A DNA stretch of 42,382 nt from a virus: positions 1 through 42,382 of the IMG/VR virus record IMGVR_UViG_3300005527_000103; one strand, written 5' to 3'. This document shows, piece by piece, positions 1-42,382 of this stretch. Both the position numbers and the translations under genes were made by a program. The notes beneath the pieces are model-generated. The model searched no databases and had not been told where the DNA came from. It was given only the letters and a program-made list of their open reading frames with translations. Position 1 is the stretch's first letter. Every line of letters begins with the position of its first letter.

Positions 1-322
1 GGAGGCCACATGGAAGTTACCTTCGCTCTGTTGTGCTTTGCCTCGTCATACGGTAAACCGTCACCCATAAAGTTGTATTGGTCGTGGTGAGGACGCTATC
101 CCCCATAGACAGGCATTACTATACAGCGTATAAGCCCGCTGTCAACCACACCAATCTTTCAGGCAGAGGCTTTCATAATGGCTTATCCCTATCTAGTCCA
201 AGGCATGGACCCACGAAAGTTCTTGTGATGGTTGTCTCTTTACCCTAAAGGCGAGGGTTGGTTTTGCCCGACAACTAGGCTGTAGCCTCTACTTTGCCAG
301 CATCACGTTTTGTTTTGTCTTA
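1..322 (-). ncRNA. Candidate structured RNA or long leader
   Basis: A sigma70-like promoter at 330-357 fires leftward into this stretch, yet the minus strand shows only very short reading frames. It can form several local hairpins instead: an ACCCT/AGGGT stem inside a GTTGTC/GACAAC stem (about 230-275), GTCCA/TGGAC (about 200-215), ACAGCG/CGCTGT (about 122-142), and CTAT/ATAG around five G. The GACAGCG arm near 136-142 could pair with either CGCTGT or a more distant CTGTC, which would be mutually exclusive folds. A frame opening at 68 (MGDGLPYDEAKHN...) runs off the left edge without a good ribosome binding site and could be the start of a gene. No known RNA family is recognised. The RNA call is inference from pairing by eye and lack of ORFs. 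Confidence 0.3.
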
Positions 323-329
323 CTCTTTC

Positions 330-357
330 ATTCTACACTCTAGTATCGGTTTGTCAA
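330..357 (-). promoter_or_regulatory. Early promoter, CCGATA type
   Basis: Minus strand: TTGACA (352-357), 16-bp spacer beginning AACCGATA, TAGAAT (330-335). A T-rich tract lies just upstream (358-380). It matches the other left-arm promoters in layout and drives the candidate structured RNA. Confidence 0.75.
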
Positions 358-362
358 CAGAA

Positions 363-397
363 GAAAATTAGAAAAAAATTCCTGCCAATTTGGCAGG
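363..397 (-). terminator. Probable terminator of the 439-846 gene
   Basis: On the minus strand the palindrome at 381-397 makes a 7-bp stem (CCTGCCA/TGGCAGG) with a 3-base loop, followed by AATTTTTTTC. This is a compact intrinsic-terminator layout. The same T-rich tract also sits upstream of the next promoter, so it may serve both jobs. Confidence 0.45.
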
Positions 398-425
398 TCG
401 TGCGGCCCGGCTGCCAAGATGGCAG
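382..425. repeat. Palindrome pair 1, 14-bp spacer
   Basis: Two copies of the 15-bp palindrome: CTGCCAATTTGGCAG (382-396) and CTGCCAAGATGGCAG (411-425), separated by the 14-bp GC-rich spacer 397-410. This is the first of six pairs with identical spacing. Confidence 0.9.
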
Positions 426-438
426 GGCCAGAACCCCC

Positions 439-846
439 TCAAAAGAGGAGGCTGGCCAAGCCGGTCTTGAACATCACGCCACCCAGCAGTGGACGACGCA
501 CGTTACGGGTACGCTCCGCATAGAAGTTGCGAATCTTACCATCACAAGTCTGTGCGGTAATAAGATGCTTACTACGCTGGAACATCGGATCATATCGACG
601 ATAGTTGCTCTTAGCATTGAGTCGTGCAATGTAATCTTCCGAAAAACGATGCACTTCCAGCACCTTTGCCATGAAACGCTCGGGCTTTCCAGTAACGGGC
701 TGAAGATACTCAAAATTATAGACCTTACCAACCCTAGCATTGCTCAGATTATCACGCAAGCCGGAGTAGATATGAAAAGCGGCAAAACCAACCAGCAAAC
801 CAGCAACACCAGCAAACAGAGAAGCAAACAGCATCGTATCGTTCAT
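439..846 (-). CDS. Small membrane-anchored phage protein, unknown function
   Basis: The 135-residue product starts at the ATG at 846, chosen because AAAGG lies 7 bases upstream; a TTG two codons earlier is less likely. Residues about 4-28 are hydrophobic (MLFASLFAGVAGLLVGFAA) and should form one membrane helix. The rest is basic and soluble, with a conserved-looking stretch VGKVYNFEYLQPVTGKPERF and a tail containing NFYAERTRNVRR. This suggests a single-pass inner-membrane protein with a cytoplasmic domain. It has its own promoter (886-914), whose -35 overlaps the stop codon of the preceding gene, and is followed by a palindrome/T-tract terminator. I do not recognise a function. Confidence 0.8.
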   Translation of the reverse strand: MNDTMLFASLFAGVAGLLVGFAAFHIYSGLRDNLSNARVGKVYNFEYLQPVTGKPERFMAKVLEVHRFSEDYIARLNAKSNYRRYDPMFQRSKHLITAQTCDGKIRNFYAERTRNVRRPLLGGVMFKTGLASLLF

Positions 847-885
847 AATCAAACCTTTCGTATAGAAGATTCACTCAATGCACCA

Positions 886-914
886 ATCATACATCTCTTA
901 TCGGCACTTGTCAA
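886..914 (-). promoter_or_regulatory. Early promoter overlapping a stop codon
   Basis: TTGACA (909-914), 17-bp spacer with GCCGATA, TATGAT (886-891). The TGA stop of the upstream gene (911-913) lies inside TTGACA. Drives the 439-846 gene. Confidence 0.75.
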
Positions 915-1144
915 GCCTCAACTTTAGGAAGTTTCTTAATCTTCTCCAGAATCTCAGCAACTCCAGCAAAATCAAGAAATCCCTCCACATCGTTAGTAAC
1001 GGGCGTTGTATAACACAGATCGTCACCCTTAGTAACGGCAACCTCAAAAAGTCCATCACTATTACCATAGGACATGCTATTACAAACAACGCTAGCACCG
1101 TAGCCATTGTCAAATTTAAACTGTTTACTATATCCGCCAAGCAT
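911..1144 (-). CDS. Small phage protein, unknown function
   Basis: The 77-residue product begins at the ATG at 1144 behind AAAGGAACAAAA. The first half is aromatic and glycine-rich (MLGGYSKQFKFDNGYG); the second half looks helical and ends in a lysine-rich segment (ILEKIKKLPKVEA). There is no signal peptide or membrane segment. A minus-strand frame at 898-1140 overlaps it but lacks a ribosome binding site, so this frame is preferred. The stop TGA is embedded in the -35 box of the next promoter, leaving no intergenic space. Function unknown. Confidence 0.75.
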   Translation of the reverse strand: MLGGYSKQFKFDNGYGASVVCNSMSYGNSDGLFEVAVTKGDDLCYTTPVTNDVEGFLDFAGVAEILEKIKKLPKVEA

Positions 1145-1195
1145 TTTTGTTCCTTTCGTTTCTCTGATTATACTCTATGATCGACCGATGCCTAA

Positions 1196-1224
1196 AGTCT
1201 ACAGTATAGATCGGCAATTGTCAA
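1196..1224 (-). promoter_or_regulatory. Early promoter overlapping a stop codon
   Basis: TTGACA (1219-1224), 17-bp spacer containing GCCGATC, TAGACT (1196-1201). The TGA at 1221-1223 is the stop of the upstream gene. A second possible -10, TATAAT, lies closer to the gene at about 1167-1172 with a poor -35, so two starts are possible. Confidence 0.7.
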
Positions 1225-1466
1225 GCGGCATCTTCAACAAAATCTTGAACCCAATCCGCATTGATAGCATCGCGGTCGATACCACTATCATTCCACGCAA
1301 CATTGTCCGGGGTTTCGTAGCCAATATCACCGCCCAAATCTTTCATACAATCAATAAATTCATCGTATGAGGAACACTGTCTAGCAAGATTATACAAACC
1401 CTCATCATTATTGATCCAAAGAACCACATTCCAAGTCTCATAATTCTTGAAGCCGTTGTAGGTCAT
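1221..1466 (-). CDS. Conserved NYETWN-type small phage protein
   Basis: The 81-residue acidic protein starts MTYNGFKNYETWNVVLWINN. The motif NYETWN-V-LWI-N-(D/E)-LY is, from memory, typical of a small protein family widespread in phages and bacteria with no assigned biochemical role. The ATG at 1466 follows GAGGAAAAGAAA. It forms its own transcription unit under the promoter at 1492-1519. The C-terminal half is rich in Asp and Trp (DNVAWNDSGIDRDAINADW). There is no membrane segment. Function unknown; family recognition fairly sure. Confidence 0.85.
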   Translation of the reverse strand: MTYNGFKNYETWNVVLWINNDEGLYNLARQCSSYDEFIDCMKDLGGDIGYETPDNVAWNDSGIDRDAINADWVQDFVEDAA

Positions 1467-1491
1467 TTTCTTTTCCTCGGGTTATGTTCTG

Positions 1492-1519
1492 ATTCTACAG
1501 TAGAATATCGGCTTGTCAA
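1492..1519 (-). promoter_or_regulatory. Early promoter, CCGATA type
   Basis: TTGACA (1514-1519), 16-bp spacer beginning AGCCGATA, TAGAAT (1492-1497). Drives the NYETWN gene. Confidence 0.8.
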
Positions 1520-1532
1520 GAGGTAAAACATT

Positions 1533-1576
1533 ATGCCAATTTGGCAGTTTTCGCGGCCGGCCTGCCATTTTGGCAG
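1533..1576. repeat. Palindrome pair 2, 14-bp spacer
   Basis: ATGCCAATTTGGCAG (1533-1547, last base of the dyad altered) and CTGCCATTTTGGCAG (1562-1576), separated by 14 bp containing GCGGCCGGC. Lies between the acidic-protein gene and the next promoter. Confidence 0.9.
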
Positions 1577-1592
1577 GACTTATGGTCTTTAG

Positions 1593-1805
1593 TTATTCTC
1601 CGCCATAGTAATCATCATACATTGGCGTGTCGCTATTGTAGTACTCGTCAACACCCCATCCACAAGAGCCGAACGAAGATTCAGCATCGCCATCCATACT
1701 ATCATCGTCCTCAAAATCATCAAATTCATCCTCGTGATCGTACAGTTCCATATCATCCTCGTGGAAATCATCATAATCGTCATAAAGGTAATCGGGGTGA
1801 CTCAT
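1593..1805 (-). CDS. Extremely acidic small protein, possible DNA mimic
   Basis: The 70-residue product has 28 Asp/Glu, no Lys or Arg, and many Tyr. The acidic residues come in short runs spaced along residues 5-42 (YDDYDDFHEDDMELYDHEDE). The start at 1805 follows AAAGGAAAAGTC. It is the second gene of a two-gene operon: the upstream stop TGA sits directly before its ribosome binding site. This composition resembles DNA-mimic or basic-protein-binding inhibitors that phages use against restriction or nucleoid proteins. That is an inference from composition alone; a low-complexity metal-binding protein is an alternative. Confidence 0.8.
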   Translation of the reverse strand: MSHPDYLYDDYDDFHEDDMELYDHEDEFDDFEDDDSMDGDAESSFGSCGWGVDEYYNSDTPMYDDYYGGE

Positions 1806-1816
1806 GACTTTTCCTT

Positions 1817-1990
1817 TCAGTTAGCGTTTGCCCAAAAGGGCTCACTAGGAACAACTTCGTCCACAATGCCGATGATATCGGCCCAATCCCAAAAGTCAAC
1901 AGCCATAGCAGGATCGTCGATAGGCTCGATCATACCCTCATCACGCATAGAAGCAAGAATCATGTTCACGCTATCAAAATCTTTCAGCAT
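1817..1990 (-). CDS. Small acidic phage protein, unknown function
   Basis: The 57-residue protein MLKDFDSVNMILASMRDEGM... ends in ...SEPFWANAN. The ATG at 1990 follows GGGAGAAAAAACC. It is the first gene after the promoter at 2016-2043 and is followed within 12 bases by the very acidic 70-residue protein, so the two are co-expressed. The N-terminal half looks helical, and the centre is Trp/Asp rich (VDFWDWADIIGIVDEVV). No known domain recognised. Confidence 0.7.
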   Translation of the reverse strand: MLKDFDSVNMILASMRDEGMIEPIDDPAMAVDFWDWADIIGIVDEVVPSEPFWANAN

Positions 1991-2015
1991 GGTTTTTTCT
2001 CCCTTGTATGCTACT

Positions 2016-2043
2016 GTTCTACCATACGTTATCGGTTTGTCAA
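2016..2043 (-). promoter_or_regulatory. Early promoter, CCGATA type
   Basis: TTGACA (2038-2043), 16-bp spacer beginning AACCGATA, TAGAAC (2016-2021). Preceded by CTAATTTTTTCTAG, an UP-element-like tract. Drives the 1990-1593 operon. Confidence 0.8.
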
Positions 2044-2074
2044 CTAGAAAAAATTAGTCGAAAAAAAGAATTTC

Positions 2075-2139
2075 TTTGGCACACTATTTGCTAGCCTGCC
2101 ATTTTGGCAGATTGGCCGCGGCCCCTGCCATTTTGGCAG
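2075..2139. repeat. Second repeat element plus palindrome pair 3
   Basis: The 20-bp element TTTGGCACACTATTTGCTAG (2075-2094) is followed directly by CTGCCATTTTGGCAG copies at 2096-2110 and 2125-2139. The 14-bp spacer 2111-2124 contains the perfect palindrome GGCCGCGGCC. Confidence 0.9.
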
Positions 2140-2150
2140 GCAGCCTTTTG

Positions 2151-2234
2151 TTACATATTTACAACCCAAGCAACAACGCAACCAAAAATGAAAGAAACAC
2201 TAAGTAAAACCTTGTCGCCAATAGTAAGACTCAT
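2151..2234 (-). CDS. 27-residue membrane peptide
   Basis: The short ORF MSLTIGDKVLLSVSFIFGCV...VNM has a single hydrophobic segment over most of its length. Its ATG at 2234 overlaps the stop of the preceding gene as TAATG, and AAGGAAAGAATA precedes it, which argues that it is translated. It is the last gene of the five-gene operon starting at 2978. Probably a single-pass inner-membrane peptide; function unknown. Confidence 0.5.
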   Translation of the reverse strand: MSLTIGDKVLLSVSFIFGCVVAWVVNM

Positions 2235-2335
2235 TATTCTTTCCTTACTGGAAAAATAAGATCACAAACACTATAAACACAAACAACACCAACAATAAAT
2301 CCCACACCCATTAGTACCCAGTTATTATCGACCAT
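2234..2335 (-). CDS. 33-residue membrane peptide
   Basis: The ORF MVDNNWVLMGVGFIVGVVCV...VRKE has one central hydrophobic helix (residues about 7-28) and a short basic tail, giving an expected N-out/C-in or hairpin-free single-pass topology. The ATG at 2335 follows AAAGGGGCCAAGG, and the stop overlaps the next start (TAATG). It sits between two other predicted membrane peptides in the same operon. Function unknown. Confidence 0.5.
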   Translation of the reverse strand: MVDNNWVLMGVGFIVGVVCVYSVCDLIFPVRKE

Positions 2336-2350
2336 CCTTGGCCCCTTTCT

Positions 2351-2512
2351 TTAGAATTTTTCTTTCAGCAATTTTTGAACTTCGCTTTCATAATCAATCT
2401 TTGTAAACTTTTGCCGCTCATTATAGGCATCTTCTGCGATACCTAAAATGGCCATAACAAATCCGGCAAAAATTACAAACATAAGCATACAAAAAAGATA
2501 AACAGGAATCAT
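2351..2512 (-). CDS. 53-residue membrane protein
   Basis: The product MIPVYLFCMLMFVIFAGFVM... has an N-terminal membrane helix (residues 2-25) and a charged helical tail ending VQKLLKEKF. The start at 2512 overlaps the stop of the 102-residue gene upstream (ATGA), a standard sign of translational coupling. It is the first of three consecutive small membrane proteins. Candidates for such phage peptides are holin-like, superinfection-exclusion or host-membrane modulators, but nothing here decides between them. Confidence 0.6.
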   Translation of the reverse strand: MIPVYLFCMLMFVIFAGFVMAILGIAEDAYNERQKFTKIDYESEVQKLLKEKF

Positions 2513-2817
2513 GAAACCACCATACCTTCCATGAAAGGATAATCCTTACCATTCAACCGAACGAACCATTCAAACTTACGCTGGTACACCTTGACGGGAC
2601 TATACTTGTTAATTCTATCCTTTGTGGTGCTGGTTGTCCATCCCCCCGAACGAAGGGTATAGGTGCCATCCTCATGAATAGTTACAACGGGCGTACTATG
2701 TAGTTCGATCACCACACTATTATTGGGCAGAATATAAGCCCAAGTATTATTACCAATCTTACGATTACTACGATTACGCTTACCCTGTACCATCTTGACC
2801 GCTTCGGCGTGAGTCAT
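2509..2817 (-). CDS. Conserved small phage protein (GGWTT-TTKDRIN type)
   Basis: The 102-residue basic protein carries the segments NNTWAYILPNNSVVIELHST, VVTIHEDGTYTLRSGGWTTS and TTKDRINKYSPVKVYQRK. From memory this arrangement recurs in small proteins of many phages, and no function is known to me. The fold is probably mostly beta. The ATG at 2817 follows AAAAAGGAAAAGAAG. The gene is second in the operon 2978 to 2151 and is translationally coupled to the membrane protein that follows. Confidence 0.85.
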   Translation of the reverse strand: MTHAEAVKMVQGKRNRSNRKIGNNTWAYILPNNSVVIELHSTPVVTIHEDGTYTLRSGGWTTSTTKDRINKYSPVKVYQRKFEWFVRLNGKDYPFMEGMVVS

Positions 2818-2834
2818 CTTCTTTTCCTTTTTCT

Positions 2835-2978
2835 TTAGTTATACTTCATCCGAACCATAATCTCAACCACTTCGGGCTGAACCATCACACACTCCCACAT
2901 ATACCACTTGCAGAAAGTGATCCATCCCTCTTGAGTGATCGTGCCATTCTGAAACATCTTCCACATCATCTCGTACAT
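2835..2978 (-). CDS. Small Met/Trp-rich phage protein
   Basis: The 47-residue protein MYEMMWKMFQNGTITQEGWI...RMKYN has nine methionines. The ATG at 2978 follows TAAGGAGAGAACA, one of the best ribosome binding sites in the left arm. The motif NG-TI-T-E-W--FC resembles short phage proteins with an (F-x-x-G-x-I-T-x-x-x-W) signature seen elsewhere, function unknown. It is the first gene downstream of the promoter at 3006-3033. Confidence 0.7.
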   Translation of the reverse strand: MYEMMWKMFQNGTITQEGWITFCKWYMWECVMVQPEVVEIMVRMKYN

Positions 2979-3005
2979 TGTTCTCTCCTTACTTCTTATA
3001 TCGGT

Positions 3006-3033
3006 ATTCTACACTCCGAACCTTGAATGTCAA
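3006..3033 (-). promoter_or_regulatory. Early promoter with the CCGATA element displaced
   Basis: TTGACA (3028-3033), 16-bp spacer, TAGAAT (3006-3011). Unlike the others, the CCGATA sequence lies just after the -10 box (TAGAATACCGATA), in the initially transcribed region. Drives the five-gene operon 2978-2151. Confidence 0.75.
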
Positions 3034-3061
3034 ACGGAAAAAATAGTGGAGAAATTTTCCT

Positions 3062-3105
3062 CTGCCATTTTGGCAGGCCGGGCGCGCCGCCTGCCATTTT
3101 GGCAG
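3062..3105. repeat. Palindrome pair 4, 14-bp spacer
   Basis: CTGCCATTTTGGCAG at 3062-3076 and 3091-3105. The 14-bp spacer 3077-3090 contains the 8-bp palindrome GGCGCGCC. Confidence 0.95.
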
Positions 3106-3136
3106 TTCCCCTACCGTAGTGGGGGTGGCGTTTATT

Positions 3137-3514
3137 TCATCCCTCCCACCCAAAGGGGGAAACTTCCTCGCCGCTGGCAAGAATCGCAGCATACTGTTCG
3201 GCCAGTGCTGCCTTGCGTTCGGCACTACCGGGCTTGCCCACCTTTACGATCATAGTATCCTCGCCACCGTTATATCGAGGATCGGTCTTAGACTTGATAC
3301 TCTTGCCCATACGGGAAAGACTCTTGCGGTTGAACTTGAGAACCTTTTCGGTTACAAGGTGTCGCTTCGCACCGTCCACACTATAAACGTAGTATGCGTC
3401 CTCGTCCTCAATCACCCTATCATCGGGAATCTCAACGAGCATCGGGACGGCAATCCCCAAGAAACACTTTCTGACTTGACGCTTTGCATCTTCGATGATC
3501 TTATACTTTGCCAT
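3137..3514 (-). CDS. Phage protein of unknown function
   Basis: The 125-residue protein has a beta-looking first half (VPMLVEIPDDRVIEDEDAYY) that is followed by a lysine/arginine-rich segment (residues about 50-80, KVLKFNRKSLSRMGKSIKSK). It ends with a helix and an acidic, Gly-rich tail. The ATG at 3514 follows GGAGAAAAAGTC. It is the second gene after the zinc-ribbon protein (3706-3557), with a 42-base gap and no promoter between them. The basic patch could bind nucleic acid. No family recognised. Confidence 0.75.
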   Translation of the reverse strand: MAKYKIIEDAKRQVRKCFLGIAVPMLVEIPDDRVIEDEDAYYVYSVDGAKRHLVTEKVLKFNRKSLSRMGKSIKSKTDPRYNGGEDTMIVKVGKPGSAERKAALAEQYAAILASGEEVSPFGWEG

Positions 3515-3556
3515 GACTTTTTCTCCAAAGGATACCGGGATTATAGGGACTAGAGA

Positions 3557-3706
3557 CTAATAATCAACCCCCCATTCGGGAATTGGCCAAACCTCTATTT
3601 CAGCCTCACAATGCTCTCCGCACCGCGGACAAACTCCCTGTTCTGCACAAATCGGGGTCATCATTTCTCCGCAGCAATCCGAAACAATAAGAATATCGTT
3701 TTGCAT
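3557..3706 (-). CDS. Small zinc-ribbon-like protein
   Basis: The start is the ATG at 3706, behind GAGGAGAAAGAAA; a longer TTG-started frame would begin inside the promoter. The 49-residue product has six cysteines in CC-x8-C-x5-C-x2-C-x3-C order (SDCCGEMMTPIC...CPRCGEHC), a layout that suits one zinc-binding knuckle pair. The C-terminus is acidic with Trp (EVWPIPEWGVDY). It is first in its operon under the promoter at 3736-3763. Possible nucleic-acid or host-protein adaptor; function not determined. Confidence 0.75.
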   Translation of the reverse strand: MQNDILIVSDCCGEMMTPICAEQGVCPRCGEHCEAEIEVWPIPEWGVDY

Positions 3707-3735
3707 TTTCTTTCTCCTCTTGCTTTCTTTCCCTA

Positions 3736-3763
3736 AGTCTACATTTAGTATCGGCAATGTCAA
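3736..3763 (-). promoter_or_regulatory. Early promoter, CCGATA type
   Basis: TTGACA (3758-3763), 16-bp spacer beginning TTGCCGATA, TAGACT (3736-3741). Preceded by CTAATTTTTTCCAG. Drives the 3706-3137 pair. Confidence 0.8.
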
Positions 3764-3793
3764 CTGGAAAAAATTAGAGGGAAAAAGATTATT

Positions 3794-3949
3794 TTTGGCA
3801 TAGGATTTGCTCGTGCAAAAAGTGTGCCGAAAAAATATTTTATTTTTGGCATGAAATTTGCAGCGCCTGCCATTTTGGCAGTTGGCGCGCGGCGCCTGCC
3901 ATTTTGGCAGCTTGGCTGCCGTTTTGGCTGGCTACTGCCATTATGTCAG
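3794..3949. repeat. Repeat cluster: three 20-bp elements, palindrome pair 5, two degenerate palindromes
   Basis: Second-family elements (TTTGGCA-N4-ATTTGC type) lie at 3794-3813 and 3845-3864, with an inverted, diverged copy at about 3811-3832. Perfect palindromes follow at 3867-3881 and 3896-3910 (14-bp spacer made of GCGCGC-type sequence). Two degenerate copies at 3916-3930 and 3935-3949 are spaced by 5 and 4 bp. No gene is visible in 3764-3979. Confidence 0.85.
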
Positions 3950-3979
3950 CCGATAGGATCGGCTGTTACAGTAATATTA

Positions 3980-4225
3980 CTATGCTGTTCTAACATATAC
4001 TTCATTAGTAACACTCGGCATAACACTGTTATCACAAATAGTAACAAGCCAGTGTCGTCCGCTACCATCCTCGGGCCGAATGCCATTTATAATACCACGA
4101 ATGATAGCCCCCTGTGGATCATGTAGCACGATTGCAACACGCCCCCTATCCATCATCTTTTGGCAAAGCCAATCATAACTATAAACCGGCACCTTACTAT
4201 CCACAACCATACCAGAAAGAATCAT
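3980..4225 (-). CDS. Conserved small phage protein (GRVAIVLHD / EDGSGRHWLVT)
   Basis: The 81-residue protein has a predicted helix DWLCQKMMDRGRVAIVLHD, then a beta segment with PEDGSGRHWLVTICDN, ending VYVRTA. The start at 4225 follows AAAAGGAATAGTAAC. It is the last gene of the operon from 4963. The mix of Arg-rich helix and Gly loop suggests a small alpha/beta fold. Related short proteins seem common in phages, but I know of no function. Confidence 0.75.
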   Translation of the reverse strand: MILSGMVVDSKVPVYSYDWLCQKMMDRGRVAIVLHDPQGAIIRGIINGIRPEDGSGRHWLVTICDNSVMPSVTNEVYVRTA

Positions 4226-4229
4226 GTTA

Positions 4230-4301
4230 CTATTCCTTTTCTGTAATAAACTTCTCGATCAGTCTATCATACTCTGGCAAATATCCTAATTCTTTCAGCA
4301 T
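4230..4301 (-). CDS. Possible 23-37 residue ORF
   Basis: The frame reads MLKELGYLPEYDRLIEKFIT... from the ATG at 4301, or 14 codons more from a TTG at 4343 that would overlap the upstream stop by 8 bases. Neither start has a good ribosome binding site. It ends 4 bases before the next start and fills the otherwise empty 4226-4335 gap, which favours a real coupled gene. Low certainty. Confidence 0.35.
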   Translation of the reverse strand: MLKELGYLPEYDRLIEKFITEKE

Positions 4302-4335
4302 TTGCAATGCAACAAGCAATCGGCACGATAGTACG

Positions 4336-4563
4336 TTAGCCAATCACCAAGTCGCTGGGGCTTCCTCCGAGCCTATGAAGCCCGACGGCGTTCGCTGGCT
4401 CGTCGCGATTCGCACAGCCATGCGGCCCAGTGTACGGGTGGAGTTTCACCACTTCCGCAACGGGATGCCACCTACCGGCTTCCTCATCCATGAGATTTAC
4501 AGGCACATCGCCAAGGCGATTTTGTGCGGCTTGCAGGGTCTTGATGAGTTGCGAAAGTTTCAT
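4336..4563 (-). CDS. Conserved small phage protein (GDVPVNLMDEE type)
   Basis: The 75-residue product begins with an amphipathic helix MKLSQLIKTLQAAQNRLGDV, followed by PVNLMDEEAGRWHPVAEVV, KLHPYTGPHGCANRDEPANA and a short tail. The L-G-D-x-P-V-x-(3)-D turn after a short helix is a recurrent design in small phage proteins. The ATG at 4563 follows AAAAGGAATAGAA. It lies in the operon 4963-3980, downstream of a 49-residue protein. Function unknown. Confidence 0.75.
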   Translation of the reverse strand: MKLSQLIKTLQAAQNRLGDVPVNLMDEEAGRWHPVAEVVKLHPYTGPHGCANRDEPANAVGLHRLGGSPSDLVIG

Positions 4564-4577
4564 TTCTATTCCTTTTA

Positions 4578-4727
4578 CTAAATGATATTACCATCACCAC
4601 GAATACGATACATAATACCGCCGATACTATACAGACTTATACCTTCGCCCAAGTGTCGAACAAACGTAGCCGAATATCCATGACGGGCGACCAATCGACT
4701 AAGCGTATTTTGGACTTGAATTGTCAT
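4578..4727 (-). CDS. 49-residue phage protein
   Basis: The ORF MTIQVQNTLSRLVARHGYSA...RGDGNII is basic and shows helix then beta hairpin character (LGEGISLYSIGGIMYRIRG). The ATG at 4727 follows GGTGAATAGTAAC, a weak site like that before the gene at 4225, and starts 8 bases after the upstream stop, so translation is probably coupled. It is in the operon under the promoter at 4990-5017. No family recognised. Confidence 0.65.
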   Translation of the reverse strand: MTIQVQNTLSRLVARHGYSATFVRHLGEGISLYSIGGIMYRIRGDGNII

Positions 4728-4735
4728 GTTACTAT

Positions 4736-4963
4736 TCACCGACTAACGGCGACCCTTTCATTCTTACAGTGTGAGAACATAAGCGTAAAGTACATGCCCG
4801 GATACTTTTTGGCAATGTACTCGGCTGCCGTACTCTTGCGATTATCGGTGGCACTCACACCTTGAACCACGTTACCATCCTTGTCGATTACATTCCAAAC
4901 CTTCTTTTTCTCCAGACGCGGGAGGCTACCGATAAAACTGTTGACGTTCGTGGAGTTTTCCAT
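4736..4963 (-). CDS. Small phage protein, unknown function
   Basis: The 75-residue protein is basic and has a central beta hairpin VWNVIDKDGNVVQGVSA followed by a helix with STAAEYIAKKYPGMYFTLMF. The DKDG turn is a generic hairpin rather than proof of calcium binding. The ATG at 4963 follows GAGAGAAAGAAAA. It is the first of five genes transcribed from 4990-5017. Function not known. Confidence 0.75.
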   Translation of the reverse strand: MENSTNVNSFIGSLPRLEKKKVWNVIDKDGNVVQGVSATDNRKSTAAEYIAKKYPGMYFTLMFSHCKNERVAVSR

Positions 4964-4989
4964 TTTTCTTTCTCTCTTTCTTTACTCCT

Positions 4990-5017
4990 GTTATACATAC
5001 CTTATCGGCAATTGCAA
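4990..5017 (-). promoter_or_regulatory. Early promoter, CCGATA type with TTGCAA -35
   Basis: TTGCAA (5012-5017), 16-bp spacer beginning TTGCCGATA, TATAAC (4990-4995). Preceded by a TTATTTTTTTTG tract. Drives the five-gene operon ending at 3980. Confidence 0.75.
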
Positions 5018-5047
5018 ACAAAAAAAATAAGGGAAAAAATATTTTTC

Positions 5048-5205
5048 TTTGGCACGATATTTGCTATGCCAATTTGGCAGGATATTTGGCACAAGATTTG
5101 CTACATCTGCCATTTTGGCAGTTGGCCCGCTCCATCTGCCATTTTGGCAGTTAATCTGTCATTTTGGCATTTGGCACGATATTTGCTAGTCTGCCATTAT
5201 GGCAG
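5048..5205. repeat. Densest repeat cluster: three 20-bp elements and five palindromes
   Basis: Second-family elements lie at 5048-5067, 5085-5104 and 5170-5189. Palindromes lie at 5066-5080, 5107-5121, 5136-5150 (14-bp spacer between the last two), 5156-5170 (degenerate) and 5191-5205. A-rich DNA borders it at 5018-5047. No reading frame occupies 5018-5240. This is a candidate origin or master control site. Confidence 0.85.
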
Positions 5206-5240
5206 GCTCGAATCGTGCGGTTTGGGTACTACAGTTTTCC

Positions 5241-5423
5241 TTATGGTAAATAGTTTAGAGTGTACCAGATTGCATCCCAAGTATCCATACCATCCGCGAC
5301 CGCGGACGAAAAAACGTCATCGAAACAGTAAAGGCTAAGATAGTGTCGCATGATAAACTTTCTACCCCCATAGGGGGGAGGGTCAAAGCGTCCCGAAAAA
5401 CGTCGGTCTATACTTTTGGTCAC
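5241..5423 (-). CDS. Small phage protein (DTWDAIWYTLNYLP end)
   Basis: The longest form is 60 residues from a GTG at 5423 that overlaps the upstream stop as GTGA, implying coupling but with no well-spaced ribosome binding site. An ATG at 5351 would give 36 residues (MRHYLSLYCFDDVFSS...). The C-terminal half, acidic and aromatic (ADGMDTWDAIWYTLNYLP), looks conserved. The sequence between the two starts contains a C5-TAT-G5 hairpin and a promoter-like TTGACC-16-TAGAAA (about 5357-5384), so the shorter form could have its own transcript. Function unknown. Confidence 0.6.
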   Translation of the reverse strand: MTKSIDRRFSGRFDPPPYGGRKFIMRHYLSLYCFDDVFSSAVADGMDTWDAIWYTLNYLP

Positions 5424-5653
5424 TCCCCACGGCCGACAAGTGCGGGAAGGGGAAAGTCACTCCAAGCATAATCATAGCACTCGTCAAGGTACACGGTAGC
5501 ATACTTGCTAGTGTCTTGCAATTTCACAACGATCATTCTCCCCTTATCCCCCATATGTTGAACCTTGGCAATTTCACCCGTAAAAACTTTATCGTCCCGG
5601 TTGCGGATGGCACTGAAATACATTCCCGGAACGGCCTGGATAGTCATATACAT
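5420..5653 (-). CDS. Small beta-rich phage protein, unknown function
   Basis: The start is the ATG at 5653 behind AGGAGAAACAAAA; the frame stays open further upstream but would run through the promoter. The 77-residue product has VPGMYFSAIRNRDDKVFTGE, then a basic strand segment GRMIVVKLQDTSKYATVYLD, and an acidic aromatic end YDYAWSDFPLPALVGRGE. It is probably a small beta barrel (SH3- or OB-like), an impression from strand pattern only. It is the first gene of the left arm under the promoter at 5694-5721. Confidence 0.75.
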   Translation of the reverse strand: MYMTIQAVPGMYFSAIRNRDDKVFTGEIAKVQHMGDKGRMIVVKLQDTSKYATVYLDECYDYAWSDFPLPALVGRGE

Positions 5654-5693
5654 TTTTGTTTCTCCTGCTAAGGTTTCGTTTCGTTCTGCCACA

Positions 5694-5721
5694 AGTCTAT
5701 CATAGGTATCGGCAATTGCAA
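5694..5721 (-). promoter_or_regulatory. Early promoter, CCGATA type with TTGCAA -35
   Basis: TTGCAA (5716-5721), 16-bp spacer beginning TTGCCGATA, TAGACT (5694-5699). Preceded by a run of T on the minus strand. It is the most upstream member of the promoter family and drives 5653-5241. Confidence 0.75.
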
Positions 5722-5914
5722 GAAAAAAAAATAGGGAAAATGATAGTGGGGAAAATTTCATCGCTCGAGTTTTTTGGTATGCTATTTGCTTGTGTGGCCG
5801 ATGGGGTTTTTCTGTTTCCCCCCAATAGTGGGGATTGTGGCCGCGGCGGCGGCGGTGGTCTAAAAACAATAAGCCATCCCATATAGAATTGGCCAGTTTA
5901 TTAGCCACTATCTA
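5722..5914. other. Gene-free stretch with one repeat element
   Basis: No credible gene on either strand. It holds an A-rich tract, a diverged copy of the 20-bp element (TTTGGTATGCTATTTGCTTG, 5773-5792), a CCCC/GGGG hairpin near 5816-5832, and a GGC-repeat block (about 5838-5856). It resembles the other control regions of the left arm but lacks the 15-bp palindrome. Confidence 0.6.
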
Positions 5915-5944
5915 TAAAAAAGAGCAAGCCTCTGTGAAGCTTGC
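5915..5944 (-). terminator. Intrinsic terminator of the helix-turn-helix gene
   Basis: Minus strand: GCAAGC (5939-5944), 9-base loop, GCTTGC (5924-5929), then TCTTTTTT. Lies 32 bases after the stop of the gene ending at 5976. Confidence 0.8.
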
Positions 5945-5975
5945 CCCTTTAGTACCACGAATCTTTTAAAATGAC

Positions 5976-6176
5976 TCAAACAGCGCTTGATTTTTTGCGA
6001 CGACCTCTTGGCTTGTTCACACCCAGCTTGCGTCGTTGACGACGAACCATACCATAAGTAACATTTTCGCCCGTCATTTCGCTTAGTTTTTTGGCCAACT
6101 CCAAATCACTAAAAGAATTGATATTATCCCGTATAAACTGAAGTTCCGCATCGTTCCATTTTTTATAAGTTGCCAT
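5976..6176 (-). CDS. Helix-turn-helix DNA-binding protein, putative regulator
   Basis: The ATG at 6176 (AAGGA upstream) gives 66 residues beginning MATYKKWNDAELQFIRDNIN. The first 50 residues fit a SANT/Myb- or resolvase-like helix-turn-helix: W-x-x-x-E-x-x-F-I-x-x-N, then DLELAKKLSEMTG, then a recognition-type helix YGMVRRQRRKLGV. A basic tail follows (NKPRGRRKKSS). It stands alone between the two arms, divergent from the late promoter at 6192-6219 only 16 bases away, so control of that promoter or of itself is a reasonable guess. Its N-terminus resembles that of the probable small terminase at 6967. Confidence 0.8.
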   Translation of the reverse strand: MATYKKWNDAELQFIRDNINSFSDLELAKKLSEMTGENVTYGMVRRQRRKLGVNKPRGRRKKSSAV

Positions 6177-6191
6177 AAATAGTTTCCTTAT

Positions 6192-6219
6192 TTGACAAAA
6201 AGTGTACAAAACATAATAT
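6192..6219 (+). promoter_or_regulatory. Forward promoter into the right arm
   Basis: TTGACA (6192-6197), 16-bp spacer, TAATAT (6214-6219), 38 bases before the first plus-strand start. No CCGATA element is present, unlike the left-arm promoters. Both boxes lie in the divergent intergenic space upstream of the regulator gene. Confidence 0.6.
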
Positions 6220-6256
6220 ATAGTAGAGTTGGTCTTTTTAAAAGCAAGAGGTTATT

Positions 6257-6394
6257 ATGAATATTGACCAAATTTCCCCCAGCATACTTCACGTTACTGC
6301 ATCAAACAACTTGGATGTTAGCGAAGATCTTAAACAAGAAGGTTCCAAAACCATAGCCGAACTATTAAATGAAGAAAAAAAAGAAGACGATTGA
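6257..6394 (+). CDS. 45-residue acidic protein, first gene of the right arm
   Basis: The ORF MNIDQISPSILHVTASNNLD...NEEKKEDD is preceded by AAGAGGTTATT. The C-terminal half is helical and charged (SEDLKQEGSKTIAELLNEE). It overlaps the next gene by 26 bases in another frame, which implies coupled translation. No family recognised. Confidence 0.6.
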   Translation: MNIDQISPSILHVTASNNLDVSEDLKQEGSKTIAELLNEEKKEDD

Positions 6395-6974
6395 TGAAAA
6401 TGAATTCTTAAGAGTACTAGACATTATTAGCAAAAAATTAGCATATAAGTTTAAATTTGGATATCATGATTATGATGATATGAAGCAACAGATTAGTATT
6501 TTTGCTCTTGAGGGTCTTAAAAATTATGATCACTCTAGGCCACTAGAAAATTTCTTATGGACCCACGTTAGAAATAGACTCTTTAACTATAAGAGAGATA
6601 ACTATCAAAGACCCAATAAACCATGCTTAACTTGCCCCCTATACGACCCTCACTGTAAAAAGAGCAACAGCGAATGTGAACAGTACTCTAACAAAAATGA
6701 TTGTTCATTATACGAAAGTTGGATAAACAGAAATAATACTAAAAAGAATCTGATGCATCTTACCAACATAGAAGATACAAAAGATTTTTGTAGTAACGAT
6801 GATTTATTAGCTGATAATATTATGACCAAAGAAATTCTAGAACTAGTAGAAAACAATCTTAATGGCGAATATCGCACAATTTATCTCAAAGTTAAAAGCG
6901 GCATAAAAGTTCACAAAAGCGATATGGATAAATTAACAGCTAAATTAAGGGAGATAATAAACAAAGATGGCTAA
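6369..6974 (+). CDS. Sigma-70-like factor, probable late transcription sigma
   Basis: The 201-residue protein matches sigma region 2 at residues about 25-80: YHDYDDMKQQISIFALEGLK, then YDHSRPLENFLWTHVRNRLF and NYKRDNYQRP. This is the D-D-x-x-Q-x-x-x-x-A-L-x-x-(Y-D) ... F-x-x-(Y/H)-(x)-R-N-R layout of phage late sigma factors such as T4 gp55. Residues about 155-195 (NNLNGEYRTIYLKVKSGIKV) could be a reduced region 4. In between sits a cysteine cluster C86-x2-C89-x6-C96-x6-C103-x8-C112, unusual for this family and probably zinc-binding. It is second in the right arm and overlaps the next gene by 8 bases. Expected to bind host RNA polymerase core for late genes; that role is inference. Confidence 0.7.
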   Translation: MKKKKKTIDENEFLRVLDIISKKLAYKFKFGYHDYDDMKQQISIFALEGLKNYDHSRPLENFLWTHVRNRLFNYKRDNYQRPNKPCLTCPLYDPHCKKSNSECEQYSNKNDCSLYESWINRNNTKKNLMHLTNIEDTKDFCSNDDLLADNIMTKEILELVENNLNGEYRTIYLKVKSGIKVHKSDMDKLTAKLREIINKDG

Positions 6975-7782
6975 GAAAAGAGGTCAGCTTAGTTTAGACG
7001 AAGAAAAGTTTATAAGAGATAATATAAACACACTATCCATACAAAATATAGCGGATCAATTAAATAGAAATATCGATCCTGTTAAAAGATATATTGATGA
7101 AGAAAAGTTATTTAGCAGCGAAGATAAAAATGAAAACGAAAATCTAAAACGCAAGTTGCATAGTAAAACTTTCTGGAACGAGATACTACGACAATTTGAT
7201 AGTGATAGCGGCGAATTAGAATACTTTGAGGATACTTGGGTGGGACTAATCAAACAATTTAGAGAGGACGTTTTGCCCGCTGAAGAACTTCAGATCAAAC
7301 AATTTATAACTATTGATATTCTTATTAATCGAAGCATGAAAGAGCGAAAACGCCACATTAGCGAAACTGAAAAACTTCAAAAATTAGTTGACAAAGAATA
7401 TGAAAAGCCCGAAGACCAAAGAGATGTCCCGAAATTGGCCAACCTGGAAACTCAACTTAGTTTTGCCCGAAATAGTATAGCTAGTTACACAAACGAATAT
7501 ACCAAGCTGCTCAACGAACAACAAAAAATTAGCAAAGATCTTAAGGCCACCAGAGAGCAAAGAATCAAAAGAATAGAAGATGGAAAAAGTAGCTGGGTGG
7601 GTTTGATAAGAATGCTAGAGGACGAGGCCATAAGAGAAAAAGAGGGGCGCGAAATGGAAATACTAGCATTAGCCACAGACAAAGCTAAAAGTAAATTATA
7701 TGAATATCATAATTTTGCAGATAAAAATGTGGATATTCCCATACTCAATCCAGAAGCACTAGAGAACCATTCTAATGAATAA
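6967..7782 (+). CDS. terS: Probable terminase small subunit
   Basis: The 271-residue protein starts with a helix-turn-helix (residues about 8-46, LDEEKFIRDNINTLSIQNIA followed by DQLNRNIDPVKRYIDEEKLF). Two helical, charged regions follow, with a central coiled coil at about 120-215 (SETEKLQKLVDKEYEK...). N-terminal DNA-binding plus central oligomerisation helices is the general plan of small terminases, which recognise the packaging site and stimulate the large subunit. It precedes large terminase, separated only by an endonuclease insert and a nuclease gene. No catalytic motif. The call rests on position and layout; another DNA-binding packaging factor is possible. Confidence 0.55.
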   Translation: MAKKRGQLSLDEEKFIRDNINTLSIQNIADQLNRNIDPVKRYIDEEKLFSSEDKNENENLKRKLHSKTFWNEILRQFDSDSGELEYFEDTWVGLIKQFREDVLPAEELQIKQFITIDILINRSMKERKRHISETEKLQKLVDKEYEKPEDQRDVPKLANLETQLSFARNSIASYTNEYTKLLNEQQKISKDLKATREQRIKRIEDGKSSWVGLIRMLEDEAIREKEGREMEILALATDKAKSKLYEYHNFADKNVDIPILNPEALENHSNE

Positions 7783-8473
7783 AAACTATAATCGTAGAAT
7801 TAATGAAGAATATGGAGATTGGATAGTAATTGATCTAGACGAATCTAGACTTCGTTCAAATATGAACGGTGTTCATTTGCACTATATTTTAGAATGTAAA
7901 AAATGTAAAAAACGTAGAATCGTAGCTGCTAATGATCTATCAAAATTGAAAAAATGTCAGAAATGTAATCAAACTAATTTACTTGATAGAAAATTTGGAA
8001 AAATTACTATTATAAAAAATGATGGATATGATTTTAGATATGGTCGTAAACGTCCTAAATGGATAGGTAGATGTGAATGTGGAGTAGAAAAAAGCTATCT
8101 ACAAGATCTTCTATTACGAGGAGATATTAATAGTTGTGGTAAATGCTCTAGACCAAAAGGAGAGCAGCATCACAATTATAATCCTCTTAGTGATAGATAC
8201 AACAGAAGAGACTCAACAGAATACAAGACATTTGCTAAACAAGTTTTTCAAAGAGATAATTATAAGTGTATTATTTGTGGCAGTACTAAAAAACTTAACG
8301 CTCATCATCTTAATGGCTGGCATTGGTATCCTCAAGGAAGATTTGATCCCAATAACGCTGTTACTCTTTGTGGACATCGAAACGGCTGCCATATGACATT
8401 TCATAAAATGTATGGGAAAAAACTTAATACAAAAGTTCAATTCGATCAATTTATTCATTTTCAAAAAAAATAG
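7775..8473 (+). CDS. HNH homing endonuclease with zinc-ribbon DNA-binding modules
   Basis: Of 232 residues, about 15-65 and 68-125 are two related modules of the FG-x-(I/W)-x-(V/I)-I ... C-x-C ... SCGKC type (for example FGKITIIKNDGYDF and GRCECGVEKSYLQDLL), typical DNA-binding parts of phage homing enzymes. Residues about 160-220 are an HNH nuclease: YKCIICGSTKKLNAHHLNGW, then DPNNAVTLC, then CHMTFHKMYG, giving C-x2-C, His-His, Asn and final His. It overlaps the probable terS stop by 8 bases and is visibly AT-richer than its neighbours, as expected of a mobile gene. Probably cuts a site in or near the terminase region of phages lacking it. Confidence 0.85.
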   Translation: MNKNYNRRINEEYGDWIVIDLDESRLRSNMNGVHLHYILECKKCKKRRIVAANDLSKLKKCQKCNQTNLLDRKFGKITIIKNDGYDFRYGRKRPKWIGRCECGVEKSYLQDLLLRGDINSCGKCSRPKGEQHHNYNPLSDRYNRRDSTEYKTFAKQVFQRDNYKCIICGSTKKLNAHHLNGWHWYPQGRFDPNNAVTLCGHRNGCHMTFHKMYGKKLNTKVQFDQFIHFQKK

Positions 8474-8487
8474 ATTGAGAAAAAATA

Positions 8488-8961
8488 ATGAAAAATCATG
8501 ATCCTTTTACCATAATTGTTGATACGCGAGAACAAACTCCGTGGGAATTTGGTTTCCATAATACGGCTAAAAGAAAATTGGACACGGGTGATTATAGTAT
8601 GGAAGGATACGAAAGTTTGTTTACCATAGAGCGCAAGCGCAGCGTGAGCGAAATTGCTAATAATTTAAGCGAAAATCGATTCAAAGATGTATTAGAGCGA
8701 CTGGGACGTATTCCACACAGTTTCATGATTATGGAATTTAGCATAGATGAAATTTATCAGTTTCCTGTGGGCAGTGATGTTCCCAAAAAGATGTGGGATA
8801 AATTGCGTATTAGTGGAAACTATATAATCAAGTGTTTATTAGAAGCTCAACTAAACTATAATATTCATGTGTTATTTTGTGATGATGCTGAAAATGCCGA
8901 AAGAGTGGCCGTAAGTTTAATGAAAAGAATATACGAAAAATATGGCAAACCTAATATTTGA
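8488..8961 (+). CDS. ERCC4/XPF-type nuclease
   Basis: The 157-residue protein shows the full ERCC4 nuclease signature: V-D12-T-R14-E15 near the N-terminus, G-D35-Y, and E48-R-K50. The rest is a helix-rich half (SVSEIANNLSENRFKDVLER...) as in single-domain members. XPF-family domains cut branched or flap DNA beside duplexes. A role in trimming branched DNA before packaging would fit the position: its 3' end overlaps the large terminase start by 20 bases. The helix-hairpin-helix domain of XPF/Mus81 is absent. Recombination or repair roles are equally possible. Confidence 0.85.
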   Translation: MKNHDPFTIIVDTREQTPWEFGFHNTAKRKLDTGDYSMEGYESLFTIERKRSVSEIANNLSENRFKDVLERLGRIPHSFMIMEFSIDEIYQFPVGSDVPKKMWDKLRISGNYIIKCLLEAQLNYNIHVLFCDDAENAERVAVSLMKRIYEKYGKPNI

Positions 8962-11900
8962 CAATGCCTGGCTAGATCTGGGAGATCTCGATAAAATAGT
9001 TATTCCGACCAATCATATGATTGGCCGAAGCAAAGAAGATATAGAAAATCCTGATTTACATTTATTACGACTATTAAAAGACCCACGATATTTTGGTACC
9101 ACAGTAAAACTATTATTCGATATAGAACTTCATCCTATTCAGATAGCTATATTACAAGAATTTTGGATTCGACCATTTCCTATGTTTGTGGCTAGTCGTG
9201 GTTTTGGTAAAATGTTAAGACCAGACGAACAACTAAGAACCCCGAATGGCTGGACCACAATGAAAAATATTAAAGTTGGAGATAAAATTTATGGCGGAGA
9301 CGGTAAATTAACAACAGTTATTAATAAAACAGATCTACAAAATAATTTAGATATGTATAAAATAACGCTAAGAGATGGTAGAACCATAGAATGTTGTGGA
9401 GATCATCAGTGGAAAGTATATAGTCAAAAAAATAAAAAATGGAATGTATTGAAGACTAAAGAAATGCTAGATTTTAAAAGAGATAGAATTGGAGGCAAGA
9501 GCAATGGAAAAGAATATTTGTATGCTCTTCCTATTAATAAGCCTTTAATAGAGGAAGAACCCCAAGATCTTCCATTACACCCATATATTGTTGGTGTGCT
9601 TTTGGGGGATGGATGTTTGACACAAAATAGAATAACTTTTAGTAGTACGGATCAACATATTGTAAATAGAATCAATAGTTTACTACCCATGGGATATTAT
9701 GTGTCCACCCAGGCAGATGGTATTACTCATGGTATTAATACTACTACTAATATACCATTCTATAAGATTATAGAACAAATTGGTATACATAAATTAAACA
9801 GTCACAATAAACACATACCATTAAATTATTTATATGGTTCATATGATCAAAAAATAGCTCTATTACAAGGACTGATGGATACAGACGGATATTCTAATGG
9901 AGAATCGGTTATAGAGTATTATACGGTATCATCAGATTTGAATAGAGATACTTTAGATTTAGCTAGGTCTTTAGGTATTCACTGTAAATCTACTAAGAAA
10001 TCATCTATGTTTCGTGGTAAAAAATATGCTGATTGTCATAGGATTTCAATGTATACAAACGAGGCTATTTTTAGTTTGCCTAGAAAATTAGATTATCTTA
10101 AACACACAATATCAAAACAAGGTCAATCAAAATACGACAAGGTATTTATTACAAATATAGAGCATATTGGTAAAGGTAGTGGCTATTGTATAATGGTTGA
10201 TAATGATGATAGTACCTATATTACTAAAGATTATATCGTTACTCATAATTCATTTTTAATGGCTATGTATTGCACATTAAAATGTATCTTTGTGCCGGGC
10301 ACCAAGATTGTGGTGGTTGGTGCAGCTTTTAGACAGAGTAAAATCATATTTGAATATATGGAAACATTGTGGCGAAATAGTCCTATTCTCCGTAGCATCT
10401 TTAATGGAAACGATGATGGTCCGCGTCGTGATGTGGACAGATGCACAATGAGATTGGGCGAAAGTTGGACAATAGCGGTTCCTATGGGTGATGGTAGCAA
10501 GATCAGAGGTTTAAGAGCACATATTATCATCGCAGACGAGTTCGCATCAATTAGTCCAGAAATTTATGAAACGGTAGTATCAGGTTTCGCTGCTGTTAGT
10601 GCTAGTCCTATTCAAAATGTTAAAGAAGAAGCTAAAAAAGCAGCTATGACAGAGGCTGGATTATGGAATGCTGAATTAGAAGCGGTACAAATTAAAAAGG
10701 GAAATCAAGCTATTATAGCTGGTACAGCAGATTATAGTTTCAAGCATTTTGCTAGTTATTGGAAAAGATACAAAGCTATTATTAATAGCAGGGGAGATCA
10801 GCGTCAATTAGAGGAAATATTTAAAGGTGAGGTTCCAGATAGTTTTAACTGGAGAGACTATAGTATTATTCGTATTCCATACGAACTCATTCCCAAAGGA
10901 TTCATGGACGATAAACAGGTAAGCAGAGCCAAAGCTACTATTCATACTGGTATCTATAATATGGAATATGCGGCTTGTTTCACAGAAGATAGTGATGGAT
11001 TTTTTCGTCGTAGTCTAATAGAAAGTTGTGTTACTAATGAATCTAAACCAATCATTGTTAATGGTCATAATGTTTTATTTGATGTATCAACAAAAGGGAA
11101 TCCTGATCTTCAATATGTTTATGGTATAGATCCAGCTAGCGAAAAAGATAATTTTACTATAGTTATTATAGAACTACACAAAGATCATAACAGAATAGTT
11201 TATGGTTGGAGCACCAATCGTAATAACTTTAAGGATCGTCAAAAAACAGGATTAGTTAATGAATATGATTTCTATAGTTTTTGTGCTAGAAAAATTCGTA
11301 ATTTGATGAAAATTTTTCCTTGTGCCAGAATAGGGTTAGATGCTCAGGGTGGTGGTGTGGCTATCGAAGAAGCACTACACGATCCTGGCAAACTAGAAGA
11401 AGGTGAAAATTTAATCTGGCCAGTAATAGATATGAATAAACCAAAAGATACTGATGATCAAAGCGGTTTGCATATTCTGGAACTAATTCAGTTTGCACGA
11501 GCAGATTGGACAAGTCAAGCTAATCATGGATTGCGTAAAGATCTTGAGGATAAAGTTTTACTATTTCCACGATTTGATGCTGTTACTCTAGCACTAGCAT
11601 TGGATAGAGAAAATAAGGATATATTAAATAGCGATATTAATAATGTGTACGATAGCGAAAGTGAGTGTGTGCTAGAAATTGAAGAACTCAAAAATGAATT
11701 AACAACAATAGTCATGACTCAAACTAGCACTGGTCCAAATGCTAGAGATCGATGGGATACTCCAGAAGTTAAACTACCCAATGGTAAAAAGGGTAAATTA
11801 AGAAAAGATAGATACAGTGCTTTATTAATAGCTAATATGATAGCTAGACAAATGAGCAGAAGTTTAGAACCAGTTTCATTTGATATAATTGGTAATAACT

Positions 11901-11998
11901 TAGCAGAAGTGGCCAAAACAGATGGTCAAATGTATAAAGGACCAAACTGGTTTACAGAAAACGCAAACACTAATATATATGGTGGGATTTATCGCTAA
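8942..11998 (+). CDS. terL: Terminase large subunit containing an intein
   Basis: The packaging motor and DNA-cutting enzyme, encoded as a 1018-residue precursor. After removal of the 346-residue intein (91-436) the mature protein is 672 residues. The ATPase has Walker A at residues 84-90 plus 437 (ASRGFGK joined to S), Walker B HIIIADEF with D532-E533, and a coupling segment AIIAGTADYS (about 590-599). The RNase H-like nuclease has D730 (GIDPASEKDNFT), D800 (IGLDAQGGG) and D956 (RKDRYSALL). Works with the portal at the procapsid vertex. Without splicing the P-loop is broken, so activity depends on the intein. The start overlaps the nuclease gene upstream; the downstream gap contains a palindrome CAATCATGATTG (12031-12042). 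Confidence 0.93.
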   Translation: MANLIFDNAWLDLGDLDKIVIPTNHMIGRSKEDIENPDLHLLRLLKDPRYFGTTVKLLFDIELHPIQIAILQEFWIRPFPMFVASRGFGKMLRPDEQLRTPNGWTTMKNIKVGDKIYGGDGKLTTVINKTDLQNNLDMYKITLRDGRTIECCGDHQWKVYSQKNKKWNVLKTKEMLDFKRDRIGGKSNGKEYLYALPINKPLIEEEPQDLPLHPYIVGVLLGDGCLTQNRITFSSTDQHIVNRINSLLPMGYYVSTQADGITHGINTTTNIPFYKIIEQIGIHKLNSHNKHIPLNYLYGSYDQKIALLQGLMDTDGYSNGESVIEYYTVSSDLNRDTLDLARSLGIHCKSTKKSSMFRGKKYADCHRISMYTNEAIFSLPRKLDYLKHTISKQGQSKYDKVFITNIEHIGKGSGYCIMVDNDDSTYITKDYIVTHNSFLMAMYCTLKCIFVPGTKIVVVGAAFRQSKIIFEYMETLWRNSPILRSIFNGNDDGPRRDVDRCTMRLGESWTIAVPMGDGSKIRGLRAHIIIADEFASISPEIYETVVSGFAAVSASPIQNVKEEAKKAAMTEAGLWNAELEAVQIKKGNQAIIAGTADYSFKHFASYWKRYKAIINSRGDQRQLEEIFKGEVPDSFNWRDYSIIRIPYELIPKGFMDDKQVSRAKATIHTGIYNMEYAACFTEDSDGFFRRSLIESCVTNESKPIIVNGHNVLFDVSTKGNPDLQYVYGIDPASEKDNFTIVIIELHKDHNRIVYGWSTNRNNFKDRQKTGLVNEYDFYSFCARKIRNLMKIFPCARIGLDAQGGGVAIEEALHDPGKLEEGENLIWPVIDMNKPKDTDDQSGLHILELIQFARADWTSQANHGLRKDLEDKVLLFPRFDAVTLALALDRENKDILNSDINNVYDSESECVLEIEELKNELTTIVMTQTSTGPNARDRWDTPEVKLPNGKKGKLRKDRYSALLIANMIARQMSRSLEPVSFDIIGNNLAEVAKTDGQMYKGPNWFTENANTNIYGGIYR
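9212..10249 (+). mobile_element. Class-3-type intein with LAGLIDADG homing endonuclease
   Basis: Inserted between Lys90 and Ser437 of the large terminase P-loop. Residue 1 is Met91, not Cys, Ser or Ala. Block A reads LRPDEQLRTPNGW; block B has H155 and Trp157 (CCGDHQW); block F has Cys416 (GSGYCIMVDND); block G has Thr434-His435-Asn436, then Ser437. Trp at B:12, Cys at F:4 and Thr at G:5 form the WCT signature of class 3 inteins, where the block F Cys replaces the missing N-terminal nucleophile. Between blocks lie the two LAGLIDADG-type motifs IVGVLLGDG (about 216-224) and LLQGLMDTDG (about 307-316) with both acidic residues, so the endonuclease is probably active. Splicing would restore GFGKS exactly. 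Confidence 0.93.
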
Positions 11999-12052
11999 TT
12001 GGTGTAAAAATAATAATATCATTAACGAATCAATCATGATTGTATTAATTTT

Positions 12053-12607
12053 ATGATTATAACCGATCTAAATTACTGTAAAAGATGTCGTAAGCCAAAT
12101 TTAGTCTCCAATAAAAATAGAACTAATTATTGTACTAAATGTGCAGCTAATATTGGTCGTAATCCATACACAAGATACTCATCCTCTTCCAATTTTATTA
12201 ATACTTCTTTTGAAGATGCTATTGATGGAGATTATTGGAATGGATTTACAAAAATAAAATATACAAAACAAATCATACAAAAAATAATTGATAAATTTAA
12301 TAATATTAATCATGTTATTTCTGATAATAAACTTTATAAATTTAAGAATTTTGTTAATCAGCCCTTTTTATATCTTGTTTCTGATGGCAAAAAAAACTTA
12401 TTAAAAATTGGACAAACAGTAAATCCTTTTAATAGATTTAGTCAATATCACAATATATCTGAACATAAACCAATTAGATTTGATTTATTCAGCGTTGGAT
12501 CGTTTATAGAACAAGATCTATATGAAGATAAACTTAGAAATTATTTAGAATTTTTAGGATATTTATTACCAAAAGACAACACAAACTGTAGACTTAAATA
12601 TATTTAA
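12053..12607 (+). CDS. GIY-YIG-like (T5orf172/MUG113-type) endonuclease with zinc finger
   Basis: The 184-residue protein has an N-terminal C9-x2-C12 ... C27-x2-C30 zinc motif, a linker, and a C-terminal domain (about 104-184) with FLYLVSDG, LLKIGQTVNPFNRFSQY and SFIEQDLYEDKLRNYLEFLG. The YLV ... KIGQT-x-N-P-x-x-R ... E order fits the GIY-YIG superfamily branch that includes T5orf172 and MUG113. It sits between large terminase and portal, is very AT-rich, and separates two genes usually adjacent, all of which favour a homing endonuclease. A degenerate or regulatory member of the family is possible. Confidence 0.6.
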   Translation: MIITDLNYCKRCRKPNLVSNKNRTNYCTKCAANIGRNPYTRYSSSSNFINTSFEDAIDGDYWNGFTKIKYTKQIIQKIIDKFNNINHVISDNKLYKFKNFVNQPFLYLVSDGKKNLLKIGQTVNPFNRFSQYHNISEHKPIRFDLFSVGSFIEQDLYEDKLRNYLEFLGYLLPKDNTNCRLKYI

Positions 12608-12616
12608 GAAAATATT

Positions 12617-14821
12617 ATGCCTAGAAAAAAATATCCAAAGAGTGAGAGTATTCCAGAAGCTCCCAATACTATGCCAGAAAAAGCATATGTTACATGGGAC
12701 GATAATGACCTAAATAGTAAACAACAAGCTCTGGATGAATCATCTCGTAGTTTAGAAGAATTTGGCTTATTTGCCAACAAGTCCACAGCAGCAACTAGTC
12801 GTTTCAGAAACTTTATGAATTTGGATGGGCCGATATCTGGCCGTCCAGGTTTAACAAAGAGTGATTATGACTATTTTAGACCAGACGAAGCTGTTCCCAC
12901 AGAGATCAAAGCGATCTTTGCTATGGCTGATCAGATCTATAACAGAGTTGGATTAGTTAAAAACGTTATTGATCTTATGGGCGATTTTGCTAGTCAGGGC
13001 ATAAGATTAGTTCATCCCAATAAAAGAATAGAAAGATTTTATCGTAATTGGTTTGAGAAAGTAAAGGGCGAGGAACGTAGTGAACGCTTTCTTAATCATT
13101 TATATAGAGTAGGCAATGTGGTAGTTAATAAACAAACAGCAAAAATTGGTGTTAAAGTTGCTGAAAGTATGTATAGAACAAAAGCTTCTCCAGATTTAAT
13201 TATTAATAGTGATGAAGAGGTAGTAGAAAAAAGAGAAATACCTTGGAAGTATACTTTTATTGATCCAAGAGTAGTTGATATTGCTGGCGCATCATTAGCA
13301 TCCTTTGTTGGTAAGAAAAATTATTATATCAGTATACCAGCATCATTACGTAAAATTATTAATAGTCCAAAGAATGAAGCTGAAGCAGCTATCGTAGCTC
13401 AGTTACCAGAAGCCATTGTTGAATCTGCTAAGTCCAAGAAACCATATCTTCTAGATCCAAATAAAACACTAGTATTCCATTACAAAAAAGATGATTGGAA
13501 AACATGGGCATTTCCAATGATCTACAGTATTATGGATGATATTAGTATTGTGGAAAAACTTAAATTAGCAGACTTAGCAGCTCTTGATGGTGCTATCTCT
13601 AATATAAGAATTTTCAAACTAGGTAGTCTAGAGCACAAGATCGCTCCAACACAAGCTGCCGCTAGTAAACTAAGTAATATATTACAGGCTAATGTTGGTG
13701 GTGGCACAATGGATTTAGTATGGGGACCAGATATTGAGCTTATAGAAAGCAAAACAGCTGTTCATCAGTTTCTAGGAGAAGCTAAATATGTTCCTCATTT
13801 AAATGCTATTTATGCTGGTCTTGGTATTCCTCCAACACTAACAGGAACATTCGGTGCTGCTGGTACAACTAATAATTTCATTAGTCTAAAAACACTAACA
13901 CAAAGATTACAATATGGAAGAAAAGTATTAACAGCTTTTTGGAAAAATGAGATAGCTCTAGTTCAAAAGGCTATGGGTTTTAAATTACCGGCAAAAATTG
14001 AGTTTGATAGAATGGATCTGAGTAATGAAGATGCAGAAAAAGCATTACTAATTCAACTAGCAGATAGAAATCTTATCAGCGATGAGATGATTCAAAAAGC
14101 GTTTGGTCTTGATGCTGATATGGAAAAGAATAGACTTAATAGAGAAAATAGAGAAAGAGATAGTGAGCGTATGGTTCCCAAAGCTGGTCCATTTTTCGAT
14201 GGTGGTACTATTGAAAATAGCATGAAGAAGATGGCTATGCAGCTTGGTCTTGCTACTCCGAGTCAAGTTGGATTAGAACTAGAACCCAAAAAGAAAGGAG
14301 AGATGAATGCGATAGAAGTTAAAACAGCATTTGCTCCTCCTAAACCAGCATTTGGTACACCTCCTATCGGTAATGATCAACCAAAGGGACAACCACAACA
14401 AGGTCGTCCAAAAAACGTTAAAGACTCTAAGAAGCGTAAAACAAAAGAATTTGCTCCTCAAACCGGGGCATCATTATATCTATGGGCCATAGAAGCTCAA
14501 GATAAAATTGCAGAAATTTTAAATCCACAATTTCTAGAATTCTATAATAAAAAAAATATGCGCAGTTTATCTAAAGCAGAGTATGATGAAGCAGAAGTAA
14601 CAAAAACTAAAATCTTTTTATCATTAGATCCATTGTCAACATTAAGTGAAGAAGTAGTTTTAGCAAAACTCAATACTATTAATAGTATTGATATTAATAA
14701 TAAAACCGCCCAATATAATAAATTTATCAAGGCTATAAGCATTGATATTAATAGGGCACCGACCTCAGACGAAATCAAGTATACTAAAGCCTATTTTTAT
14801 CAAACGGTGTATTCCGAATAA
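12617..14821 (+). CDS. Portal protein
   Basis: Forms the dodecameric ring through which DNA enters and leaves, bound by the terminase and later by neck proteins. Of 734 residues, the first 60 are charged and probably disordered; the portal core spans about 75-500 (RPDEAVPTEIKAIFAMADQI, then VIDLMGDFASQGIRLVHP, NWFEKVKGEERSERFLNHLY, GLGIPPTLTGTFGAAGTTNN). The last is the conserved stretch near the tunnel region in many portals. Residues about 565-620 are Pro/Gln/Lys rich and disordered, followed by a 110-residue helical tail, making it longer than typical 450-550 residue portals. The ribosome binding site is poor (AAGAAAATATT), perhaps because the upstream endonuclease gene was inserted there. 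Confidence 0.88.
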   Translation: MPRKKYPKSESIPEAPNTMPEKAYVTWDDNDLNSKQQALDESSRSLEEFGLFANKSTAATSRFRNFMNLDGPISGRPGLTKSDYDYFRPDEAVPTEIKAIFAMADQIYNRVGLVKNVIDLMGDFASQGIRLVHPNKRIERFYRNWFEKVKGEERSERFLNHLYRVGNVVVNKQTAKIGVKVAESMYRTKASPDLIINSDEEVVEKREIPWKYTFIDPRVVDIAGASLASFVGKKNYYISIPASLRKIINSPKNEAEAAIVAQLPEAIVESAKSKKPYLLDPNKTLVFHYKKDDWKTWAFPMIYSIMDDISIVEKLKLADLAALDGAISNIRIFKLGSLEHKIAPTQAAASKLSNILQANVGGGTMDLVWGPDIELIESKTAVHQFLGEAKYVPHLNAIYAGLGIPPTLTGTFGAAGTTNNFISLKTLTQRLQYGRKVLTAFWKNEIALVQKAMGFKLPAKIEFDRMDLSNEDAEKALLIQLADRNLISDEMIQKAFGLDADMEKNRLNRENRERDSERMVPKAGPFFDGGTIENSMKKMAMQLGLATPSQVGLELEPKKKGEMNAIEVKTAFAPPKPAFGTPPIGNDQPKGQPQQGRPKNVKDSKKRKTKEFAPQTGASLYLWAIEAQDKIAEILNPQFLEFYNKKNMRSLSKAEYDEAEVTKTKIFLSLDPLSTLSEEVVLAKLNTINSIDINNKTAQYNKFIKAISIDINRAPTSDEIKYTKAYFYQTVYSE

Positions 14822-14844
14822 GAAAACTAACAAAAGAGGCTATT

Positions 14845-16296
14845 ATGCATATTTATAATTTTGAAAAAATTGATGGTCTTTCAGAGCTTCTTTCTGCTAA
14901 ATCCTCTATAGTTTATGCATCTTTATTAGAGCAATCAATCAATGAGATTTCTAATTCCAAAGCCAGAAAAGAAAATCAAGCTTTGGCCGGAATAGAGGAT
15001 ACTGATCTATATTACACTCAATCTATTCTTGTAACAACATCATGGAATAAAAATGATGATATTTTTGATGCCAAAGAGGTCTGGCTCGCAAGATCCACGC
15101 CCATGCACAAGCCCACAAATCTTGAGCATGATGAGAAGACAATTGTTGGTCATATAACATCTAATTGGCCAATAGATATTGATGGTGAACTAATTGATGA
15201 ATCTTTACCATTAGATAGCTTACCAGAAAAGTTTCATATTTTAACTGGTTCAGTAATATATAAGGGTTTTACAGAGCCAGAATTAAGAGAAAGAGCTTTA
15301 AATCTTATAGAAGAAATAGAAGCTGGTGAAAAGTACGTTAGTATGGAGTGCTTTTTTAAGAATTTTGATTATGGTTTAGTTAATAAGGCTAATGGTAGTT
15401 ATCATATTTTACCACGAAATGAAGAAACATCATTTTTAACAAAACACTTAAGAGCATATGGTGGACAAGGCGAACACGAAAATTATAAGATAGGAAGAGT
15501 ATTACGCAATATAACATTCTCTGGAAAAGGCTTTGTTAACAGACCCGCTAATCCAGAAAGTATTATTTTTACCAAAGAAAATCTTAAACAAACCAGTGAG
15601 TTGTTAAATATAACAAAAAAATCAAACGAAAAAAATGACGATTCTACAGAAGAAGGTGTATTTTCAAATCAAGCCAACTTAAAGGAGACAAATATGAGTG
15701 TTGAATCCACAGCCCCAACATCAGAAGTAACCACAGTATCAGAACCAGAAGTTACAACTGTTGTTGATACTCAAGAAGCCGAAGCAGCTAAAAAGATGCA
15801 AGAAGAAATGAGTAAGAAAGAAGAAGAGATGAAGAAAATGAAAGCTGCTTTAGAAGCTATTCAAACAGAACTAGAAGCCACACATGAAGTTTTAGCTGGC
15901 TACAAAATGAAAGAAGAAGAAATGGCCAAGAAAGAAAAGAAGATGAAAAGAATGGCCTCTCTTCTAGAAGGTGGATTATCAGAAGAACTCGCTAGCGCCA
16001 CAGTTGATAAGCTAGAAAGTCTTGATGATGCCACATTTGAAAGTATTGCTGCTCTAGTGGCTGCTGTTAAGCCACCCAAGAAAGATGAAGAAGAGATGAA
16101 AAAAGATTCCAAAGCAGAAGAAACCGCTCCTGAAAAAGAAGATGTTTCACTAGCTTTAGAAAATGTTGAAACAGATGATCAAGAAATTGATCTTAGTGTT
16201 GGTAGTGAGAGTGAAACAGAAGCGCAAAGTACTAGAGCTGCCTTAGTTGACTTTGTTTGTATTAGATTAGGCAAAAAACTAAATAAGGGAGAGTAA
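14845..16296 (+). CDS. Prohead protease fused to scaffold
   Basis: The 483-residue protein has two parts. Residues 1-250 look like a herpesvirus-assemblin-type phage maturation protease: H95 in TNLEHDEKTIVGHI and S166 in EKYVSMECFFKNFDY are the likely catalytic pair, with GRVLRNITFSGKGFVNRPAN completing the fold. Residues 284-483 are acidic/lysine-rich coiled coil (EEMSKKEEEMKKMKAALEAI...) as in capsid scaffolds. The protease would degrade the scaffold during head maturation. Start at 14845 follows AAGAGGCTATT. An internal in-frame start at 15694 with a strong ribosome binding site makes the scaffold part alone. It lies between portal and capsid genes in the usual order. Confidence 0.8.
   Translation: MHIYNFEKIDGLSELLSAKSSIVYASLLEQSINEISNSKARKENQALAGIEDTDLYYTQSILVTTSWNKNDDIFDAKEVWLARSTPMHKPTNLEHDEKTIVGHITSNWPIDIDGELIDESLPLDSLPEKFHILTGSVIYKGFTEPELRERALNLIEEIEAGEKYVSMECFFKNFDYGLVNKANGSYHILPRNEETSFLTKHLRAYGGQGEHENYKIGRVLRNITFSGKGFVNRPANPESIIFTKENLKQTSELLNITKKSNEKNDDSTEEGVFSNQANLKETNMSVESTAPTSEVTTVSEPEVTTVVDTQEAEAAKKMQEEMSKKEEEMKKMKAALEAIQTELEATHEVLAGYKMKEEEMAKKEKKMKRMASLLEGGLSEELASATVDKLESLDDATFESIAALVAAVKPPKKDEEEMKKDSKAEETAPEKEDVSLALENVETDDQEIDLSVGSESETEAQSTRAALVDFVCIRLGKKLNKGE
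15694..16296 (+). CDS. Nested in-frame scaffold protein
   Basis: An ATG at residue 284 of the protease gene is preceded by AAAGGAG (15681-15687) six bases upstream, a near-perfect Shine-Dalgarno in the middle of a gene. Translation from here gives 200 residues (MSVESTAPTSEVTTVSEPEV...), mostly coiled coil at about 30-115, then an acidic tail. This repeats the lambda C/Nu3 strategy, where an internal start makes excess scaffold over protease. The short form would line the procapsid interior; the long form would deliver the protease. Confidence 0.75.
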   Translation: MSVESTAPTSEVTTVSEPEVTTVVDTQEAEAAKKMQEEMSKKEEEMKKMKAALEAIQTELEATHEVLAGYKMKEEEMAKKEKKMKRMASLLEGGLSEELASATVDKLESLDDATFESIAALVAAVKPPKKDEEEMKKDSKAEETAPEKEDVSLALENVETDDQEIDLSVGSESETEAQSTRAALVDFVCIRLGKKLNKGE

Positions 16297-16298
16297 AC

Positions 16299-16775
16299 AT
16301 GGCTTTAAAATCAGATAGAATTGAAGCTTACACAGATATTTCTTTTTTCTGCAATGATGCCAGTGCAGAGCGTGGCGTTATTGCTGTTCATAGCACCGGC
16401 GGAAGCGGCATTGCTATGGACGATTCCGGTGCTGTAGTCACAGCAACAGTTGCTAGTCCATCTGGCAAAATTCCTGCTGGGCTATTGCTCAATGATGTTG
16501 TTACTCTTGATCTAACAAGACAACACACCAACTGGCATCGTGATGAAGTACAAACTGGTAGTAAAGTAACACTATTACGCCAAGGTCAAGTAACAACAAA
16601 TATGGTTGTTTCTGGCGTAGCACCAACAGTGGGTCAAGATGCTTACTTTGGTGTTAATGGCAAACTAACCAATGTTAGCACAGCTGGTGCCACATCATCT
16701 GGTGTTAAGGTTGGTCGTTTCCTAAGTGTTCTAGATGCCGATGGTTACATCAAAGTAGACATTAATATAACTTGA
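16299..16775 (+). CDS. Head decoration-like protein
   Basis: The 158-residue protein is beta-rich and Gly/Thr/Val-rich (GVIAVHSTGGSGIAMDDSGA, KIPAGLLLNDVVTLDLTRQH, TGSKVTLLRQGQVTTNMVVS). It lies immediately upstream of the major capsid gene with AAGGGAGAGTAAAC before its start. Small beta proteins in this slot usually decorate and stabilise the expanded capsid. The last 20 residues (GRFLSVLDADGYIKVDINIT) fit a beta-sandwich end. Codon use resembles the capsid gene, suggesting high expression. Head fibre base or another minor head protein is possible. Confidence 0.6.
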   Translation: MALKSDRIEAYTDISFFCNDASAERGVIAVHSTGGSGIAMDDSGAVVTATVASPSGKIPAGLLLNDVVTLDLTRQHTNWHRDEVQTGSKVTLLRQGQVTTNMVVSGVAPTVGQDAYFGVNGKLTNVSTAGATSSGVKVGRFLSVLDADGYIKVDINIT

Positions 16776-16789
16776 TAAGGGAGAAAAAC

Positions 16790-17818
16790 ATGGCCAATAG
16801 AAAATTTGATCCTACTCCAGAACTAACAAATCTTCTTGTTAAGTCTGGTTCGTTACACAAAGAAGAAGCTTTAGCTGCTAATCATGAATTTGCAAAGGCT
16901 CTAGAACTTCCTCTTCGTCAAGGCGTACTTAGTGGTAATATTCTTGATGACATTTTCGAGCCAATTCAATTAGCTCAAAGTGCCACTCCAGAGTTCCCAC
17001 TAGACTTCCTTGCTCCAGGTACTGAAAAAGACTTTGTGGCTTATACCATTCCTAATCATGGTTATATTCCACAGAAGCACGTTGAAGGCGACTATGTTAT
17101 GGTTCCAACCTATGACATTGGTGCCAGTATCGATTATCTTCTAAAGTATGCTCGTGACGCCCGTTGGGACGTTGTTGGTCGTGCTATGGAAGTTCTCGAA
17201 GCTCAATTTGTTAAGAAAATGAATGATGACGGCTGGCATACTCTACTTGCTGCTGGTGTTGATCGTAACATCGTTGTTTACGACGCTGATGCCAGTGCTG
17301 GTCAGTTCAGCAAGAGACTAGTTTCTCTTATGAAGACAGTAATGCGCAGAAACGGCGGTGGTAACAGTGCTAGTAACAATCGTGGTATGCTAACAGATCT
17401 TTATGTTAGTCCAGAGGCAATGGAAGACATTCGCAACTGGGGTCTAGATCAAATCGACGAAGTTACTCGTCGCGAAATCTATACAGCCGCTGATGGCAGT
17501 GTTAATCGCGTTTTCAGTGTTAATCTTCATGATAGAGACGAGCTCGGTGAAGGTCAACAATATCAACTATTCTATAGTAACGTTCTTAGTGGCACATTAC
17601 CACAAAATGCTGGTGGTGACAGTAATAACGACAAGGTTGAAATTGTTGTTGGTCTTGATCTTCGCAAGAGAGACAGTTTCATTATGCCAGTTCGTCAAGA
17701 AGTTCAAATCTTTGAAGATGATACACTACATCGTCAGAAAAGAGCCGGCTTCTATGGCTGGGCAGAACAAGGCTTTGCTGTTCTAGACAACCGCAGAGTA
17801 CTACTTGGCGCTCTCTAA
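16790..17818 (+). CDS. Major capsid protein, HK97-fold type
   Basis: The ATG at 16790 is chosen because AAGGGAGAAAAAC precedes it; the frame also opens from a TTG 18 bases earlier inside the preceding stop region. The 342-residue product begins MANRKFDPTPELTNLLVKSG. An N-terminal arm is followed by PLRQGVLSGNILDDIFEPIQ, a domain with LKYARDARWDVVGRAMEVLE and NRGMLTDLYVSPEAMEDIRN, and a C-terminal part KRDSFIMPVRQEVQIFEDDT with the GWAEQGFAVLDNRRVLLGAL end. The last part closely resembles other phage HK97-fold capsid C-termini. It is followed by a strong terminator, as expected for the most abundant virion protein. Confidence 0.88.
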   Translation: MANRKFDPTPELTNLLVKSGSLHKEEALAANHEFAKALELPLRQGVLSGNILDDIFEPIQLAQSATPEFPLDFLAPGTEKDFVAYTIPNHGYIPQKHVEGDYVMVPTYDIGASIDYLLKYARDARWDVVGRAMEVLEAQFVKKMNDDGWHTLLAAGVDRNIVVYDADASAGQFSKRLVSLMKTVMRRNGGGNSASNNRGMLTDLYVSPEAMEDIRNWGLDQIDEVTRREIYTAADGSVNRVFSVNLHDRDELGEGQQYQLFYSNVLSGTLPQNAGGDSNNDKVEIVVGLDLRKRDSFIMPVRQEVQIFEDDTLHRQKRAGFYGWAEQGFAVLDNRRVLLGAL

Positions 17819-17846
17819 TCTGAGAAGATTAATGTTACTTTAAGAA

Positions 17847-17877
17847 AAAGGCTGGCCTTGTGCCGGCCTTTTTTTTT
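17847..17877 (+). terminator. Intrinsic terminator after the capsid gene
   Basis: A 10-bp stem AAAGGCTGGC/GCCGGCCTTT (one G-U pair) with a 5-base loop CTTGT, followed by nine T. It begins 29 bases after the capsid stop codon. Confidence 0.9.
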
Positions 17878-17881
17878 AGGT

Positions 17882-17896
17882 GTATAATATACTGTA
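17882..17896 (+). promoter_or_regulatory. Possible late promoter (-10 type)
   Basis: GTATAATATACTGTA directly follows the terminator and lies about 35 bases before the next start. There is no good -35 box (TTGTGC at 17858 would need a 19-bp spacer), so a -10-only late promoter read by the phage sigma-like factor is a possibility. Confidence 0.4.
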
Positions 17897-17927
17897 CCCT
17901 CTTTTAAATATCTGAAAGGACCTATTT

Positions 17928-18452
17928 ATGGCGTGGCAAGATGAAATGGTTATTACCACAAGGGTTCTTATTAATGATCTAGATACTCCTTATGATTTTA
18001 GTGATGAAAGATTAGCACAAGTTTTAGTAGTTGCTGGTAAATATGTACAATTTGATATTAATGTTGAATATTCTTATACTATTGATGTTGTGGGAATAAA
18101 TATTACTCCAGATCCGACAATAAATAATGATAGTATTTTTATCAGCATGTGTTGCTTGAAAGCAGCATGCATAGTTGATCAAGGTAATTTAAGAACCAAA
18201 GCAGCATTAGAGGGTATTAGAACCTCGCTAGGGGCCGCTAGTTTAGATATTGGTGGATCATTAACGGGGTGGCAGGCTATTTTAGATAGAGGTTCCTGCG
18301 CAGTATATGATGAATTAACGAGTCATTGGGATGTTAGAAATGCTAGTGCTTTTGCTGCTGTGCTTAGTCCATTCGTTAATAATAGATATGATCCTCGTTA
18401 TCTTAATGTTGGTCCATTTAGAAATGTTGGTAATAATGACTTTTATTCGTGA
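17928..18452 (+). CDS. Probable head-tail connector (neck) protein
   Basis: The 174-residue protein has ITTRVLINDLDTPYDFSDER and LAQVLVVAGKYVQFDINVEY near the N-terminus. It continues with FISMCCLKAACIVDQGNLRT and SLDIGGSLTGWQAILDRGSC. The short helical first part with a YDFSDERL motif and a later conserved Ile-Gly-Gly strand resemble adaptor proteins of the HK97 gp6 type that bind under the portal. It is the first gene after the capsid terminator, with AAAGGACCTATTT before its start. The exact role is inferred from order and pattern. Confidence 0.6.
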   Translation: MAWQDEMVITTRVLINDLDTPYDFSDERLAQVLVVAGKYVQFDINVEYSYTIDVVGINITPDPTINNDSIFISMCCLKAACIVDQGNLRTKAALEGIRTSLGAASLDIGGSLTGWQAILDRGSCAVYDELTSHWDVRNASAFAAVLSPFVNNRYDPRYLNVGPFRNVGNNDFYS

Positions 18453-18460
18453 GATAATTT

Positions 18461-19051
18461 ATGGTATATCCTGATTTCTCAGCCCTTAAAAAAGTTTATA
18501 ATAACCATATTGATTCAATTCTAGCTAGTACTGGCTTAGCTACCAGATGTGATTTTAATTTTGGTACCACAAATCTGAATGTTTGTCCAAATTGTATATA
18601 TGATGTTAGTTTAAAAAAATCATCTGGTAAATATAAAAGTGGTGGTCCAGTACCATTTGTGTTAGGAAAAATATGTCCATATTGCAATGGTGTTGGGTCA
18701 TATGGAATTGAAAAAATTACTACTGGATATTTAGCTGTTATATGGGATTATAAAAAATGGATCAACCCCCCTCCTCAAATTAATAATCCTAATGGTTTTA
18801 TACAAACTATTTGTGATAAAACTTATTTATCAGATATACGACAGTGTAAGGATATGACTGTAATTTATGATAGCACTGGATCTAATCCAGTTTTTAGACT
18901 ATATGGAGAACCCAACCCTGCTGGTTTGGGTGATAATAACTACTTATTTTGTATGTGGGAACTTACTGGCTCAAGTAATAAAGTACCAGTCACACTAACT
19001 CCAACCCCAACCCCAACTCCGACTCCGACGCCAACCCCAAGTGGTCTATAA
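18461..19051 (+). CDS. Putative neck protein with zinc-finger pair and Thr-Pro tail
   Basis: The 196-residue protein has CPNC at about residues 45-48 and CPYCNG at about 71-75, separated by a glycine/lysine loop, suggesting a structural zinc site. The C-terminus is a (Thr-Pro)7 tract (18998-19039) followed by SGL. It lies between the connector and two tail-completion candidates and overlaps the next start as TAATG. The Cys motif could rigidify a head-closure fold. The TP tail is likely an extended linker or exposed stalk. No family recognised with confidence. Confidence 0.55.
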   Translation: MVYPDFSALKKVYNNHIDSILASTGLATRCDFNFGTTNLNVCPNCIYDVSLKKSSGKYKSGGPVPFVLGKICPYCNGVGSYGIEKITTGYLAVIWDYKKWINPPPQINNPNGFIQTICDKTYLSDIRQCKDMTVIYDSTGSNPVFRLYGEPNPAGLGDNNYLFCMWELTGSSNKVPVTLTPTPTPTPTPTPTPSGL

Positions 19052-19689
19052 TGCAATTTGATCTTAAACTCATAGAAACAGATAAACAAATTAGTGCTAA
19101 AATTCTACAAGCATTAGTTCCTGAGATAGATAATTATCTTAAAACATCTTTAAATGAACTACGCAAAATATTACCCAGTAATATAAAATCTATAATACAA
19201 AATACTCCAGAATATAATTCCTTAATCGGAGGGCAACTTCAATTTGAACTAGGTATTCCTGATCCATCAAGTTCTTTAGTGAATATTATTAATATATGGT
19301 CAACTAATATTAAGATCGAATATAATGGTCCAAAAATTTCAAATGATAGAATCAAAGCATCTTTTAGTGTTTCATTAATACGAAGCGACTATGCAGACGT
19401 ATTGTCATCGAATGATGCGCTAGTTATAGATAATTTAAGAGGATATAGTCTGCCTTGGTTAGAATGGTTATTATTAGAAGGAAATAAAATTTTAGTGCGT
19501 AAACAACAGGTTGAATTTGGTCCTAATAAAGCATCTCGTACTGGAAACGCTATTATGAGAATGTCTAATAAATCGTGGAAAGTTCCATCAGAATTTTCTG
19601 GAACGATAACAAACAACTGGATCACAAGAGCTATAGATAATAATGAAAATCAAATATATGCTTTATTAGATAAGGTATTTATATCATGA
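19051..19689 (+). CDS. Putative tail-completion or neck protein
   Basis: The 212-residue protein has a helical N-terminal half (KILQALVPEIDNYLKTSLNE) and a C-terminal half with SLPWLEWLLLEGNKILVRKQ, VEFGPNKASRTGNAIMRMSN and SGTITNNWITRAIDNNENQI. Such a mixed small protein between connector and tail tube is usually a neck or tail-completion component; a distant HK97 gp10-like character is possible. It overlaps both neighbours (TAATG at the start, ATGA at the end), so the group is translated as a coupled unit. No catalytic motif. Confidence 0.5.
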   Translation: MQFDLKLIETDKQISAKILQALVPEIDNYLKTSLNELRKILPSNIKSIIQNTPEYNSLIGGQLQFELGIPDPSSSLVNIINIWSTNIKIEYNGPKISNDRIKASFSVSLIRSDYADVLSSNDALVIDNLRGYSLPWLEWLLLEGNKILVRKQQVEFGPNKASRTGNAIMRMSNKSWKVPSEFSGTITNNWITRAIDNNENQIYALLDKVFIS

Positions 19690-20639
19690 CTAATTGCGAA
19701 CATAATATTGTATTCAAGGGAGTAAATAGTATTTCTCAGGACTTGCTTCTAAATATACTAGAAGCAAATTTTAAGATGTATCTCGATTGGGCGTTTTTAA
19801 ATATAGGCGGCTGGTTTGATGCTAGTATTAATACTAGTACCTTATATGGTATAAATCAACACTCTAAACTATTACCCGTACATGATCCATCATATCAAGA
19901 TGGTAGAGTTTGGCAGGGTATACGAAAAGACTGGGTATGGGAAACAGACATTACATTTAATAGTTCTAGTCCACTACCAATTTCTAGTGTTGTTGTTGGC
20001 TCTAATACTATAAATAAATCTGATAATTTTAGTATTAATTATCCATTGGGTAGAATTATATTTAATACCCCGATAAACATAGCTTCAAATGTCAATTTAA
20101 ATTATAGTTATAGGTTTGTGCAAACTCATAGATCAAGTGAAAGTCCTTGGTTTAATGTTCTTCAATATAGTTCTCTTAATACATCTAATGCAGACATTAA
20201 ATTAAATGACGATGGTGAGTGGTCAATAGGTGGCCATCATAGAATACAAATGCCTTGCATAATTATTGAACCTCTATCACGATCACGATCACGACCCTAT
20301 GAAATAGGAAATAGTTTACTATGGTTAGAACAAGATATTGCTTTTTATATATTAGCCGAAAATAAAAATGATCGTAATAAGCTACTTGATATATTAAGAC
20401 TACAACAAGACGCTACATTACAACTGTTTGATACTAATGAATTAGCTCAAAATGATAATTATCCATTAGATTATAATGGAGATATCAAAAATAATATGAT
20501 AATGTATCCAGATATAGTATCAACCTACCCTTGGAGAAAATGTTTTATTAAGAATATTAGCCTATTTGAAATAGATTCTCCTGTTCCTAATTTACATCAA
20601 GGCATGGTTCGGGCCACTTTGGAGATAATTTCAACTTGA
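19686..20639 (+). CDS. Putative tail terminator/neck-region structural protein
   Basis: The 317-residue protein is mostly beta, with GGWFDASINTSTLYGINQHS, QDGRVWQGIRKDWVWETDIT, NYPLGRIIFNTPINIASNVN and a C-terminal region HQGMVRATLEIIST. The lack of helices and the aromatic strands suggest a virion structural protein. An arginine/serine stretch SRSRSRPYEIGN is encoded by the short repeat CGATCA. Its position just before the tail-tube gene suggests a tail terminator or tube-joining role. It starts inside the preceding gene (ATGA). Function by position only. Confidence 0.45.
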   Translation: MTNCEHNIVFKGVNSISQDLLLNILEANFKMYLDWAFLNIGGWFDASINTSTLYGINQHSKLLPVHDPSYQDGRVWQGIRKDWVWETDITFNSSSPLPISSVVVGSNTINKSDNFSINYPLGRIIFNTPINIASNVNLNYSYRFVQTHRSSESPWFNVLQYSSLNTSNADIKLNDDGEWSIGGHHRIQMPCIIIEPLSRSRSRPYEIGNSLLWLEQDIAFYILAENKNDRNKLLDILRLQQDATLQLFDTNELAQNDNYPLDYNGDIKNNMIMYPDIVSTYPWRKCFIKNISLFEIDSPVPNLHQGMVRATLEIIST

Positions 20640-20654
20640 TTTTACTTTTTTTTG

Positions 20655-20670
20655 TGTATATAAGATCATA
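20655..20670 (+). promoter_or_regulatory. Possible late promoter (-10 type) for the tail tube
   Basis: TGTATATAAGATCATA lies 58 bases before the tail-tube start, after a long T tract (20640-20653). It shares GTGTATA with the sequence after the capsid terminator. No -35 box is evident. Confidence 0.4.
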
Positions 20671-20727
20671 GGTCTAACAAAGCACAATACAATAAACTTT
20701 CAAATCTACTCTTAGTGGAGATTAATT

Positions 20728-21828
20728 ATGGCCAATAATCGTATTTATTATGCAATCCAACAGGTACAACTAGGCCCAGCTGCTAGTAGTATGACAGCAG
20801 TTCATGGATTACAAACTGTTGGAGTAACAACAAACTTTAATCTAGAACAAGTATTCGAAATGGGTCAATTGGCCATTTATCAAAACGTTGAAAATGTACC
20901 AGATATTGAAGTAACTCTCAATAAGGTGCTTGATGGTTATCCACTACTATATGTGCTAGCAACAGAAACAGGCACAAGTGTAGGCACAGGCTTAACTGCT
21001 GTTAATCCAACAATTCCTGGCCGTCAAAATGCTCGTACTGACATGAGACTAGCAATTTATAGTGATACCAATACATCAGCTAGTGGTAATTCCTTTAGTG
21101 CAGTAACATGTTCTGGTATGTATGTTAGTAGTGTTAGTTACACATTCCCGGTTGATGGTAATTTTACAGAAGATGTGACCTTGGTTGGTAATAATAAGGT
21201 ATGGGGTGGTACTGTTACTGGAGCTTTCAATAATACCGATGCCCCAATCGCTGCTCAAGGTGTTGCTCGTAGACAATTCTTAAGCATGGCTAATTGTCGT
21301 TTTCCAACACAAATTCCTGGCATTAGTAGTAGTGGGACAAATGAAGCTATTGGTAATGGTAGTGGTTTTGCGGTACATTTCCAAAATATCACAGTAAGTT
21401 GTGATTTTGGCCGTGATGCTATCCAAGAACTCGGTACTTTTGCTCCATATCACAGATTCGTAACATTTCCCGTAGAAGTAACTTGCGAATTTGAGGTTGT
21501 TGCAGTTAGTGGCGATGGTATTAATGCTACAGAAAGCGGCTATTACGCTGGCTTAACTGGTACTACTGTAGCAAGTCCAAGTCTTCCACAATGCTCTGGT
21601 AGACACAATCTACTAGATCAAACTATCTTCCTAGAAACCTGCGAAGGTACAAGAATTTATCTTGGTACCAAGAATAAACTTACTAGTGTTAACTATACTG
21701 GTGGCGATACTGGCGGTGGTAATGTTAGTGTAACATATAGTTATAGTACATTTAACGATTTCGTAGTTGCTCATAGTGGTGGTAATTTCTATAGCCAACT
21801 TGCTAATAGTACCTACACACCAGTCTAG
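20728..21828 (+). CDS. Major tail tube protein
   Basis: The 366-residue protein is Gly/Ser/Thr-rich and beta-dominated. It has GVTTNFNLEQVFEMGQLAIY, then QNVENVPDIEVTLNKVLDGY, the (V-P-D-I-E-V-T-x-x-K-V-L-D-G) stretch typical of phage tube proteins, and a middle region MYVSSVSYTFPVDGNFTEDV. Many copies stack as hexamers around the tape measure. Codon use is capsid-like, a sign of high expression. SD GTGGAGATTAATT precedes the ATG. An inverted repeat spans its stop codon. No sheath gene is adjacent, arguing for a non-contractile tail. Confidence 0.82.
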   Translation: MANNRIYYAIQQVQLGPAASSMTAVHGLQTVGVTTNFNLEQVFEMGQLAIYQNVENVPDIEVTLNKVLDGYPLLYVLATETGTSVGTGLTAVNPTIPGRQNARTDMRLAIYSDTNTSASGNSFSAVTCSGMYVSSVSYTFPVDGNFTEDVTLVGNNKVWGGTVTGAFNNTDAPIAAQGVARRQFLSMANCRFPTQIPGISSSGTNEAIGNGSGFAVHFQNITVSCDFGRDAIQELGTFAPYHRFVTFPVEVTCEFEVVAVSGDGINATESGYYAGLTGTTVASPSLPQCSGRHNLLDQTIFLETCEGTRIYLGTKNKLTSVNYTGGDTGGGNVSVTYSYSTFNDFVVAHSGGNFYSQLANSTYTPV

Positions 21829-21846
21829 TAATAGTACTAGATTGGT
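21819..21846 (+). other. 12-bp hairpin over the tail-tube stop codon
   Basis: ACCAGTCTAGTA (21819-21830) pairs with TACTAGATTGGT (21835-21846) with one G-U pair and a 4-base loop ATAG. The stop codon TAG (21826-21828) is inside the stem. No T-run follows, so it is not an intrinsic terminator; an RNA-stabilising or processing site is more likely. Confidence 0.7.
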
Positions 21847-21885
21847 TTCGATTGAGACAAAAGACGATGGATATTATCGGGGACT

Positions 21886-22932
21886 ATGGATCAAAGAACG
21901 CTTCAAATATATCTATCCAGAATACTATCTGGATTTTATTTATTTGTTTACAATAATACTAAATATAAACTAGTATATCCTGATATAAACATAAAATATG
22001 AAGCGGAACTTTATGCTGAACAGGAATATGAGGATAATAAATTTAATGATTGGATTACTGAAGACAATATCATAGATAGTTTAGTTAGTATGGGAGTATG
22101 GAATTATGGTGGAGATGATAATCTTAAAAATCTAGAAAAACAAATAGATGATCTTAAAGTAGATATTTTTAAGAATTTTTTAAATCCTACCAAATTAAAA
22201 ACACTAAGACGCACATTAGCTAATACTAAAAGAGCTTTTAATACACAATATGGTATTAGACATTCATTGGACCAATATACAGCTAGTGGATATAGTCAAT
22301 ATATTAAAAATCAATATATTCTAATTCATAGTTTATATAACATTAACAATGAAAGAATTTTTAAGAGTATAGAAGATACAGATCCTAATTTATTAAATTA
22401 TCTTTCTAATAGTATATCTGAACATACTATTGATATCTCAATTTTTAGACAAATAGCTAGAAGTGATATTTGGCGTAATTATTGGAGTGCTAATAATGAT
22501 AGTTTATTTGATAAATCTGTTGTTAACTGGACAGACGAACAAAAAACGTTAGTTGTACTAACAAAAATGTATGATAGCGCATATCAACATCCAGAATGCC
22601 CTCCGGATTCTGTTATAGAAGATGACGATATGTTTGATGGATGGATGGTAGTACAAAAACGTGAAAACGAAAAGACCAGAAATAAGAATAGAACAGAAAA
22701 ACTATTAGAGGGGAAAAAATTAAATAAAGCTGGAGAGGTCTTTATAATGGCAAATTCACAAGAAGAGGCTAATAGTATTTATGACTTGAATGAAAATTCA
22801 TCCAGACATATAATAAGAGAAAGAGAATCTGTAATTAAACAATCAGAAGGAACAATAGACGTAACTCAATTACCGGATACTCAAAGAGATTTAACAGTAT
22901 TATCAAACGAACAATTTAAAAATAGGAAATAA
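21886..22932 (+). CDS. Structural-module protein between tail tube and tape measure
   Basis: The 348-residue protein has an N-terminal hydrophobic stretch (IYLSRILSGFYLFVYNNTKY), long helical charged regions (LKNLEKQIDDLKVDIFKNFL, KLKTLRRTLANTKRAFN), a Trp-rich centre (IWRNYWSANNDSLFDKSVVN) and a charged C-terminal tail (KRENEKTRNKNRTEKLLEGK). Proteins in this slot are commonly tail-assembly factors that bind the tape measure. The ATG at 21886 has only GGGG (TCGGGGACT) 3 bases away, so initiation may depend on coupling. No domain recognised. Confidence 0.5.
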   Translation: MDQRTLQIYLSRILSGFYLFVYNNTKYKLVYPDINIKYEAELYAEQEYEDNKFNDWITEDNIIDSLVSMGVWNYGGDDNLKNLEKQIDDLKVDIFKNFLNPTKLKTLRRTLANTKRAFNTQYGIRHSLDQYTASGYSQYIKNQYILIHSLYNINNERIFKSIEDTDPNLLNYLSNSISEHTIDISIFRQIARSDIWRNYWSANNDSLFDKSVVNWTDEQKTLVVLTKMYDSAYQHPECPPDSVIEDDDMFDGWMVVQKRENEKTRNKNRTEKLLEGKKLNKAGEVFIMANSQEEANSIYDLNENSSRHIIRERESVIKQSEGTIDVTQLPDTQRDLTVLSNEQFKNRK

Positions 22933-22935
22933 TTT

Positions 22936-23229
22936 ATGGATGATTTATATACAAAAAATCTATTGACTAAAAGATTTCAGACAACTATGATAGGAGCACT
23001 TTATGAATTTGAAAAATCTTTTGGATACCTATGGGGTCACGATAAAGACGAAAAAGATCTAACTGAAAAAGAGTTAGATTTTTTAGATAGGTGGGATATG
23101 GTTAGAAATCAGATCCTAAATAATGGCAATAATCAACTAAGAAAAACGCTAGCCGATCTTGCTAAAAATCACGGTAAGATTACATATAAATATAGATTTA
23201 ATACTTATAGAAAAGAGGACGAACTATGA
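22936..23229 (+). CDS. Small putative tail-assembly protein
   Basis: The 97-residue protein starts MDDLYTKNLLTKRFQTTMIG and has ALYEFEKSFGYLWGHDKDEK, ELDFLDRWDMVRNQILNNGN and NQLRKTLADLAKNHGKITYK. It is mostly helical, with a charged linker. It overlaps the next gene as ATGA. Together with the following 295-residue gene it occupies the place of tail-assembly chaperones before the tape measure, but I see no frameshift joining them. From memory, similar short proteins occur in other phages at this place; no biochemical role known to me. Confidence 0.6.
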   Translation: MDDLYTKNLLTKRFQTTMIGALYEFEKSFGYLWGHDKDEKDLTEKELDFLDRWDMVRNQILNNGNNQLRKTLADLAKNHGKITYKYRFNTYRKEDEL

Positions 23230-24113
23230 AAACTAAAACATTTAAGATAACAATTGACGGAAAAGAAAGAGAAATCTTAGTAAGATCTCCATCATTACAG
23301 GATCAAAAAGAAGCTACTAAAGTTTATAATCAAAGTTTTAGTGAAGCTTTAAAATCCAAAGCTGTAGTAAGAGCTAAATTAGATGATTTATTGATTGAAC
23401 AAGGATTGTGGGATGGAGTTAAACAGGCTAAATTTACAGAACTTCAATCAGAAATATTAGATGGTGAACGTAAATTGGCTAAGGGCGGCATATCACTAAA
23501 TAGTGCCAGAGATATAGCTCTTAGTATGAAAAAAACACGAGAAGAACTTAGAGAATTGATTAGTGTCAAAACTAATCTTGATACCCATACTGCCGAAGGC
23601 CAGGCCGATAATGCTAGATTTAACTACTTAGTTTCAGCCTGTACGGTGTATAATGATACTAAAGAGCCATATTTTAAGAGTTATGAGGACTATAACAATA
23701 GATCAACAGACTCAGTGGCTATATTGGCAGCTCAAAATTTAGCAAATATGCTTTATGGTTTGGATGATAATTATGAAGAAAAACTACCAGAAAATAAGTT
23801 CTTAAAACAATATAAGTTTATTGACAGTAAATTAAGACTAATCAATAAAGACGGTAAACTAGTTGATGAAAAAGGAAGATTAATTAATGAGAATGGTAGA
23901 TTTATCAATGAACAAGGTCAGCTCATCGATAAAGATGGTAATTTGGTCGATCAAGACGGTGATTATATCGTTGAATTTAGTCCATTTTTAGACGATAGTG
24001 GTAAACCAATTGTTATTGAAAATGAAAAACCAAAGGATAAGGAAGTAGTCACAGATGTTAAAAATGAAACCGAAGAAGTTACGGAACCTTCTAATAGCGA
24101 ATCTAAAGAATAA
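23226..24113 (+). CDS. Tail-assembly-chaperone-like protein with heptapeptide repeats
   Basis: The 295-residue protein begins with a beta-hairpin segment FKITIDGKEREILVRSPSLQ typical of chaperones that bind the tape measure. A helical region follows (QKEATKVYNQSFSEALKSKA ... RDIALSMKKTREELRELISV), then YNNRSTDSVAILAAQNLANM. Residues about 205-246 are six 7-residue repeats of (L/F)-(I/V)-(N/D)-x-x-G-x. The last 50 residues are acidic and disordered (KPKDKEVVTDVKNETEEVTE). It is directly upstream of the tape measure, separated by a terminator-like hairpin. Chaperone function is inferred from position and N-terminal look. Confidence 0.55.
   Translation: MKTKTFKITIDGKEREILVRSPSLQDQKEATKVYNQSFSEALKSKAVVRAKLDDLLIEQGLWDGVKQAKFTELQSEILDGERKLAKGGISLNSARDIALSMKKTREELRELISVKTNLDTHTAEGQADNARFNYLVSACTVYNDTKEPYFKSYEDYNNRSTDSVAILAAQNLANMLYGLDDNYEEKLPENKFLKQYKFIDSKLRLINKDGKLVDEKGRLINENGRFINEQGQLIDKDGNLVDQDGDYIVEFSPFLDDSGKPIVIENEKPKDKEVVTDVKNETEEVTEPSNSESKE
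23838..23963 (+). repeat. Six 21-bp/7-residue tandem repeats in the chaperone-like gene
   Basis: Units read LINKDGK, LVDEKGR, LINENGR, FINEQGQ, LIDKDGN, LVDQDGD. The hydrophobic pair, Asn/Asp and Gly are conserved while the DNA has diverged, so the repeat is old and under protein-level selection. It should form a regular beta-hairpin or solenoid. Confidence 0.85.
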
Positions 24114-24140
24114 TAATCATCAATTAATATCTGATAAATT

Positions 24141-24180
24141 ATCCCCTCAATATCTTTATGGTATTGTGGGGATTTTTATT
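24141..24180 (+). terminator. Terminator-like hairpin just before the tape measure
   Basis: ATCCCCTCAATA (24141-24152) pairs with TATTGTGGGGAT (24162-24173) with one mismatch and a 9-base loop, followed by TTTTTATTT. It ends only about 21 bases before the tape-measure start and no promoter fits in between, so it probably works as a partial terminator or an attenuator. Confidence 0.8.
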
Positions 24181-24200
24181 TAACGGAGACATAAAGTATT

Positions 24201-27200
24201 ATGGCTAAAGGTTTTAATCTAACAGCACAAATCAATCTTAGAGGCCCCGGTAATCTCAAGCCAATAGTTGCAGAGATTAAAAGAGAGATTGGTTCCATAC
24301 AGAGTAATGTGCAGGTTAAACTAGATAATCGATCTGAAAGATCTATATCAGTAGTTACTAACAGACTCAGAGCAATGAATGACATCCTTATTTCCGCCAA
24401 AGGAAATGCAGATTCTTTGAATGCGTCTTTTGCTGCTTTATCATCGTCATTATCTTCTATGAATAAAGGTAATAAATCTATATCTATTGATAAGGGTGCT
24501 GTTACCACTACCAGTCAAGTTGCAAAAAATATACAAGTAGCATCAACCGCTATTGAAGAATTTGGCAAACAGTCTGCATTAGCAGTTAAAAGATTTGCTG
24601 CATTTTCTTTTGTTACAACAGGAATTTTTGCATTAACTAATGCTATTACTTCTGGTTTTAAAGCTTTCGTTTCATTCGATAAAGAATTAGTAAAACTACA
24701 ACAGGTTACTGGTCAAGGTTCAATAGGTATCAAGTCTTTAGAAAATGAAATAACTAGACTAGCAACATCTCTTGGTGTTAGTAGTGAAAGCTTGATATCA
24801 GTAGCTAGTACATTAGCACAAGCTGGTTTATCAGCAAAAGAAACACGAATAGCACTTGCTGCTTTGGCTAAAACTGAACTAGCACCATCATTTGATAGTT
24901 TAGCCGAAACAACAGAAGGCGCTATTGCTGCTTTGAGACAGTTTCAATTACAAGCAGAAGATCTCGAACCAGTTTTGGGTAGTATTAATGCTGTGGCCGC
25001 CGCATTCGCTGTTGAATCTGCTGATATAATTACAGCTATACAACGTACCGGTGGCGTATTTGCTGCTGCTAGTAAAGGTGTGACTCAAGGCAAAGATGCG
25101 CTCAATGAATTTATTGCCGTATTTACAAGTGTTCGTGCCACAACTCGTGAAAGCGCTGAGACTATTGCTACTGGTCTTAGAACAATTTTTACAAGAATAC
25201 AAAGAAGCAGTACAATAAATTTATTGAAAAATTTTGGTATTAATTTACAAGATTTAGAAGGTAAATTCGTTGGTCCTTATGAAGCGGTTAAAAGACTTAG
25301 TGAGGGATTAAGTCAGTTGGATCCTAGAGATGTTAGATTTAGTGCTATAGTCGAGGAACTCGGCGGATTTAGACAGATTGGTAAAGTTATCCCTCTTATT
25401 CAACAATTTGCTACAGCACAACAAGCATTAGCAATAGCTCAAAAAGGATCTGGTAGCTTAACTGATGCTCAAATAAAAGCTCAACAAAGTCTAGCTAATC
25501 AATTAGCCAAAGTAAGAGAACAATTTTTAGCCCTTATAAGAGATATAGGACAGAGTACAGTTTTTCAAAGTTTATTTAAGATTGTTATAGGTTTGACTAG
25601 TAGTTTTTTAAGTTTAGCTAGCGCTTTTAAACCTATTCTACCGATATTAGCAGTATTTACAGCCATAAAGGGTGTTAGTGCCATTGGTCAGTTTGCTAGT
25701 GGATTTTTTGGAGGGATTAGAAAGGGTGGCGGCGCTAAAGAGGTTGGATCTAATATAGGATCAACACTAAGTGGCGCCAAAGAAAAAGAAGCCAATGATG
25801 TTAGAGCCAAAGCCACAACTGCTATCACCGAAAATACAAATGCTTTGAAAACTCTTACTACTGCTGTTAATTCATTAACCAGCGCCATAAATATTAAGGG
25901 ACCAAGCAAACTTAAAGATGGTGGAAAAATATTAGGATTTAATAAGGGTGGTATGGTTCCAGGTAATGGTGGTGGAGATACTGTGCCAGCATTCTTAGAG
26001 GGTGGTGAGATAGTAATGAATAGGAAAGCTGTTAAAAAATACGGCGCTAATAACTTATTAAGAATGAATAGTTATGCTAGTGGTGGTATTATTGATATTA
26101 ATGATAATATAGTTCAAAGTAATATTATTCCCAAAAAACAAACATATACTTTTGATAAAAAAGAGGGAGTGAACTTTAAATCGGGATTTATGAAGTTTAG
26201 TTCTGGAGATAAATTTAATTTTCAAAGAGAAAATAAAGATATTGATGTCTCTCAATATCCAAATAAAAAAGATCCGGTATATAGAAAATATCAAAAAACA
26301 GTAGCAGAAAATAAACCGATGGATAGAGGGTTAGCTTTTGAGAATATAGTAAATAAACAATTTAATGCTGATTTTGAATCATCATCATCATCAGATCAGT
26401 TCTCTAGACTAGATGGATTATATCATGGAAATTTAGCAGAGATTAGAAGTACGTCTTCAAGACTTTCTGATAGTATTCTTTCTAGAAAAGTTGTTTCTGG
26501 ATCATTGCTTTCACAAAGCCCAGCTGAAAAAAAAGCATCCGAATATTTAAAATCTAGTATACTAACTAATAATAATGATAAAGTAAATTTTGGTAAAGTT
26601 TATGTATTTCAAGATGTTACAAATTTAGACAATATTTCTAAGAAAGAAGGACAAAAACAAAGACAACTTGGTATTGAGCAACTATATAGTGGTGAAATAA
26701 TTCAAAAATTTATGGCCGGATCTCCCGGAGGCATTAATGTTCCCAGCGGTAAAGGACGAGGCAAAAAGGTTAAAAAAGGAGCACGAGGAAAATTTGAACA
26801 TCTAACTTCAAGTCAACTTGAGTCTCTTTCTACCGATGAACTGATTGATTATGCTAACAGACAAATGTATCATATTATGACCACCGGTGGCAGCGGTATA
26901 TCTCTTGGCAAAGAATTTGTGGAAGTACCAGAATCAAGAATAACGTCAGAACTTGAACAAGACTTAGTAACCCTCCCGGATGGTAGAAGAGGATTTTATA
27001 GAGAAAAAATTGCTGCGTTTGGCTCTGAAAAAGTTGCAAAATCTAAAAAATCAGAACAACAACAAAGAAGAGAAAAATTCTTTAGAACTAGTAGAGACCT
27101 ATTAACAGCGTCTATGCAAGGGATTATGGCACCCGGTAGCGCTTTGCCAAAAGCTAAACAAGATGCTATATCTCCTTTCTTAAAGATGGTAACAGGTGAC

Positions 27201-30200
27201 TATGCTTTAGGATTATCTGGTACTCCTAGACTTAAATCAGAGGAGGCTCCAGTTGCTTCAGCATCTTCCACACTATTAGCATCCATAAAAGATCCTCTGT
27301 CCGAATTTAGAAAAAGCGGAGGTCAAACTAGTTTGGCTGGAGTTATACCACCAGCAGCAGCAGAGAAGATAAAAGCGGCTATTCCAGCATATATTGAATC
27401 GTTGAAGAAAGAAAACGAAACTCAAAAAGCTGGAAAAGCTCAAACCGCACTAAAATACTTTGATGATTTTATTAATGGTGGAACAGCAGCTAAACCCGCC
27501 CACGCCACACATTTTGCAGAGACAATTAATCAAATATTAAAAGGTGGTCTAGTTCAAGGATTCGCCGGAGGTGGATCACTAACCCCTCAACAATTAGTTG
27601 GAGGGCCATTCCCCAAAGGCAGAACATCTTCACAAGGAGAAACATGGTCTCAAATTCTTACAAAAAGGGCTAGAGAATTAGATTTAGCAATTGATAGTGG
27701 TAGCTTAGTAATAGGCGGTAGAACAATTAGTTTATCAAAAGCTTTAACACCAACTCAATTAAGAGCTGGTACTATAGTTGGTAAAGCTGTTGGAAATAAT
27801 GAAACAACAATCAAAACATTAGCATCGTTGAGAGAAAATATCATAAAAGAATATTTATCTGGACGACAAGAAGTAGACGAGGCAGACCCATTTAATCTAA
27901 CAGAAGAAGAAAAAAGACTTGCTCGATCTATAGCTGTTGTTGGCATAGCTTCTGACTATAAGGCTGCTTCTAGACAAGTTTATAAAAAGGTAGGGGGTGT
28001 TCCTTTTAGTGTATCTATAGGCTCTTTAAGTGGAGCTAAATCCGAAGAAGTATTAGCTAAACTTAGAACAAAAGATTTTGCTAATTTACAAGAAGCAGCT
28101 AGCGAACTATTACCGGACAGACTTTTGGTTAATTTAACAGATCAGGATCTTAATAGACTCGGTAGATCCAATGCCGAAGGATATCAATTAGAAGCTATAT
28201 TAGCACTATTAGGGGCTGCCGGAGGAGAATACAATGAAAGAAATAGAGCAGTAGATTTTGAAGGAGGATTACCACCAGATCTTGCTGCTTTATTTGGTGT
28301 TCCATCGGGCGTATTCACACAGGCTAAAAGAACTCTCAACTCAGATAATGTAGGTCATGCTATAGAGGGTATTGCTGCTAGATTATCTGGAGTTAGAATG
28401 GCTGCTGGCGGTCCTTTATCTAGTTTTGCATCTGGTGGTACTATACCAGCTATGGTTAGTAATGGAGAGGCATTTATTCCTCCGTCTCAAGCCAAGAAAA
28501 TTGGATACTCTAAACTTAATAAGATAAATCAGGCTGATCGTAACGGAATGAATGGTTTTGCTGTTGGGGGAGGAATATTCAAAGGTCCAGGTAGTGGAAC
28601 TAGCGATAGTATTGGACCAATTGATTTACCGGTTGGTGGTTATGTTATTAGAAAAAAAGCTGTTGATGCTTTGAATTCTAAATATAATAGTGGTGGTATA
28701 ATTAGTGCAATAAGGGGATTTAAAGTTGGCGGACAAGCAAAAAAAGATATAGTAAGAGGACAAGGTAAAGTTTTAGAAAGCGTACAAGAAGCTGAAGCTG
28801 TTTTAGAAAATGTTCTTGGCGATATGTCTGAAAATATAGCAAATATTATTCGTAGTAAATTCAAAGGTATAAAAGACATAAAAGCTGGAGAAACCCTATC
28901 TGCACCCGATGTTAGGTCTAATAAAGCATTTGAAAAAACTACCAGAGGTCAGGCTATCCAAAACGTTAAAGCCTCTGCTATTGGTTTGCAAATTACTGGT
29001 GAAAAAGGAGGAGCAACAACAGAAACAGTTGCTCACGAAACTGGACATCTTGCTGATGTTGCGCTTGGTGGAGGTGAAGCATTTGCAAGTGAAATGGAAG
29101 GAACATTTCAGTTTGCCTTGGTTGATAAAATTAGAAAAGATATGGAAGATGAATGGAAAGCAGCGGGTAAAAGTTCTTCGGATATTGCAGGATATTTGAG
29201 TACTGGTAAAGAACTATTTGCAGAATTTTTTGCCAAAGCAAGCCCCGAAGTAAGAGCTATCATAACTTCAACAACTGATTCTAAAAAAGGCATGGCTTTA
29301 TTAGCCGATCATTTACATGAGTTAGGAACTCATACTGTTGGAGGACTAGAAGCATCTGATATAGATCCTTTCATTGATGTAAAAAAATCTATGGCTCCAC
29401 AACAGAAGGCTGCGTCTGTTACTCGTAAAAGTGTTGCTGCCAATGTTGCGTCTATATCTGCCACATCTGGTGATCCAGATTTACAGAATAATATCAAAAA
29501 AATGTCACAAGTTATAAAAGAAATAACCTCCACGCTTATTGGATTAAAAGCTGAAACAAGCAGACTAAGTGCTGAAATACTCAAAGAGACAAATTCGATT
29601 AAACAACTACAAGCACAAAATTCTGCTGGTCAAAAAGTATCAGGAGAATTGAGAGAAGCACATAAAAGACAAAAGGAATTAGTACAACAGCAAGAAAGCA
29701 TTATACTACAGTCTCTACAAACAGAAGAGTCTTTAAATCAAGCTCAAAAAGATAAAACTAATTTGATTAAACAAGCTAGAACACAAAAATCAGTAGCCTC
29801 AGAATATGTTCAATCAACTCTCCAAACAGGAGAAAAGTCTTTATTTAAGAGTGGTGGGGGCGGCGGTGGCGGCCCACCAGATGAATTCGACTTCACCAAC
29901 AGCAAAGCTGCTCAACAATCGTATGCGGACGAAGAATTTTTCAAATATAAAGCTCAACAGACTGGAACCTCCGAATCTGCTATTAAACTAGATTTAGCTC
30001 AAAAATTAGGTAAAAAGACATATGAAAATCAAACTTTCTTCAAGGGTAAAGTTTCAGAAGCACAAACTGGACTAGTTGCTAGAAGAGAATCGGCAATGAA
30101 AATTGGTCAAACCATAACTGAGGCACAAAAACAACTAGAATCAGCACCAAAAGGTTCAGCAGAAGCAGCAGCTGCGGCTACTCGTTTAGCAGATGCTCAA

Positions 30201-33200
30201 AGTAGATTGGCTGCTGAGAGTGAAGCGGTATTACAACAAATGATTGAATTAAGACCAGATTTAGCTGCTACTAAAGATGGTATGGATAAATTAGCAGCAG
30301 GAGCTAAAGAAGTAGCACAAGAATTATCAACTGGTAATTTACAATCAGCTCAAGAAGCTTTGAATAAAGCGGTACAAGGCACAGGAAAAAATGGAGGACT
30401 TTCACGAACAGAAGCACAAGCTGCGGCCAGAGCCCAAGTATCTAAAGAAACTGGCACAGATATTGGGTTATTAGAAAGACAATTTGGTGAGCGTGGCGTT
30501 AATGCTAGAATGGCTAAGACTCAAGAATTTGTTCAAAGTAGAGAGGGTCAAAGATTTGGCGCTTTTGCTCAGTTTGCTCCAGGATTAACCAAATCATTTG
30601 CTGGAACTCGTGTTGGTAAAGCACTTGGAACTGGGGCAGATTTTATCAGTGGCAAAGGAGGGGCTGGTAGTCAACTTTTTGCTAAGATGGGTGGATTTGG
30701 TGGTATAGGAAGCGCTGTTGCTGTTGGGGCAGAAGGTCTTAAACAACTTTTACCAAAATCAGTAACATCGGACCCTAATACTGCTGGAGCTTTGGGCGCA
30801 CTTGGTGGAGCCGGTGCTGGAGCTGCTATGGGTGCTCAGTTAGGATCTTTTGCTGGACCAATAGGTACTTTGATTGGTGGTATAGGAGGCGCTCTTATTG
30901 GTGGTATTAATGGTTGGTTTAGTGCTAAAAATCAAGCTATATTCACTAATGCTTTAGAAAATATGGCTAAAAGTACTGGAAATCTAGATGAAGCATTTAA
31001 GAAATTAGATGCTGATGCTAGTGATGTTAATTTCCAAAATGCTCAAAAAGCATTTGGTTCAGTACTAGATGCAAGCAAAGATATTGAGTCTATAGCATTC
31101 AGTAAAGTTGGTTTTGAAAATATCGGTTCTACCTTATCTAGTGGTACCGATCAACTATCATCTGGAATTAAAGAAGGCGATATTGGTAAAATACTTATGG
31201 GCGGATTACAAACTGGTTTTGGTCTTAGTCCCGGTGGAATGCTAATGGACTATTTATCTACTCCATCAGAAGCTCAACGCACTGAAGCTATGGGAGTAAT
31301 GGTTAGTGGAGCAGGACAACGACAAGAATCCGCAGTTAAACTTGCAGAAACTCAGATGAAAGGCAAGTCAACTGAGGAACTTGGAAAAATATTTGATAGT
31401 CTTAAAAATGGTACCGGAGAACTTAATCCTATTGTTGATCAATATGTTCAAGGAGCTCTCAAAGCAGCAGAAGCAGCAAATGGAACAAAACAACTTACAG
31501 CAGCACAAGAAAAAGCTATTACAGCTCAAGCAAAAGAAAGAGCGGCTCTTGATGCCTATATGAAAAAGAGAAAAGAGTCCGGAGCAACAGATGAGCAAAT
31601 AACTAAGGAAATTTCATCAAATAGATCTGCTGCGATTAAAGAAGGCCAAGAAGCAGTAAGAGTTCAAGGAGAACTTTTTGCTAAACAACAATTATTAGCT
31701 CGTTCAACAAAAGAAATAGCACTAGCTACCGAAAGCTTATTAGATGTTTATAGACGAGTTGGAGCCAGAGCTCAAAAATTTGGCGATGAAATTTCTGATA
31801 TGATGGATAAAACCCAATCAACAATTGATAGTTTGGGAGGTAAAGCCAGTGTTCAGAAAGTTGATCGTAGTGGATCAGAAAGAATCCTTGGTAATATGGC
31901 CGCTTATTCGTCTGATCAAGTTAAGATGGCTACAGATGAGATGGTAGGCAAACTTGGAGGCACTGAAGAAGCTAAAAATCTTGGACAACAAGCCCAAGCC
32001 GCAAAATTTTTACAAGATAAATTACCAGCAATGCTAAGGGCCCCTGGAGCTGATGCTGGAGATATTATTAAGAGTTTACGAGATCAAATGGGTACAATGG
32101 GCATAGGTGGAGATGCTGTTAATCAGATGCTAAAAGATCTAGAAATTCAAATGGGTAAAGAAAGAGAGGGAGGATTAGGAACATTAGCAGATGAAATAGC
32201 TCAGGGTGGTATAGACAAATTATCATCAACAGCAGCTGAAGCGGCTAAAACTTTACAAAATCTATCTAAAACTTATAATGATGCTTTACAACAGAGTATT
32301 GATCTACAAAATCAATATAATCAGGTTATAATGCAAAGTAACGAGTATATGCGTAAAGCCGGATCAATTAGAATTAATGCAGAGCTAGATTTGGCCAAAG
32401 CGCTAGGTAATAGTCCAACATTACAACAGCTGAATGAACCGTTTGATTTTGAGGTTAGAAATCTCACACAGGGTCTTGTGCCTGGCGGAACAACTGATCC
32501 AACAGCAATAGCTAATGGTATAGTAGCCGCAACAGCACAAAATCAACAATTACAAGCTGCTAATGTAACGCTGGGTAATGTGGGTATGGCTGGTGGTGGA
32601 CCTGATGCTGGCGCGCAGCTCTTAGCAGAACAACAAAAAAATATTGCTGCTATTGGAGCTAATAACGTAGCTATAAATGAAGGTAGACAAGCACTGGAAA
32701 AATTAGCTAATGATGGTACTAAAGCGGCTAATGCATTATCTAAAATTCAGGAACAACAACGTCAAATAGAGGGCATAGGAAATAGATTCGAAAAAATATT
32801 TACTTCTGGTCCAGAAGAACTGTTCAAGATGAATAGACAATCAGCAGCGCTTGAATTGGCTAAAACTGCTGGAGCAGAACAATTTAAGAGTAGAACTTTC
32901 AGGCAAGATGCTTTTGCCGGACTAGAACAAGATAAAGAGTTCCTTAGCACAGAGGAATATCGTAAACAACGTGGTATGTTGATGAGAAAAAGTTTAGAAG
33001 CCCAAGGTCTTACTGGACAAAGTATGATTCAAAAGGGCGGAATTAGCATGACCGTGGATGATTTTATCAAACGTATCGAAGGTGGTGTTAGTGAAGAGGA
33101 CCCAAATGTTAAAGCTTATAGAGAAGCTGTTGCAACTCAAGTCAAGGCGAATGAAGAGCTTGCTATGCTTAATGAATTACAAGCACTACATATTCAAGAA

Positions 33201-34775
33201 GCCATGATCGGCTTACAAACATTTTTAGCCACAGAATTTCCCAGAATATTAACAGAAGCTGTTAAAGATGCAAGAACTGATGCAGAGACTAAACCAGAGA
33301 CTAAACCAACATCCAAAGCAGAAAGTGCCAAAGCAGAAGCGGAAAAGAAAAAACAAGATGCTGAAAAACAGACAGCTAAATTAGATCAAAAAATTAAAGA
33401 TAAAGAAACAGAGGTTACAAAAGCAAAAAGTAAATTAGGATGGGAACAAGGAGCATCAACAGAAGTTGCTATTAAAGAACGTGAACTTAAAGATCTAAAA
33501 CGCAAGAGAGATACACAAAAAACAATTAAGCAACAAGCTGAAGCCGAATCTGCTGCTGCTGATACTATGATACAGCAAGAGAAGCAAGAAAAAGAAAAAA
33601 CCAAGGCTGAACAGAAAAAACAAGAAGATGCAACCAGAGCACAAAGAGTATCCACAGCAACAGCTCAAAGTGCGCAAGCTAGACAAAATCCACCAGCAAC
33701 TCTAGATGAGTTAAACAAGAGAAAAGAAGAAATTAGAAAAAGACTACAACAGACTTCCGCTCAACAAAAACCACAAACAACAACTAGTACCACACCATCA
33801 ACAACAACAGCTCAATTATCTCCAAGCGAGCAACGAAAAGCGAAAGCGAAACAAGAACTAGAAAAGATAGCAAAATCTGAAATATCAAGAATTAGCAAAA
33901 TTAGAGATGATAGAAAAAAACAATTAGCAAAAAATGAAAAACGCTTAAAATATGCTAGAATTGCTGCTATGGGCGCTGGAACTCTAAAGGGCAATAAGAA
34001 TGTTGAAGAAGCCCAAAGACAAGTAGATCTTGATAAAAAAACATTAGAAAAACAAAATATGCTAATTTCAGAACAAGAACAAATATTAAAACCACAACAA
34101 GAAGGCCAGATATCCGCAACAGTTAGTGGAACTAAACCAGAAGTTCAAGTTTCTCAAACCGCATTATCCCAATTAACACCACAGCAACAAGAAGCTATGA
34201 ATAGAGCCGGTGTTATTGCACAACAACACCAAAAAGATATGGATGAATTGAGACGTAGAAAAGCAGCAGGAGAAACACTAACTAGTCAAGAACAAAATGC
34301 ACTATCTGTAGACAATGCAGTTCAACCAGCAACCGAATCTGTTTCTCGTTATGGTAGTCCAGTTTCATCACCACCAGTCCCCTCAAGTTTACCACAAACT
34401 GTACAAAACGATAATCAAGTTAGAAGACAAACAGCCTTCACAACAACTCAGCCCACAGAACAAACTGGTCAATTACTAACTCTAGATCCAGCATCGCTAA
34501 AAGGATTGAATGAGTTCAATGCTAAATTTGGTGAATATGTTAATCAATTAGTTAGTTTTCAATTCCCAACTATACCAGAATCTATTAAGATGGAAGGTAA
34601 TCATGTGGTTGATGTTCGAGTTAGTGGAGCAGCAGCTTTTGAAGCTCTACAACAAGGTATCAAAGATATGATTAATACCGTTGTTAGTGAAAAAATGGCA
34701 TCTCTCTGGAATACTACTGGTGGTGCATTGGGAGTTAGACCAGGATCAAAACCATCATCCAAGGGAAATAAATAA
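24201..34775 (+). CDS. Giant tape measure protein with embedded enzyme-like domains
   Basis: Sets tail length inside the tube and is ejected first at infection. 3524 residues. Residues about 80-500 fit the phage tape-measure core (FAAFSFVTTGIFALTNAITS, KELVKLQQVTGQGSIGIKSL, RTTRESAETIATGLRTIFTR). GG-x-VPG-x-GxxD-type segments occur at about 578-614, 1400-1440 and 1453-1495. Two possible nuclease-like modules lie at about 705-750 and 1325-1380. A zinc-peptidase motif H1612-E1613-T-G-H1616 with E1671/E1675 lies at about 1600-1690. A Gly7 linker is near 1884-1892, glycine-zipper membrane segments at about 2164-2245, and K/E/Q coiled coil from about 3025. SD GGAG sits 14 bases upstream of ATG. 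At about 1.5 angstrom per residue a fully extended helix would be near 500 nm; embedded globular domains would lower this. Confidence 0.92.
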   Translation: MAKGFNLTAQINLRGPGNLKPIVAEIKREIGSIQSNVQVKLDNRSERSISVVTNRLRAMNDILISAKGNADSLNASFAALSSSLSSMNKGNKSISIDKGAVTTTSQVAKNIQVASTAIEEFGKQSALAVKRFAAFSFVTTGIFALTNAITSGFKAFVSFDKELVKLQQVTGQGSIGIKSLENEITRLATSLGVSSESLISVASTLAQAGLSAKETRIALAALAKTELAPSFDSLAETTEGAIAALRQFQLQAEDLEPVLGSINAVAAAFAVESADIITAIQRTGGVFAAASKGVTQGKDALNEFIAVFTSVRATTRESAETIATGLRTIFTRIQRSSTINLLKNFGINLQDLEGKFVGPYEAVKRLSEGLSQLDPRDVRFSAIVEELGGFRQIGKVIPLIQQFATAQQALAIAQKGSGSLTDAQIKAQQSLANQLAKVREQFLALIRDIGQSTVFQSLFKIVIGLTSSFLSLASAFKPILPILAVFTAIKGVSAIGQFASGFFGGIRKGGGAKEVGSNIGSTLSGAKEKEANDVRAKATTAITENTNALKTLTTAVNSLTSAINIKGPSKLKDGGKILGFNKGGMVPGNGGGDTVPAFLEGGEIVMNRKAVKKYGANNLLRMNSYASGGIIDINDNIVQSNIIPKKQTYTFDKKEGVNFKSGFMKFSSGDKFNFQRENKDIDVSQYPNKKDPVYRKYQKTVAENKPMDRGLAFENIVNKQFNADFESSSSSDQFSRLDGLYHGNLAEIRSTSSRLSDSILSRKVVSGSLLSQSPAEKKASEYLKSSILTNNNDKVNFGKVYVFQDVTNLDNISKKEGQKQRQLGIEQLYSGEIIQKFMAGSPGGINVPSGKGRGKKVKKGARGKFEHLTSSQLESLSTDELIDYANRQMYHIMTTGGSGISLGKEFVEVPESRITSELEQDLVTLPDGRRGFYREKIAAFGSEKVAKSKKSEQQQRREKFFRTSRDLLTASMQGIMAPGSALPKAKQDAISPFLKMVTGDYALGLSGTPRLKSEEAPVASASSTLLASIKDPLSEFRKSGGQTSLAGVIPPAAAEKIKAAIPAYIESLKKENETQKAGKAQTALKYFDDFINGGTAAKPAHATHFAETINQILKGGLVQGFAGGGSLTPQQLVGGPFPKGRTSSQGETWSQILTKRARELDLAIDSGSLVIGGRTISLSKALTPTQLRAGTIVGKAVGNNETTIKTLASLRENIIKEYLSGRQEVDEADPFNLTEEEKRLARSIAVVGIASDYKAASRQVYKKVGGVPFSVSIGSLSGAKSEEVLAKLRTKDFANLQEAASELLPDRLLVNLTDQDLNRLGRSNAEGYQLEAILALLGAAGGEYNERNRAVDFEGGLPPDLAALFGVPSGVFTQAKRTLNSDNVGHAIEGIAARLSGVRMAAGGPLSSFASGGTIPAMVSNGEAFIPPSQAKKIGYSKLNKINQADRNGMNGFAVGGGIFKGPGSGTSDSIGPIDLPVGGYVIRKKAVDALNSKYNSGGIISAIRGFKVGGQAKKDIVRGQGKVLESVQEAEAVLENVLGDMSENIANIIRSKFKGIKDIKAGETLSAPDVRSNKAFEKTTRGQAIQNVKASAIGLQITGEKGGATTETVAHETGHLADVALGGGEAFASEMEGTFQFALVDKIRKDMEDEWKAAGKSSSDIAGYLSTGKELFAEFFAKASPEVRAIITSTTDSKKGMALLADHLHELGTHTVGGLEASDIDPFIDVKKSMAPQQKAASVTRKSVAANVASISATSGDPDLQNNIKKMSQVIKEITSTLIGLKAETSRLSAEILKETNSIKQLQAQNSAGQKVSGELREAHKRQKELVQQQESIILQSLQTEESLNQAQKDKTNLIKQARTQKSVASEYVQSTLQTGEKSLFKSGGGGGGGPPDEFDFTNSKAAQQSYADEEFFKYKAQQTGTSESAIKLDLAQKLGKKTYENQTFFKGKVSEAQTGLVARRESAMKIGQTITEAQKQLESAPKGSAEAAAAATRLADAQSRLAAESEAVLQQMIELRPDLAATKDGMDKLAAGAKEVAQELSTGNLQSAQEALNKAVQGTGKNGGLSRTEAQAAARAQVSKETGTDIGLLERQFGERGVNARMAKTQEFVQSREGQRFGAFAQFAPGLTKSFAGTRVGKALGTGADFISGKGGAGSQLFAKMGGFGGIGSAVAVGAEGLKQLLPKSVTSDPNTAGALGALGGAGAGAAMGAQLGSFAGPIGTLIGGIGGALIGGINGWFSAKNQAIFTNALENMAKSTGNLDEAFKKLDADASDVNFQNAQKAFGSVLDASKDIESIAFSKVGFENIGSTLSSGTDQLSSGIKEGDIGKILMGGLQTGFGLSPGGMLMDYLSTPSEAQRTEAMGVMVSGAGQRQESAVKLAETQMKGKSTEELGKIFDSLKNGTGELNPIVDQYVQGALKAAEAANGTKQLTAAQEKAITAQAKERAALDAYMKKRKESGATDEQITKEISSNRSAAIKEGQEAVRVQGELFAKQQLLARSTKEIALATESLLDVYRRVGARAQKFGDEISDMMDKTQSTIDSLGGKASVQKVDRSGSERILGNMAAYSSDQVKMATDEMVGKLGGTEEAKNLGQQAQAAKFLQDKLPAMLRAPGADAGDIIKSLRDQMGTMGIGGDAVNQMLKDLEIQMGKEREGGLGTLADEIAQGGIDKLSSTAAEAAKTLQNLSKTYNDALQQSIDLQNQYNQVIMQSNEYMRKAGSIRINAELDLAKALGNSPTLQQLNEPFDFEVRNLTQGLVPGGTTDPTAIANGIVAATAQNQQLQAANVTLGNVGMAGGGPDAGAQLLAEQQKNIAAIGANNVAINEGRQALEKLANDGTKAANALSKIQEQQRQIEGIGNRFEKIFTSGPEELFKMNRQSAALELAKTAGAEQFKSRTFRQDAFAGLEQDKEFLSTEEYRKQRGMLMRKSLEAQGLTGQSMIQKGGISMTVDDFIKRIEGGVSEEDPNVKAYREAVATQVKANEELAMLNELQALHIQEAMIGLQTFLATEFPRILTEAVKDARTDAETKPETKPTSKAESAKAEAEKKKQDAEKQTAKLDQKIKDKETEVTKAKSKLGWEQGASTEVAIKERELKDLKRKRDTQKTIKQQAEAESAAADTMIQQEKQEKEKTKAEQKKQEDATRAQRVSTATAQSAQARQNPPATLDELNKRKEEIRKRLQQTSAQQKPQTTTSTTPSTTTAQLSPSEQRKAKAKQELEKIAKSEISRISKIRDDRKKQLAKNEKRLKYARIAAMGAGTLKGNKNVEEAQRQVDLDKKTLEKQNMLISEQEQILKPQQEGQISATVSGTKPEVQVSQTALSQLTPQQQEAMNRAGVIAQQHQKDMDELRRRKAAGETLTSQEQNALSVDNAVQPATESVSRYGSPVSSPPVPSSLPQTVQNDNQVRRQTAFTTTQPTEQTGQLLTLDPASLKGLNEFNAKFGEYVNQLVSFQFPTIPESIKMEGNHVVDVRVSGAAAFEALQQGIKDMINTVVSEKMASLWNTTGGALGVRPGSKPSSKGNK

Positions 34776-34776
34776 A

Positions 34777-36522
34777 ATGTCTATTATAGTTAGTTATAAT
34801 AATAAAATTATAAAACCCGCACCGTCGATTTCAATTAATCCTGAAATTTATTATGCTAATGATAATATCATAGGATATACATATAATGTTACATTAAACG
34901 GATATGCAAATGCTATTGCGGCTACAGGTATACCATCAGAGAATAGTAATTTACAGTACGGGCCAGAATATACTGTTGATCATATCAAAACGATTACCGA
35001 GATATTTAATCTTAATGGTAAAAATTTATTAGTAAAAGATGGAGATAGTACTATATTCGCCGCTAGTGGCGCTAGTATAAAAACTATTCAGTTTAATCAA
35101 TCTGATGATAAGTGGATCAATTACTCTCCCTTTACCATAGAATTAGAATTTAATGAGGTCAATCTTACAGGATGTTCTGGCAACCCAAATATTTCTTGTG
35201 ATACTAGTATTTTTCACCAACTGCAAAACTATAATGTGGTTTCAGATCATTTAGTAGACTTCAAAAAATTTAAAATAAAAGCATTTAATGATCAATGGAC
35301 TATTAATATAGAAGATGATATCTATAATCAATCGCTGGGATTTTATAACAATACTTTTAGAGTAAATTATGACATATCTGCCACAGGTAAACAGTATTAT
35401 GTGAATGATAAAATAGTACCAGCATGGCAACAAGCCAGACTGTTTGTACAAGATAAGCTATATAAACAAATAAATAATCTTATTCAGGGCATTCTGCCTA
35501 TTGAAAAAGATATTATTTCTAGTTGTGATGCCACCAGAAATATATCTATTTTGCACAAACTTTCAGCATCTGGTGTTCTTCCACGAGAATCTGGAATGTT
35601 TGACTCTATGGATGCTAACACCTTTGAAACTATAAAGGACTGTGGAACTAATCCTTTATATGATGTATATAATGAAAAAATTACATGTAATACTTCGGAG
35701 TCAGATGGAACATTCTCTATTCAGTATGAAGCTTTAATAAAGAGATATGATAAAACCAAGAATCCACTGTCTAATGCGGCATTGCACACTTTTAGTAAAA
35801 CAGATAATGAAGGAAATGATGGAGGTGGTAAAACTGCATCCTTGGCCATACAAGGGACCATAACAGGATTAGTTAGAGGAGGATTTATATATTATAATGT
35901 TAGTGATTTTATATTACCACAAACTGGCACTTTAATCACTAGCGTTAGTGGATTAGAAAGTAAATACAGCAATGCTTATAGTTACTATATAGATAATGTT
36001 GGTGACACTTCTGATCTTAGAGATGATATTAAAAATAAATTAGGTATAAATAAAGCAGCATTATTTATAGATGTTCCTAATGCCACAGGAGAATATCCAA
36101 AACCATCTAATTTTAGTCTAGATCATAATTATCATAATGGTACTATTACATACAATGCTACTTATGATAGAGCTAATACATTATCGATAGATTCGGGATT
36201 TAATAATATAAGTATAGTTAGAAACGATCCTGTTGATATTATACAGGAGTTTGTGGTTCCTGGTCGTATTGGCGGACCAATAATCCAAAATTTAGGCATG
36301 AAAACATCAAGAACCATATCCATATCAATAGAAGGAGCATCACCATCTAATAGAAGATGCAATATTGATGATTTTTGTAATAGTCCTTTTGAAATTCCAA
36401 TGTCTAACATAGATGATCTAATTAATCTAAATAATAATAATTGGATCAAAACCAAAGAAGATTACAATCATAATATGCTCGACGGTTCGTATAGTATTTC
36501 CTTAGAATATGTGTCAAGGTAA
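34777..36522 (+). CDS. Tail protein, first of two tandem paralogs
   Basis: The start is the ATG at 34777, one base after the tape-measure stop, with AAGGGAAATAAATAAA upstream; the frame is also open earlier inside the tape-measure gene. The 581-residue protein shares a layout with the next gene: PSISINPEIYYANDNIIGYT, YGPEYTVDHIKTITEIFNLN, then GASIKTIQFNQSDDKWINYS, QYYVNDKIVPAWQQARLFVQ, ITCNTSESDGTFSIQYEALI and a C-terminal GSYSISLEYVSR. It is mostly beta, with about nine cysteines. The slot after the tape measure is where distal tail/baseplate proteins lie. A Dit-like or tail-tip ring role is the best guess. Confidence 0.55.
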   Translation: MSIIVSYNNKIIKPAPSISINPEIYYANDNIIGYTYNVTLNGYANAIAATGIPSENSNLQYGPEYTVDHIKTITEIFNLNGKNLLVKDGDSTIFAASGASIKTIQFNQSDDKWINYSPFTIELEFNEVNLTGCSGNPNISCDTSIFHQLQNYNVVSDHLVDFKKFKIKAFNDQWTINIEDDIYNQSLGFYNNTFRVNYDISATGKQYYVNDKIVPAWQQARLFVQDKLYKQINNLIQGILPIEKDIISSCDATRNISILHKLSASGVLPRESGMFDSMDANTFETIKDCGTNPLYDVYNEKITCNTSESDGTFSIQYEALIKRYDKTKNPLSNAALHTFSKTDNEGNDGGGKTASLAIQGTITGLVRGGFIYYNVSDFILPQTGTLITSVSGLESKYSNAYSYYIDNVGDTSDLRDDIKNKLGINKAALFIDVPNATGEYPKPSNFSLDHNYHNGTITYNATYDRANTLSIDSGFNNISIVRNDPVDIIQEFVVPGRIGGPIIQNLGMKTSRTISISIEGASPSNRRCNIDDFCNSPFEIPMSNIDDLINLNNNNWIKTKEDYNHNMLDGSYSISLEYVSR

Positions 36523-36528
36523 ACGTAT

Positions 36529-38352
36529 ATGAGTACATATAAACCAGATATCAAAATATATTATGGGCCTATAAAAAATGAGAATAGGCTAATTCCAGCG
36601 CCAGATATGGATATTTCTGTAGAATTCAACTATAGTAATGAAACTATTATAGGATATACATATATTATTAATTTAAAAGGTGTTATTACTGGACTTGATC
36701 TAAGAAATCATACAGACAATGCTGTGGTAGAAAGTGAAACTTACGGCATTGGTGCTGTGATTGATCATATACATACTCTTAGAAAAATACTTAGTCAAAA
36801 TGGTAGTGTTTTACATGTTATTAAAAACGATACTAATTCAACACATATTCTTAGAGCCAGGGGTGGTATACTTAGATCTTTTAGTATAGAACCATCGAGT
36901 AATAACTGGATACACTATGCTGAATATAGTGCTTCTATAGAGTTCAACCACATTGATTTTGGAGACACTCCTTCTTCGGATAACTGTTCTGTTTTTCTAG
37001 ATAATTCTAGCTATAGTTTCTTATTAGATAAATATAAATTAAAGATATTTAGTGATAGTTGGTCTTTTACTTTTGATGAAAATGAAGCATTTAATAAATT
37101 ACGAAAAAATGATGAAAATATAGATATGAATATTAATAATAGTGCATTTAATATTCAGTACACTATTTCTGCTACTGGCAAACATCATTGGGATTATAAT
37201 GAAACAGAAGATTCTACAACAAATCACGATGCTAAATTATTACCAGCATATGAACAAGCTAAAAATTTTGTGCAAGAAAGATTATTCACACAAGTAAAAG
37301 GACTGATTCAGAATGTACTGAAAGATAACAGTATTTCAGCATGTAGTGGCTTGCAAACCCTATCCAATAACATAGTCCCTAGTGGATCAGGACTTATGGG
37401 CGGATTAGCGGAATATAAGGTATTTAATGAAAAAATTTCATGTGATATTTCAGAATCCGAGGGCTCCTTTTCTGCAACATATACAGCTATTGTAAAAACA
37501 ACCAATACTCACGGAGCTTGGAGTTCGCCGGAAACTAAACACACAATTAATAAGTCTATTAAAAATACAATGGAATCTAATAAGAAAAATATTAGTATAA
37601 GTCTTAATGGCACTATTGAAGGATTAATAGAAGGTGGAATTATTAATAATCCAACTCCAATAGAATTACCAAATAAAGGAAATCTATTTATACACAGAGA
37701 GGCCAATAGTAATAAGTATAATAATGCTAAAAATTTATTAGATAAGCTGATACAAGTTTATGGGAATAATACTGGAGAATGCGATAAAAGAGACTTAAAG
37801 AAGCAATATAAAGATAATTTAGGAATAACCGCAGATAAACTAGGTACAACACCACAAATTCAGGATTGCATACCGGATCCACCACATCCTAGTACTTTTA
37901 ACTTGACACACGATTATAATGCTGGTACTATTAATTATAGTATAGAATATACTAATAGCAAGTATTGTTCATCCAAATTTCAAGATATATCGATACAAAT
38001 AACTAATCCTACAAAAGTTACTGCTGTATTTAATATACCAAACAGTAACAGTTGTGCGATTATTCAAGAACTTGGTACATACACATCGAAAAAGGTAACA
38101 ATTACCATCCAAGGAATAGATAAAAGTCCAAAAGGAAAACCCTCAAAAATTGATATGGATTATATATTAGATAATTTTGATGTAAATTGTTATGATGCTG
38201 GATACTTACCAATCACCTTGCCACCACCAGGAACATATACTATAACACAAAAACAATATACCTCAAATCCATTAAATGGGTCTTTTACTATTAATTTGAG
38301 TTATACATGCAATCCAGCTTGTACATTATACGAGGATAAAAATAATGGCTGA
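36529..38352 (+). CDS. Tail protein, second of two tandem paralogs
   Basis: The 607-residue paralog of the preceding gene has matching landmarks: PDMDISVEFNYSNETIIGYT, YGIGAVIDHIHTLRKILSQN, GGILRSFSIEPSSNNWIHYA, KLLPAYEQAKNFVQERLFTQ, ISCDISESEGSFSATYTAIV and NPLNGSFTINLSYTCNPACT. Sequences have diverged widely but order and spacing are kept, so this is an old duplication with separate roles, perhaps two rings or faces of the tail tip. It has six bases between genes and an 8-base overlap with the next gene, so it is translationally coupled. No enzyme motif. Confidence 0.55.
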   Translation: MSTYKPDIKIYYGPIKNENRLIPAPDMDISVEFNYSNETIIGYTYIINLKGVITGLDLRNHTDNAVVESETYGIGAVIDHIHTLRKILSQNGSVLHVIKNDTNSTHILRARGGILRSFSIEPSSNNWIHYAEYSASIEFNHIDFGDTPSSDNCSVFLDNSSYSFLLDKYKLKIFSDSWSFTFDENEAFNKLRKNDENIDMNINNSAFNIQYTISATGKHHWDYNETEDSTTNHDAKLLPAYEQAKNFVQERLFTQVKGLIQNVLKDNSISACSGLQTLSNNIVPSGSGLMGGLAEYKVFNEKISCDISESEGSFSATYTAIVKTTNTHGAWSSPETKHTINKSIKNTMESNKKNISISLNGTIEGLIEGGIINNPTPIELPNKGNLFIHREANSNKYNNAKNLLDKLIQVYGNNTGECDKRDLKKQYKDNLGITADKLGTTPQIQDCIPDPPHPSTFNLTHDYNAGTINYSIEYTNSKYCSSKFQDISIQITNPTKVTAVFNIPNSNSCAIIQELGTYTSKKVTITIQGIDKSPKGKPSKIDMDYILDNFDVNCYDAGYLPITLPPPGTYTITQKQYTSNPLNGSFTINLSYTCNPACTLYEDKNNG

Positions 38353-40054
38353 TATTATAACATCACCGATTAAATTTTTGAACTCTACTGTATTATCATT
38401 CAATACTAGTTTAGGAGTAGGAGCTACAGAAAGCACTCTTAATGTGGATCTAGTAGACGACTGCGAAGAAGGAGATGCTTTTTCACCAATAGCAGGATTA
38501 ATAGATGTTGGCGCGCCCGTTTATTTTGATACTGGTTATGGTTTTAGTTTTGGCGGAATATTGACCAATTGGACAGTTAGTCAGGGTGGTTCTGGTAAAA
38601 CATATAATGTGAAGGTATCTGATCCTAGACAATTATTAGAAAATTGCATAGTAATAGTTGATTCTTATTTAGGTTCTCCGGTTACTTCCGTAAATTACTT
38701 TAATGTTTATGCGGCATATGAGGGAAAGGTATTGAGCGAACAATGCAGTGTATTTGGTGATTCTGGTTCGTCTGAAAGAGGTATGCCATATAATAAAATT
38801 ATCGATAAATTAAAAGAGATGTCTCCAATAGTATGTAGTCCCACAGGATTTTTGTTTAGTATAGATTTTAATTCTTTTCCACAAAACGTACCAGACTACT
38901 ATCGAGTTTCTGGACCGTCTGTCACTATTTTACAGCTATTGCAAGATGTTTGTGATATTTTAGGTTTTGAATTTTATGTTACACTAAATCCTGGAGCTAT
39001 TATTTCTGTTGGATTAATAGACTTAAGACAACCTCCACCCAGTTTTGCTTCTATTATTACTGAGTTTAATGGACAGGCTACAGAATTAAGTTATGGACAA
39101 GAATTAAGAAATGAAAAAACTAAAACATTAATTTTTGGAGAAAAACAACACTATCTTAGTTATGTAAATAATTTTAAGTTCTTTTTTGGCGAAGATATCT
39201 CTGGAGATCAACTAATACCAGTTGTCGCCTATGCAAAAAAAGGAGTAACTGGATTTTGGATTAGAAAAAGAATAGATGCTCTAAATGCTAGTTTATTCCA
39301 ACCATTAAGTGGCGTAAGAGGTGCTGATATTCCACCAGAAGAAGAGGATGGGGATCCAACACCAGGACCACTTCAGGTTGGTCCCAACGGACCATATGAA
39401 ATATCAGAATTAGATATAAGATCAGCAATGGCCTCTTTTGACTTATGGCATAAGAGAGCATTAGATCCAGAAACTGATAAAGTTGATGAGGGTCAGCCAC
39501 CAGCTAATACACTAAATAACGCTATTAAACAAACATATTTAGAGTGTCAACAAGAAATAAAAAAAGCTCTAGAAGCTTTTAGGGCTAATGGTAATATCAA
39601 TAACGCTGAACAATATAAAAAATTAGTGGATATGTATCTTAATCCAAGACAAGGTGGAGCAGAAATGGGCAAACCAAAACAACTAATGGACTTAGAGGCT
39701 ATTCATAGATTTGTACAAAATCTAGGCACAACCTATTATGGCAAACAATGGTTAGTTCCATTAAATCAAACCATATGTTATCATCAGGGTGAAAAATTTC
39801 AAGAAAAAATCTTTACGGATGTTCCAACAAACGAGGGTGGATGGGTAGATGGAGATGTTCCAGTTTTGGGTCTTAGAGATCCAGAACTCGGATTTTTTAG
39901 ATCAGATGATAATAGAATTAATGCTTTTGCTATATTCAATGTTGCTGGTAAATTTGATATTCCAGAAGGTGGAGCGGCAGGAAAGCTAGAAAATAAAGTT
40001 CATGCTGAGGGCGAAGGCTCCGTATCAGATACACCAATTACACCTCCACAATAA
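38345..40054 (+). CDS. Probable tail-tip hub (baseplate hub-like) protein
   Basis: The 569-residue protein has a beta-rich N-terminal half: DIITSPIKFLNSTVLSFNTS, VGAPVYFDTGYGFSFGGILT, NWTVSQGGSGKTYNVKVSDP. It continues with VTILQLLQDVCDILGFEFYV and TELSYGQELRNEKTKTLIFG. This order (small domain, FGG-(I)-L strand, YNV-x-V-x-DPR-x-L-L, then a pair of domains) is that of phage hub proteins of the T4 gp27/ late-control D type, which cap the tube end. The C-terminal third has a Pro/Glu/Gly linker (about 330-350) and LGTTYYGKQWLVPLNQ. It is the last complete gene before the tip protein. Confidence 0.6.
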   Translation: MADIITSPIKFLNSTVLSFNTSLGVGATESTLNVDLVDDCEEGDAFSPIAGLIDVGAPVYFDTGYGFSFGGILTNWTVSQGGSGKTYNVKVSDPRQLLENCIVIVDSYLGSPVTSVNYFNVYAAYEGKVLSEQCSVFGDSGSSERGMPYNKIIDKLKEMSPIVCSPTGFLFSIDFNSFPQNVPDYYRVSGPSVTILQLLQDVCDILGFEFYVTLNPGAIISVGLIDLRQPPPSFASIITEFNGQATELSYGQELRNEKTKTLIFGEKQHYLSYVNNFKFFFGEDISGDQLIPVVAYAKKGVTGFWIRKRIDALNASLFQPLSGVRGADIPPEEEDGDPTPGPLQVGPNGPYEISELDIRSAMASFDLWHKRALDPETDKVDEGQPPANTLNNAIKQTYLECQQEIKKALEAFRANGNINNAEQYKKLVDMYLNPRQGGAEMGKPKQLMDLEAIHRFVQNLGTTYYGKQWLVPLNQTICYHQGEKFQEKIFTDVPTNEGGWVDGDVPVLGLRDPELGFFRSDDNRINAFAIFNVAGKFDIPEGGAAGKLENKVHAEGEGSVSDTPITPPQ

Positions 40055-40069
40055 TATAGAAAGATAAAT

Positions 40070-42382
<2,313 letters not shown>

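Follow-up and report, generated by a model that had tools for sequence, protein, structure and literature searches.

Pairs of 15-bp palindromes with centres 29 bp apart, in a single orientation around a GC-rich core, recur in the left arm of the virus record IMGVR_UViG_3300005527_000103, whose 42,382 nucleotides are here called the window. As read from the sequence, we lean towards seeing the pair as the paired upstream operator of early promoters, both palindromes being read by one oligomeric protein that is probably an activator. A single trans-acting protein, in the form of two dimers or a tetramer, would bind both palindromes as a unit and would act at the adjacent promoter on the polymerase of the host, most likely as an activator and less likely by keeping the promoter silent. 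Activation is favoured because the pair lies where a class I activator would be expected to bind and the promoter has a 16-bp spacer; the same footprint would be expected from repression or road-blocking. The features concerned are the following.

330-357, minus strand: early sigma70-type promoter, TTGACA-16-TAGAAT, with an internal CCGATA
382-425, minus strand: pair 1, CTGCCAATTTGGCAG and CTGCCAAGATGGCAG around the gap 397-410, 24 bp upstream of the -35 box of the promoter at 357-330
886-914, minus strand: early promoter lacking a pair; its spacer is 17 bp, and it overlaps the end of the preceding gene
1196-1224, minus strand: early promoter lacking a pair; its spacer is 17 bp
1492-1519, minus strand: early sigma70-type promoter, TTGACA-16-TAGAAT
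1533-1576, minus strand: pair 2, gap 1548-1561, 13 bp upstream of the -35 box of the promoter at 1519-1492
2076-2091, plus strand: sigma54-like motif TTGGCACACTATTTGC (motif scan)
2096-2139, minus strand: pair 3, gap 2111-2124, both copies exact, adjoined by a sigma54-like site
past pair 3: promoter TTGACA, -10 TAGAAC, recognised by eye and failing the scan
3006-3033, minus strand: early sigma70-type promoter, TTGACA-16-TAGAAT
3062-3105, minus strand: pair 4, gap 3077-3090, both copies exact, 28 bp upstream of the -35 box of the promoter at 3033-3006
3736-3763, minus strand: early sigma70-type promoter, TTGACA-16-TAGACT
3795-3861, plus strand: two sigma54-like motifs, 3795-3810 and 3846-3861 (motif scan)
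3867-3910, minus strand: pair 5, gap 3882-3895, both copies exact, 103 bp from the promoter at 3763-3736 with two sigma54-like sites intervening
3916-3949, plus strand: two degenerate copies following pair 5, 3916-3930 and 3935-3949 (motif search)
5049-5064, plus strand: sigma54-like motif TTGGCACGATATTTGC (motif scan)
5066-5080, plus strand: single palindrome ATGCCAATTTGGCAG (motif search)
5086-5101, plus strand: sigma54-like motif TTGGCACAAGATTTGC (motif scan)
5107-5150, minus strand: pair 6, gap 5122-5135, both copies exact, part of a larger array at 5049-5205
past pair 6: promoter TTGCAA, -10 TATAAC, recognised by eye and failing the scan
5156-5205, plus strand: degenerate copy at 5156-5170 and single palindrome at 5191-5205, with a sigma54-like site in between
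5171-5186, plus strand: sigma54-like motif TTGGCACGATATTTGC (motif scan)

A search for CTGCCATTTTGGCAG allowing up to three mismatches retrieved 17 distinct sites in the window, all within 382-5205, in line with the earlier note, which had counted about 17 copies confined to the left arm. This corresponds to 32 strand matches against 1.1 expected, and none of 100 shuffled sequences gave as many. The six pairs with 14-bp gaps described in that note proved correctly placed on reading the sequence, and the exact 15-mer pair occurs four times in the record, each time with a gap of 14 when gaps of 8-20 are searched. Gaps of 4-5 bp, and with them a period of about 20 bp, had also been claimed for degenerate extra copies; they hold for 3911-3915, 3931-3934, and 5151-5155 but not for other copies, the gap at 5081-5106 measuring 26 bp and that at 5171-5190 measuring 20 bp.

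The spacing is anything but random in relatives. Across 195 viral loci plus the window, with gaps of -2 to 58 considered, 207 pairs have a gap of 14, and the runner-up gap has 15. Removal of 26 pairs lacking 400-bp flanks left 181, and removal of 17 with repeated flanks left 164; many junctions are orthologous, so that the counts and p values given below are not independent. This recurrence of a fixed 14-bp register supports a protein engaging both sites together. Among the matches listed for one pair pattern, the gap is 14 in 119 of 191 viral pairs and in none of 142 cellular ones. A cellular source of the pair was rejected, as a gap-14 pair was found in 0/6 cellular genomes, in 0/392 genomes of the phylum of G019 (reached via a Planctomycetes record), and in 0/296 of the phylum of G020 (reached via a Taibaiella record), G019 and G020 each being counted twice across these searches. 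Nor were pairs found inside late genes: in four long records, the 81 exact-arm palindromes (14, 20, 22, and 25) fall within one stretch of about 5-20 kb per record. One of these records, G001, is nearly the window itself, its terminase being 100% identical to that of the window. Stray single exact-arm palindromes occur elsewhere in G007 and G010. The exact pair is absent from 7 of the 18 long records searched. Since the gene caller over-calls on long records (coverage 0.91-0.98), intergenic counts were not used.

Some close relatives carry a second palindrome word instead (class 2, the first being class 1), GTAAG/CTTAC, in a similar layout around a GC-rich core. Class-2 sites keep to a different register, with 32 of 33 neighbours 51-54 bp apart, and this again supports joint binding of two sites by a protein. 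The proposal of the earlier note that a protein binds both sites together, rather than the sites being mere terminators, is thus supported by the recurring register, the association with promoters, and the class-2 register, which is support rather than proof.

A sigma70-type promoter in the coding direction lies within 200 bp downstream of 132/164 pairs, compared with 37 on the upstream side and with 36 and 33 for the reverse orientation. For the remaining 32 pairs no promoter was called over that distance, and the background of the promoter match is such that 68/164 pairs score even at 150-350 bp. In linkers without an intervening sigma54-like site, the pair is 22-26 bp from the -35 box in 43 of 81 clusters (9 of 35 at 75% clustering); other distances are 12-16 bp (11 clusters), 35-37 bp (4), and 50-55 bp (10). 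Sigma54-like modules of about 26-28 bp each can also separate the pair from its promoter. In the window, promoters pass the scan for only four of the six pairs, at 24, 13, 28, and 103 bp. Outside the main peak, helical phasing at 10.5 bp is weak (p 0.02 at 85% clustering, 0.09 at 75%, and 0.17 at 70%), and periods of 11 or 11.5 bp gave no signal (p 0.17 to 0.94). For the main distance class, the palindrome centres fall at about -66 and -95, with the start site assumed to be 7 nt past the -10 box. Promoters with a palindrome within 140 bp have a 16-bp spacer in 121 cases and a 17-bp spacer in 9, as against 51 and 29 for promoters without one (Fisher p 1.7e-7); promoters whose spacers are 15 or 18 bp, four in all, were excluded, and at least one of the palindrome-free group has a degenerate palindrome just upstream. 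A dyad upstream of a sigma70 promoter is also the site of phage late-promoter activators such as P2 Ogr and P4 delta, which bind near -55 and act through the alpha subunit of RNA polymerase. By contrast, the promoters considered here are early ones, and the site comprises two palindromes of another sequence in a fixed 29-bp register.

The GC-rich character of the spacers described in the earlier note was borne out, whereas their reputed palindromy was not: the 169 distinct spacers show no more complementarity about their centre than column composition predicts. A C-G or T-A step is found at the exact centre of 127 of these spacers, with 103 expected. A nucleic-acid structure spanning the pair, which had been offered as the alternative to a protein, is not supported, these spacers showing no covariation, and a long RNA hairpin running through the spacer was rejected on that ground. 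Two further candidate signs of RNA were set aside. The folding energy of the 44-nt pair is lower for the antisense strand in 132/181 cases and for the coding strand in 38/181; U-U and A-A loops are scored differently in such calculations. Wobble-type changes on the coding strand of 247 degenerate copies are biased to A-C (101) over G-U (30), and the same is seen at the inner five arm positions (80 and 29). This bias sits mainly in one arm (A6 to G and C4 to T on the TTT strand), a concentration equally compatible with a dominant TTTTGGCA half-site. Rfam models gave a single sub-threshold match in positions 1-6300 of the window (26.3 bits against a cut-off of 47).

These data bear on the possibility that the pairs are bidirectional or intrinsic terminators at operon ends, with the palindromes forming RNA hairpins, which appears unlikely. 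The pairs do lie between operons, and 75/164 are 0-39 bp from the upstream stop codon, the others being more distant or overlapping it. The description of the pairs as marks of operon boundaries is therefore right but incomplete, as the distance to the next promoter peaks more sharply. T5 runs accumulate downstream of pairs, and 11 terminator-like elements were found in the window against 5.8 expected, including, in pairs 1 and 2, the copy nearer the promoter (minus strand) and a plus-strand element to which the end of pair 5 belongs. Against this, a U-tract (at least five T in the first 8 nt) follows only 19/164 pairs, and a hairpin with a U-tract in gene direction is present at two of the six pairs of the window; nor would terminators account for a gap fixed at 14 bp and spacers lacking covariation. 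The T-rich stretch also occurs, in the examples seen, upstream of palindrome-free promoters with 16-bp spacers, and thus seems to be the promoter's own. Less probable still, the sites might serve a plasmid prophage in centromere-like partitioning, or act as linkers of homology for the recombination of early cassettes between phages. Identical sites dispersed beside promoters, and a small cargo family almost limited to one class, would suit such roles, but ParB_N matched none of 12 records (possibly fragments), and recombination linkers need no fixed 14-bp gap.

The pairs might instead be bound by a protein, from phage or host, that blocks early-arm transcription or insulates operons from one another, with the class of word setting immunity or interference specificity; we regard this as possible, though not probable. 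Sites that are many, intergenic, and similarly oriented, with a single word per arm and words that differ among relatives, recall the stoperators of cluster A mycobacteriophages such as L5 and Bxb1, which according to PMC6550527 lie mainly in one orientation relative to transcription and vary in motif from phage to phage. That paper describes stoperators as 13-bp asymmetric sites, unlike the spaced pairs of 15-bp palindromes seen here, and the repressor that binds them is monomeric according to PMC9283540. Moreover, the sites analysed here are associated with promoters but lie upstream of them and not on top. Among 12 records, possibly fragments, neither Phage_integrase (PF00589) nor ParB_N nor above-cut-off HTH_3 was matched, G009 giving one sub-cut-off HTH_3 match; as far as these three families go, lysogeny is thus not indicated. 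Somewhat less likely than such blocking is a role of the host sigma54 machinery, in which an enhancer-binding protein would use the pair as its activating sequence, and the TTTGGCAY-N4-ATTTGCT next to it would be a genuine -24/-12 promoter that in most cases faces away from the early operon. A -24/-12 element, TGGCAC-N5-TTGC, is present in the window and in relatives. The motif fits the sigma54 consensus TGGCACnnTTnTTGC, and the palindrome shares a CCA-nnn-TGG core with the NtrC box TGCACCAnnnTGGTGCA, both as given in PMC8743547. Six such motifs occur in the left arm, against 0.14 expected in the window; across ten records, 31 of 33 strict matches fall in the early arm, the reversed pattern giving none, and relatives that have the second palindrome word, or neither word, contain the motif too. 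However, 20 of 23 strict motifs in four class-1 arms, and all six in the window, are antisense to the early genes, so that no gene is evidently served, and the gene-facing promoters are of the sigma70 type. In the class-2 record G010, four of four strict elements are in sense orientation. Sigma54_activat (PF00158) and HTH_8 (PF02954) match none of 12 phage records, although an activator might come from the host, and a strict motif lies within the 400-bp flanks of only 53/181 pairs. Sigma54 sites could nevertheless coexist with an upstream operator, and our degrees of confidence are not mutually exclusive.

A search for the protein that would read such an upstream operator did not favour the phage candidates. 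The small HTH protein encoded at 5979-6176 (minus strand), named as a possible reader in the earlier note, is present in 39/39 loci and does not track palindrome class; its copies are closely alike in L325 (G003, class 1) and L199 (class 2). Sigma-like phage proteins were likewise rejected, neither type segregating with word class. A small early family (5420-5653 in the window) occurs in 16/19 class-1, 0/22 class-2, and 0/7 untyped entries, in lists that include duplicates (one record under two names). It is also present in L188, where the arm is short and neither word is seen, and a wider family query retrieved one member in the class-2 locus L161. The protein is predicted to fold as a small barrel of five strands (mean pLDDT 78.5), for which PDB matches are weak (best YaeO, E 0.022; none at 0.001). 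This family is taken as cargo rather than reader. Several other apparently class-1-only ORFs were translations of the palindromes themselves, and these ORFs were dropped. As to the host, family searches gave no support for a planctomycete link of the sequence FETLENKSVLS, which forms the N-terminus of the subtilisin of one relative and which we take to resemble planctomycete surface proteins.

Each arm uses one of the two words. None of 47 arms examined has at least three copies of both, and since there is one word per arm and words differ among relatives, protein and sites would either evolve in concert or be adjusted to another protein of the host. Host takeover hinges on the early genes of such phages, and a two-word fixed-register code readable in raw DNA would allow early operons and regulator specificity to be annotated in uncultured viruses; it would also permit a direct test, in which the word is swapped or the 14-bp gap altered and early promoter output followed. 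A broader reading, rather doubtful when all its parts are taken jointly, is a code of early promoters built from modules (a GC-rich core flanked by the palindromes in fixed register, sigma54-type sites in some cases, a T-rich linker, and a promoter with a 16-bp spacer) combined with an exchangeable word that tracks its reader and a sigma54-driven antisense shut-off. A lineage that adopts a new trans-acting reader, which may be a regulator of the host, would then have its word replaced at all early junctions, and the sigma54-type sites, if real and used, would drive antisense transcription and thereby silence the early arm. On two core-gene trees, the word class changes 6-8 times, at least 3-4 of these changes being forced by starred branches. 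Classes are somewhat clustered on these trees: 500 shuffles matched such low values 4 and 21 times for class 1 and 40 and 44 times for class 2. L175 and L183 carry class-2-like pairs even though they were entered as untyped in the gene-family and tree comparisons, and L183 lies in G006, which had been counted as class 2, so these labels are slightly off. Repeated switching among close relatives would amount to a natural experiment in which distributed operators change specificity in step. G003 (class 1) and G010 (class 2), for instance, differ in class while aligning over about 103 kb at 78% identity. In L182, a class-2 arm, two truncated class-1 words lie adjacent.

The window is a virus record 42,382 bases long. 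Its left arm carries small minus-strand genes, and the right arm carries the terminase, the portal and others on the plus strand. The 15-mer CTGCCATTTTGGCAG occurs in 17 copies at up to 3 mismatches, all within 382-5205, as stated by the earlier note, which had placed it only between left-arm operons; the six pairs it described are also present, with a gap of exactly 14 bp in all six. Relatives were collected by a pattern scan of viral contigs in which palindrome starts could be separated by 19 to 43 bp (at least 118 stretches) and by a terminase search (best 80 of 565 loci). A spacing of 29 bp (gap 14) accounts for 119 of 191 pairs among the viral loci listed and the window, and for 0 of 142 pairs among at least 120 stretches of cellular genomes in the same scan. 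With one arm mismatch permitted, 207 pairs in the viral loci and the window show gap 14, against at most 15 pairs for any other gap; spacer lengths in relatives are non-random, as expected from the earlier claim. In each of four long records, one of which is practically the window, the palindromes are limited to a single stretch of about 5-20 kb. The exact pair is missing from 7 of 18 long records and was not found in the sampled cellular genomes. Judged from sequence, the pair is a real, recurrent and directional candidate operator that accompanies early promoters, with two exchangeable words and fixed registers.

The fixed phase had been attributed to a protein binding both sites or to a nucleic-acid structure, rather than to mere terminators. 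The spacers are indeed GC-rich, and 127 of 169 distinct ones have C-G or T-A at their exact centre. The idea of a structure through the spacer did not hold up, as no covariation across the spacer centre was detected in these 169, and an RNA family search gave no above-threshold match. The doubt about mere terminators is supported: a U-tract immediately follows the pair in only 19 of 164 cases, and a gene-direction scan of the window found terminator-like sites only at pairs 1 and 2. The central triplet of the palindromes is mostly TTT in one orientation, which makes the pair unit directional.

Neighbouring promoters mostly follow this direction. When pairs are oriented with the centre reading AAA (n=164), a sigma70-type promoter in that direction lies within 200 bp downstream in 132, compared with 37 for the 200 bp upstream and, for promoters pointing the other way, 36 and 33; between 150 and 350 bp downstream, a match occurs in 68. 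The upstream stop codon lies 0-39 bp from the pair in 75 of the 164, further away in 60 and overlapping in 20; for 9 pairs none was located. Where no sigma54-like site intervenes, 43 of 81 linker clusters (85% identity) place the -35 box 22-26 bp from the pair, and smaller groups lie at 12-16 (11 clusters), 35-37 (4) and 50-55 bp (10); with clustering at 75% identity, the main peak holds 9 of 35. One intervening module gives 51-54 bp in 7 of 14 cases, and two give 79-80 bp in 5 of 12 and 88-93 bp in 5 of 12. Beyond the main peak, helical phasing at 10.5 bp is suggestive (p 0.02 to 0.17, optimistic, like every p value here, because related junctions are non-independent), with none at 11 or 11.5 bp. 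In two other contigs, L005 and L029, the same palindrome pair encloses a spacer with TA at its centre (GGTAGG type), and the distances from pair to promoter are less uniform.

Between their -35 and -10 boxes, most early promoters share a conserved word, CCGATA (or CCGATC), which ends up 7-8 bp ahead of the -10 box; others have TCAAG at that place. In the window, the promoters concerned are:

330-357, early promoter
886-914, early promoter
1196-1224, early promoter
1492-1519, early promoter
3736-3763, early promoter

Promoters passing the promoter scan were found at 4 of the 6 window pairs. In a scan accepting only promoters with CCGATA/CCGATC or TCAAG, those that follow a palindrome by no more than 140 bp have a 16-bp spacer in 121 cases and a 17-bp spacer in 9, against 51 and 29 for other early promoters; the 16-bp spacer is commoner downstream of a palindrome (Fisher p 1.7e-7).

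The module that can lie between pair and promoter, TTTGGCAY-N4-ATTTGCT, agrees with the published sigma54 consensus (PMC8743547). Its sequence has TTTTGGCA or TTTGGCA in common with the palindromes, and in 42 instances it is separated from the end of the pair by 5-7 bp. The early arm contains 31 of the 33 strict matches in ten records, and the reversed pattern has zero matches. All six sites in the window point away from the early genes; all four in G010, a long relative with the second palindrome class, point toward them. Such a module could be a genuine site for sigma54, a half-site for the protein that reads the pair, or a decoy.

Relatives without CTGCCA palindromes (class 1) carry longer palindromes based on GTAAG/CTTAC (class 2) at the same kind of junction; the distance between adjacent copies is 51-54 bp in 32 of 33 cases, and the core between them is mostly GC-rich. 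None of the 47 arms examined has three or more copies of both words. Class changes number 6-8 on each of the sigma-like protein and terminase trees, at least 3-4 being forced by well-supported branches, and the classes are still somewhat clustered. G003 (class 1) and G010 (class 2) differ in class although about 103 kb of them can be aligned, with 78% identity; the G010 record stops within the arm. If one trans-acting protein read the sites, one word per arm and repeated switches between words would be expected. In the class-2 arm L182, near 1390-1440, two truncated class-1 words, CTGCCATTTTGGG and CTGCCATTTTG, directly precede a sigma54-like motif and are perhaps a relic of a word switch.

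As for the reader, HTH and sigma-like proteins are similar in both classes. Across 12 records, possibly fragments, Phage_integrase, ParB_N, Sigma54_activat and HTH_8 gave no match, and HTH_3 gave a single one below the cut-off and none above. The reader is possibly an unrecognised phage protein, or a host protein with a different chromosomal site layout. A small early protein (5420-5653, minus strand) belongs to a multi-copy family found almost exclusively in class-1 phages; a five-strand barrel is predicted, with a weak best fold match to YaeO, a Rho inhibitor.

Taken as candidate operators, the pairs would work like a distributed operator set. They depart in at least one tested feature from stoperators and from sigma54 systems, as described in PMC6550527 and PMC8743547, respectively, and likewise from terminators and centromeres. 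Among the top-ranked matches in open-licence full texts, no description of the paired-palindrome arrangement was found.

Other observations concern the rest of the record and cellular genomes. The terminase ORF (8942-11998) has 1018 codons, and only about 2,000 bases of its DNA are matched by most of the best 80 of 565 relatives, as if it contained an insert, e.g. an intein. A single open frame of 3524 codons occupies 24201-34775, and the record terminates within a serine-codon-rich simple repeat (42060-42382), probably an assembly stop point. Cellular loci L200-L319, many in Gemmatimonadota MAGs, carry pairs of TGCCAWWWTGGCA whose spacings cluster at 21-22, 31-33 and 41-42 bp; these values are close to multiples of 10.5 bp and suggest a further system with helical phasing.
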